Source: Fragilariopsis cylindrus CCMP1102
Lineage: Eukaryota > Bacillariophyta > Bacillariophyceae > Bacillariales > Bacillariaceae
NCBI GenBank assembly: GCA_900095095.1
Contig: FMBT01000429.1
Coordinates: 1-64,000, forward strand
Direction: 5' to 3'
DNA length: 64,000 bases
Under the pieces are notes generated by a model. The model did no database searches. It had not been told where the DNA came from and was given only the letters and a program-made list of their open reading frames with translations. The translations under genes and the position numbers were made by a program. Positions 1 through 64,000 of this stretch are shown here, in pieces. Numbering within the stretch: position 1 is the first letter of the stretch; each line of letters begins with the position of its first letter.

Positions 1-16
1 TCTTCCAAAAGGTTGT

Positions 17-2831
17 TTGCTGATAACAATAATACGGTGGTACTTGAAGAAGCAGTGTGCGTCTGTTACAAGTACTACAGTCAGTATGTCATCCAATAAA
101 TCATTAGCTATTCAGGATACGAATATTACTATTACTAGTAAAACGAATAAGTTGCTATTAGAAGAATTGAAACAATTGACTGCTGAAAACCGTAATTTAG
201 TTCAAGAAGAGATACATGGTGTATCATCCTGTGCTATTTCTGAAGTAGAAACAACATCAATATCATCATCAGTATCATCAGTATCATCATCAACATCAAA
301 GTTGAATTCAAAGTGTACGACTACCGGTACAGGAGAGAAGTTAGTTGTTGCTCGGCAATACAAGAAAATGGATTAAAACAATTAGATATTGAAATACACA
401 CAATCCGTGAAGAAATTTTATCGAATAATAATTCCACAACACCACATGAATCCAAAGATGGTAATACGTATAATGAAACAATATGGTCCTATCTATGTTT
501 AGAAGATAAGAATAATAAGAATACAGATACTGCTACAAGTACTGTTGATAGTCCTACAACTACAGATACTAGTAGTACAACCGCAGCAGCTTCAACAACA
601 GATGCAATAGCTACAGAAGCAACAGCAGCAGCAGCAACTACTACTACTACTAATCAAACTACTCCAACTCACGACCAACAAAAAAGTTTATATTCTTATA
701 TATATCATAAGACATTTCGTTTGAAATTTTTAAGAGCTGATATGTATGATGCACGAAAAGCAGCACATCGATACCTACGGTGCTTAGAATGTTTATTACA
801 ATATTTTGGTTCGTATGCCTTTCAACGTCCATTATTATATAATGATTTATGTAACAAATCACAGGATGCCATCAAGATGGGATATGTGCAAGTATTACCC
901 TCTCGTGATCGTGCTGGACGTCTCGTGGTGTTTGTACAAGATGCTATGAATCAAACACGGGACATAATATGTCATTATCTTAAAAGTATTTACCTATATC
1001 TTCTTAGTAGTATCCGAAGATATCTCGACACAAAAAAAATGGTGTGATATTTATCTTTAGTACCGATGAAAAAGCCTTTAATATGGTACAAAATATAAAT
1101 GATCGGAAAGAATATGCCTTATATCGAGAGGGTAGTCCAGTACGACGGTCCTGTACCCATTTTTGTTTGCCGGAAACAAATAATATTAAAATGAAACATA
1201 TCCGATCGGTGATTATGTTAGCCATGTCCAAAGAAGAACGTGTTCGTACACGGATCCATATGGATGGTAAGTTTTTTGTAGCAAAAACCAAAACAAAAAC
1301 GGAGATAATGGCTTACACGAAACTAAACGTCCGCGAAAACAGAAACAGTAGGAAACGTCGTACTGTTTATCCGAATCTAACCCCCATTCGCTCCTTTTCT
1401 CTCTCTCTCTCTCCATCCCTCCATCCACTTCTATACAGGATTAACAACCGAAACACAATCGAAATTAATGACATTTGGTATACCTATACATGAATTACCA
1501 ATAACAAGTTCCGGTCAAATGAAAAAGAAACATCATTTACAATGGATAAAGCACGAAAAATTATTGATAAGTCACGTATGAAATGTTTAGAATTATGTTA
1601 TAGTAAAAAAACGAAACAATATGAACAACGTCAGGTAGTTGCATCAATATTACTGGAACGTCAAGCGGCTGCTACATATTACTGGAACAACAACAGCAAC
1701 TACAACTAAATCAACAATTTAATGCTGCTTTCAACAACAATTTTCATCATGAGCATACTAATTATTATCACCAAGCTGCTGTTGCTGCTGCTGCTGCTAA
1801 TCAACAACAACAACAACTTCAAGCTGCTGCTAATCAACACCAACAACTACAAGTGCAACAACTAGTTCAGCGTTATTCTAATGGAGGAGGATCGTCGCCC
1901 ACGTCCACCATCAATGGTAGTCATGATCCTAATGATCCTAATGGTTCTGGTCATGCTCATGATCATATATGTGATTCTGAATCATTGTGTTGTACGTATC
2001 CAACATATGATGAATATTTAAGTGAATTAGATATTGAACCAATCATGCATCCAATGATTAATGATGTTTTATTTAGTAAAGGTGGAAAGAATGTCACACA
2101 TTATGGTAACATTGAATTTAGTGATTTAATGAAACGTAGTTTATTACAATATGTTGCAATAGGTAGTGGTGGTGTACCAGGTGGTGGTGGTGGTGATTGT
2201 GGTGTACAACAGGCAGCTACTACTCGTATTACTATGACTCCTGCTATACATCATCAGGATCGTGCACAACGTAAGGCAATCCGACAAGCAATTGTGGATG
2301 AGATACAATCAAGAGGTGGACGATTTTTAACTACCAATAAATGTTCTGTGAAAGCAACAGGATGTTGGATTGAAATTGATCCAGGTCCAGACTTACATGA
2401 TCGTATTGCAACATCATTATATGATCATAAAAGACGATTAGCTGTTAAATTAAAAATTAAAACAAGTAATTGCTTTAGTATTGGTAGTGGAAGGGGTGGT
2501 ACCGGTGGTGGTGCCGGTGCTGTTAGTACAACATCAACAGCACCGACGGCTACGTATACTACTATTACCGCAGGACATGAAGGAATAATAGCACCAACAG
2601 CCCATGCTGATACTCATGGCTGCTAAACATTCTCCAACTAGTAGTAAACGACGCAAACTCAATAATGATTATAACCATGATGATGATGACGATAATGCTG
2701 ATGAACTTCAATCTATTCTGGTCGATGTTCGTTCATCATCATTATCATCGGCATCATTAGCATCATTAGTGTCATCGGCATCATCGGAATTGGCATCATC
2801 GGAATTGGGCATTCCTAATCATTGTTTTTGA
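17..2831 (+). CDS. CRAL-TRIO-like protein fused to a DUF6824-type domain (frame interrupted)
   Basis: I recognise this as a diatom protein type in which a Sec14/CRAL-TRIO-like lipid-binding part is followed by the diatom-expanded DUF6824 domain. The first part runs about 690-1500, with RLKFLRADMYDARKAAHR, VLPSRDRAGRLVVF and FGIPIHELPITSSGQ. A Gln/Ala/His-rich linker (1690-1870) leads to the DUF6824-like part (about 2050-2440) with NDVLF, the GN after it, GGRFLTTNK and WIEIDPGP. A GT-AG intron fits at 1267-1438 (GTAAGT donor, pyrimidine-rich acceptor). The reading frame changes by one base near 345-375, 1032-1040 (run of eight A), 1540-1550 and 1660-1680, each time between stretches that match the family. 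The end is either 2626 or, after one more change, 2831, which adds an SSKRRKL basic patch that could be nuclear. The start is uncertain: ATG at 17, ATG at 86, or upstream of the window. Function is unknown; lipid binding plus nuclear action is inference. Confidence 0.7.
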
Positions 2832-3120
2832 TAATAATGGTCAAGCGGTAAGTGGTGATGGCATTGGACGAAGGAATGAATGATCAACAGGAACTATAAC
2901 GATGGTCGACGACGACGTCGACGTTATCAATCAATTTAAGATAACAAACGAGAACAATCACAAAAATAAATTTTATATTCTATTTCCTAATAAGGAAAAT
3001 TTTTGGAATGAACTGAATACACACATATTTTATACATATCATATAACATTTTATACGCACATACATATTAATAATACCTCAAATTTTAAACAAGCAACAG
3101 AAGACAAAAACACCAGTAAT

Positions 3121-3144
3121 ACACACACACACACACACACACAC
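3121..3144. repeat. (AC)n microsatellite
   Basis: About twelve uninterrupted AC units, just downstream of the CRAL-TRIO/DUF6824 gene. Confidence 0.9.
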
Positions 3145-3707
3145 GATTTTTAAATTAAAGAAAAGAATTCAAATAAAACTAACTAATTAACAATAACACA
3201 CACCATCACACGCAACGGCGGCGAGCACTTATTACGAACTTACATACACACATCAGACGAATAAAGAAATAACAATAACAACATTTACTTTCTATCACTG
3301 AACTGTATGACTTCTAGACTAGACTAGTATATTCTTATGTCCTGTTATATACTACTCATGTTTCTCTATCACTATAGCTACTTGTGTACATAGATACCGG
3401 TTTACTCAGTATTAGCAGTAAGTATCCAAAACGCTGCATTATGGTACTCAGTATAATACGTGATACGACGGAAGGATTACGATCAGAGTCATTTGAAGCT
3501 TGTATGTGTGTATTTTATTATTTGATCTAAATATTTGGAATTGAAAGTGAATAATTGTGTGTGATCAATGTTTCTTCGTTCTTCTCTTTATTCGAAATGC
3601 TGCACATAGAATACAGTATTTCGGTAAGACAGAAGAAAAAAATGAATGAACTAATTAATTAATTAATGTGATGTGCATGGAAGAATGAATGAATCTATTT
3701 CTTTTAT

Positions 3708-3851
3708 AAAATGAGCACGCGCATTTATGTAGAATCAATCAATCACACATAGTAGCACGGTAGGCAGACAAACCTGAAATGAGCGCGCGCATTTTATGCA
3801 GAATGAATGAATCAATCAATCAATCGCACATGGTAGTAGGCACGTAAACCT
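3708..3851. repeat. Tandem duplication of a ~70-bp unit
   Basis: Two adjacent units (about 3708-3775 and 3776-3851) share the order ATGAGC, a CGCGC core, ATTTATG-type text, an AATC run, CACAT-GTAG and AAACCT. They differ by substitutions and by expansion of the AATC/AATG run. Confidence 0.7.
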
Positions 3852-4322
3852 TACAATTGAAAAACGCACTGTTGATACGCAAGTCAGTATCGTACTACGG
3901 TAACTTTAGTACGTATCATTCGACTCACTCGACTCATACAAGACAATATCCAACTCCAGGGGTAATAACACGTGCTGTATTATTTTGTAGGAACCCAAAC
4001 GCTTGTTTTAAAAAGCGTGAAACTGCGAGAGCTCGTCAAAAAAGTATCCTTTGACATTAGATGGTACATTAAAAAAAGACGGAATGTAAAAAATTCACAT
4101 CACAAATTCATTTTACCCCATCTCCTATGCAGGAATCCACTCTTATTTAGAAAACCCGTAACGTAGTCTACCTATTACGAAAGTACAGAACGGAGGTTGC
4201 TTCTTATTCTTAATCTCCACGACTAAACGATGATTATCTCCTCCTTGCGATGAACAGCGTGTTTCTTCTCTTCTTGCCCCATTATAATTTTTTTAACAGA
4301 ATAGAACCATTACGATAATAGT

Positions 4323-5723
4323 ATGTACTGTTCCAGCTGGATCGCTGCTGCAACGACCATTGCTCTGGCATTGTGCTTGCAGACAACCATGGCAACGGAT
4401 TGGTACGACGATACCAAACGCATGACGTGCATGCGAGCAAGGAATGCCTACTTTGTAGACGACCACGCCATTGGGGAATCGATTAGCATGTCTATAGTAA
4501 AGCACATGAAGACTGAGTTTCTGACCAAGACCAATGCAATCATTGTGACCCGACAGAGTTATCCGGGTGGTGAATTTTTGGACAATTATCAACAAGCTTG
4601 TGAATCTGCCGGCGGATTATGGAGTGTCTTTTCGGGAACTTTTGATTGTGAAAGTCAAAAGGAAGACGTTCGTATTGTCAACACAACCGTCATTCACGTC
4701 AATACTGCCACCTGTTTCCCACCGGGTGAGGAGTGTAGCGACTATGCTACGCTAGCCGATGGAGGAATGCAATGGAATATGGATATGCAAGCCGTCTTTC
4801 AAAATAAATGTACGGGGCGAGAAGGTGCCATTGACGTTCCGTTGTCGGCCATTCATACCACCATGCCAGAAGGAGAACCCAATTTTGTTGATTTAAGTGC
4901 GGCATTCAATGGTCAACAACAAAGCAATTGCATGGACGCCTTTCGAGCGACCATCAGTCTCGACAGTTCAGAGGACTTGACCGATGCCGCCTTGCATCAC
5001 AATTTGGGCCAGATGCAAATGGATATTATTCAAAGTACTCCTACTGTACTCACCAATTACGAATGGTATCCGGGTGCGGAGGATGCAGGTGTCATCAATT
5101 ATAAGAAATTGTGCGACGAATCGGGCGGTCGATTCGTGACTTTTAGTGGAGTTTTGGATTGTCTAGGCATCAGTGATCGCAACCAGGGTGATAAAACGAC
5201 CACGGTCTACGACCAAGCGGCCACTTGTTTTCCAGCGGCCGACGCCTGTAAGGAATATACACTCTCGCAATGGAAGGTAGACACACAGATGAAATACACG
5301 TCCTGTACCGTGCGAGGCGACGATAGTAGCAGGGTACCGTCGTCTGCTGCTGCTGCTGTTGATTTGCCGCCTACAAGTGACGCAACAACACCATCTCCTC
5401 CTCCTACTACTACCAATACGGACGGGATCGTTACATCTACTACAGCGACTGCTTCAGAGACTACTGACAACAACTCGACGAATTTTGCCCAACTACTTTT
5501 CGGAATATTTATGACTTTGGTGGTTGTTACCGTCGTGGCAATGACATTGGCACTACTACTTGTGCTCCATCAGAAGAAGAAACAGCAAAACCAGATGGAA
5601 TGCGAGCTCAGTAAGCAGGCCACCACCCACTTTCAACAACACGCTGTAGATGATGATGGTGACGTCGATGATGCCTTCGTCGGTCAAGTGGAGGATGGTC
5701 AAGCAACAAAAGAATTGGTCTGA
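4323..5723 (+). CDS. Type I membrane protein with two Cys-containing repeats
   Basis: Single-exon, 466 residues. An N-terminal hydrophobic stretch (residues 5-24, IAAATTIALALCLQTTMA) is a signal peptide. Two homologous ectodomain repeats follow. The first (about 80-175) has YPGGEFLDNYQQACESAGG, FSGTFDC and TATCFPPGEEC. The second (about 240-330) has YPGAEDAGVINYKKLCDESG, FSGVLDC and ATCFPAADAC. Next come a Thr/Ser/Pro-rich stalk (about 335-385), one transmembrane helix (about 388-412, IFMTLVVVTVVAMTLALLLV), a KKK stop-transfer patch and an acidic tail. I do not recognise the domain; conserved Cys pairs suggest disulfide-bonded extracellular modules. The gene is noticeably richer in G and C than its neighbours. 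Likely a cell-surface protein; ligand unknown. Confidence 0.85.
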   Translation: MYCSSWIAAATTIALALCLQTTMATDWYDDTKRMTCMRARNAYFVDDHAIGESISMSIVKHMKTEFLTKTNAIIVTRQSYPGGEFLDNYQQACESAGGLWSVFSGTFDCESQKEDVRIVNTTVIHVNTATCFPPGEECSDYATLADGGMQWNMDMQAVFQNKCTGREGAIDVPLSAIHTTMPEGEPNFVDLSAAFNGQQQSNCMDAFRATISLDSSEDLTDAALHHNLGQMQMDIIQSTPTVLTNYEWYPGAEDAGVINYKKLCDESGGRFVTFSGVLDCLGISDRNQGDKTTTVYDQAATCFPAADACKEYTLSQWKVDTQMKYTSCTVRGDDSSRVPSSAAAAVDLPPTSDATTPSPPPTTTNTDGIVTSTTATASETTDNNSTNFAQLLFGIFMTLVVVTVVAMTLALLLVLHQKKKQQNQMECELSKQATTHFQQHAVDDDGDVDDAFVGQVEDGQATKELV

Positions 5724-7079
5724 GTTGCTGCCTTCCCGCGGATTAAAAAAACTACAGACCTTACTAGTAGATACTACTTACTTTGTGTGTACCTACGTAT
5801 AGTACTCTCTAGAAGCAGTATTATACAGTACAGTACAGTAGCTCCTTATTAGGTGCTGTCACCATCTATATGCTAGCTAGCTATTTGGCTACTGGTACAG
5901 ACGGGTTGTCGTTCGTGTGCTGCTAGACTTCATCGTAGCTATACTGTAGTAGAGTAGAGAAATTCACCTTACTTCACAGTGAGAAAAGGAGATGGCTTAC
6001 TGTACATACTCGTAACTTATTGGGTTGTTTGACACTACTAAGAACTACTGATAGAGTATTCACTTGAGGACTAGTGTGTTGTTGTTCCACCCTGAAGTTC
6101 CCCCTCCCCCCTGTCCTAAACTAGATTGAAGTTAGTTAATAGGTTATATTATATTGTGAGCATGTATGTTACTACATGTTATTCTATTGAACTAGAGTAT
6201 GCAATCAGCTCGGATCGCTGATTCCCTTGACACGATTACATAGACGTTGGAACGTCTAGCGCGCCAGGTGAAGTGCTCGCTATTCGCTCGCCGGTCATAG
6301 TCACTAATGACGGAAGGACCGTTTGCTACACCCCCTCTTATCTCTCTCTCTCTTTTTTGCTTTGACGGCAAATTGAATAGATTAGTTTCTTTTTAATTTT
6401 AATTCTTCGCCGAAACACGTTTGGTACAAGACTGGAAAGTAAGTTAGCAGCTACCGTACTCCTTCCTCCGTGCAACGGTTGTTGACCGTGTGCTATTGGT
6501 TGAAAATTTAGCGCGTGTATTAACACGTTCAACGGTCAATCTTGATTTTTTTAAGGTGCATTTCACACCTGCTAATTTAGTCTATCAGGGGGTTGCCTAT
6601 TTCAGCAGGAAATATGCAAGGGTAAAACTTTAGGATGTTGATATATGAAATCTATGTTGAATAATAGTTTAGATGGAACCTTCAGATTTTGAAAGATATT
6701 CTTTATTGATAGAGTTGCACACAGTTGAATGATGTATAGTTTTAAATTAAATTTACTAGTATTTGCTAGTTATTTTTTGGGCATTATTTAGTTTTTACAA
6801 TGATAGCGTGCTTTAGTGCGTTTTAATTTTCAAGCGATAGCGCGAAAGTCAACAAGCGTTGCACGGAGGAAGTACGCTGGTAATATGCATTAAGAAGTTC
6901 TTGAACAAAAGTAATTAATTGTCAGACGACGACAAAGAATGACAAGAAACCAAATAAGGGAGAGATAAGAGATAGAGGTCAGAAAGAGGTCAGAGAATAT
7001 AAAGGAAAGAGAGTGAAAAGTTATTATCCGCGACGGGGGAACAACCACCACCGACGATAATATATACTGTAGAAAAAGC
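5724..7079. other. Intergenic region carrying a MITE-like element
   Basis: No convincing gene. The region holds a 418-bp element with terminal inverted repeats (6457-6874, listed separately). The rest is AT-rich unique sequence with short CT runs. Confidence 0.6.
6457..6874. mobile_element. MITE-like element, terminal inverted repeats ~55 bp
   Basis: The left end (TACTCCTTCCTCCGTGCAAC) is repeated inverted at the right end (GTTGCACGGAGGAAGTA), and the match continues inward through TTGTTGAC, a CTAT block and TTGAAAAT. The interior is AT-rich and noncoding. The outermost bases (TACTTCCTCC type) match those of the element in the PTAR1-like intron at 8133-8318. No clear target-site duplication was seen. 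Probably non-autonomous and mobilised by a transposase encoded elsewhere. Confidence 0.65.
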
Positions 7080-9757
7080 ATGACGACGGAGGAGGACGAA
7101 GCTAATAATATAAAAGACGACAGTACTAATAATACTAATAATGATGCAGCTGATAATGACGATGAAGAACATCAACATCAGAATGAGCAGAATGAGCAAC
7201 AGTCAGTGTTATTTGAATCATTACTAATAAAACGAATTGTGAAATTTTTAAATTATAAACCATCTGATTTTGCTATAACACTTTTACCACCACCATCATC
7301 GCAATCATCCTCGCAATCACAATCATTGCCATTAGTATCCTGTGATGAAACGATTAATGATGATGAAGAAGATGATGATAATAATGATTCATTACTTTTA
7401 TCATTAACACCTGAATATCGAATCTTATTAGAAACATCTATTATGTTGATCCGAGAGGAGGAGGAGGACGAAGAGGAGGAGGAGGACGTCGTCAACGAAA
7501 ATGATAATGATAATGATAATGATGATACCCCAAAAGCAACTACTACTACTACTACTACTACTACAGCTACTACAGCTAAATATCATCTTGGATTAGAAGC
7601 ACAAAATTTACCTGTAATTGCGAAAACAATTCGTAAAGTTTATCATACAACAAAAATGAAAATGAAAAAAGCACAAGCCATGAAACTTCAAGAAGACAAC
7701 AATAACAACAACAATGAAAATAAAGACGTAGAAGTAGAAGAAGAAGAAACAGAAACAAAGACGACTACTTTGAATTTATTATTATTTAATATAACATCCT
7801 GTTTATTATTAATTCAACCAGATCATTCGACAGTATGGTCGGATCGACGTCGATGTTTATTATTTCAAATACAAAGAATGAAAACAGAAACGCAACAGCA
7901 AACTATTCCGGAACAAGAAGAAAAGAAAGAAAATGAAATATTGTTAATGATATGGTACAATGAATTAGATTATTTAGATTTGTTAATGACACAACATTCA
8001 AAAGCGTACGTATCTATTTGTGTTTGTGTTTGTATTTCCTTCGTCGTCGTCGTCGATCGTCGTCGTTTTGTCCGCTAGTATACTTCAGTAGCAGAGATTG
8101 CAGGATCTGTATCTCGTGTAAATTAGCATTCGTACTTCCTCCAGCGAGCGCTAATTTACTGCAGAGTTTTGCGCGTTAAATTTCAAGCGACAAAAAGAAT
8201 TAAAATAAATTAATTAAAATTGAAAGCATTCACTTCAATTCACTCAATCTCCGTGCTTTGTCGCGTGAAATTTAACCTGAAAAACTCATAAGTAAACTAG
8301 CGCTCGCTGGAGGAAGTATTCGTATATTGTCGCTCACTTTCTCTCTCACTCTCTTTGCTTATACTCAAATACAATAATATATTCAAAAAAGACCTTCTTC
8401 TTGGGCACACAGAAAATATGTACTACGTCAACTACTATCTTTACATACAAATAAACACCACCACCAACAAGAAGTTCAATCATTAGATGGAAATAATATG
8501 ACATCTATACAAGATTTAGTAATGAAAGAAGTTAATGGTATATGTAGTCGTATTGCAGAACAGTATCCAAAAAACTATTATGCATGGACGCATCGGATAT
8601 ATGTTGTATCAAAATTATTGTTATCAACAATGTTTATCAAAAATAATACTAACAATAATACTGATATTATTGTCCGTAATATTAATAACATATCCAATTT
8701 TTTAGAAACAGAATTAAAAGAGAAGATGTATAATGAATGGTTACCTAAACATCCAACAGATCATTCTGCTATACATTATACATGTCAAATATTAGATCAC
8801 ATGTTTGATATTTTAAACCAAAAAGAAGAATACTACGTCCGAGTATATTTAATGGAAATGTATGATATTGATGACTCCTACGAACAACTTCATCATCAAC
8901 AACAAATAAAAAATATACACGCGGAAGTAGTAAAGAAGAAATACGAACTATCAAGTTTAGCATTGAAACAAGTTCAGATATTGTTATCAAAGTATTGTCA
9001 ATCATCAAATTCAGATCCAAATTGTAATTGTAATGAAAGTTTATGGATATTACGTCGTATGACTTGTCAAATAATATGGAAACATTCATCATCATCATCA
9101 TCGTATGTTGTCATCAAACACCACGCGATGATGATGATGATGAGACAATTGGTTCGAAATGATATAAAATCTGTTATAGATTCATTGAATATCATTCCTA
9201 CTAGAATATCATCCTCATTATCAGATAAAGAAGAAGAAGAAGAAGAAGACTCATCGTTATCATTATCGTTATCGCAACTAGTTGATGCTGGTAGTGCTAA
9301 TGGTGATGCTAATGGTGATGATGAAAAAATTGAGGCGATTAGTTATAAAAATAACATTCACTCTTGGACATTTTTAGCCTGGTGCATAGTAAACATAACA
9401 AATATTGATATTGATGTTGATGATAACAATGACAATAGCAATAGCAACGACAATGAAAAAACAAAAACAAAAAGACCACCATCATCATCATCATCGTTTT
9501 CGTTGTCGTCGTTCAGCAGCACTACTACTACTACTAGTACTTTATTCACTCACGACCTACGAGAAACTGTTATGCGTCGTCTACAAGGAGCAGAAGCGAC
9601 AGCAACAACAACAACTGCCACAGCTGCGAATTATAATGGATCTACTGCTGATGCTACTGCTACGGCAGCAACGACTACTACAGCTACTAGTACAACGGTA
9701 CAGCATAATACTAGGATATGGACATCGTCCTCGTCACCAAACATATTATTAGTATAG
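7080..9757 (+). CDS. PTAR1-like protein prenyltransferase alpha-repeat protein
   Basis: Two exons, 7080-8005 and 8392-9757, joined in frame give 763 residues. Splicing joins HSKA to PSSWAHRKYVLRQLL. Protein prenyltransferase alpha-subunit repeats can be seen: PDHSTVWSDRRRCLL, SSWAHRKYVLRQLL, PKNYYAWTHRIYVVSKLL, PTDHSAIHYTCQIL and NESLWILRRMTCQIIW. Their order and the H-S-A-I-H-Y variant fit PTAR1 better than the farnesyl or Rab geranylgeranyl transferase alpha subunits. In animals PTAR1 pairs with the RabGGTase beta subunit (GGTase-III) to lipidate YKT6 and FBXL2; the same role here is inference. Long Asp/Glu/Asn/Ser/Thr runs interrupt the helical repeats, so the protein is well above the usual 400 or so residues. 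The 386-bp intron contains a MITE-like element. Confidence 0.75.
8133..8318. mobile_element. MITE-like element inside the PTAR1-like intron
   Basis: A 186-bp element with about 60-bp terminal inverted repeats: left TACTTCCTCCAGCGAGCGCT, right end its reverse complement, and the match continues through TTTACT, GTTTT, TTAAATTTC and GCGACAAA. It is flanked on both sides by TTCG (8129-8132 and 8319-8322), a plausible 4-bp target-site duplication. It sits wholly inside the intron (8006-8391), so the mRNA need not be affected. End sequence is shared with 6457-6874. Confidence 0.75.
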
Positions 9758-9990
9758 TTCATTTTTAGGATGAGAATGAGAGATAAGAGGAATAAGTTGA
9801 CAGTATTAATATTTTAGTATTATTTTAAAAATTGGTTTTGCTTTTCTATGCATTTATTTTTGCTTTTTTGTCACGTAATATGGGCTGGTTTTGTTTCTCT
9901 TTCTCTCCATCTACATTTGTCTCTCCTTTTTTTGTCCTTCTACTTTATTCGCTACTGTTGTCGTCTGCCTACCATCCTGCCATCAATTAA

Positions 9991-11177
9991 TTATGGTAAT
10001 GGTACTTCAAAATCGATATTGATCGTAGATTTACATACGTCACAGGATTGATCATCTTGTTTCATACCATTTATACCAAGACCAAAATCTTTATAACAAA
10101 CACGATTACTTAGACCTCTTGGATTTGTTACACCATATTCTGGTAATGATAAACATTTATCACCGATTTCACGTAATCTCATTTCATTACATTGATCTTC
10201 TGTAATCGAAAAATATTTTGAATTAGTACTACCTTGTGTAGAACAAATTTTACTATCCGATATACCAGGGCAGACATATATGTCATTACCACATTTCCAA
10301 CTTTGTTCTGATTCATAATCATCTACTTGACACAAACACGCTTCCATAGCACCACCAGTATTAACAACAAAATCTTCATCGATTATATCGTTGTTAGGAT
10401 CTTGAATTGGAACTTCAAAGTTGACATCAATTGTAGATGGACATGATTCACATGATTCATCATCTTGTTTCATACCAAATAAACCAAGACCACCATTTGT
10501 GTAACAAACTCGACTACTTATAGTCTTTGCTTCATCATCATTTCTATCAATCCCATAATATTCAGGTAAATTAATACATCGTTGTCCAATTTCAAGCGAT
10601 CGCATTGTATTACATTGATCTTCTGTAATAGAATAATACTTCATTGGTAACTTACTTCCTTCTGCCTGTGTGGAACAAATTTTATCATCCGCCACGCCGG
10701 GACAAAGATAAATTTCATCATCACCACATTTCCATGATTGTTCCCATTCATAGTCATTTGCTTCACAAAAACATGCTTCCATAGCATCACCATTATCGAT
10801 GGTGGGACTTTCGCTCGGAGGTTTGTCGTCCGAACAAATAGGAACTGTGTATCGACATTTTAAAAGAAAGGACGAAAGAAAAGAAATAAACGTGAGAGAT
10901 GCGTATATAAAAACGAAATCAATGTGTATGTCGACCCTAGCTAGTGAAGCCAAGTAAGTAAGTAATTTATTTATCTTCAAATCAACTTACGACATTCACC
11001 CGTCAAACGACGTGAGTTATACACAACGAATCGTCGTTCTCTTGAAATTCTATCATGGATCGTTTCTGACGATGTCAATGTCGATGATGACGAATTCGTC
11101 GCCGCCGCCGCCTTGATTGTTGATAACACCAGTAGTACAATGATTGTATATACTATCGATAGCATTGTGCTTGACAT
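9991..11177 (-). CDS. Secreted protein with two Cys-rich tandem repeats
   Basis: Two exons on the minus strand, 11177-10991 and 10844-9991 (GTAAGT donor, ACACAG acceptor), give 346 residues. The N-terminus (MLSIVYTIIVLLVLSTIKAAA) is a signal peptide, probably cut before residue 30. Two repeats of about 120 residues follow, each with A-M-E-A-C-x-C, E-Q-S-W-K-C-G, Y-x-C-P-G, K-I-C-S-T-Q, S-I-T-E-D-Q-C-N-x-M-R, LPEY, S-x-R-V-C-Y, G-M-K-Q-D-D-x-S-C and a closing N/D-F-E-V-P. There is no transmembrane helix after the signal peptide. The domain is unknown to me and not obviously related to the repeats at 4323-5723. Role: soluble or wall-bound extracellular protein (inference). It converges with the PTAR1-like gene. 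Confidence 0.8.
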
Positions 11178-11731
11178 TTTTTACTTTAAATACGTTTTGT
11201 TTTTGTTTACGGAATACTATTACTGATTTTTTATGATATATATTAAAACAAGGAAATTATCGGTAGTTGATTTTTTTAAATCTTATTTTGCATGCTTAAT
11301 TTTTGCCAATTGTGAGTTGGATGACACCACGATACGATCAGTCATTTCAGATAAGTGTATATACCATAAATAAATAACCCGGCAAATTTAGAGGCATATA
11401 TAGAGCAGTCAAAATCGTTCAGGGCTGTCCTGTATCCGTGTGTCTTCTTGTTTAATTTTGATAAGCCTCTTTCTTTCAAAATCATTGATATGCCGAAGAT
11501 CGCATTCGATTTTGCATTACCACACTCTAAGATTTAAAGTTGTGACCGATCACAAAGCAAGACAACACTGACAACATATCCATATTATTTAAAACCAAAT
11601 AAAGAATGACATTTAACCCTAACTTATTCTTCATTATTGCCAGTCGAATTACTAGGTGCATTGAAAAAGCGAACCTGGTACAAAGAAAAACTGGAAAATT
11701 ACAGTAATATCAATCAATGTAAAAACAGAGA

Positions 11732-12029
11732 CAAGCAAGACACAAATAAATGCATGCAGTATAGTATAGTATCTGATGGGTCTTAGTTGATCTTGATTGA
11801 AATGGAGGGACACGAGATGTATGTTGTTCGATATAATAAAATAAAATACTGTACTATACCATACTATACTATACTATAATGACCTTCAGTGAACAAAAAA
11901 TCATCTTAGAAATGCTCTACCGTGTGTTACCTTTTTCTAGCGAATGCAAGCAAGATACAAGTAAATGCATGCAGTATAATATAGTATCTGATGGGTCTTA
12001 TTTGATCTTGATTTGAAATGACGAGATGA
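11732..12029. repeat. Pair of ~85-bp direct repeats
   Basis: Copies at about 11732-11819 and 11948-12029 share CAAGCAAGA, AAATGCATGCAGTATA, TATAGTATCTGATGGGTCTT, TTGATCTTGATT and ACGAGATG, with scattered differences. The spacing is 216 bp. Confidence 0.75.
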
Positions 12030-12806
12030 TGTAGTGACCACCATTTACAAGATTACTTGCACGACACATTGTCGTTTTGAAAATATCATCGAGCGTTAAA
12101 AGACATTACAGCGGTGGCTACGAATGCAGAGTTTGTTCCTCATTCTTCGTCTTTAGCTTTCAGCTTTATTGAAATGGACGTTTACTTTTGTTTTGTATTT
12201 TATATTAATGAATTAGAGAGAGAGACAGAAGGAAGGAAGGAAAGTACGTATTTTATCACTATCTATGCACAAGGAAAAGGATAAACCAAAGCATTCAGCA
12301 GTAGCTATTTTGTCATCACATGAAAAGAGCGAGAGCGAGAGAGTAATTGAAGTAGATCATAATCAGAAGCAATATCACAACACACTTATACTAATATCAG
12401 TGATAGAACATCACTAAAATTGTTCGGAACAAAAAAAGCCACAATTCGTCTACGACGTCGGTCACGATGGCAGAAGTTGAACGAAATCTTTCATTCCTAT
12501 ATCTAATTCTTTTCTTTTGTAAAATCTGATAGTTTAATTTTCTTTTCCAATGCAAGTAATACACAACGTGAATGCATAAGACAAAATTCGTTACTAATCA
12601 CATAAAATGTATTCTGTTGCTGCTGTTGTTCCTTCTAAAGTCGTTGCCTCAATACGAATGCACGTTTTTCGTATTGTGGTATATGATCATCATTATCAAG
12701 CTCAATTGCAAGTTGTTACAAGAAGTGTATTCAAACTTCTTGTCAATAGCTTTCGTGCATAGTACGGTCCTTGATATTACATTTTAAACACGAGTGTGAC
12801 TGACTT

Positions 12807-12943
12807 GATGACGTTTCCATATTCGTGTCACGCACAGTGGCAAAGCAGACACAAACAAAGATATGACACGCGCAACAAAGAAGCAATTTCTACGACTTCT
12901 TCCCCTTTATTGTCGTGCGTGACACATCCATCAATCGTCATCA
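12807..12943. repeat. Split inverted repeat
   Basis: GTGTCACGCAC (12825-12835) pairs with GTGCGTGACAC (12915-12925). Further out, TGATGACG pairs with CGTCATCA. The loop is about 80 bases. It could be a decayed short element or an extruding hairpin. Confidence 0.5.
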
Positions 12944-13178
12944 GCGCTGCATTACCGTATTAAAAATACTTGTATGCATGCTGTAAATTGCCTACAGTAC
13001 TGTACAGTAGAAAGACAGCATAAAAACATTATCATCAACCGTCCCCTTTTCGTAATAATAATAGACTAAAGATAGCAACAGTGTTAATAATAATTCCACA
13101 ACGCATTTCCTCTAACCAAAACAGTTCACATACCCACACACGATAATATCATATAATACGCAAAAACGAAGCATAATA

Positions 13179-13586
13179 ATGATGATGATCCGATCGACGA
13201 ACCTTCTATTCTTCTGTGGTCTTTATAGTCTCTTGTCCGCCACAGGACTTATTGTCGTACAATCCTTTACAACTAATACTAAATCCATCTCTACTTTTGG
13301 TGGTGTTAATAGCCGCATCAGTAGTAGCATTAGCAGTGACGGTTGTCGTACCATTATGTCATCGCCGTCGTCGTCGCCGTTAGGAACAGTACTTCATATG
13401 GCAGATCCATCAAAAAGTGGTACTAAAAAAGAACGTATGAATCGTTTAGCTGAAATGGAAGAATTAGGTGTAGCCAGTGGTGATAGAAGTGTTTTTGTGA
13501 AGGCAGCTGGTGGATTTGTTGCAGTTATTGTAATTGCTATTGCAGCTGCAGCATCGCAGGGTCTATTAACACCCGGTATACTGTAG
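13179..13586 (+). CDS. Small plastid-targeted single-helix membrane protein
   Basis: 135 residues in one exon. The N-terminus is a hydrophobic signal (LLFFCGLYSLLSATGLIVVQS) followed directly by FTTN. A Ser-Phe junction with a Ser/Thr/Arg-rich stretch after it is the bipartite plastid targeting pattern (ASAF-like) of algae with red secondary plastids. The mature part probably starts near MADPSKSG (about residue 69). It has a short charged segment (KKERMNRLAEMEELG) and one C-terminal hydrophobic helix (about 110-128, AAGGFVAVIVIAIAAAASQG). Shape and size resemble small thylakoid or photosystem subunits, but I cannot assign it to a named one. The start at 13179 was chosen as the first Met; the next two codons are also Met. 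Confidence 0.75.
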   Translation: MMMIRSTNLLFFCGLYSLLSATGLIVVQSFTTNTKSISTFGGVNSRISSSISSDGCRTIMSSPSSSPLGTVLHMADPSKSGTKKERMNRLAEMEELGVASGDRSVFVKAAGGFVAVIVIAIAAAASQGLLTPGIL

Positions 13587-14397
13587 ATAGATCAGAGAGT
13601 AATAGAATGACGGAATTGGTGGTATAAAAAGAAGGATGATGATGATGATGATGATGATGGTGCTGATAAAGCAATAAAATATTGCAGGCGAAAGAGTACG
13701 AAGTTTTACGATGAAGAATTAGTATTATATTAGATGGAAAAGTGGACGGGTTGATGTATAATTTGTATGCAATACAATACACGATTTATCATGATAAGAT
13801 ACTGTAGCCTTCTGGATGGTTCAAGATTATGAGGATAGGACTGAGTTGAATACATACCTACTACATATCACAAGACTGCAATGGGCGTGAATGTTCATTT
13901 TTTTAAATAGACTAACACTATGATAATGCCTTCCATGCGATTGTAAAATAATATAGAAGCTAAGCTATCATGAATATGTAGAAAAAATTAGCAGCACGTG
14001 CGTGTACCTATTAGTTTTTTGATTATTTATTCTATCGTTCTATAGGCAACTCGTAAATAAGTTGAGCCAGCAGTAGTATGTGCTGATCGAGAACGATTAT
14101 TAAGGTGCAACAGGAAGTGGCATATTTGCATTGACTGTAATAGTTTGGATGATGGAACCAATCTGGGATTCCAAAGTCTTGCTGTCTCTAAAATCAACAA
14201 TTGCATTGTAGCAATATCCACAGTTCCCTCAATCCCTTCAAAGCTTACAACAGTAGAAATTTAAAATAGTTTAAAGAATTGAAAGGAAAACATTGAACAT
14301 ATAAGTGGAAAGTTGATGGTTATATTTTCACAAGATATCATATATAAACAAATACATACCTTCCTGTGATGTGAGTGAAAATGCATATAGGAACAAA

Positions 14398-15845
14398 AGA
14401 ATATCTCATTTGAAAGGGTTGCAGAGGATAACACTAGATGGGTTGGGTACACTAACATCCACATAATGTACTAGAACATTGTGTTTGCCTCCTACCACTT
14501 TTCTGTTCCTGTGGTTGCAGAATAAAATTCATTCCACTGTTGTTGCACGCACAAAACAACATGATTTTCAATCAAAATGAACCACAAAATATCTCATTTG
14601 AAAGGGTTACAGAGGACAACACCAGATGAGTCAGGTGCCCATGATTTTCAATCAAAATGAACCACAAAATATCTCATTTGAAAGGGTTGCAGAGGACAAC
14701 AGCAGATGAGTCAGGTGCCCAAACATTCACATAGTGAACTAGAACATTTTGTGTGCCTCCTACCACTTTTCTGTTTCTGTGGTTGTGGAATAAAATTCAT
14801 GTTGCTTATATATATGGCAGGCGCACAAAAAACAAGCTTTTGATCAAAATCAACAGCAAAATATCTTATTTGAAAGGGTTGCAGAGGACATCACCAGATG
14901 GATCAGGTGCACAAACATTCACATAGTTTACTAGAACATTGTGTTTGCCTTGAATAAAATTTGTTTTGCAATAACATATTTTTTGTCAGAAATGAACCAC
15001 AAAATATCTCATTTGAAAGGATTGCAGAGGACAACACCAAACAGTTTGGTTGCACTAGCATCACATAGTGTATTAGAACATTGTGTTTGCCTTCTACAAC
15101 TTTTCTATTCCTGTGGTTGAGGAATGAAATTTGTTTCACTGTTGTTACAGGCACAAAAAACATGATTTTGGATCAAAAATAATGAACAACAAAATATCTC
15201 ATTTCAAAAAAAGTTACAGAGGACAACATCAGATGGGTGGGTGCACAAACATCCACATAGTGTACCAGAACATTGAGTTTCCCTCCTACAATTCCTGGTG
15301 GTTCATCATCACTTGACTAAAGCAATTCTGATTGGTATCATTTTTATCTCACAAATTCTCCAGTGGAGTTTGGTTATTGGAATATTGAACAACTTTGAAT
15401 GGTAAGCTGAATAACTTCTCCTTAGGTTCTAGAATCAGCATGGTGCACCAAAATATTTCATACCTATAGGGGATGAACCAAGGGCCATGATCCCTCATAC
15501 TTACCTTATTCTTGTCTCCAGAACACAAACATTGCATTTTGGCCAACATTTAATATTTCCATGCCCAAAAGTACCATTCAGAAATAGGCTGCCACAACAT
15601 CAAAATAAGAAAATGGACCATGGTTTCAACACCCAGATACCTTCCATATATGCGTCTTTTCCTGTGGTAATTCATCTCGCTGTTAGAATTCATTTCGCTG
15701 TTATGGTAAGCACACAAACAATATGATTTTGATCAGAAATGAACAACAAAATAACTCATTTGAAAGGGTTACAGAGGACAACAACAGATGGGTTGGGTGC
15801 ACTAGCATCCACATAGTGTACTAGAACATTGTGTGTGCCTCCTGC
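14398..15845. repeat. Repeat family R1, seven copies of a ~190-bp unit
   Basis: Copies begin with ATATCTCATTTGAAAGGGTT (or a close variant) at about 14401, 14589, 14669, 14861, 15004, 15194 and 15751. They continue with GCAGAGGACAACACCAGATG, a GTGCAC block, ATCCACATAGTGTACTAGAA, CATTGTGTTTGCCTCCTAC and a CTTTTCTGTTCCTGTGGTTG tail. Unit spacing is close to 190 bp with truncated copies of about 80 and 143 bp. The gap before the last copy is filled by a different repeat (R2). No terminal inverted repeats or LTRs were seen, and the copies differ from each other by many substitutions, so the array is old. Confidence 0.8.
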
Positions 15846-16390
15846 TGACACCATAATGTGGCTTGCTTTGAGAAGTAGTGATATCAAGCCAGAAATTAGG
15901 GGAATAATCCAAAAACTACCTAAATATGATGGGATATACTGCCCAGAAAGACCTCTATGGACCTTTCCAGCATCCATGTGGACCATCCCAGGTGGCTGAT
16001 CATAACTTGTAGTCTAGAGAAATTGGAATTGGTATCATATATATTTCTACACCAAATTCTCTAGTGTAATTTGGTTATCGAAATAAATATCTAGTGTAAT
16101 TTGGTTATCGAAATTAATATTATTATTACTTCTTCTCCTTTGGATTTAGAACCAGTATGGTGCACCACAATACCACCTAGTCTTCCATGTCACACCCATA
16201 GGGGATGGACTAAGGGTTGAGATGCTTCTTAAATACCATATGCTTGCCTCCAGAACACAAACATTGTATTTCAGCCAACATTCATATTTCCTCTATGCCA
16301 AAAAGTAGCATTTAGAAATAGGCTAGTACAACATGAAAAAAAGCAGTTGGGGCATGGTTTGAACATCCAGATACCTTCCATATATACATA
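15346..16390. repeat. Repeat family R2, two diverged copies of ~330 bp
   Basis: Copies at about 15346-15655 and 16040-16390 share TTTGGTTAT, CAGCATGGTGCACCA-type text, ATAGGGGATGRAC, CCAGAACACAAACATTG, CAACATTYATATTTCC, AGAAATAGGCT and CAGATACCTTCCATATAT. Each lies to the right of an R1 copy, so R1+R2 appears to be a larger unit that was duplicated. The second has about 130 extra bases between R1 and R2. Confidence 0.75.
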
Positions 16391-17714
16391 TGATCAGAAT
16401 ACACCAACAGCACTTAGAATATGTGCCATATTGGTGTAGTGTAGTGGAGGGGCCGGGAACAATATAATAGTAGACATAAATTCGCCCAAAATACACACAT
16501 TGCAAAAATATTTGAGATACTACCGCGGCCATACCACAGGTGTGCTGATCACAAATAAAATAGCTAAGGATCCACCTTAATCATAGAAGAATTGGATACT
16601 ACCATTGTTTTAGAAAGCCATACATATGTTTGGGGTGCCATCCATGGCATGGACCAAAACCCAACAGCACATGAAATCCCTAAAAAATAACAAAACTGTG
16701 TACAATCAAGGCCTTGATGCACCATCAATACGGACTAAGTACACCAAAACTTTACATGGAGTTCACCATTATACCTATACCATCCACATAATGCTTAGGT
16801 TTCTTTGGAGGCTATGAAGGTATATGACCACATTAACCACAAAATGGGCCATTTAGGCCCCCAAAACAGGTTTTTCCATTTTTATGCACACCTAAGCTGG
16901 ATGATCAACACAAAGCATCAAGAGTAAGTTCCCTTTGATATATATGGTGCACTCCATTCACATATCTTGTGATGATTCACCTTTTTGAGTGTATTGTATG
17001 TCCACAAAACACTGCAAATGGGCCATTTTGGGGGGTTATTTGATGTGTGCTGTGTGTGAGCCTGCATTGTGAGATACCAGTAGGCTTGCAAGACTAAGGA
17101 ATGTAACATTTCTCCATCCAATAGGTCAATTGTAAACTACATAGTTTATTTTTTCAAAACAATAACTTTTTAGGTGCATATTATATTATACTTGATGCTA
17201 AAGTTGTTATCATAATATAATAGACTAACAAATACTAGTAAAATTTGGGCATGATTTAACTTTTATATTAATGACTAAGCTTTCGCGAGATTTATTCAAT
17301 GACTGTTTGAGGGTGAAATACTTTCCTTCGACAAAATTCTTCAAATAATGTATGAAGTTATTTATTTTTATCATAAGTATTTTGATTAATCCCGAATTTG
17401 GGGCACAATGATTAATGTGACAGCTTTTTAATATAGGACTACGGTATTTGTGCATTTACAGTTTCCATAATTTGTGTCGTGTACAAGTCACTGAAAGAGA
17501 AGAATTCAACGCTCGAAAATTATTGAATATATTGACAGTAAAACAAAGAAACAGAAGACAAAAACTTTGTGTGACAAGCTCCCATACGACAACATAACAG
17601 AAAGAGTCAAGTCTATCACCTATCTTACTACCTGCCTACCTAGCTAAGTAGCTTTATTCCAATAGGCCAGAAGACTAATCATACATCTTCTTATATAAAT
17701 ACAACGAACAATAC

Positions 17715-19940
17715 ATGATGAGTGATAATACTACTAATAATAACATGAATAATGAATACGTTATCGACGAGTTCTCGAGCAGCAGTAGTAGTAGCGACAG
17801 TGACAGTGACAGTGACAGCAGCTCCGAGAAATATCAGGAGGAGATTATAATAAAAGAAGAAGAAGAAGAGACAATACTTGAAGAAGAATTAGGGGAACAT
17901 GAATATTCAATTGATCATCATTTTAATGAGGCTGATTACAACGACGTAATAGTGGGGGTGAATGTTACAAATGATGACAGCAAAGACAACGACAACGACG
18001 TTGACGGGGGAGGACAAGAAGAAGAAATTATTTTTGACAGTACAACTAGCATGCCAACACCAACATCATCATTTGATGCTGAGTTTGATTTTGATTATGA
18101 TGTACCACCGATGACGCTTGTTGGTGAAGAAGAAGAAGAAGAATTAGAAATTGATTCTACTGCTGCTGCTGCTGCTGCTATCACTGTTGCTCGACTGCTT
18201 GCATTAAAAGAAAAAGCACAACGTCAAGTTCCCAGTGACAGTGACAGTGACAGTGCCAGTAGTAGCGAAGATGAGGAGGAGGAGGAAAAAGAAAAGGTAC
18301 CTACAAAACGCCGAATAATAAGTCAACAACCTAGTGACAGTGATAGCGGCAGTGATAGCGATAGTGAGAGCGAGGAAGAAACAAGAAAGCCTGTAGAACG
18401 CCAAGTACGTCAAGTACGTCAAGTGCCCAGCGATAGTGACAGCGACAGTGATAGCAATAGCGATAGCAATAGCGACAATGAAAAAGTAGCAGAAAAGCCT
18501 ATAGAACGCCAAGTACGTCAAGTACCCAGCGATAGTGACAGCGACAGCAATAGTGATAGCAATAGCGACAGTGAAAAAGTAGTAGAAAAGCCTGTAGAAC
18601 GCCAAGTACGTCAAGTGCCCAGTGACAGCGATAGTGACAGTGATAGCGATAGCGAAGTAGAAACAAATATGACTGTAGAACAACGCCGAATAATACGTCA
18701 ACAGCCCAGTGATAGTGATGAAGATGAAGAAGAAAAAGGTGAGGAGGGAGAAGAGGAGGATATCAGAGGAGAAGAAGTTGGGGGAGCTGCAGTAGTAGTA
18801 GCCACCACCGGAGCAGCAGGAGAATCATCATCCTCTAATAATGATATTGAATTTGAAATGTCATTTCAAGACGTAGTAGAAGTATTTGATAATAGAGCAG
18901 AAGAAGTAGCAGTAATGACACCATCTCAACATCTGCAAGACGATATAGAAGAGGTAGTCGACAATGATGATGAATGGAATTCTAATTCTGATTTTAATTC
19001 TGATTCTGATTCTGATTCGAATAATGATCTGAAGGATCCGCCGTCCGTCACGCAACAACAACGAATAGAGGAAGATGATTCCGATACCAATTCTGATTTT
19101 AATTCTGATTTTGGTTCGAATAATGATCTGAAGGATCCACCGTCCGTCACGCAACAACAACGAATAGAGGAAGATGATTCCGATACCAATTCTGATTTTA
19201 ATTCTGATTCTGATTCTGATTCGAATAATGATCTGAAGGATCCGCCGTCCGTCACGCAACAACAACGAATAGAGGAAGATGATTCCGACACCAATTCTGA
19301 TTTTAATTCTGATTCTGATTCTGATTCGAATAATGATCTGAAGGATCCGCCGTCCGTCACGCAACAACAACGAATAGAGGAAGATGATTCCGACACCAAT
19401 TCTGATTTTAATTCTGATTCTGATTCTGATTCGAATAATGATCTGAAGGATCCGCCGTCCGTCACGCAACAACAACGAATAGAGGAAGATGATTCCGATA
19501 CCAATTCGGATCCATTGGAGATGAAGAGAGAAGAAATCCCTGTAGAACACCCAATAATACGTCAACAGCCCAGTGATAGCGACAGTGATAGTGATAGCGA
19601 AGAAGAAGAAGAAAAGACTTTAGAACGCCCAATAATACGTCAACAGCCTAGTGATAGCGATAGCGATATCGAAGTAGAAGTAGAAGAAGAAAAGGTTGGG
19701 GAAGAGGATGTTGGAGGAGAAGAAGGAGCTGTTGTAGTAGCCGCCGCCGCAGGAGCAGGAGAATCATTATCCTCTAATAATATTGAATTTGATTTATCAT
19801 TCCATGACGTAGAATTATTTGATACAGTAGAGGAAGCAGCAGCACCATTCTCTAAACAGCAACAAAACGATATAGAAGAAGATGAAAATGAGGAGTGGAA
19901 TTCTAATTCTGATTCTGATTCGAATGATCCATCCTTCACG

Positions 19941-19972
<32 letters not shown>

Positions 19973-22900
19973 ACGAATAGCGGAAGATGATTCGGATTCA
20001 TCAAATTCGGATCCATCAAATTCGTCATCAATGTTAACGTCCCCACCGTCATCATATAAATTGACACGGGGGGTTGTAGAGGCAGAGGCAGATAGTAACA
20101 GTAGTCGTAATAGTAATGATATCGTCGTCGAACCACCTGTATTATCAGGCCTAGAGTCAGTGGCCAATTACCTAACCTTATCTACACCCACCTTACTCAA
20201 TAACGACATCGATAATGATGATGACGAGGACAATAACGAGGGTAGTATCAATAATTATGGCATTGATACCGATACCGATATTGTTTTTGAACCACCTGTA
20301 TCCATCAATATGGATGATGGTGCTGGGACTTTTGATACCGACATCGTCGTTGAACCACCTATATTATCATCAGGTAGCATTGACAGGGTGAATGATGAAT
20401 ATCCAAGTCCAACTCCATCTGCACTATCTCTACTACTTAATAATAATAATGATGATGATGATAATAATAGTAATAATAATAATAAGGGCAACAATAATAC
20501 ACCATCCTCGTCCTCATCATCCTCTGATGGTAGCACCAATAACAATGAAGAAGACTACAATGGCGATGATAATGGCAATGATATTGTATTCGAGCCGCCG
20601 GTGTTATCAAGTTTTGTGTCAGATAATCACAATAGTAATGACAGGAACAATAATGATAATAGTTATAGATCATCCTCGTCCTCATCATCATCCTCTTCGG
20701 ACGACAATGAAAATGACAATGACATCGTTTTCGAACCGCCGTTGTTATCAGGTTTATCTACAGATGATAACTACCCAGCCCCATCTTCAATCCCCTTACT
20801 CCATAGCAATGATAATGATGGTATCAACAGCAACAAAAACAACAGATCGTCATCCTCATCCTCATCATCGTCTGATAGCAGTAGTAACAGCGACGATGGA
20901 AACAATAATACTAGAAATATTGTAGAAGAAGATTGGAATTCCGATAGCAGCAGCTATTCTGGGACGGAAGAAGAAACGCATGAGGCAGCAGCAGGACCAC
21001 CACTACCACAATTTGGTGCACCATCAAATAAAATACCATCACCACCACCATCGCATGCAGATGGTGATGACAATACGAATATGTCATCGTCAACAACACC
21101 ATCCTATAGTGAAGTTATGATGACAAGTCCTTCACAGCAACAGCAACAACAAAGTGACATGCTATCGCCATTAACTCCATTATCGTTACCTTCTCCTATT
21201 GGCGATGATGATGGTAACGATGATGGCATAGAACGAATTAGCAGCAGTCAATTAGGGGAATTATTGGTTGAACCATCTCGGGATATACCATCACTACCAG
21301 ATAATCTTTCGTCGGCATCTTCTTCATCATCCTCATCTTCTTCCTCACATGAGGAGGAGGGAATAGTAGCAGAAACAACAGTAGCAACATCAATGGAACA
21401 AGAATTACTGGGATTTTTAAGTACACTACCAAATACTATGTCTTCTTCACCATCGACATCTTCTTCGTCTCCGGCAGAGGAGGAAATAGTAGCAGGAACA
21501 ACATCAATAGAACGAGAAGAAGAAAGCTCTAGTAATGATAATGTTCCCATCATTTCCTCTGAGGAAGTACTGTCCCCACCATCACCACCATCACCACCTT
21601 CTTCACCATCGACATCTTCTTCATCACAGGCAGAGGAGGAAATAGTAGCAGAAACAACATCAATAGAACAAGAAGAAGAAAGTTCTAATAATGATGATGT
21701 TTCCATCATTTCCTCCGAGGAAGTACTGTCCCCACCATCACCACCTTCTTCACCATCGGCAACTTCTTCATCACAGGTTGAGGAGGGAGTAGTAGCAGAA
21801 AAAACATCAATAGAACAAGCAAAAAAAGGGGCGCGCGCGAATAAAATTAAAATAAATGACCGTTGGATAGCTCACCCTGCGCGCGAAGAAGAAAGTTCTA
21901 ATAATGATGATATTCCCATCATTCCCTCCGAGGAAGTACTGTCCCAATCATCACCACCTTCTTCGCCGCAGCAAACAATACAGCTACCACCACCACAACA
22001 ACAACAAGAACAACAGGAAAAGATTGATAATGATCCTCATCCTGTACACAATAATACATCGTCACCAACATCGTCCAGTTCTTCTTTAGTAGGAAGAAAC
22101 AATAATAGCGACAGCGACAGCAATAGTAATGGTATTGAAAATGTTATAATGCAGGCACCGATTATCCAGCGACAAGGTGGAGATCTGGACGGTGATCGAA
22201 TTGGTGGTAGCGATGACGACGACGGTGAAAATGTAACTGACAATGACAGTGAAAGTAGGGGAAGGGGCAGTGTTAGTGTTAGTGATGATGAAGGGATAGA
22301 AGAGAGTTATACTGGAGAAGCAGTTGTATCGGAAAACATTAGTAATATTAACTATAACAATGATGCAGAAATTTTATTCCGTGGTGAAAACAAAATTGGA
22401 GGAGGAGACGATGATGATTATGGAAGTGATAGCAGCGGCTCATCGGAAGAAGAAGAAGGAGAAGAAGATCAATCAAAAAATAATGAAAGTGCGGAACATC
22501 AAAATCACGATGATCTTTCTGATAAGGAAGATTTAGAGAAGGGTGGCGATGGCGAGGAGGAGGAATACAGCGAATCTGACGATGATGAGTCCAACGAAAA
22601 TGTATCCGACTCAGAATCTTCGAGTGGAACATCCGACGACGATGATGCTGCTGCTGCGGCTGCTGCTGATGATGATGATGATACGGATAGTAGCTGGGAG
22701 AGCGAAACATTATCATCGGATATGGTGCAAGATACAGACGACGATGAGAGACCGATCCAAAAAACAGATAGTGGAGAAAGCGAATGTACAATACCATCAA
22801 CAAATGCGGACATGGTTGCTGGAGCGACATTATTACCTAGTGATGTACCCGATGATCGCTCAAATACACCGCCAATAACAGAATCGATTCTTATCCCAGC

Positions 22901-25900
22901 TACTTCGAATAATACAAATTCAGATGCTAATAGCATTTCTTCTTCCAAATCTTTCCACGATGTCGATGATGATGTTGATGACGATTACGACGTTGATGGC
23001 GATGTTGATGATGCAGTCTCAAGTGATGATGAAAGTCAATCTATTGCTTCACTTGCAAGGCATATGTTAGCTAAAGCACAAGATAAAGCAGATTCAGGTG
23101 AATTACAAGGAAGGAATGGACATGATGATGAAAAAGATGAAGAAGATTCCAGCGCCGATGATTCCAGCGCCGATGACAATGCTGATGACGCAGTTTCAAG
23201 CGACGATGACACAGTTTCAAGTGATGATGAAAGTCAATCTATTGCTTCACTTGCAAGGCATCTGTTAGATAAAGCACTGAGTAGTTCACATTCAGGTGAA
23301 GAACAAGAAAGGAATGGACATGATGATAAAAAAGACGAAGAAGATTCCAGCCACGATGACGACGTTGATGACGCAGTTTCAAGTGATGATGACACGGTAT
23401 CAAGTGATGATGAAGGTCAATCTATTGCTTCACTTGCAAGGCATGTGTTAGCTAGAGCACAAGATAAAGTAGATTCAGGTAAAGAACAAGGAAGGAATGG
23501 ACATGATGATGAAAAAGATGTAGAAGATTCCAGCGCCGATGACAATGTTGATGACGCAGTTTCAAGTGATGATAACACAGTTTCAAGTGATGATAGTCAA
23601 TCTATTGCTTCACTTGCAAGGCATCTGTTAGATAAAGCACTGGGTAGTTCAGATTCAGGTAAAGAACAAGGAAGGGACGGATATGATGATAAAAAAGACG
23701 AAGAAGATTCCAGCCACGATGGTACGCCAGCAGAGCAACAACAGAGTGGTCGAGATCCGAGCATCTCAAGTCGTGATATTAGAGCAAGCAAATCGAATTC
23801 TTCTTTTGATGGATCACACACAGACGGTTCAAGGATATCGAGCGAGAACACTTCACAAATAGAACCACGTACCGCAAACGATGATATTCGACAAGTGGCT
23901 CTTGATCTTCTGAATCGAGCAATGGGAACTTCGGATGATGTAGCTGCAGATGATTTCGTTTCGGAAGAAGGAGTGCAGTCTTCCAGAAATATCGAAATGG
24001 CATCAATGGACGATGAGACAGCAGAAAGTGAACCCTTTGCTTCCACATCAGTAAATCTTTCAATTGAAAGTGATGATGTTGGTGAAATAGCCAGAAAACT
24101 TGTTAATGCTGCAATGGAAAAAGTCGGCAAAGATGAATTGCCGAACGAAGGTACTATCGTACCACAAACTTCTGCTAACGAGAGTGAAGAAGACTTGGGC
24201 GAAATTTCAAGAAATATTGTTAACAAGGCAATTCATTCAATAAATGAAGACATCGTGGATGCAGAAATTTTTCGTGAGCCTTCTCATGATGAAAATGCTG
24301 ATGCTGGTGGTATTGATGGACGACATGTTGATTCGGAAATGGGAAATGCGGACGATGGCAGTGGTAGGGTTGAAGTCTTTTCTCATACCTCGAGTGATAG
24401 CAACGACGTTGCTGTTATTGCTAGAAATATCCTTATTACTGCAAGTAATGCTTCAGATGATGAAAATACGGCGGAATCACTAACACCGAATACGTCTGGC
24501 GAAGGCGAAGACTTGGAGGAAATAGCAGAAACGCAGCGATTAAGCGAGCGGTTAAGAATACAACGACTATCGAATGATATAGATGACGCCAGTCTTTGTT
24601 CCGCAGAGATTGAAGAGCTTGATGATTTACTGGATAAAAATGAGAGTGGAATATCCATTAACGAAGATCGTCTATATGATCTAGATTTGTATGATCGATG
24701 GCAAAATGGCGAGACGCTCAACAAAGAGGAAACGAAGGATCTAGAAAATTTCAAAGCGAGACGAAGGGATGCACGATCGGGTAGCAATGTTGATACGTAT
24801 TCTCATTTAGACGATCTTCGTCATCCTAAAGATAATTTGGATGAGGATAGAATGTCGCCTAGATCAGATACATCCGAAAGCGAAGTTGTGGTGGAAGAAG
24901 CACTATCACCCGATGATCAACTTGTAGCAGAAGAAGCACCGTCACCGGAGACCTTGGGATATACTGTAGGAGACGAATCAAGTCTATCGTCGTGGGAGCT
25001 AGGTAAGTTATTAATTTTGAATGGAAATTAAAGTGAAGCTTATTGTTATTTCATCATTTTCAATTGTTCTAACGTTGATTCTTATACCACTTTGTCCTAA
25101 TTTTGTGAAGATGAACTCGATGACATGATTAGTCGCCGAGACAATGGTGACTCCTATTCTGAAGATCGATTGCGTAACTTGGAACTTTTCGATAGATTTA
25201 CAAATAATGCTTCTTTGGATAGCGAAGAACTCGAAGATTTATCAAACTTCCGAAACGATAGAAAGAAGGAGCGAGAATATGGTCGTGAACTTATTGAGCT
25301 TATCGAAGCAAACGAAAGAGGAGAAGAAATCGACACCGATCGTCTTCTTAATCTCGAGCTCTATGCACGTCATCAAACAGGTGAGGAACTAACAGAAGAG
25401 GAGTTGGAAGACATGGATATATTTTTTCGCCGAGAGTCAGACTCTAAACTTGATTATCTCGACCAGGTAAATCAACCAAAAAGCTCCGAAGTTGACGAAT
25501 TAATACTCCAGTCTGATGTTTTATTTGATCCTCCAAGAGAAATCTTAGAAAAGCCATTGCTGGCAGCATCTTTGAAAGCAAAAGATGAAAGCATTTCAAT
25601 GTTCGATACCAGTACTTTATCGAACTCTCATCTTGAAGGTCTCAACCAGCCACAAAGCTCTGAACAGGATGAATTATCACTGCTATCTGATGGTTTGTTT
25701 GATTCTCCAAGAGCAATGCCTAAAAAACCGTTACTAGCAGCAGCTCTGAAAATGAATGATGGAAAATCAAAATCAGAACATGATGATTTAAATAAGCATC
25801 TTGAAGGTCTCAACCAGCCACAAAGCTCTGAACAGGATGAATTATCACTGCTATCTGATGGTTTGTTTGATTCTCCAAGAGCAATGCCTAAAAAACCGTT

Positions 25901-28900
25901 ACTAGCAGCAGCTCTGAAAATGAATGATGAAAAATCAAAATCAGAACATGATGATTTAAATAAGCATCTTGAAGGTCTCAACCAGCCACAAAGCTCTGAG
26001 CAAGATGAATCATCACTACAGTCTGATGGTTTGTTTGATTCTCCAAGAGCAATGCCTAAAAAACCGTTACTAGCAGCAGCTCTGAAAATGAATGATGAAA
26101 AATCAAAATCAGAACATGATGATTTAAATAAGCATCTTGAAGGTCTCAACCAGCCACAAAGCTCTGAACAGGATGAATTATCACTGCTATCTGATGGTTT
26201 GTTTGATTCTCCAAGAGCAATGCCTAAAAAACCGTTACTAGCAGCAGCTCTGAAAATGAATGATGAAAAATCAAAATCAGAACATGATGGTTTAAATAAG
26301 CATCTTGAAGGTCTCAACCAGCCACGAAGCTCTGAGCAAGATGAATCATCACTACAGTCTGATGGCTTGTTTGATTCTCCTAGAGCAATGCCTAGGAAGC
26401 GGTTGCTAGCTGCGGCTCTGAAAATGAATGATGAAAAATCAAAATCAGATACTGATGATTTGAATAAGCATCTTGAAGGTCTCAACCAGCCACAAAGCCC
26501 TGAGCAAGATGAATTATCACTACAGTCTGGTGGCTTGTTTGATTCTCCTAGGGCAATGCCTAAGAAGCGGTTGCTAGCGGCTGCTATGAAATCAAAAGAA
26601 GAGAGTATATCAAATTTAGATACGAGTACCTCTCGTTCTGAAAGTCTTAACCATACACGAGGTACTTTTGAAGATAGTGCATCATCATTCCAATCAACAG
26701 CTATTTCAGGACCTCCACAAGATGCTAATAAGAAGCCTTCGCTAGCTGCTGCTTTGAAAGCAAAAGAAGAAAGCGTTTCAAGCTCGGATACAAGTACGTC
26801 TCATCTTGAAGGTCTTAACCAACCAAGATCAGTTGATGATGGAGAAATTTCTATCGATTCAGATGCACTTTTTGATTCACCAAGAGAGATGCCACGAAGG
26901 CCATTGCTTGCTGCTGCTGAAAAAGCGATGGAGGAGAGTATTTCAAGATTGGATACAAGCATATCTCATCTCGGAGGTCTTCAAGCGAGTACTTCAAGAT
27001 CGGGTACAAGTATGTCTCATCTCGAAGGTCTTAACCAACCAAGATCAGATGCTGATGATGGAGAAATGTCTATCGATTCAGATGCACTATTTGATCCACC
27101 AAGAGAGATGCCACGAAGGCCATTACTTGCTGCTGCTCAAAAAGCGATGGAGGAGAGTATTTCAAGATTGGATACAAGCATATCTCATCTCGGAGGTCTT
27201 CAAGAGAGTACTTCAAGATCGGGTACAAGTACATCTCATCTCGAAGGTCTTAACCAACCAAGATCAGTTGATGATGGAGAAATGTCTATTGATTCAGATG
27301 CACTTTTTGATCCACCAAGAGAGATGCCACGAAGGCCATTACTTGCTGCTGCTCAAAAAGCGATGGAGGAGAGTATTTCAAGATTGGATACAAGTGGGTA
27401 TAATCATGGAGATTCTAACGACCCAGAACGTATGTTTGACGACAATGCTGATGACTCAGATTCCATTCCACAGCAGGTTCAAGAAACTCGTTCTATAAAT
27501 GACAACAACCAGGATAGTTCCGGTCAAGATGCCTCCAGCTTTGACTTTGAAAGTTCGTCGTTTGATAGTTATGTCGAAGATGGTTCTATATATATGTCAG
27601 ATAATGATGCTCGTTCGTCAAGTGAAAGATTAGTTCTGTCATCACGCCGTTTTGATGACTCTTTTCAAGCCCGTAACCAAATATCAAGTCTTCCAAATGA
27701 TGACAGCAGCTCCTACACTAGTACTCATTCGCAGGAACAATCCGACGGAGTTCAAGCCGGAAACCAAATACCAAGTCTTCCAAATGATGACAGCAGCTCC
27801 TGCACTAGTAGTCATTCGCACGATTGTTCTAGTCGAGATATCTTGATGGATAGAAAAGGAGATATGTCTACAGCCTATGCACTCTCAAATGAAAACACGT
27901 CTTTTTCATCATCTTCTCACGAAAGCATCGCGTCAAAAAATTCGATGCTCTCTGTAAGTGAAATCGATGAGTTGAATGATCTTCTAGATAAAGAAGAAAA
28001 CGGCGAGAGTGTGGACGAGGATAGGATCTACGAGCTAGACCTTCTAAGTCGTTGGCAGATCGGTGAGGAATTGACACAAGAAGAAAAGGCAGATGTGGCT
28101 GCTTTTAAGGCTAGGCGGAAGAAAGATAAAGAACGTGATTTTGATGCACCTGCACCGTCCTCAGCAAATGTTTTGGATGCAGGATCTGGTCCGAATATAC
28201 CTGAGTCAAATAACGAAGATCAAGAACGGAAATTCGGTTCCACAGATTTACCTGATATTGAATCATCCTCCGACGATGAAGACTCTGTAGAATCGGACGG
28301 AATAGATGTCGAAGCAAAAGTGCAAGACTCGTCGAGTGAATTCGGTTGGAATCCACCAGAGTTACCATACTTTGATGCCCAAGAAAACGCTGCTAGTGAC
28401 GAATTGAACCCGACAGAGCAATCATTTCCTATTGACGGCAGCGAAAATGAAGTAGAAACACAAGAAACAGTTCGAGATTGGGTCCCACCAGAGACGACAT
28501 TCTTTGAAGAAAATCCTTCGAACAATAGTTGGTCGGATGCTGATAGTGAAATACGAGATCGTGCTGTAGAAGATCAGAATATCGCTGAGCTAGCAGTTTT
28601 GCGTTTAGAGGAGGAAATAAGATTGATGCATGAACTTGAACAACAGAAAATCAATGCTGAGCGAAAGAAACTGGAAGAAAATAAGATGCGTCTTGTAGAA
28701 GAGGAGCAACTTGCGAAACTAGCAGAACAGGAGACACTAGAAGAAGGACGTCGTATGGCCGAAGAGACTAAGATGATACAAGAATTAAAGAAGAAGAAAG
28801 ATCGGGCTATTGAAGATCAGAAGATCGCCGAGTTAACAGATTTGCGTTTAGAGGAGGAAATAAGATTGATGCATGAACTTGAACAACAGAAAATCAATGC

Positions 28901-31900
28901 TGAACGAAAGAAACTGGAAGAAAATAAGATGCGTCTTGTAGAAGAGGAACAACTTGCGAAACTAGCAAAACAGGAGACACTAGAAGAAGAACGTCGTACG
29001 TCCGAAGAGACTAGGATGATACAAGAATTAAAGAAGAAGAAAGTTGATGCTGAAAGAGAAAGACTTAAGGATGAAGCTAGTCGTGCTGAAGAGCAAAGGA
29101 GAAATGAGATTAAACAAAAACGATTGGAGAAGGAAGCTCGTCGTGTCGAAAAGCAAAGGAAGATAGAAGCCGAGCGAAGAAAACTGGAAGGGGAAACGCG
29201 ACTCGCTGACGAGCAAAAGAAAAATGAGATAGAACGAAAACAATTGGAGAAAGAATCTCGTCGTTTCGAAAAGCTAAGGAAGATAGAAGCCGAGCGAAGA
29301 AAACTTTTAGAGAAGGAAGCTCTTCAAGCAAAGGAAAGGAGGAAGTCGATTGAGTTGGAGCGTATGAAACTTCAAGAAGAGGAACGACAATTTCGTGAAG
29401 CACCTCGATCTGCTACGAACGAATCCTTTGGTACCTCAGATCACATTCAAGTTATGAGAGACATCGCAGCGACTGGAAATATTTACTCGCAGGAAGTTCC
29501 GTCGAACGAAGAAACTTCTAATTCATCTGTGAGCAATGACGACAGTATTTCACGTGAATCAATCTTATCTATTTGGGAAATTGATCAGTTGAACGATCTT
29601 CTAGATAAAGAAGAAAACGGCGGGAGCGTCGATGAGGATAGAATATATGAACTTGATCTCTTCTGCAGATGGCAAATCGGAGAGGAGCTGGATCGAGATG
29701 AACTCAAAGATCTGGGAGAATTCAAAGATAGACGGAAGAAAGATAAAGTACCTGATTTTGAAACAACTACATCGTCCGCAACAAATGCTTTCGATGCAGA
29801 ATCTGATCCAAAAGTTGCCTCAATAGATTCACTTGAAGACTCTGTAGAATCGGACGGGCGCCATTATAAGAATAATAATAAAGAGCAGAACAAGCTGAGT
29901 GAATCCGGAAAACAAAAGGTTGTTAGTGACGAATGGAAAGCGCCAGAGCACTCGTTTTTTGTTCATGCCAATGAAGGTGAACTTGAAACCCACGAGACAG
30001 TTCGAGACCAGGTCCCGTCAGAGACTACATTCACAGTGCAACAGGATCCGATAGGCAAATATCCACGTAAAAGACAAGATTCAATTGACATTATTACGTC
30101 TCTTCATGACTCAGATTCATTTCATGCTTCTTTTAGTGATGAAAGTCGTTCTTTTTTTTCTGGTAGAGCATCACAAAACCTGGCAATACAAAGAGAAAAT
30201 GACGATTATGATTCTACAAGTTTCCAGGATTCGGATCGAAATTTGCTTTCCAGTACCGAATTATCCGATGCTTTCCGAAGAGACAAAGAAGATGAACCGC
30301 CTCTGACTGCAGCATTCAAGGCGGAGAGACAAGGTAACGAGACTCATCTTGATTCCCTGAATCAACCACGATCCATCTTATATAATGATAGTATTTCACT
30401 TGGGTCCAGTGAACTATTCGACTCCCCTAAAGGTATTCCAAAGAAGCGTCTATTGGCTGCAGCTATGCAGGCACAAGGATCCCCGGGAGAAGAAGTTGAT
30501 GTAGGAAGGGGATCACATCTTGAGTCCTTGAATCAACCAAACACTGCATTAGAAGAAGATAGAGAATCACTTGCGTCTGGTAAAATCTTTGATGCACAAA
30601 AGAAAGACATAAACTCTCCTAATGCTAATGGAAAACGCGAAGATTCTTACCCGGGATCTTTAGCGTCAACGTCCATTTCAAACAGAAAGCTTTCTGTTGC
30701 TTCATCGTTTCGTTCATCGTCAAATTCTTCATCAGATTCCTCTTCGAATCATGACAGTGTTACGAAAACGAAGAAGACAAAACAAGATGAGACACGCTCT
30801 CATTCTAGATCTAATACGTCAAATATGAAGCCGAAAGCAACAAACAGAACGTACCATTATTCGTCATCATCATCATCCCCATCAACTTCGGTTTCCTCAT
30901 CTCAGATATCGTCGGCAAAACGAGGGAAAGGCTCAAGCGGTTCAGAAAGAAAGGAGATATATCACGATAAATCGATGCAACTAGCAGCCAAAACAGGGTC
31001 GTCCTCGTCATCGTCATCGTCAGTATCATCGCGAAACAAAAGGAAAGGTGGGTCGAAAAATAATAGTATGGGGAATGTGAAACCAGCTGCAAAATCAGGA
31101 TCACTAGCATCGTCGTCGTCGTCGCGGAACGAAGGAAAAGATAGGTCGAGAAATCTTATGGGCGAACAACAAGCATCTTCGTCGAAATCATTGTCAAGTA
31201 AAGCAGGTAGTATGAATTCAAATTCAAAATCCATGGTACCGATCGAATCGAACACTAATAGCAGTAACAAAGCACCTGTTCATAAAGAGCAAGAAGAAGA
31301 TTTTTGGACACCACCTGTCCTAGATTTATTTAATTCCCCCGTTGATACTCTGCTGGGCATATCTACTCATAAGTCTCCTGATGTGGAAGTTACTGGGTCA
31401 GTTGCTTCAACTACTCCTAAAGATCGTGCGCAAGCAGATTCTCAATCGTCGAATATAGCAGGAAAATCTCGTGGTATTTCTAGTATGAATAGCAAGGGAA
31501 AAGATAACAACACAGTAGAAAAAAAATCGAATACTTCCAAACCCCTCGTGCTAGGGAAAGATATACGGAACGCGTACGATACGTTGTTGGCTTGGGACTC
31601 TCTGCAGGAAGGATCTTCAAGGAATCCAGAAAAAAATGTATGTGGAGCACACAACTTAGAAGATGCCGAGAAAAAAATCTCATCATGGGCTCCTATCTTT
31701 GATTGGAATCCATTTAGTTACATACGGCAACCCGCACATGCTCAGCAAGAGTTGGAATCTCAACTTCCTAAACCAGATCCTCCCCCTGTTCTGTATAAGA
31801 ATCTATCGCACCCGCAGAAGACCAAACCTTCCATTCAAGAAACTAGATACATCCACGGAATAAAAGAAGATTCGTCGATTGCTTCAAATTGGGGACCACC

Positions 31901-32384
31901 TTCTCTTTTGAAAATGGGAAAAAGTCGCGACCGTCGATCACGGAACGAGAAAGCATCGGAGAGTTATAATCCTCCAATAGACTACGTGTACGATCAGACA
32001 TCAGCTGCAACCAAAGATGAAACAACACAGCTGCATTACCACGAAGCTTTACCTAACGCTTCTGCTACTCAATCTCAATCTCAGCACCAAGTTTCTTATC
32101 AAGAAGGGCGACGCAGCAGTGATTCTAGTAGTAGTAATAAACGAAAGTCAGCAGAACATTTCAAAGGATTTGATCCCAGTTTATTGTTAGCATCGTGGGG
32201 TCTTCCCGTACTCGAAAAAGTACAAAAAGAAAGTCAAATGAGATCACTTCACGTAGAATCAATGCCGAAGAATGCACCTATAACTTCTAGAACCGTGGAG
32301 GAAGATTCGTCCTCGTGGGGATTTCAGGACTCGAGAGATCAGTCCCACAAGATACACCGAGTCTCATGGGAGCTGGTAGAATGA
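17715..32384 (+). CDS. Giant acidic Ser/Asp-rich repeat protein, N-terminal part of an LRR membrane protein
   Basis: Exons 17715-25002 and 25111-32384, joined across a 108-bp intron (GTAAGT donor), give 4,853 residues with no interruption. The splice restores a module seen elsewhere in the protein (SSWEL then DELDDM). Regions in order: SD-rich RQ(V/P)PSDSDSDS repeats; five 35-residue NSDFNSDSDSDSNNDL units; low-complexity Asn/Asp/Ser with a recurring FEPPVLSG motif; SSEEV/PPSPPS repeats; four SQSIASLARHLL units; five copies of a 50-55-residue LDDLLDK...YELDL..RWQ.GE module; six 56-residue HLEGLNQPQSSEQDE units; three related 72-residue units; a Glu/Lys/Arg coiled coil with an 80-residue duplication; Ser-rich and WGxP motifs. 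The stop at 32384 is probably not real: the frame shifts by one base near the G-run at 32317 and the text continues into a transmembrane segment and LRRs. Many Ser-Asp/Glu sites suit CK2-type phosphorylation (inference). Confidence 0.8.
18220..18720 (+). repeat. In-frame RQ(V/P)PSDSDSDS repeats
   Basis: About seven in-frame units, each with R-Q-(V/Q)-P-S-D-S-D-S-D followed by a Glu/Lys-rich spacer such as EKVVEKPVE. DNA-level GACAGTGATAGC runs suggest replication slippage. Two more units occur at 19555-19675. Confidence 0.75.
18984..19508 (+). repeat. Five 105-bp tandem repeats within the giant ORF
   Basis: AATAATGATCTGAAGGATCC recurs at about 19021, 19120, 19225, 19330 and 19435. The period is 105 bp (35 codons) except for one 99-bp unit. 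Copies are almost identical, including synonymous sites, pointing to recent expansion. Confidence 0.9.
21819..21884 (+). repeat. 66-bp in-frame insertion inside a repeat unit
   Basis: The surrounding units read SIEQ-EEESSNNDD. Here 22 extra codons (AKKGARANKIKINDRWIAHP plus AR) split SIEQ from EEESS. The insert is bounded by GCGCGCGC and GCGCGC blocks with an AT-rich middle, unlike the surrounding acidic low-complexity coding sequence, and adds basic residues. Confidence 0.7.
23000..23730 (+). repeat. Four ~180-200-bp in-frame repeats (SQSIASLARHLL units)
   Basis: AGTCAATCTATTGCTTCACT (or a close variant) recurs at about 23034, 23232, 23416 and 23596. Each unit encodes DDAVSSDD, SQSIASLARH, a short helix, a GxxQxRNGHDD segment and an EEDSS acidic end. 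Confidence 0.85.
25627..26640 (+). repeat. Six 168-bp tandem repeats in exon 2
   Basis: CTTGAAGGTCTCAACCAGCC recurs every 168-170 bp from about 25628 to 26470. Each unit encodes 56 residues: HLEGLNQP, S-S-E-Q-D-E, SDGLFDSPRAMPKKPLLAAA and a Lys/Glu/Asp-rich linker. The first four are nearly identical at DNA level; the last two are more diverged, so the array grew at its 5' side. Confidence 0.9.
26795..27400 (+). repeat. Three ~217-bp repeats related to the 56-residue units
   Basis: Units at about 26803, 27018 and 27237 encode HLEGLNQPRS, a DDGEMSIDSDALFD core, PPREMPRRPLLAAAQKAMEE and an SRLDTS linker. The core is homologous to the preceding 168-bp array; a weaker pair of the same type lies near 30345-30600. 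Confidence 0.85.
28555..29400 (+). repeat. Coiled-coil region with an 80-residue duplication
   Basis: Two near-identical 240-bp copies start at about 28559 and 28800 (AEDQKIAEL-type start, then IRLMHELEQQKINAERKKLE). They are followed by shorter EKEARRVEKQRKIEAERRKL repeats. Composition is Glu/Lys/Arg/Leu with heptad-like spacing, typical of a long single helix or coiled coil. Confidence 0.8.
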
Positions 32385-34139
32385 AGAACTCACGTGACGA
32401 AATTCGTGATAACAGTACGAGCTCATCGGAGTCTATCCCTATTGATAGTAGTAGTAGAAGCTCTAAATCCAACGAAAGTGATGCTTTTGATGCTATGGAA
32501 CGAGGATTTTCGGACCCGAACGTAGATCCAAGCCCGGATGCTTCTGAAAATCATCCCAATAATAGTGGTGTGATTGATGTACCGTTAGAACGCCAACAAC
32601 AAAAATCGTGAAGATTTTGATTCACCAAAACTTGATTCTGATTCATTCAACGATGAACCAGTAGCACCAAAAAGAAAGAGGACACGTTTGATTGTATGGT
32701 CTGTCATATTGTGTTTGTTATTGCTTGCATTGATTGGTGGCGGTGTTGCAGCAGTGTTGATACTTTTAAACAAAGACAACAAGGATGAACCTACCGTTCC
32801 CCCAGTTAGTGCTCCTCCGATCATGGCACCATCATCAACTATTCCACTTCCAACACAACCACCACCACCAACAGTTTCTACACAATCTCCAATGTATGCA
32901 CCAACGAACGCGATTTCAACCGCGGCCATTAAGGATTTGATTGTTGCTAATGCTCCTGATGATGGTGTATCTTTAAATGATCCAACATCACCTCAATCAA
33001 AAGCCCTGCTCTGGTTGCAACAACCGATCAATATAAATGCTGGATATAATAACTCGCGACTCTTGCAACGGTACGCATTAGCAACAATTTATTATGCAAC
33101 TAATGAAAATGATAATAGTTGGACGTCATCTACGGGATGGTTGAGTGAACAGGATGAATGTACATGGTTCAGTACCAGTGAATCGTCCGATACTGTATGT
33201 ACTCCTGCTGCTGCTACCTCAACACTCGATCTACCTACCGATAGTGCGAATAGCAATGGTAATGCAAGTGGGAATGATGAAGGGAGTAGTATTTATTTAG
33301 AATTAGATCTACGTGGAAATGGTTTGATAGGTAATATTCCAGAAGAAATTAGTTTACTGTCATCGCTACAAATAATACGATTGTCAAAAAATACATTGAT
33401 CGGAACGATTCCTGTTACTATCACAACAGCTTTAATACAATTACAGTATTTAGATTTATCATCAAACAAATTAGTACAAGGTGACGTGGTGGATTTACTA
33501 TCCGACCTTCAAATTAAAGCTAATGGTCGTGACAATATATTTGCTCAAAGTAGTAGCACAAATACCGATGCCAATACAAGAATTATTGCCAACAATAACA
33601 ATAATAACAATGATGATCAAGATGGTGATGCTAATAACAGTGATAATAATAGTGGTAGATTCTTATCTTATTTGGATAATATGCAAGCATTGACACATTT
33701 AGATTTATTTGACAATTCATTTAAAACTACATTACCAACAAATGTTTGGGGTAACGAAGATGGAACAGGTGCATCACCATTATTATCATCATCACCATTA
33801 TCAAGAAATTTAAAGGTATTAAATTTAGGCTCAAATGAATTTTTTGGTACGCTACCCAGTGAGATTGGTCTATTAGCGCAACTAACAGGACTTAGTGTAT
33901 TTGATAATTCATTCAGTGGTACATTGCCAGAATCAATAGCTAATTTACGTTATTTGGAATTATTATATGTCGATTCCAATAACTTTAGTAGTATACGTAA
34001 CGTACCGGGTGTACCACAAGAAATTTGTACATTACTACGACCAACACCATTAAAAGAATTTTGGTCTGATTGTGAAGAAATTGATTGTACGTGTTGTACA
34101 ACATGTTGTACCAAAGAAGCAGGTTGTGTCGCAGTGTAA
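32381..34139 (+). CDS. Transmembrane and leucine-rich-repeat C-terminal part of the giant gene
   Basis: A Ser-rich stretch (32381-32610) precedes a one-base frame change at an A-run near 32600-32605. The frame from about 32589 to 34139 then encodes KRKRTR, one hydrophobic helix (32694-32765, IVWSVILCLLLLALIGGG) and a Pro/Thr stalk. Next come the pre-LRR motif LLQRYALATIYYAT with W-T-S-S-T-G-W-L and a Cys, plant-type LRRs (LELDLRGNGLIGNIPEEI, LQYLDLSSNKL, LKVLNLGSNEFFGTLPSEIG, LTGLSVFDNSFSGTLPESI), and a Cys-rich end (CTCCTTCC). This is the layout of diatom LRR membrane proteins. Basic residues before the helix predict N-in/C-out, so the LRRs face outside. An alternative to frame changes is an intron 32376-32588, but its donor (GTAGAA) is poor and the segment reads like protein. 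I take this as the end of the gene that starts at 17715. Confidence 0.8.
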
Positions 34140-34780
34140 AAATAAATAAAATAGATATAAATGAGTAAAAGAAGAAAAAACAGTTTACGTTTGAAAAACT
34201 CTGCTAGGATGTTTGGATAACCATTCCTCACTTCGGGGACGAGATAACACAATATAGAATAGAATATTTAGTAAAAAAGAACAATTTTTGAACAGACTTT
34301 ATATTTCAACTATTTGCAATATGCATTATGGTTTTTGTTCTGCGGTGTACGAAAGGTTTAGTAGACATTTTTCTCTTTGTATTCATTGCTTCGTAGCTTA
34401 TCAATCTTAAGGAACTGAGGACAATTCTTCGGATTCTTCTTCTTCTTTTGGCCATGCAGCCTTCCGTCCGTAGAATGTTGTATACGCTACGTTTGATTCA
34501 ATTCACAACTACTTTATTAGATTATGTAAAGAAAAGATGGGTGGTTTAACAAGCTTATCCTAAAGGTTTACTATTTAATTCTTATACAAATCCCTAAGAA
34601 GAGAATTTTGCTTTCACTTCATCAGTGCATACGTGTATTATTTGAGAATGTATGTTGGTTGGATTTTAATTGTAAGAGGATGCAATAAAGTTAAGTGATG
34701 TTTGTTACTTCCCATCTTTGAGCGCTGGCATAGGGGGGGGGGGAGCGCGGTAATTTCTTCTTCTTCTTATTTATTTACTA
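34140..34780. other. Intergenic region between convergent genes
   Basis: No gene seen. It contains an 11-G run at about 34733-34743 followed by a CTT repeat. It lies between the 3' ends of the giant LRR gene and the small secreted protein gene. Confidence 0.6.
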
Positions 34781-35227
34781 TTAAAGATGATTGCATTGTC
34801 TTTCTGGTGTATCGACTGGTATAGTAGAACATATATTATTATGTTCCTTAGGATCACCTGTCATGGGACTACCAGGATGTTCACGATACGAACAATGAAA
34901 TATTGATCCATCACATCGACAGGTCCATACACAATTAGTAGAATCTCTTTTATCAGGATAGGCACACTTACCACCAAATGAGGAAATAGAACAATCTACA
35001 ATCCCATCGTCCATTGGTTCTTTTGGACAAGAATTTTCTGGTTCTTGTGCTGCGTATACGCCAATGTTTGTTGTTGTCGTTGTTGCAATGAACATTATGA
35101 ACATCGTCATCATCATCATGCCTACAGATAATAAAATACGAACAGTATTATTATTACTATTATTTCTTCTTCTTCTTCGAGATAGAGGGGACGATAACAT
35201 CGTCATGCGCGTTTTCATCATCATCAT
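34781..35227 (-). CDS. Small secreted Cys-rich protein
   Basis: The chosen Met (35227) gives 148 residues. An Arg-rich n-region (SRRRRRNN) precedes a hydrophobic signal sequence (ILLSVGMMMMTMFIMFIATT) with a likely cleavage after YAA. The mature part, under 90 residues, has nine Cys, including C-A-Y-P, C-V-W-T-C-R-C-D-G and F-H-C-S. The open frame extends upstream to a Met at 35380, which would add 51 residues with a second hydrophobic stretch; I prefer the shorter form because it places the signal near the N-terminus. I do not recognise the family; an odd Cys count suggests one free or intermolecular thiol. It is divergent from the metacaspase gene. Confidence 0.65.
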   Translation of the reverse strand: MMMMKTRMTMLSSPLSRRRRRNNSNNNTVRILLSVGMMMMTMFIMFIATTTTTNIGVYAAQEPENSCPKEPMDDGIVDCSISSFGGKCAYPDKRDSTNCVWTCRCDGSIFHCSYREHPGSPMTGDPKEHNNICSTIPVDTPERQCNHL

Positions 35228-35793
35228 CAGATTATTCAGTTGATAATTGTAGAATATATGTTCGAATGATGATGTTGGATGTGCAGCAACACACAGAACT
35301 TTGTGCAGCAGTACCAGTAGCCCTACAGTAATGTTTGTTGTTGCCTGTCTCAATCCACGACAAAACAACACAAAATTCAAATCTCATATTTGAAATCGAG
35401 ACTGTTAGTGTTTTGAATCAATTGAATCGAATGAGTCGAATAAATCCTAACAACTTTTAGTCGTGGAAAAAGCTATTTAAAAAAGCAATCTGATAAAGAA
35501 CATGCGTTTTGTTTGTTTTACCGTTGATCTTTTTTTTTGTATCACAAAAAAATATCTTTTTTTTTTGCTTTGGCATCACAAGCAGAAGATCGTGTGATGC
35601 ATGAGTCGACTCGTCGACGTACTATCGTCATTTCACTTACAAAAAAAATCCACACTCATCGTTCATTCACATCGCATTATACTATTGTCATTCCTCACAT
35701 CACAACCGTTGTAACTGTACGCAAGTTACTGTGTTACAAACAAACAAAACAAGCCTAATAGAAAATTCGAAAGAAGACAATCCTACTATTATC
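35228..35793. other. Divergent promoter region
   Basis: The stretch lies between the start of the small secreted protein gene and the metacaspase start. It contains long T and A runs (for example near 35530 and 35560) and no recognisable gene if the shorter upstream start is right. No promoter element could be named. Confidence 0.5.
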
Positions 35794-37261
35794 ATGGGTC
35801 GTTTTATGAAGAATTTTCGTAAAAAGATTGAAGAACGTATTGAAAATGCTGTGAATGAAGCCACTGGTGGTAGTATGGGTGGCGGTGGAAGTGGATCTAG
35901 TAACAAAACAATGGACCAAGTAGAAGCACAAAAAGCATTTGAAAATGATAAACCAGATTCGATGCGGAAAGATGTTCGTATGATATCAGGTTGTGATGAT
36001 ACACAAACATCTGCAGATGTATCCAATGTCAATTCATTTCAATTACCGGATCCTGCTGGACGTGCGGGTGGTGCCTGTACCTCCACATTATTAAATATAT
36101 TATATAAAGATGGACAAACTCCCGAGGATACAATGAGTTTTACGGAAGTATTAGACAAAATGAGAATCAATTTAAAAGAAAATGGATATAGTCAAATTCC
36201 ACAATTAACATCCTTAAATCCAATTGATGTAACCACTGATTTTACATTAGTACCATCCGATGCAACAGGTGGTGTACGACGTGCTGTTATGATTGGTATA
36301 AATTATGTTGGACATGAACAGGGTGAATTAAGTGGTTGTCATAATGATGTACTTAATATGGTACGTTGATCGTTTGATCGTTGATGTTTGATGTTCTTGT
36401 TGACATCGTTGTAGCTGTTGTTGCTGTTGTCGTTGCTTTATTATAGACTCGATTCGTTTTACATTCACATTTTTCTTCGTTTCACTTCACATGCACATGC
36501 ACACTAACTTCCTCACTCCACTCCAACTCGCAACAACAACAAAAAACTATAATAATAATATCAGAAAAAATATATTATGAATGAACATGGATTTGATGAA
36601 GATAATATTGTTGTACTTATGGATGATGGTCAACATACGTCACCAACAAAATCGAATATGATTAATGCATATAAACAAATTGTTGCTGATAGTGAAGATG
36701 GTGATACTATCTTCCTTCATTATTCTGGTAAGTCACATATATCGTCGTCCTTTCTCCTGGAGTACTGTACTGCACCGCACTGCACTGCACCTGATTTCGA
36801 TTAATTCATTCACTTACATTACAAACATCTTACTCCTTCCCTCCCTCTTTCTATCCATCTATTTCTCTTTTTTCTTTAAATATTAATAATACAATACAAT
36901 GCAAACAGGACATGGTACGAAAGTACGTGATGAAAGTGGTGATGAAGATGATGGATATGATGAAGCATTATGTCCATTAGATTATAATGATAGTGGTTTG
37001 TTAGTGGATGATGATTTATTTGCAATATTAATTGAACCGATGCAGCAGGGTGTACATATGGTATCATTAATGGATTGTTGTCATTCTGGTACAATTTTAG
37101 ATTTACCATATATCTTTAAACCAATACCAAATGAAGATGGTAGTATGCCAACATCAATGAAATTAGATGATACCATTAATTTAGATGGATTAATTGAACA
37201 ATTTGGTGGACAGGCTATTGGTTTATTAGTAAACTTTTTATCAAAATCATTACAAGGATAA
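35794..37261 (+). CDS. Type III metacaspase (p10 before p20)
   Basis: Three exons, 35794-36360, 36565-36727 and 36909-37261, give 360 residues with intact frame. The N-terminal part has the p10-type signature (RMISGCDDTQTSADV, GRAGGACTSTLLNIL, LTSLNPID). After it comes the p20 part: RRAVMIGINYVGHEQGELSG, FDEDNIVVLMDD, IFLHYSGHGTKV with the catalytic His, and LMDCCHSGTILDLPY with the catalytic Cys. The HG motif is completed only by splicing exon 2 to exon 3. This p10-p20 order defines type III metacaspases, known from algae with secondary plastids. They are Ca-dependent Arg/Lys-specific cysteine proteases linked in diatoms to stress and cell death; that role here is inferred. DCC rather than DSC at the active site is shared by known diatom members. 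It converges with CAND1. Confidence 0.9.
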
Positions 37262-37906
37262 TTTAAAGTAAATAAAAATAAAGGAACGTAAGTGAGTGAG
37301 AGATGATGGAAACGAAATACCACTAAGCTTCACTTGGTATTTCTAATAGTAAAGGATATATAATAAGTAAGTTGATTTTTTATGTAATATTATCTAGTTA
37401 TTCATATTATGTTAGTTTACTATAATATAGTCCTATTTGAATTTCCCAATGGATTGCTGCGAATTTTTTCCTCTACATTTCATTCCAAACACATAATCGA
37501 TTTTTCTTTCTTCTTGGATGCGATTGATTCATTCCATTCATAATATCATTATTTTATTTCATTTAGTTTCTTTTTCTACCTGTATCCTACTTTTTTTTAT
37601 GTTGTTCATCTTCTGTGTATTATTTATTTTATTGCTCCCCAATATTTCACTAATAATCTATTTTCGTTCGTTCGTGTACATGTCAAAATGCTCTCGTCGC
37701 AAACTGTCCAGCGCTGGAACATCCTCGATTTAAAAAAATAGAAAATCAGCGAAAATTCATAACCCCTCGCGCGCGCGCGATTCATTTTCAAACGGCTATA
37801 TTTCCCGAGTTGATTTCCTATTTTTTTGAAATCGAGAGGTTGTTCCACAGGCACAACGATGATTGATGAACAGGCAGCAAATATAGATGGATAGACATGC
37901 ATTTAC
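37262..37906. other. Intergenic region between metacaspase and CAND1 3' ends
   Basis: No gene seen. It contains a CG dinucleotide run at about 37768-37780 flanked by AT-rich sequence and long TTTTATTT stretches. Confidence 0.6.
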
Positions 37907-40900
37907 TTATCTCTCCTCTTCGATAGCATCAAGTGCCGAGCGGAATTTTGAATTACCTTTAATACGTTCGACGAATTCAGCAAATTTACGTGAATTCATT
38001 GTACCTTCAACCTTCGATAAGGCAACCATAGTACGAAGTGCAGATTTCTTCCAATCGATTAAACGTTCTAATTCTGTTCCAGTTTTAGTACCGACTTTCT
38101 ATTCATCGTCTTTTCAAGTGGTTCTACAAAAGTTTCAACAGCAGCAACCATATATGTCGGTTGACGTACACACATTGTCATAACAATTTGATGTGCCTGT
38201 AATTGGATATCTTCAACGTCCTTGAGTGTAGCTGCTAATACTGGCATGAAAGTTCCAATATCTAAACTGCCTGGTAAGTTCTCGAGGGATGTTGTAAAGA
38301 TTGATAGTGCCGCTTTGCGTAAAGGCAAAGCATCATCGACCGTATGACTAAATGGACCAAGGTCGATCTTACGTTGCAACTTGAAAGTAGCAACTTCATA
38401 CAGTGCGGGAGTGATTTGATCTTTCATAATATTACTACAGAAACAAGTTGGGGCATATGATGTACGGCAGAATATACCATTAATAATGCCGCATTACGTG
38501 CACCTAATTCCTTTTGGTCCAGCAGTAATAATTTTAATATTTTCGGAACGTAAGGTGACAATTGTGTGGGATCAGCTTTACCAGCAATTGCATGCTTTAA
38601 GGAAATAGCAACCGTCCAACAAACGAATGCATTCTTCTTCGAGACAGTATCATCGGCATCGACGGTACACTTATCGGTAACAGTAATTGCCGAATGATCT
38701 TCTGCCATTTTACATAACTTATCACACATTATTGCAGGTTGCATACACGTTAAGCTACCTAAGCATTCTGCAACCATTGATCGGATACCTTCCTTTTCGT
38801 CTGATGCATGATTGATTAAATGAGGCAAGATAAGTGGAAGGGTCGATGCGATACCATCCCCACCAGATTGTGCATACGAGGACTGAATAAAACCACGCAA
38901 TGCCGATAACAACAAGTATTGTTTCTTTTCATTGGTATCATTTTCTTCTAAAGAATTCACAATGCTGGTAGGAATACAGATTGTGTATCACCAACAGCTG
39001 CACGTCCCAATGAGTACGCTGACGCATTCTTCAAATCTTCGGAGGGTGAATCAAAGTATCCCATATAAATCGCATTCAATTTCTTGGGAATATCATCGTT
39101 ATCAGAAATCGATCCTAGATCGACCATCCGTCCTAGATCACCCAATACCAATAATGATAATTGGACTTTGCGTAATTCCTCTTCATCAGTTGGTGTAGAT
39201 GATTTGTTCAGTACTTTGAGGAAATCTGTAACAACGCCCTGTTGTTTACTCGATGTGGTAGCTGATGTAATAACAGCAATACATTGCGCTAGGTTATAAA
39301 TAGCATGTTTACCGGAAGCAGATTCCGATGCTTTCGATAAACGACCGTGTAGCATATCTAATACTTCTTGAAAATCAACAGCATCGGAAATAACAATTTG
39401 TTCAAGTAAAGCAAGGAGTGATTCCAATGCTAGATCTTGCAGTAACGGTGATGTAGACAAGACCAATGCTCGGGTAATAAATGATCCTTAACACTTGGTC
39501 CAGAATCGGGACAAACTTTAAGTGCCGAGATAGATGCACGACTGTTGTCGTTTCAGTGTGTGTGAGTACAAAACGGCGAAACGAAAGAAATCGGACAGAG
39601 AACAGATCAGTGTGTGTGAGAGAGAAAGAGAGAGATGACGTGTTAAAAAACACACAACAAAAATAAATCTAAACTTACAGACTTAAATGACTAATATGTA
39701 AATCAGTATCAATAACTAAATCAGCTAATTCTTCAAGTAATGATGAATATAATTCCGTTGCAACCTTTTTGGGTTTAATTGTTGAACCATGATTTGTTAT
39801 AACAACATCTAATGCTTCAAGAGATGTTTGTCGTAATGAACGCGATTGCATTTTTAAAAATCCAGACATAGTTGTTATGGAATCACCTAATATACCTTTA
39901 TTATTTATACCGGTACCAGTAGCAAAATCAATGTCGCGACCATTTTTACTAGAACAAATTGAACTAAATGTTTTGATTGCTGGTATACGTGTTGTCTCAT
40001 TAGTTAAACGTTCTAATAATAATGTTGACAAGCGTGAGATATGTTCTTTTTGTAAATTAGTATGTAATTCACTTAATAAGGACGATGTTGCTAATAATGC
40101 GCATTCTTTAATTTCTTGATCAACATCACGTGCTGCCAATAATGGTTCAATACTATCATATAAACGAATAGCAATATCGGTTGTTTCTTTTTTTGTACCA
40201 GTATCAGTAGTACCACTAAAGAATTTCGGTACAGCTGCTAATGCTCTAAGTGCTTCTGCAATTACTTTATACCAATGTTCTTTAGTTGCATTGCATAGCT
40301 GTGGCAGTAATGCACTAGATAATCCCTCACGGATATGATTTGGATTGTGATTATTTGATTCTAACATGGCAACAATCAATGATAATGCATCTAATCGTAA
40401 TGCCTTACTTGTTGTATCTGCCTTATGATGATTCCCGCCAATGTTAGCATCTTCATCTTTGTCATCGTCATTACCGTCACCTAAAAATGTTTGTACATGT
40501 GTAAATACAGATAAAATTTCATCCTTACCACCTACACCACCTGGTGCCATACACAATGTACTTAATAAACTTAATGCATATGACTTCGATCGTTCATTGC
40601 CCTTTTTAATACCCATTAATTTTTCACATCCTTTCACAATTGCTGGTGCATATTTACCTTGTAAATCAACAATTGTAGTAGCAACGTCGGATGTTTCATC
40701 CATTTTAGTATCATCATTATCAACGTTACTACCACTAAATTTTAAATTAGATGTATTATGATTCGATGTAATTTCTGTTGTTGTTACTTGTAATAATTTC
40801 GTGAATGTTTCAAGTATACCAACACGACAATTTTCTTCACGTTCTTTAAATCTACCAACTAATGCAGATGCAACACAATCCACAGTCTTTTTACGTCGTA

Positions 40901-42691
40901 CCAAATATGATTTGGACCATAGAAAACCAGGATTATGTTTTTTTGTTTCAACAACAGCCAACAAAGATCGGATGGCAGACCGCCGAACCTTCCATGATTC
41001 GTCATCGTCGTCGTCATCATAAAAACCATCATCTCCATCATCTTCATATCCACCGTCATCATCACCTCCATAACCACTTGTATATCCATAATCACTGTCA
41101 TCATCTTCCTCCATACCATTACCATCCCCATCAGCAGCCTTTTCTTCATCCTCGATACCGTATGAATAATTGGGATCATAACTCATATAAGCGAGTGCAG
41201 CTTGTATAATTTTATCTAAATGTGGCTCGACTTGTGTTGGACATTTTTGTACAAATGATTCAAATCCCATAAAACATGATTCACGTAATTCATTTGCCTT
41301 TGATTTTTGATTTTGATTCACACAAAAGATAAGGGAGGGAGGATAGCGAGTTAAGTTAGTGATCGATAGGTAATAAGGATGAAGGAGGGAGGCGAAGGAA
41401 CAAAGATTGATGCGACCACCATTTGAATTCGAAAAAAGGAGCGATATAGGACGGAACGGACGGGACAAAATCTAAAGATAAAACTTACCATTTGTACCAC
41501 AGCGTCATCCACATCTTGTGAACTATCATCACCGGCAGCATTCATTACATCATCGTCAATATCGGCATCATCCTCCTCATCGCAGTCTTCATCATCACCA
41601 GTGGATGCTTTTTCTGGATTAGTAAATGTTAAAAATATTGGAATTATTCTATCAATTTGTGGTTGTTGGAGTCGATGACCAACAGCACCACTAATTGTAC
41701 ACATGGTTCGAATTAATGCACGAGTATTTTCCATATTACTTCCACCAATAGTATTATTGTCTTCAATTTGACTTAAGAGTCGTTCCACTGCACTCACTAA
41801 TAAGGCATCACTTAAAACAATACTTAAACAACCTAAGGCAGTCCCTGCTCTTTTACGCACCACCGGTGATGTTTGTTCATCTCCCTTATTACTAATCAAT
41901 TGCAGACAAATTTGTAAGACCGGTTCATGTTGTCGTGTTACAGCAATACTAGTAGCACCAAATCGACCCAATAAGTCAGTTAAGACATCTAAACAACTTA
42001 AGACAATTTCTTCTTTTTCTTTTGCTTCTGCTGTTTCTTTTGCGGTTGCTGCAGGATCTTGATCTTGATCGTCATCGTCGTTATCGATTTTAATAGGTCT
42101 ATTCTTTCCACCATTATTGGAACCGGTTGACGAAGAAGTAGTACTATTACGGATACCATCTAATAAACGTGTAATTAAACGATTGGAGGTCGAATCCCCC
42201 ATCGTACTGGGTATCGTTTTGACTAACGTCCGTAATCCGATCGAGTACACATCACGTAATTCACTTTTACCTGCATCTAAGACTTGATCCGTTAAGGAAT
42301 CACCAATTTCTAAGACTAATTCTTGTGGTACCGTTTGTAACAGAACACCTAATGTTTTTACCGCCACGGCCTGTACATCATTTGACTTATCATGTAACAA
42401 TCGCAATACTGCGGTACATATTCGACGTTCGGTCGAGGAATCAAAATTCTTGGTAGTGGCATTGGAATTTGATTTTGATATATTCGAATTCGAATTCGAA
42501 TCCCCGGAAGATGATGACGACAATGAAGTGGGACGCTTAAGTAGTTCACATAAATCACTGGTTGCCATATAACGTTCATCCTTGTCATAATGTTCTGTCT
42601 TTTTCAATAATGCATTAATACTGGAAGAAGAACTGGATGACGACGACGATGAACGAGAACCATGATGATGGTGATGACTACTACTACTCAT
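37907..42691 (-). CDS. CAND1: CAND1/TIP120, cullin-associated NEDD8-dissociated protein
   Basis: Minus-strand exons 42691-41489, 41297-39679 and 39541-37907 follow the full length of animal CAND1. Matches include LLKKTEHYDKDERYMATSDL at the N-terminus, then YDPNYSYGIEDEE and SWKVRRSAIRSLLAVVETKK, GRFKEREENCRVGILETF, LDIGTFMPVL, and LGPFSHTVDDALPLRKAAL in the C-terminal TIP120 domain. The final segment (TELERLIDWKKSALRTMVAL) matches the known C-terminus. CAND1 wraps cullin-RING ligases and exchanges their substrate receptors. Extra acidic and Ser/His-rich insertions make the protein about 1,480 residues against about 1,230 in human. In exon 3 the frame changes by one base near 38097, 38435, 38955 and 39470, each curable by one base in a short homopolymer, while conservation continues on both sides. 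I treat it as a functional gene with consensus errors; a pseudogene is the alternative. Confidence 0.9.
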
Positions 42692-42937
42692 CTTGAATGA
42701 ATCCTTGATTTTTATTGTATTTTTAATTCTTCCGAGAAGGTTTTTGACTGACTGACTGACGATGGCAGTGGTGGTAAAAGTGGGTGTGTGGGGGGAAAAG
42801 GAAGAGAGGTCTTTTGTGGTGGAATTTCTTTTTTCTTTTTCTTGACCTTGGTAGTCGTGAATTTAGATTTCAATTAAAAATAAACTAGCTGATAGATGTA
42901 GTTGTGTAAGCGAGGCAGCGTGTGAACTGAACGAACT

Positions 42938-42990
42938 CAATTCAAATTCAAATTCAAATTCAAATTCAAATTCAAATTCAAATTCAAATT
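42938..42990. repeat. (AAATTC)n hexanucleotide array
   Basis: About nine tandem units, followed by GTTTT/GATTT pentamer runs. Confidence 0.9.
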
Positions 42991-43243
42991 TGTTTTGTTT
43001 TGTTTTGATTTGATTTGATTTGAGGAAGGAAGGAAGGGGTTGATGGTACTGTTTACTTGTCTATCTTTCTTAATGAAAGTAAGATATTGATAGATAGAGA
43101 TAGGATAAGTAAGTAAGTAAGTAGTCTACTTGAACGAAAGACTAACAATTCTTTTCTTGATTTTTTTGTTGACAGTCACGATTGTTTTTTTTTTTTTTAA
43201 TTTAAAAAATGCCACGATTTTTTAATTGTCGAAATTGAAATGA

Positions 43244-43285
43244 AATGAATTGAATTGAATTGAATTGAATTGAATTGAATTGAAT
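43244..43285. repeat. (GAATT)n pentanucleotide array
   Basis: About eight tandem units, starting from a variant GAAATGAAAT. Confidence 0.9.
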
Positions 43286-43964
43286 GTATGAATCAATAAT
43301 CTGCTTTCCAATAATCGAGACGGTAGTAATAACTCAGATTGAGGATGTACTATACGATGATATGAATGAATGATATATTGTTGTATTGTTGTATCGCAAC
43401 AACAAATGATTATGATGTAGTAGTTGTCGTTAGTAGCTTGCTGAAGTGCTGTCGTTTCTTGATGGTTTGCGTGGGTGGGCTGTGTGCATTATTGCGTTCT
43501 TATTTCGTGGTTTTGCGCGGTGGGCAATCCTAACAATATAAAAAGATTTTGGATCTCAAGCACTCCTCACTCCTGCCTGGCTGTTTGATGTCCTGTCGAG
43601 GCAAGCGTCACACAACGCGGCAGATACTAGTAGAAGTGAAAAAATAATTCGATGAGCAATGAACCAAAAAGAAAGAAAAATGAGATTTAATTTAGCTAAT
43701 TCGCGCGCTTGCTTTTGGCTTTGATTGTTGTTGCTTTTTGTTATTGTGTTTCTACTGTAGTACAGCGCGCGTTTCGCGGGATTTACTTTGACGACCCATT
43801 CGACTCAATCGAATGCCCCCAAATCCCTCTCCCCCAAATGATAGATGGATGGATTGAATCTTGGGCCGGAATACACAATCATGCACACTCATCATGCACA
43901 CACACATACATATTATGACACATGCACACATATTGTATCTTAACGTATGTTGCATTGTATTGTC

Positions 43965-46749
43965 CTTTGCTCGACTTGTATACAAGGATTTCCCACATAC
44001 CTCTTATATTGTTTTTATTTGTTTTGGTGATAATGGTTTCGATTCATCTACTCTTTCATACTGCACCTTCTGTCCAAATTCTGGCCTGTGGTATTTTGAT
44101 GGTGCTTTGTCTTAGTATTCTTTTTAGTGCTTTTTTTACATAATATCCTTTCATTGATAATTTTACCTCTCTTTTTGTGTAGTTCCAATCTAAATCGGTT
44201 CCTATTGTATGTATTTTGATCCTGTATAATCTGATTTTACATGGTAGTTTGCTTCAATTGAGTTGATCGAGTGATTGGCATCTTCTTTTCTGAAGTACTG
44301 TACGCCAAAGTCATCAAACACTAGTGTGAATGTGGTCTTTCTTATTTTGTGTTTCCACAGTCCTGGTGTTCTTTTAACTGTTGGATGGTATGTCCAAATA
44401 TAGCTAGATTTTTGATGAGATCTTGGTTAGCATGGTAGTATCCAGATTGAGACAAACCATATATTGCACCTGTTACTTCCATGTATACGTGCCCATCTTG
44501 GTCTATGAATTTAGCTGTGTTGTATTCCAGTTTAATTTCTCCTGGTATCAAGTTACTGTGGATTCACATGTATTCTGGTGATAGTAGTTTTGTATTCAAA
44601 AATACATGTTTCCAATGTTGATGCACATGTATCGTGCTCCTTTGTTTGCTCTAGAGATAGTTTTTAATCCTGCTGTATCAGTACTTGTTTTGCCTTCATC
44701 GTCAAGTCTATCTCCTCATACGGTTCATCTTGTTCAATATGTTTCAGCTTTTTGTGGTCTGATGTCACTATAGAATTGAGCATAGGTGATCTTCTTGTTC
44801 TTGGGAATGTAATAGTCACACTTCTTGACTAGATGCATTGTGTCTGTTACTTTTACCTTATCTTCTTCAACTCTTGTATTTCCTACTCCTTGTATTGTCC
44901 TGCCAAATTCATTTGCACTTGATAGTAGTTGCCATTTTCTTCCTACCTCAGGGTCCTCATGGTTGATTAACAGCTTTCAAGCTATAAGGATTATTGTGGT
45001 ATTTTACAAGTGACAAATCTGTTGCAATAATTCCTTTTAATTCTTCAAATGCTATTGTTGTAACACCTACCTTACATAGTGTTCTCAATTTGTAAGGTGT
45101 TGAGGTGGATCCAATTTTGGTTCACATTTTCTAACTCCTGATTCATGATTTCATTTTTTACTGTTGGTTTGTTTGTTGATCTAATACCTTTTCTAATCAT
45201 GTGCATGTGTCCCATTGTTGCCAATATTGATTTTGGTAGGTGCTTTGCTTGTTAGAACGGGGAATGAGGTCATTGTCAATGGCATTACACAGTATTTTTA
45301 CCGGTAAGGATCCTAGTTGCATTCATTTAGGTATGCCATCAATTTGCTGTTGTTGGTTGGGGGTATGTACTGTCTGCTGCATGTGCCATTGGTACTGGAG
45401 GTAGTGCTTATGCTATTATATTCACTTTGTATGATGTTTTACTACTGGTGGTATCATCCAAAGTGTGGATATTTTGTCTCAAATTCCCTTGAATATAATT
45501 TTATCATTTCTTATTACCACACTCTTATCCTTTGTTAGATTGATTGCACATCCATCATCTACTGCTAGCACCAGTAATGATAGTAGTTGTGATTATTTCA
45601 TTCCATTGAAATGGTATGCTGTGATGCTGTTTTTGCTTTTGTAGATAGTTCCGGTATTTCTAATGCTGTTGCCTCTACATAATCCATGGAGGGAGTGGTT
45701 GTTTGCACAGATCACTTTGACTTCATTTTTTGGCTATTCTTTTTACTACCTTTGTTTGGGAAGAAATGCCCAGTTGCACATCTTCTAGTATTGTTGCTAG
45801 TGCTGTTTTAAAGAGACTTTTAGTTTCTTTCTTATTATCATTTAGTGGTGAAATTTCAGTTCATTGTGTCATTCCTCTAACCCTTTCATGGTCTGAGATG
45901 TACATTTCGAGTAGATCCGCACATGGTATTGGCTGCTGTTGCTTCTTTTTTGTGAATTTCTGGTTGATGTATGTACATGTTATGCTGGTATGTTTTATAT
46001 CAAATCCATAAGTCCAACAGTAGTAATTGTCATTGCACCATCTTCTGGACGTTCTAATTCCTCCATCATTGTTTCATCTGGGGAAGCTGCTGCTGCCCAG
46101 TGTTCTGTGTATTGTCTTCCTCCTTTTTCACCTTTGCTTCCTTTTCCTCCACTTCCACTTTCAAGGCAATTGATTTTATCAGTCAGTGCTTTGACTATTG
46201 CGGGACTGTAGTTGTATCTGTTTTGTCATGAGTGCAGCATATAGTTGTGCTGTTTGTCTTTCAAGTAGGTCAATCTTGTCATTTGCTTCTACTGTTGCTT
46301 GTGCTAATATCCTTCGATTTCCTTTGTTCTCATCAACTTGTTCCTTTACCGCACATGCAATTCCAATTGCATTTAATGTACCTCTATATCACTCTTGTTG
46401 TTGTTGATTGCTTTGGTGAAGTAGGATTTGGATTGTTTCCATGTTTTGTCAGCCCGTGGTAGTTGCTCCCTCCATGTTTCTACATCTAATTTCAAATCTA
46501 TGTGTTTCTTGAACTGATTTAGTCCATGACGGATGAGGGTTGCTTCATCTGTAGTTTCATTCAATGAATCAAGGGTGTTTTTTCCTTGCATCTTGTACTG
46601 TTTTGAAGTACACCTGGGGTTCCTCATTTATTTGGATCTTAGTTCTGTTCGAGGATCTTGTGTAGTGCTATAATCTGGTCTGCCACATCTTCCGGTTGGA
46701 CATATTGGTCCATTAGATGATAAAATAAATGAATTGCAGTGTATCTCCA
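43965..46749 (-). mobile_element. Old Ty1/copia relic (CoDi-like), truncated
   Basis: Minus-strand fragments resemble the neighbouring copia element part by part: reverse-transcriptase region (about 43970-44830, including YMEVTGAIYGLSQSGY), a strongly shortened integrase/linker region, and gag-like sequence (about 45550-46745). The RNase H region and an LTR are missing at the left end. The relic is heavily broken (ten or more breaks) and more diverged than its neighbour, hence older. It ends exactly where the LTR of the next element begins, as expected if that element inserted into it. Confidence 0.8.
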
Positions 46750-47016
46750 TGTTAAGCTACGATGTAGTTGGGTTATAAACTAATGTCTAAAGTTATTATG
46801 AGCTATCTTATCTTAGCGTCCTAACTGGCTAGTTGGATCCTATTACAACTGATCCATCACTCATAGGCGATTCTAGCTAATGAGTGGTTGATATTGAGTT
46901 GATTTGAATGGGTCAAGCTCGCCTGGTGGTAACTGCCAAGCTGGGCTGTTGTATTTGAATACTTACTAGTAACGGGTTTGCGCGCCCCACTCGCTAGTGA
47001 CTTGAGTATCTCATCA
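46750..47016 (-). repeat. 3' LTR of the copia element
   Basis: 267 bp, TG...CA ended (plus-strand text TGTTAAGCTACGAT to GAGTATCTCATCA). The last part of the pol reading frame runs into it. Confidence 0.85.
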
Positions 47017-50000
47017 CACCCTTGCAGTGTAGCTGGGCTTTTGCCTTCTTCGTATAGATATATTGGACGTAGTGCTCTGTGTACTGATGTTGGTTGTACT
47101 TTTGATTGGTAGTCTGCTAGATTTATTTCCCCTGGTGCCCAGAATACTTTTAGTTGCTTCTTTTCAACTCGATCCTGTACCCAGTAAAATCTCATGTCCA
47201 TGGATTTCGATGCTTTCTGTTTAACTGTTTTGTTCATTATTCCGTCTGCAGTACTGTTGTCTGTTCTCATGGGCGTTGGTGGTTGTGGATGTTTTAATTC
47301 TTCTAGTGTTGTTCTCATTGGCATTACTTCTTTTGCATTCATGTACAAGGCGCCACATTCTGCTTCAGCTGCCGATTGCATGACTGCTTTGATGACCTTT
47401 GCTAAGATGAAAACTGCTCCATTGAACAGTAAGCCATCCATGTCTCCTAGATAGTGGTATCCTGATGCTCTACTTCTTGATTTTGGTGCTACTTGGTAGG
47501 CTGCATCACTGTCGACTGTTAATATCATATCACTTGCTCTGTAGATAATTTCTGCTTCTGGATGAGTTGCACAGTAATTTAAAAAGTATTCTAGTGCATC
47601 CTGTGTTTCTTGGGTTCCTTTTGTTGCTGCAATGCATAATTCATTCAGTGTATGATGCATGGTACCATCAATTCCTCGACATGTATATAGAAATTTTCCA
47701 CATACTTTCTGTATTGTTTCTATTTGCTTTGGTGATAGTTTTTCTGATATATCTTGTCTTTCATACTGTACTTTTGTCCAAATTCTGGTTGGTGGAACTT
47801 GGCTGGTGCATCAAATGGTTTGGTTGGTTTCTTGTGTTGGAATTCTTTTAGTGCTTTGATCACATAACCTTTCATTGATAATATTACTTCTCCTTTTTCA
47901 TAATTCCAAGCCAAATCAATTCCAATATATTTTGATCCGGTCCAATCAACTTTGACTGGATAACTTGCTTTGATTGCGTTGATTAAGTGGTCCGCATCTT
48001 CTTTGCTGAAGTACTGTACTCCAAAGTCATCCACTACTAGGGTGAATGTAGTCTTTCTTGTTTCGTGTTCCCACAAACCTGGTGTTCTTTTCACTGGATG
48101 GTATCCATATGGGGCTAGGTTCTTGATTAGATCTTGGTTTGCTAGATATCCTGATTGTGCTAGTCCATATATTGCACCTGTTATCTCCATGTAGACATAT
48201 CCATTTTCATCGGTGTAGGCTTCAGTATTATATTCTTGTTTGATTTCATCAGGGATTAGATCTTTGTGAATTCTCATGTACTCTGGTGATAGTAACTTTG
48301 TGTTCAGGTACATATTTCCAATGTCAATGCATAGGTATTTTGCTCCTAGTCTTGCTCTTGAGATGGTGCTGTTTAGGTGAATCTTGATTGTTTCTAATCC
48401 TGCAGTATCGGTGCTTGTCTTGCCTTCATAATCATCCAACCTATCTCCACCAGCTGTCATTCGTGTCCTATGGATTTCAGCTTTTTGTAATCTTATCTCA
48501 CTGACAAATCGGGCGTACGTGATTTTCTTGTTCTTGGGGATGTCTTTCTTGTGAATCAAGTGCATTGTATCAGTGCCTTCTATTCTATCTTCTTCTTTCC
48601 TTGTCTTACCTACTCCTTGCATTGTTCTTCCAAATTCATTTGCTCCGGATAGTTGCCACTGTTTCCTAATTTCTGGATCCGAATGATTGATTAGATGCCT
48701 GTATTCTAACATTTTGGATGTTACTTCATCAAATACGGGCATTGCATGGTGTAGTGGTAGGTCTGACTCGTTGAATGCATTGAATGCCATCTTCATCGCT
48801 TGTCTTTTGTGATTTGCCGATTTAGCCTGTAGACTTGATCTTGTTAATCTTTTCAATTGATCTATTTCTGTATTGGCTGTAATGATATGTTTTTCAACTG
48901 TCTTGTGCCGTAGCTCCTCCGAATCACCATCGTCGTATTCAATCATATAGTACTCTCTATCTTTGTCGTATGATGAGATAATCCCATTGTGGTTGGTCTT
49001 TTTGAATGATTTTCTAATCCTAGTACCAACGGTATGTGGTACTATTTCCTCTGCAATTCGCGATAATTTAGTCCTTAATGCACTGGGCCCTTCACAATTT
49101 TCTGGAAATCGCACTGATTTAGTTCTTTTTCTACTGGACCGTTCACTAATTGGAGCAGATTTAGTTGTTAATCTGTTTAGTACTCGTTGTAATCGATCTG
49201 TTGTTGTTGTTGTTGTTGTTGTTACTGCCACCCTTGGAGAATGATTACAGTTGTTGTTGTTGTTTACATCCACCCTTGGAGCTGCTACAGCAGTTTCTAA
49301 CACCCTTGGAGTTGGTGCAGCCATTGCTGTTTCAATTCTAGTTGGTGGTGTAAATATCTTTTTTAATTGCTCCATTGCGTCGTTGACGACTGTGCCTTGT
49401 TGTAGGAATGGAGTTGCTGGGTGTGGTGCTTGTAGTATCTCAGCTAGATCTTCAGCTGCTCTTGCTAATCGATCTGTTGTTGCTGTTGTTGGCATATCTA
49501 CTTTTTCTGGAAAGAATTCAATGGTGTTGGTCGTTCGGATGCCTTTTGTTTCAGGGATGTAACTGATGTAGTTCCTGTAGTGCTTCATTGCCGGGCCGAT
49601 GTAGTAACCAACTACTCCGTGACATGCCCATGCTCCTCTCTCCATTGCTCTTTCATGTACCACTACTTTGCATCCTGGTGGAGCTAGTGGTGTTTTGTTG
49701 AAGTCAAAATTACCCCATACTTGTTGGTATGCAGATAATTTTGGATTGATTCTGGAAGGCCTGCACATATTTAATGTCATTACTGCTTGTTTGATGATAC
49801 GGTCCCATTGCTTTGCTGGGAATGTACTGTCGCAACCATAGAGTACTGCAATGAAGTGGTTTTTGAATGTCTGGATTGCCCTTTCTGCATGGTTCAATCG
49901 ATGATCACCTGGGGATGCTATTTGGTAGTCTAATCCTTTCTTCTCAATTTCTAATATCAATTCCTTTGAAGTTTCATTGTCTAATCGGTGGAGTACCGGA

Positions 50001-52429
50001 TTGATTCCAGCTTTCTTCAGATCTTCAAATAATTCATTGTAACCTTGGACTAATGATGCTGTTTTTCTATTCTTGATCGCTACTGCATTGATTGTATTTG
50101 AATCATAATCATACATCACAAGGACATAAGCGTTGCCTTGAGCTGAAGTGGTGGGAAATCGGCCTGGAAGATCTGTTGCTATGATTCCTTTTAACTCTTC
50201 AAATGGTATTATATCCACTGCCACAGTATGCTGTCTGTTGGTGACGCGTATGGGTGGTGGTAACACTGGTTCTGGCTCTAATTCTTCATTCATTATTTCA
50301 CTGATTGTTGGTTTCGTAGTAGATCTAATTCCTTTTCTAATCATGTGTAAATGGCCCATTGTTGTTGATATTGATTTTGGCAGGTGTTTCTAATTGCTGC
50401 ACTAGTTAGACCTGGAAATGATGTTAACCAATCATTGTCTATGGCATTGCATAGTGTTTTGACCGGTAGTGATCCAATGGCTGCATTAAGATATGCCATG
50501 AGTTTCGCGATGGTTGGTTGATGATACGCGCTGTTTGCTGCATGGCTTGGTAGTGGTGGAAGTTGTTGTGCTAATATCTGGCTTTCTCACGATGTTTGAT
50601 TGGTATCATCCAAGTGTTGAGTTTTATCTCTAATTCCTTTAATATTATTTTATTATTTTTTTTACCACAATATTGTCTTCTGTTAATTCAATTTTACAAC
50701 CATCATCTGCTAATACTGGAATGGAGAGCAGTGGTGTATCCATTTCATTAAAGTGAAAGCTGTTTTGCCTTGTCAGATAATTCTGGAATATCTAATTTTG
50801 TTGTTGCAACTGAATTCATTGTTTGTTTGTTGGCGCAAATCACTTTTATTTCTTCATGGGTGTTTTCTGTCATCTTCATTTGGAAAGAAATGTCCTGTGG
50901 CTCCAGAATCTGCCACTGCATTGGTGTACTCTTCATCTTCTACGATTGCTGCTAGTTTTTATAGGTGTTCTCGAAGAATAACAGTATGAAATTGGGTTAA
51001 TAGGTGTTTTATTTTTATTTGGTTCTATTTCATTTATACTGTCATTCCTCCAACCCATCACAAGTAGATCGTAATGCAAGTTCCGAGTGGATCCCCCATG
51101 GTTGGTCGCTGTTGCCTCTTTCTTGTGCGCTGCTGCGTCCTTGATGTACTTGCAGGTCATACTGTTGTGTTTGATATCAAAGCCACAGTCCAACAGTACT
51201 CATCATTGGACCATCTTCTGCATGTCCTAGTGCCGTCCTTGCCGTTCTTGGGGAATGCATTGCTTCCGAGAGCGCGATAGCCTCCCCTCCTCCACCTCCT
51301 CCTTTGTTGAGCTCAAGTTGGTTGAGTCGGTCAGTTAACACTTGGATTTGTTGTGATTTGGCGTCCCAGGTTGTTGTTGTGGTGGTGGTTGTCTTTCTGC
51401 CATCAGGGCTGCCAGTGTTGTTCAGCAGGTTGATCTTCTGGTTGGCCTCCATTGATGCTTGGGCAAATACCTTCATGTTTTCTTTGTTTTTGTCATCTCC
51501 TCCTTCACAGCATTGGCCATTCCAAGCGCTTTGAGGGTTCCAGTATCATTCTTGTTGTCATTGATGGCCTTAGTGAAGTGAGATTTGAACTTCTTCCATG
51601 TTTTGTTGACTGTATCCTGTTTCTTCCACTCCTTGATATCCAATTTCAAATCGATGTGCTCCTTGAACTGATTGAGTCCATGGCGATGAGTGTTGCTTCA
51701 TCGATTGATTCATTCAATGATTCCAGAGTGTTCCTTGCATCTTGTACTAACTTGTAATAACTTGAGGTTCTTCAGTTGGATCATATGTTGTTCCAGTACC
51801 TTGTGTAAGGCTGTTACTTGATCCGCAACATCCTCCGGTCGGACGTACTGGTCCATGAGGTGTTGGAATAGTTCAATGGCTGTGTAGCCGACAATGTCGC
51901 CACAGTTATCTTGGAGTTCCAAAAATGATAGTCCTTGAAAGCGTGCATGATCATTTGCTTTGTTGCTGCTTGTGCTTCTTGTATCGTTCCACGCTAGTAG
52001 CTTAGTTTTGTGGATTTCATGTGCGTTGTGTGTTGTACCACCATATTCTCCAGGGTTGGTTGGTGGGTGATTTGCGACGTCACCAGTCTTTTCTTGCTCC
52101 ATTCAGTAGCGTCACACACAATATAGGAGTGACCATGATCATGTGTTGCTGGATCAGCACAAACCCGTGTTTGTAACTGTTGACTGATTTCTCTTTTTGC
52201 TCTGTTGATGCTGAGTAGTGTTGGTTGAATGGCATTGCGGTGATGGCAGTTAAGTCGATTGCTTCTTCTGTTTCCTTCATCTTGCTTGTTGTCTGTTTAC
52301 GGTCTGTTTGGCTGTTTGCTACCGTTGTCTTTGTCTATTCGGTGTTGTTGGCTGTTTGCCTACCGATTTGTCGTTGTCTTGTTTAGTGTCTCTCAGTGTT
52401 GTTGCTTAAGCGACAATATAACTTTAGAC

Positions 52430-52705
52430 TGTTGAGCTACGATATAGCGTATACTTTGGTTATTAACTAATGTCTAAAGTTATTATGAGCTATCTATCTT
52501 AGCATCCAACTGGGTGTTGGATCCATCCTATTACAACTGGTTCACTCACTCGTACGCGATTCTAGCTAATGAGTGGTTGATATTCAGTTGGTTTGAATGG
52601 GTCAAGCTCGCCTGGTGGCAACTGGCTGGCTGGGCTGTTGTATTTGAATACTCTCTAGTAACGGGTTTGCGCGCCCCACTTGCTAGTGACTTGAGTATCT
52701 CATCA
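52430..52705 (-). repeat. 5' LTR of the copia element
   Basis: 276 bp, plus-strand text TGTTGAGCTACGAT to GAGTATCTCATCA, matching the 3' LTR with about 20-25 substitutions and a few small indels. Flanking bases on the two outer sides do not form an obvious target-site duplication. Confidence 0.85.
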
Positions 52706-54776
52706 TTGTGGAAGCACTGCAATTTTTGGTGGAAAGTGCTATACCACCAACAAAAGCAGACCACTACTTGCAGAGATGGCAGTATTGTTTTTGAAATGGC
52801 TTGTGCTGTCTCTCAAGAGGGTGCTAAGTCCCTTGTTGAAGGAGATACACCACTTTAAAAAGACCTGAAAACACTGCCCCGTTTATGGGGCCATCATATC
52901 ATAAATCCTGCCAATGATTCTTACCATCCCCTCATTGGGGCCTCATATCTAACTGGTAGTAAGACATGTTATTTGCTTGATAAATTCAATCTAGATCAAC
53001 CATCATATAGGTGTGTTAACACGTCATGCTCCAACTGGATATGTACACCTGATAAAAAGTGGGAGACAAAAACAAAAAATAACATTCACTGCACACCTAC
53101 CCCCTGCCCTTCAACACAACAAAGCAAATGAAGATCCATTTTTCTTAAGGATTTGGAACTCTATCAGAGGCACTCAAACTAACCTCCTACACCATTTATA
53201 TCCCACAAATCTACACCTTCAGGAGATTTGTGTAGAGTAGGTGGTCCAGTTGATTTACAGCTTCCATTTGGAGCTATACCTTCTAAAAAATCTCATCAAA
53301 AGAATCATAAGAAACAGCACACATCGATTATAACCGTACAAAAGAAAAATTCCTCCCAAAGTGCTTGCAGTACTATTTGTATTATCATATTTCATGGTCA
53401 GCAACTCAACAACCAATCAAGACTACACAAGCAAGAGGGATGTACACACTACACTACTTGCAGAGTCAAACTATCAACTGGTAGTTTGTATTCATAACAT
53501 GGGACTACTGTGCTAGGATAGTATAGGAGCCGCTTGTTGACATTACTGGGGCAAATCTTTAGGTATTTGCACTTTACACGCGCACTTACATGCGGTAGAT
53601 CCATTAATATTGTTCCTTCGAACAACAGCAATGGTCCTAAGATAGATTAATGGTATCAAATTATTGGTAGGGAAATAATAGAGATGATGGTCCACCCAGC
53701 GGCATAGAGGTGTGGTGGCTGTTATTGATTTAGTTGGAGTTGGTTCTAGGAAGACATACTAGTAGTATGGTAATGTTTTGCCCAAGGGGTGAACCAATAC
53801 AGAACAAAATCAACCCATACTGTACAGTAAGGGGGTAAGGAGATCGGCTTCCGATACCCGGGTAGCATCATCCCTGCTTGTGTTGAACAAGATTTTGTAA
53901 AAAAGTGGGTTGAGATATCTGCTATGCTTTGCTTACCCTGCTATGCTTTTCTTACCTACTTTGTAAAAAAGCGGGTGTGCTCCACGCTCTAAAAACACGA
54001 TTAAATAAGTTCCATACCTGCTTTGAAGAAAACCAAGCATCCATACCTGCTTTGCTTACCAGCTTTGAAACAAATTGGGTAGGGTTACCCGCTTTTGCTC
54101 TACCCGCTTTCCTAAAAAGGGGGTATGGGGTACCTGCTTTTGCAAAAGTGAATATACATTATTAGTTTTCGATCATCCCCCACGACGGAAGTTACTCCAT
54201 CTCGTGTCGAAGCGTCGAAGCGTCGAAGCGGGGAGTTCTATTTTGATAATTTTTACTTAATTCTTCTTTACTCTTCGTCGTTAAGTAAATATGCGTCTTT
54301 TGTGCTTTTGTGCTTTGGGATATCTGTTTTATTTTTACCACGTACAAAATGTTTTTTAACCACGTCAACTGTATCTCCGCGTTTCGAGCTGCTGCATCAT
54401 TTATCGGTAGTAGAAATTATTGACACGTACTAGTACAATAATTGTACTGTATGAAACGCGTTGCTGTACCCCAACGACACACAATTCTCGAAATTAGATA
54501 CACAAAAAACTATCCTTTGCGTATTCTTCTTGTTTTTCGTTGCTCTTAGATTTATTTTTCGATTTCGCCGACACAACTTTTCGTTTACAAACAAAGAGGT
54601 GGTAAGCATACAGTACGGCGGCACCACAACTTTTTTTCAAAAGAAAGAGAAGTAAATGTGTACGCCACAATACTGCTGCAGAGATAGCTAAACTAATACA
54701 CACATATTATACAGTATACAGTATTCATACGCGACGAACAATCGTCGAAGAAGAAATCAACAGTAAAAGCAGAGCA
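52706..54776. other. Intergenic region right of the copia element
   Basis: No gene is supported. Short open frames at 52.5-53.6 kb lack recognisable families and change composition. The right half contains an imperfect CCCGCTTT-type repeat cluster (listed separately) and the presumed promoter of the histidine kinase gene. Confidence 0.55.
53885..54150. repeat. Imperfect ACCYGCTTT / AAAGCGGGT repeat cluster
   Basis: The motif (C)CTGCTTTG or CCCGCTTT recurs about ten times in 265 bp, in places paired with its inverse (AAAAAGCGGGT, AAAAAGGGGGT). This gives many small hairpin-capable units. Confidence 0.65.
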
Positions 54777-57700
54777 ATGTTACAGCAGTTACCACCAATT
54801 GAACCGATTCAAATGGATAATAAAATAAAATTATCGTAAGTGTACCGTAAAGTCGGGATTACTTTTGTTTATGTGTATAATTCATCATTCGACGTTATCG
54901 TAGTTTATATCACTCATCTTACATTACATCTACTGGAACGATAAATAAAAACTATATCTAAATATCTTACTATTATAGGTCAAGAATAGTCCGTCCAAGT
55001 AGTATGACGATTGATGGTAAAAAGGAAGTCCGAGTCGTTGCATTGATCGACAAAATCTGCACATCGATTAATGTCAACGAAGATGGAGATGCGTTAACAC
55101 ACAATGAAACGAGTGATATCGCGGATGGATGGGCCGTCGAGGGAGAACATATCCTTACCGATGGCGGTGTTGAGGATTTAGAGTCTGCCGACTTGAAACA
55201 AATCGAAGAATACTTCAAGGAGTATGAACGGAAGGCAGCTAAATTTGACAATAGAAGAGAATTCGAAATGATCGAAAGCTTCATCACGGACGAAAAGGCA
55301 TCCGGTCGGAAACGACGAGAAACAGCACGGTTATTAGCAGCCGGGGAGGAGGTCCGTATCTCCGCGGAAGTTGCAGAACTCAAGAAGTATCGATTCCGAC
55401 AAAACAATTTGGCAGATGAGCAAGAATTACATCAAAAAGTTTCCGATGCCGAAAAATCACACGCAACTAGGAAGATGGCTATCGCAAAAGCCGCTCAATT
55501 TGCTACATCCGATTGTAGAAAGCAATTCAAGAGAGTACGTGATTTCTTCCAGGAACTTCACGATACTCGTAAGAAGAAATTACATTGGCAATACGAACGA
55601 TCACTTAAAATTCAATCGATGTTACATCGGTTACGTAATACTGATCCTCGTGTGATGGCCTTGGAACAAAACACCGTAGAACGAATTTTCAGAAAGAAGG
55701 AATCTGATATGGGAGAAATCAACATGATCCAGAACCTCGAGGAGGCTACGTACCTCGAACGGATCATCTCTCTACTCGACGATGTACAAGAAACGAAGGA
55801 GGATGCAGCCAATGCATATTTTCGATTGCAAATCAACCATGTACGACAACAACAGGATTCGGATACGAAACGCTTGTACGACTTAACGGATATGAAGGCT
55901 AAGAGTATGATAGAAATGGCAGAATTAATTGGTAAATACGTGAAGGAAGAATACCAAGACAGGGAAGACGACGAAAAAACAAAGGAACACGTCGAGGCGA
56001 CGGAACGTAAAAAAGACTTTCAAGCAACATCGTCTAATGTTCTCTTATCCGTTAGCGACTTGTATGATACGATCCTATGGTCTGTAGCGGCAGGTTCAAT
56101 CGGTCTATCATCGTCTGATAATGATAGTTTCGAATCGTATGACGAAGAAGATGATGAAGACGAAGAACAAAACAAAAACAAAAATAGCTCGAGCAACGGC
56201 AACAGTAACAGTAGCAGCAGCAGTAATGGACACGACCTCAACGACAATGACGGAACCAAACCCGCTGAGGATGGTTTTGTTGAGGCCAATAAATTTTGGC
56301 ATGACAACAATAGTGATACTGCATCAATCCAAAGTGGATCGACGGCAAATTCCACTTCCGTGGAAACGCATGAGAGCCTTTCTCCGGTTGGGCACATCTT
56401 TGTCAAGAAGCTAAGGAGAGGAATCCGAGCTAAGGAAAAGCAGATAGAAAAGAAACATAGCGCTGAACGAAAACAGGAAGGACGTCAATTTCGTACCGAG
56501 GCACGCAAGCTCAAGGTAAAACATCAAGCTATCGTTGATGGAATTCTAGCTAAATGCGTTGACGAACGATACCAATTTACGTGATGCTATCTCACACCGT
56601 ATGGCAATGGTGGAAAGAAAATCAAACCCTTGTCGACCCCAAACTCTTCAGGAAGCTATTGAAGCAGATGTTAATACGATTGCAGGGGGCGTGGGTCGAG
56701 CACAAGAGACTTGAAGAGGAACAAAAGTGTATTTTCGCGAAGGCTCAAGCTCTTATTTCTGCACAAGTATTCCACGAAGTTCGTAATGCGTTGTCTTCTG
56801 TTGTGGCGATGTCCGAAATGACAGCTTCACTGCAAAACGACCCAACTGTTACCTCTGAAACGCTCGCATCGTCCGTAAGTGAAATGTTGGAGCAAAACAA
56901 GGAAGTGGTAAACTATTCATTGAATATGCTCAATAACATTCTCGATGTGAGTAAGATCAAATCAGGATCTTTTCGAAACAAAGGATGATTTCTTCGACCT
57001 GCAAGATCTGGTTAATCGAGCTACAACGATGCAGCTAGTGAAGGCCCAGACTCGAGGAGTGAAGATGTCATTCACTCCGATGCTTGAACGCAGATCGCAT
57101 ATTGTGACGAAGATATCGTTGTCCGCATTATAACAAACTTTATAAGCAATGCCGTGAAATTCACCACAGCCGGAGCCGTACAGCCCTTTGTCTGTCTACT
57201 TGAAAGTATTGATCCATCTGCTCAAAACAAGTCGACCCAACTTGATGATATGAAATCGAGAGAGAAAACATCAGGAAACGATCAGCATGCAAATCTTCTC
57301 AAATCGGGCATGAAACTGGTGGCTGTGGGAGTAGCAGATACCGGACCAGGTCTTGGTAGGGAGCTGTTAAACATAGCAGAGGCTGGATTATTCAGTTCAG
57401 ACGGGACTGAACTGAATAGTGGTGCAAAAAATAGCGGCTTTGGTCTTCACCTTGCACATCAACTTGCTAGTACCTTCGGATCTCAGGTTAATCTAATGGA
57501 TTTGGTATCGTTCCAGGACTTATACAACACGGATATGTCTAGTGTGTTGAATGCCAAAGCAGATTCGTCATCAGAGAATACCGAAATTGATTCGTCATTA
57601 AAGGCTGCTTCTTGTGCTGGATCTACTTACAGCGAAGATTTACCTGGTAAAGGAACTGTACTTTATATTACCATTCCTGTTCTTGTCGACGGCAATAAAG

Positions 57701-58425
57701 GAAAAAAGATGATCCAAGCTTCGCCAGATTCAGAACAAGCTCTCGAAATTTCATCAAAGGAATATATTTTCTCGCCGCGTCCAGCACCCAATTCGGTTGA
57801 TGGTTGCTTTCGTATTTTAGTCGCTGATGATGTAACGATGTTGCGCAAGGGATTGATGAGATCCGTTCTTGATATATTTACAAAGTTTTCTGACTGCCCT
57901 CTTTCGGTAAGCACAGCTTGTACGGCCGAGGACGCGCTTCGTGCTGTTGAATCACAAGCGTATGATTTGTTTATTTGCGACAATCAATTTGCCCCACCAT
58001 TCCATTTTAATCGATTTTCGCCAGAAGATGAAGACATGCGCTTGCAAGTTCACAAGCATAAAGACAAGAATGTAATACGTAAAACGGTCATGGATTTTTT
58101 TTCAAAGGAGGCATTCACCATTGCACCGGGTGATGGGACTTTGTCTGGACTTGATGCTCTATTGCAGCTGGTCCAAAGTAAAGACAAGGATAATTCCTTC
58201 CAAATTCCGATGTTGGTCCTTCATTCAGGTCACCAGTTTGAGTTGCCCCCGGAAATTGGTATCATCGTTGCTCGGAAGCCTTTGAAGAGAACAGCTTTTC
58301 TGCCCTTATTTGAAAGAAATGCTCAAAATTTGATTGAGACAGGTATGTGCATTGAGATTCAAAGAGGTGACGAAACCGTCGTCCTGAATAAGGCCGGGGC
58401 CCAACTTTTCAGGAAACGGAAATAG
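54777..58425 (+). CDS. Hybrid histidine kinase with N-terminal coiled coil and receiver-like domain
   Basis: A short exon 54777-54835 splices (GTAAGT) to an exon starting at 54979. The N-terminal 450 or so residues are Glu/Lys/Arg-rich coiled coil with a Ser/Asn acidic insert; no transmembrane or sensor domain was seen. Then come the H-box AQVFHEVRNALSSVV (about 56770), the N-box ITNFISNAVKFTT (about 57125-57165), the G1 box VADTGPGL, and G2-like NSGFGLHLAHQLAS with GKGTVLYITIPV. The C-terminal receiver has RILVADDVTMLRKGL (acidic pair), DLFICDNQ (phosphoacceptor Asp), MLVLHSG and ARKPLKRTAF (Lys). About 70 extra residues separate Asp from the Ser/Thr position. His-to-Asp phosphorelay is expected. 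One-base frame changes occur near 56583, 56715, 56971 and 57115 while conserved text continues, so the gene is either miscalled at these points or decaying. Confidence 0.8.
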
Positions 58426-58573
58426 CTATGACGCGATAGTGGTGGTGTCTCATGGACAACAACAACAGCAATTTATGGCCATTGACCTAGTAATGGTCAG
58501 AAGTTTACTAGTCCAAATAGAGAATTTTTTGCATATTGTAGTAATTATGATTTATTAATTTATCCTAAAATCT

Positions 58574-60647
58574 TTACAACTCTTGCCCGAGTCCAATATT
58601 TTCTTGCTCTTCATTGTCTTTTTCACGGTCATCGTTCGGTTCCTTTCCCTTAACACATTCATGAGAATATACCAATCGTTTTCTAGTTGATGAAAATCCC
58701 ATGTTGGGTAGTACGTCCGCTTGTAACATGAAAAAATTGTATCGTAGGAGTTGCTGTCCCGGATTTTCTTTGACGTTATTTTCACGGTCCCATTCTCTAC
58801 AAAGATATCCCCATAATGCTTCAGCCTCGTCACCATCTAATTCAGCTAAGTACGGAAACGATCTCCATCTACCTGGTCGTGCCGTACTTGTACAAGGCGC
58901 ACCCGAGCCGGGCATTAACCAATTGACATGATCCGTTCGTCCCCATACATCAACGATCGACCCATCTTGTAATCTACCAGGTGCAATCTCCCACGTAACA
59001 TACTATCACAGCATCAATGTTATAATATAAATAAATATGAACGCGAAGGAAGAGAAGGGTGAGAAGAAGGAAAGAAAAAATGTTGGCAAGACAATGCACT
59101 ATAAATAGAATGAATGCAGTATCTCGTTTTGTTTATTGTTGCCGACGACGATATTCATATTTTTCTCTCTTTTCTCGAAATGAATGACTTGATTTCGAAT
59201 TTCGAATCAAATCAGATGAGATCAAATCAGATCAAGATCAAGATCAAAATTCAAAAAGACAAAACTTACTTCTTCAGCACCATTAAATACATTCCATCGA
59301 TTTTGTAATAATGTACTCCAAATTAATCGTAAACTTTCTGTTGAACAGTCTAAACCGATTGTTTCAAACCAGATATTACCCCCAACCATGCCACCAACCA
59401 TTAATAATGTAACTAACGAGCCAAGTTTGTTATATAATGATGGATTTGATTTTGATTTTGATGATGACGTTGTAGTTGGAGTTGCTGACGTCGTACTTGT
59501 CGTTGTCGTTGCTTCGCTTAAATCCTCACCACCACCACCATCTATTGCTGTTGTCGTCTTAGCAACAAAATTATCTACTGGAAGGAATAAAATCCAAACA
59601 CAGCATGCAATGTAGCTTAATAAATTGGAATTACGGATTGTAAATGAGATACCAATATGCATACTACATACAATAAAGATAGCAACATTCACAATAGTTG
59701 TTTTTCTAAGATACGAACCAATTAAAACAATTGGGACCACAAATATTTCAACATAAACAACAGTAGGTGTTAATAATCGTAATCCATGTGGTCCTAATAT
59801 TGTATATAGATACTGTGCGGGTAACGTATGTCGTGCATATGTATCTAATGCAGGTAATGGATCAGCATGATACGTCCAACCATGTTTCACATCAATATAT
59901 TTTCCAATACCAGCATCAAGGTATATCCATAATACTAATAGTTTGATTGCAACTGTAGCAGGATTTACAAATAATTTCCCACACTTGTCATTATTTTTGT
60001 TGTTGGTATTATTATTGTTATTGTTATTGTTAATACTCCACTTTTCATTGAGTGGTAAGAACATTGAATAAAATAATAAATAATAAAAGTATCGATCTAA
60101 AATAAAGTATAACCACGTACAACGTAAAATTAAACTTGTGTACATATAAAATGATAATATCGACATTAATTTTGTTGTTTTTTGACCATATCCATACCCT
60201 AAAGTAAAACAAATCGACACCAAAACTTGTATAGACAGTAAAATTTGTTGCTGTAGTAATGAACCAAAATGACAGTGATAACAAACGAAGCGATACACTT
60301 CATCAATCTTTGGTAATAATACTTTCAATGGCATAGTTCTTTTTAAAAAAGAAAAAATGTTATGACATTTCAAGGTCAAAAAACAAAACAATGAGTGAGT
60401 TTAATTTAGTTAAGTTAAGTCAAGTTCATTTCAAGTAGCGGTAGCGAATAGAACAGACCGCTACTCACCCTTCATCAGTATAATATACATGTAGGAAACG
60501 AAATCGAAGAATCAATTCAGATGTTAATAGTACACCCAAAACTATACGAAATAATGCCAATCCTTCATATGTACATCCAAACACAGCCGACCATCCTCCT
60601 CTACCATCTTTGTTCGTCATCTCTTTTTTTTGTTTTTTCTTATGCAA
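58574..60647 (-). CDS. HTTM-domain multi-pass membrane protein (vitamin K gamma-carboxylase-like)
   Basis: Three exons on the minus strand, 60647-60469, 60338-59270 and 59002-58574, join in frame to 558 residues. Features of HTTM proteins: an N-terminal helix after a Gly-rich start ([20 protein letters not shown]), [54 protein letters not shown] and several further helices. A C-terminal soluble part has NRWNVF, DVWGR and [14 protein letters not shown]. The HTTM domain is shared with vitamin K-dependent gamma-glutamyl carboxylase and many bacterial proteins of unknown substrate. I would not claim carboxylase activity. Asn- and Ser/Thr-rich runs interrupt loops. The gene converges with the histidine kinase gene, with 148 bp between ends. 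Confidence 0.8.
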
Positions 60648-61195
60648 GTTTTGTATTTTCTCTAGGGTCTGTGGAAAATATTACCCGTCTTCGTCGCCGT
60701 CTTCCTCTTTCTGTATATTTCAAAAATCTGTGGTCGATATGTTCGAGGGTGTCAACCGAGGATGGATGGATGAGATGATTGATTGATTGATGCTGCGCTG
60801 GAAGGGTACGGTAGGTTTGATGATTCGTCAATCACAAGATATCATATTTACGACCGTAAAATCTCAATTTTTTAGAGAGAAGAGCAAAGATATACATCGC
60901 GCACAAAAGATTCGCGTGCCCCCGCTCAGCGTCCGTACGCTCATCCCCCGAAAGTATTCTTTGCTCGAGCGCCCCCCAAGTAAAAGTTGAACAAGCTGGA
61001 TTTTTTATGTGCTCACAAATTATGAAGAAGATAGACGATCTTCTTCGGCAATTTTAATACTGTATACTGTGTACCATACAGTACGATGATGATTCGATTC
61101 CCAAAAGTCGATCTCTTTCTATTGTAATTTTTGTAGCTGTAATCATTTGCTGCCATAATTATTAATTCTACTAGTAATGGTTCAGTACTAGTACC
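60648..61195. other. Intergenic region between divergent genes
   Basis: No gene seen. It should contain the promoters of the HTTM gene (-) and the multi-pass membrane protein gene (+); no element could be named. Confidence 0.5.
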
Positions 61196-61985
61196 ATGAC
61201 GACTAGCAAACCGGACGAGGAGCAAGATATTGAGACCGGCGGAGAAGCACCCGCAACCGCGGTAAAGAGGAGGAAGAAGAAGAAGCAATCCGCTACATCG
61301 GATGGCGAGGGTAGACCGTCTGCGATCACCATGGACGAAGAGGGTGCACTTACATCGACACAAGGACAACAGCACCACCGATGATAACACCGCAGGATAC
61401 GCGGACAATAGCTACAAATAATTCAGGTCTTTCAATAGACCAACAGACAATAACAACAATGATGACTCAAATAACAGCGCAGTTAAAGACATGGAGAAAG
61501 ACAGAATAGTTAGAGAGGAAAAAAAAAAAAAAAAAAAAAAATAGAAGAAGACGAAGAGTCGAGAAAAGATATTATCATATGAATCAATGATGATGATGAA
61601 TAAACAATCAGATGCGTTTGCCACTCGTGGGGATGTGGTTTCCTCCTGGTCTTATTGTTGGCGGTGTTGTCGTGGAAAGGTCACCAATGTGGAAATCCGC
61701 GGTCTGGCGTAGTTATGCTATTATCTATCCGTGTGTGACCCTGGTCATTTCCCTCATGGGTGTCCTCAAGATGTGTAACAAAGAATTCTATTGAGTAATG
61801 GGAAATTTATTCACGTCCTTTTGTTTTTGTGGAATTTTGTCGGTGCCTGTTTGTTGACCTTTCTCAATCCCTTTACCCAAACTGGGAATGGTTACTTTGC
61901 GGCGTGGGGGACCGTCATTTTTGCGGCCGGTGCCTTAGGTATTCGTGGAATCGGTTGTAATAATTGTGTGACTATAGTGACTTAG
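61196..61985 (+). CDS. Multi-pass membrane protein with cytoplasmic Lys-rich region (frame interrupted)
   Basis: From the ATG at 61196 a charged N-terminus (KRRKKKKQ) leads into a hydrophilic helix-like segment (MMTQITAQL, REEKKKK). A 23-A run (about 61519-61541) would encode Lys. After it come hydrophobic helices: YAIIYPCVTLVISLMGVL, FIHVLLFLWNFVGACLLTF, and the motif NPFTQTGNGYFAAWGTVIFA with a last helix. The PF-x-x-T-G-NGYFAxW pattern is one I associate with a common diatom membrane protein family of unknown function. The frame changes by one base several times (after 61370, near 61490, in or after the A-run, before 61612, and near 61790), again at homopolymers. I read it as one gene; exact exon layout is uncertain. 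Confidence 0.55.
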
Positions 61986-62128
61986 ATTTTATAGTAGTAG
62001 TACTATGTATAATTAATGTACATTGTAGTAATGTTTAATTCAAAAACTTTAAAATTATCATATATATATATTTTAAAAATTTAGTTTGAAACTTCCCAAA
62101 AAGTTACGATTCGATTCGTCATCATCAT

Positions 62129-63235
62129 TCATTTTTCTTCTTCCGATACAATGAGGAAAAAATCACGACGACAGCATGGACAAAGTGTTGGAAAATTACA
62201 TACGCTTGATGATGTTATGGTAGGAGTAGTAGTGATAACACTATTGTTGTTGTTATCATTACCTTCTGCTGTAGTTGATGCTACTTCATTTTGTTGCTGT
62301 TGCTGTTGTTGTAATTGTCTACTATTATTATTATATGTACTACGTTCTGTTCTTATCCCAACAGCTGTATACCATTCCAACAGGCATTGATGATGAAATA
62401 CATGTATACAATTTGTATTGGATGACCATGTAATTTTTTGACTTTTTTCAAATGAATTACTTAAACATATTGCGCACCCACCTCGTAACCGACGGCGTTG
62501 AGGAACAGGAGGACTCTTCTTCTTTTCTATCTCGTCATCGCCGTTATCATCCTCTGTTCTTGACAATTGTCGCTGCATCTCTACATCGTCATCGTCATCA
62601 TCATCATAATTGTTGTTGTTTTCATTGCTGTTGTTCTTATTATCGTCGTCACTACTACCTTTATCATCATTGTGGTTACTACCTTGAGCGAGATCATCAT
62701 CGTGCGAAGACGATAAAATCGTTTTATCTTCCTCATCTTTTCCCGCTGTCGACGATGGTAGATTAATTGTCGATGTTGACAACGTATCATCAATAGTTCC
62801 CTTGTCGTCGTTACTGTTGTTGACGTCGTCATCGTCGTTACTAGTAGTATGGACGATGCTTAGAATATCCGATTCGGTTAATGTCTTACTATATTGTTCC
62901 ATACGATCCAATAAATATGACTCATAGATTGATGATTCCTTTATTTCCTTTATTTTATTGGATATTGCTAATAAACGACGACGTTCTGCTTCACCACGTA
63001 TTTGTCTTTTTCTTCTATACTTTGATGATATTAATAGAAAGGATAAAAAGATAATTGGTGATATACAAGTAAAGAAAAATATAACACATGACATTAAAAA
63101 TTGTGGCTGGTTTTGTTGTTGTTGATTATTCTTGCCTAGTATAATATTTATAATATCATTACTACTATCATCATCATGATTAGTATTGACGGTGCCGTTG
63201 TAGTAGATGTCGTCTTCCATGCTCCCGATATTCAT
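62129..63235 (-). CDS. Membrane-anchored RING-H2 finger protein
   Basis: Single exon, 368 residues. An Asp/Asn-rich N-terminus (about 1-45) precedes one transmembrane helix (about 48-68, CVIFFFTCISPIIFLSFLLI) with a basic flank (KYRRKRQIRGEAERRR). A long acidic Asp/Asn/Ser linker follows. Near the C-terminus a RING-H2 finger has C-A-I-C, then C-I-H-V-F-H-H-Q-C (C-x-H-x2-H-x2-C), and C-P-C-C as the last pair. A Gln/Asn/Thr insertion of about 50 residues lies between the second and last metal-binding clusters, which is long for this fold. Predicted membrane E3 ubiquitin ligase; substrate and membrane unknown. Confidence 0.85.
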   Translation of the reverse strand: MNIGSMEDDIYYNGTVNTNHDDDSSNDIINIILGKNNQQQQNQPQFLMSCVIFFFTCISPIIFLSFLLISSKYRRKRQIRGEAERRRLLAISNKIKEIKESSIYESYLLDRMEQYSKTLTESDILSIVHTTSNDDDDVNNSNDDKGTIDDTLSTSTINLPSSTAGKDEEDKTILSSSHDDDLAQGSNHNDDKGSSDDDNKNNSNENNNNYDDDDDDDVEMQRQLSRTEDDNGDDEIEKKKSPPVPQRRRLRGGCAICLSNSFEKSQKITWSSNTNCIHVFHHQCLLEWYTAVGIRTERSTYNNNSRQLQQQQQQQNEVASTTAEGNDNNNNSVITTTPTITSSSVCNFPTLCPCCRRDFFLIVSEEEK

Positions 63236-63777
63236 CTTGACTAAAACAATAAGTCATGTGAATGTGAATGTGAATGTTACGAAAGTACGAAAGTTATGAT
63301 ATCATTATTTGTTTCACAAAGAGCGAGATGGACACTGACTAAATAGAAGGTCAACATCGTTAAACTTTTTCTGTTAGTACAGTAGCTACTTACGATAGCT
63401 ACGATAGTAAAATCCTCTTGCTCCGCGGAAGATCAGGGTAGCAATGCGGAAAGTTCAGCCATTCGTCGCTCCCCTTTCATGCGTTCGGGTATAATACTAC
63501 TGGAATGAAGCGAGAAGCGGAGAGTTTTCTTCTGTGCCAAAATCAAGAACGGAATTCTTTACCGTACAGCAGGTGTTTCCGGTATCATTGGTTTGGAGGT
63601 ACAGAGTTAGATCTAAATTGAAACTCACTACAGGTTTTTCTTGTACAAAAACTTGTTCTAAAATTTAGTCGTGCCTTGTTTTGTTGATAACAGATTTTAC
63701 CTTGTTACGATAAAACGTGTTCCGTGTACAAAATTTAGTTGAAATTTAAACACAATAATAATAATAAGAATCTTTAT
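63236..63777. other. Intergenic region
   Basis: No gene seen between the RING-H2 start and the frame at the window edge. It is AT-rich with a short GTGAAT repeat near 63258. Confidence 0.5.
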
Positions 63778-64000
63778 TTAAAACTTTATATCGAAATTCA
63801 TATACGATGTTAACAAGGTATTTTCATAATGGACACTACTATTTCTAACGAGGCTTACAATGTTGTTACTACTGCTACTACTACTACCACCAACTCCGAA
63901 AAAATTCCCTTCATGAAAAACTACGAAATCAGTCGTTCCACACCGACGATATTTTTGTTGTTGAACTTGAACAACGGCCAAAACAGGCAAGGTCATCCAT
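63778..64000 (-). CDS. Possible 3' end of a gene cut by the window edge
   Basis: A minus-strand open frame enters from beyond the window and stops at 63778, about 73 codons. It includes CGTTDFVVFHEGNFFG and a Ser run. No family recognised. Coding status rests only on frame length and codon-like composition. Confidence 0.35.
   Translation of the reverse strand, partial: WMTLPVLAVVQVQQQKYRRCGTTDFVVFHEGNFFGVGGSSSSSSNNIVSLVRNSSVHYENTLLTSYMNFDIKF

Follow-up and report, generated by a model that had tools for sequence, protein, structure and literature searches.

A giant acidic protein with a new predicted three-helix module and its likely membrane-LRR continuation at a diatom locus

Introduction

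Do two very long open frames in the diatom Fragilariopsis cylindrus CCMP1102 continue into a membrane helix and a leucine-rich repeat (LRR) domain as one giant surface protein, and what might the inner part of such a protein do? The window analyzed here is a 64,000-nucleotide stretch of DNA (contig FMBT01000429.1, positions 1 to 64,000), in which the locus occupies positions 17715-34139 of the plus strand. In excerpts of the literature, many diatom LRR genes are described, with expansions or regulation (PMC7335047, PMC9054022, PMC7296067, PMC5485032); in one further diatom, bacterial signals elicit a response from numerous LRR-domain genes (PMC7296067). How algal membrane LRR proteins signal in the absence of a kinase is a question on which this protein may bear. 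A sequence-only reading of the locus had proposed a single LRR membrane protein of ~5,400 residues, encoded by two frames of 7.3 kb joined over a 108-bp intron and leading into the helix and the LRRs. Our best reading is likewise that the giant part and the helix-LRR part are likely one gene, although this is not proven: a single reading frame does not run through the sequence as assembled, while coding signal spans the gap.

Results

Two long open frames are joined by an intron that splits a repeated module

Two ORFs on the plus strand, at 17715-25031 (2,438 codons) and 25125-32384 (2,419 codons), lie in one frame and are uninterrupted; when exon 1 is shuffled 200 times by mononucleotide and read in three frames, open runs reach at most 180 codons. 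An in-frame stop lies just upstream of exon 1, and the frame opens at 17679. The two ORFs are connected across a 108-nt GT..AG intron (intron 1, 25003-25110), whose removal yields 4,853 residues without an internal stop, in line with the join proposed from the sequence alone. Exon 1 (17715-25002), supported by the ORF, the shuffles and its composition, encodes an acidic N-terminal region rich in serine, aspartate and glutamate and carrying several tandem repeat arrays, and exon 2 (25111-32381) continues the main frame to a stop at 32382-32384, with a coding signal that fades from ~32.34 kb. With intron 1 spliced out, the junction reads SSWELDELDDM, which begins a 61-residue module with four further copies in the window. 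This putative intron is well supported, since splicing restores the second copy of the module and since a relative on a metagenome contig (L001, described below) reads GESSLSSGELEELDHLL at the matching position and has no intron there.

The LDDLLDK module is a conserved, undescribed domain

An HMM of this module, named LDDLLDK, finds exactly five copies over the six frames of the window: M1 at 24600-24779, M2 at 24987-25277 (interrupted by intron 1), M3 directly after it at 25269-25451, M4 at 27951-28133 and M5 at 29568-29750. The five window copies and the two on L001 have Gly18, Asp24, Arg25, Leu29, Leu31, Leu41, Glu45, Asp48 and Phe52 in common. Between M4 and M5, dS is 2.42 and dN 0.17. 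Constraint on the module is stronger than its pooled pN/pS of 0.48 implies, because dS is too saturated to compute in 8 of the 10 pairs. The module is thus conserved as protein while its synonymous sites are saturated. AlphaFold2 (five rows) places it in three helices with a pLDDT of 88.7, a confident prediction of a small folded unit. Taken together, the copy number, the substitution pattern, the shared residues and the predicted fold bear out the module that the sequence-only reading had picked out.

The module is undescribed in the three libraries searched, namely Pfam, PDB sequences and PDB folds. A PDB profile search returns two matches up to E 5, the better at 0.97; the best Pfam match has an E-value of 0.11 and occurs in one of five members; and Foldseek gives 27 matches at E <= 10, the best at 2.9 and none at <= 0.001. 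Searches of viral contigs with the module alignment (A1) and the L001 protein, and of plasmids with M5, recovered no homologue.

A scan of a prokaryote genome collection gave 36 stretches matching the module pattern, one of which, L001, is a relative. It lies on contig JALOKO010000179.1 of a Bryobacterales MAG record, where the module fragment covers 4974-5456 (~480 bp) at the contig end. L001 has 52% identity to its best-matching module in the window over 61 residues, and it carries two tandem modules arranged as in M2-M3 (42% over 91 residues) after a similar ESSLSS lead-in. It differs from the window gene in being a fragment of ~480 bp only, fused to bacterial DNA with a drop in G+C content. 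We considered L001 as a bacterial gene and rejected this: contig G+C falls from 0.58-0.71 to about 0.42 where the module match begins, the upstream genes look bacterial, and the source genome is the sole matching one among 297 sampled from its phylum. The only P0002 match in that genome is the module itself. Because the G+C drop coincides with the start of the match, we read L001 as a eukaryotic piece apparently misassembled onto a bacterial scaffold, with the contig chimeric. Outside the window, across the collections searched, the module was found only on this contig.

The inner part is acidic, probably mostly disordered and partly constrained

The product of exon 1 consists of 25.7% aspartate plus glutamate and 22.0% serine plus threonine and has a net charge of -479; that of exon 2 has a net charge of -145. 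Exon 1 combines low hydropathy with a mean net charge of 0.197 per residue, which puts it to the disordered side of the charge-hydropathy boundary; exon 2 falls there too, and the outer part does not. The inner ~4,900 residues are therefore probably mostly disordered and acidic. Counted per 200 residues, net charge lies between -27 and -52 across the first 2,400 residues, whereas the bins from 4201 to 4800 carry +11, +9 and +1 and the last 51 residues -1. A stretch rich in serine, lysine and arginine (30423-31622; net +20 over 400 residues) lies towards the membrane end.

Several tandem arrays punctuate this sequence. They include a 105-bp array of NNDLKDPPSVTQQQRIEEDDSDTNSD units (18984-19511), a 156-bp array with one 66-bp in-frame insert (21442-21967), four ~183-bp units bearing the short-helix motif SSDD..SIASLARH(L/M/V)L (22976-23722), and arrays of a HLEGLNQP...FDSPR.MPKKPLLAAA unit with periods of 168 and 219 bp (25629-27487). 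Between M4 and M5 lies a 284-residue stretch rich in glutamate, lysine and arginine and free of proline (28548-29399), a probable long helical rod, with 87 opposite-charge i,i+3/4 pairs compared with 58.6 (sd 5.4) in 1,000 shuffles. A CopG-like Pfam match at residues 1837-1857 of exon 1 was set aside, as it is below the cut-off and falls at the SIASLARH repeat (residue 1842 on). The part encoded by 25629-32384 has no homologue in viral contigs. The 66-bp insert (22 residues; 21819-21885) has GCGCGC-rich ends and is present in one 156-bp copy and absent from the other copies shown. Its core has no second copy within the window at up to 3 mismatches and no exact match in viral contigs; it is possibly the footprint of a small mobile element.

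The inner part could instead represent mainly neutral tandem-repeat growth on an ordinary receptor, with only the modules mattering, an explanation that is compatible with one gene. It would account for the listed arrays making up a third of the coding bases (about 4,859 of 14,553) and for a pN/pS of 0.73-0.75 in the 105-, 183- and 219-bp arrays, values inflated to some extent where comparison windows extend beyond the repeats. These same three arrays suggest that much of the inner length may be loosely constrained. Yet other segments are clearly constrained: the six 168-bp units have a pooled pN/pS of 0.38, which becomes 0.43 when the whole family of 12 is pooled, the charged rod has 0.36, and the M4/M5 ratio is 0.07. 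We consider neutral growth a possible but doubtful account of the inner part as a whole.

Regulation by phosphorylation, which the sequence-only reading had raised as a testable idea, is weakly suggested by the distribution of CK2-type sites. Exon 1 holds 164 such sites against 137.9 (sd 8.8) in shuffles, about three standard deviations above expectation, whereas exon 2, with 92 against 86.5 (sd 7.5), has no excess.

A single membrane helix precedes a plant-type LRR domain

Hydropathy identifies one strong membrane helix (32688-32771; mean hydropathy 2.91), preceded by KRKRTR. By comparison, the best hydrophobic segment of the 4,851 inner residues, at residue 146, is alanine-rich and scores 1.52. 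Cysteines number six in these 4,851 residues; the 455-residue outer part has ten, together with five N-glycosylation sequons. The basic residues before the helix and this distribution of cysteines and sequons together support a predicted topology with the N-terminus inside and the C-terminus outside, so that the inner part would be cytosolic, as had been proposed from the positive residues.

The predicted extracellular part (32772-34136, with the stop at 34137-34139) comprises a proline-rich stalk, LRRs at ~33.3-34.0 kb and a cysteine-rich C-terminus. Diatom LRR proteins often share such cysteine-rich ends and N-terminal caps. In Pfam, the outer part (P0003) matches LRR_1 (1e-14), LRR_14 (7.3e-11) and LRR_8 (1.8e-08), all three above the cut-offs, and several consecutive repeats of the form LxxLxLxxNxFxGxIP identify a plant-type LRR domain. 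The LRR part matches 91 distinct PDB sequences at E <= 0.001; among the matches listed, GSO1 and FLS2 lead, with GSO1 the best at 2.5e-54. Because the single-sequence model of the ectodomain is poor (pLDDT 33.1), the LRR assignment rests on sequence. The LRR part has no homologue in viral contigs or phages. No kinase family appears among the Pfam hits at E <= 0.05 for P0001, P0002 and P0003, the parts up to 32384 and from 32589 on; an intracellular kinase domain of the kind that defines an LRR receptor kinase was not found there.

The coding signal changes frame twice ahead of the helix

The helix and the LRRs are present as the sequence-only reading described, but the main frame does not lead into them: it stops at 32382-32384, and the frame of the helix opens only at 32589. 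In 90-base windows, codon usage favors frame 0 up to 32239, frame 2 between 32299 and 32539 and then frame 0 once more, starting at 32599, and the result is the same with two training sets, one taken from the gene itself and the other from neighboring genes. In the windows at 32299 and 32539 no frame scores well, which is the pattern that a change of frame should give. Over 32376-32588, frame 2 scores 37.0 bits against -52.5 for frame 0 (gene-trained), or 17.0 against -32.5 (neighbor-trained), and 105 codons in one fixed frame stay open there in 3 of 2,000 shuffles. The stretch that is coding-like in the other frame (32340-32606; codons starting at position mod 3 = 2) is bounded by changes at ~32.32-32.35 and 32.60 kb. 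The best switch points by codon usage are 32339-32344 and 32602-32608, and homopolymers sit at both, CCC at 32344-32346 and AAAAA at 32601-32605. A switch at 32321-32323, next to GGGG at 32317-32320, is only 1.4-1.6 bits behind the best and about equally possible.

The LRR part can thus be joined to the giant part only by assuming either a pair of indels that compensate each other or an intron, for instance 32376-32588. We consider assembly indels the likeliest cause, because the switch points lie near homopolymer runs and because a similar break occurs within the window in the CAND1 gene on the minus strand. There, two ORFs in different frames match one PDB CAND1 chain (8or0_C); the matches end at residue 897 and resume at residue 903, with 26 bases between them (38955-38980), too few for an intron. 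As CAND1 is expected to be intact and is nonetheless frame-broken, one-base errors in the assembly are likely. A single gene is favored by this precedent, by the coding signal across the gap, and by the absence of any methionine between the preceding stop and the helix in the helix frame.

The locus could alternatively hold two genes, one for a soluble acidic repeat protein of giant size that ends at 32384, the other for an ordinary LRR membrane protein that starts in the other frame at ATG 32366 or 32381 and carries an indel near 32603. This arrangement needs one indel rather than two, and other-frame methionine codons do lie at the main-frame stop. Codon usage hardly separates it from a single gene: one gene with two indels scores 81.9 bits (gene-trained) and 56.0 (neighbor-trained), and two genes score 74.3 and 48.9, only 7-8 bits below. 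Placed on the same strand, however, the coding regions would abut or overlap and leave no space for a promoter or a 3' end, and the first methionine of the LRR frame itself falls beyond the helix. The best switch into the other frame also precedes the first methionine, by some 20-45 bases, with a small margin of 8 bits (gene-trained) or 4 (neighbor-trained). On this evidence, we regard two genes as unlikely.

A second intron at 32376-32588 (213 nt, GT..AG) would keep one gene and the main frame without invoking assembly errors, joining WEL to NANNKNREDFDSP. Its length is divisible by three, and it is one of fourteen frame-keeping GT-AG pairs of at least 40 nt. As noted above, however, the other frame gives this stretch a strong coding signal, and with the intron scored as 0 the total falls to 30.6 bits, compared with 81.9 for two indels (27.6 versus 56.0 neighbor-trained). 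Its donor, GTAGAA, is also weaker than the GTAAGT of intron 1 when judged against the splice consensus. Such an intron is accordingly quite improbable. Equally hard to credit is a decaying gene or non-functional haplotype with real frame changes, in which the LRRs are no longer translated with the giant part: two frame changes within ~290 bases would suit it, but ~14.5 kb is otherwise open, several repeats have low pN/pS, synonymous sites of the modules are saturated, and the similar break in CAND1 affects a gene expected to be intact.

Neighboring features of the window

Upstream of the giant gene, a repeat array of 142- and 80-bp families occupies 14372-15882 without an ORF of 130 codons, and a presumed plastid protein at 13116-13583 has no PDB match. 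Just downstream, at 35605-36366, is a caspase-domain (metacaspase-like) gene. Retrotransposon-like ORFs on the minus strand (46857-50389) carry an RVT_2 match below the Pfam cut-off and a Tudor-like match above it, and near 47.75 kb overlapping ORFs differ in frame. Finally, a histidine-kinase-like region at 54962-58425 ends in a HATPase_c ORF (57088-58425), before which two ORFs, 54962-56584 and 56563-56988, overlap in different frames, suggesting an intron or an indel.

Discussion

We propose, with about even confidence, that the locus is one gene encoding a single-pass surface protein of ~5,400 residues, with the N-terminus inside, the C-terminus outside and a scaffold or tether within the cell. 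In this proposal, the proline-rich stalk and the short plant-type LRR domain would engage a ligand, the wall or another cell. The mostly disordered, acidic inner ~4,900 residues would act as a multivalent scaffold or tether, in which the five three-helix modules, the short helices (SIASLARHLL) and the motifs FDSPR.MPKKPLLAAA and [FW]xPP could bind cytosolic partners and concentrate them under the membrane, with the charged helix of ~284 residues serving as a spacer between two modules. As no kinase was found, any signal would pass through the bound partners. What the sequence shows is the two frames, intron 1, the repeats, the conserved modules, the membrane helix and the LRRs; the assembly errors, the topology, the disorder, the partner binding and the scaffold or tether role are inferred. 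Should the inner part prove to be a scaffold that carries a definable module, that module would offer a direct handle on partners and signaling. More tentatively, the protein may represent a class of algal surface sensors that have, in place of the plant receptor kinase, a giant, multivalent and disordered inner scaffold with copies of a new three-helix domain, clustering its partners or forming a condensate under the membrane upon LRR engagement. By arithmetic, ~4,900 residues stretched at about 0.36 nm each would exceed a micrometer, so on this more tentative view the protein could also reach deep into the cell from its surface.

Comparison with known systems places the protein within a familiar kind. 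It shares LRR sequence of the LxxLxLxxNxFxGxIP type with the plant LRR receptor kinases GSO1, FLS2 and ERL1, from which it differs in that no kinase domain was found and in that its inner part is N-terminal; relative to the plant kinases, the order of parts is inverted. Among diatom proteins, MRP2 and MRM2 of Pseudo-nitzschia multistriata are described in an excerpt as having a membrane region and LRRs, annotated after plant LRR receptor kinases and without a recognizable kinase, and their authors suggest that they are mating-type pheromone receptors or adhesion molecules (PMC6261938). The window protein has the same combination of membrane helix and LRRs, with no kinase found (PMC6261938). 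A further excerpt mentions only the expression of MRM2 and MRP2 (PMC11749564). The Seminavis robusta Sro637_g179400 type has an N-terminal domain of unknown kind, one helix and a C-terminal beta-propeller, which its authors, as excerpted, interpret as a receptor or adhesion protein (PMC8027222). The window protein follows the same order of an unknown N-terminus, one helix and a C-terminal repeat-fold domain, with LRRs instead of a beta-propeller (PMC8027222). A giant inner part is not described in the excerpts of these diatom LRR and receptor papers (PMC6261938, PMC7335047, PMC9054022, PMC7296067, PMC5485032, PMC8027222, PMC11749564), and among the matches listed from the open PMC literature, titles and abstract openings name no giant diatom LRR protein. 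The kind of protein is thus known, and what is new here is its size, the LDDLLDK module and the multivalent inner part.
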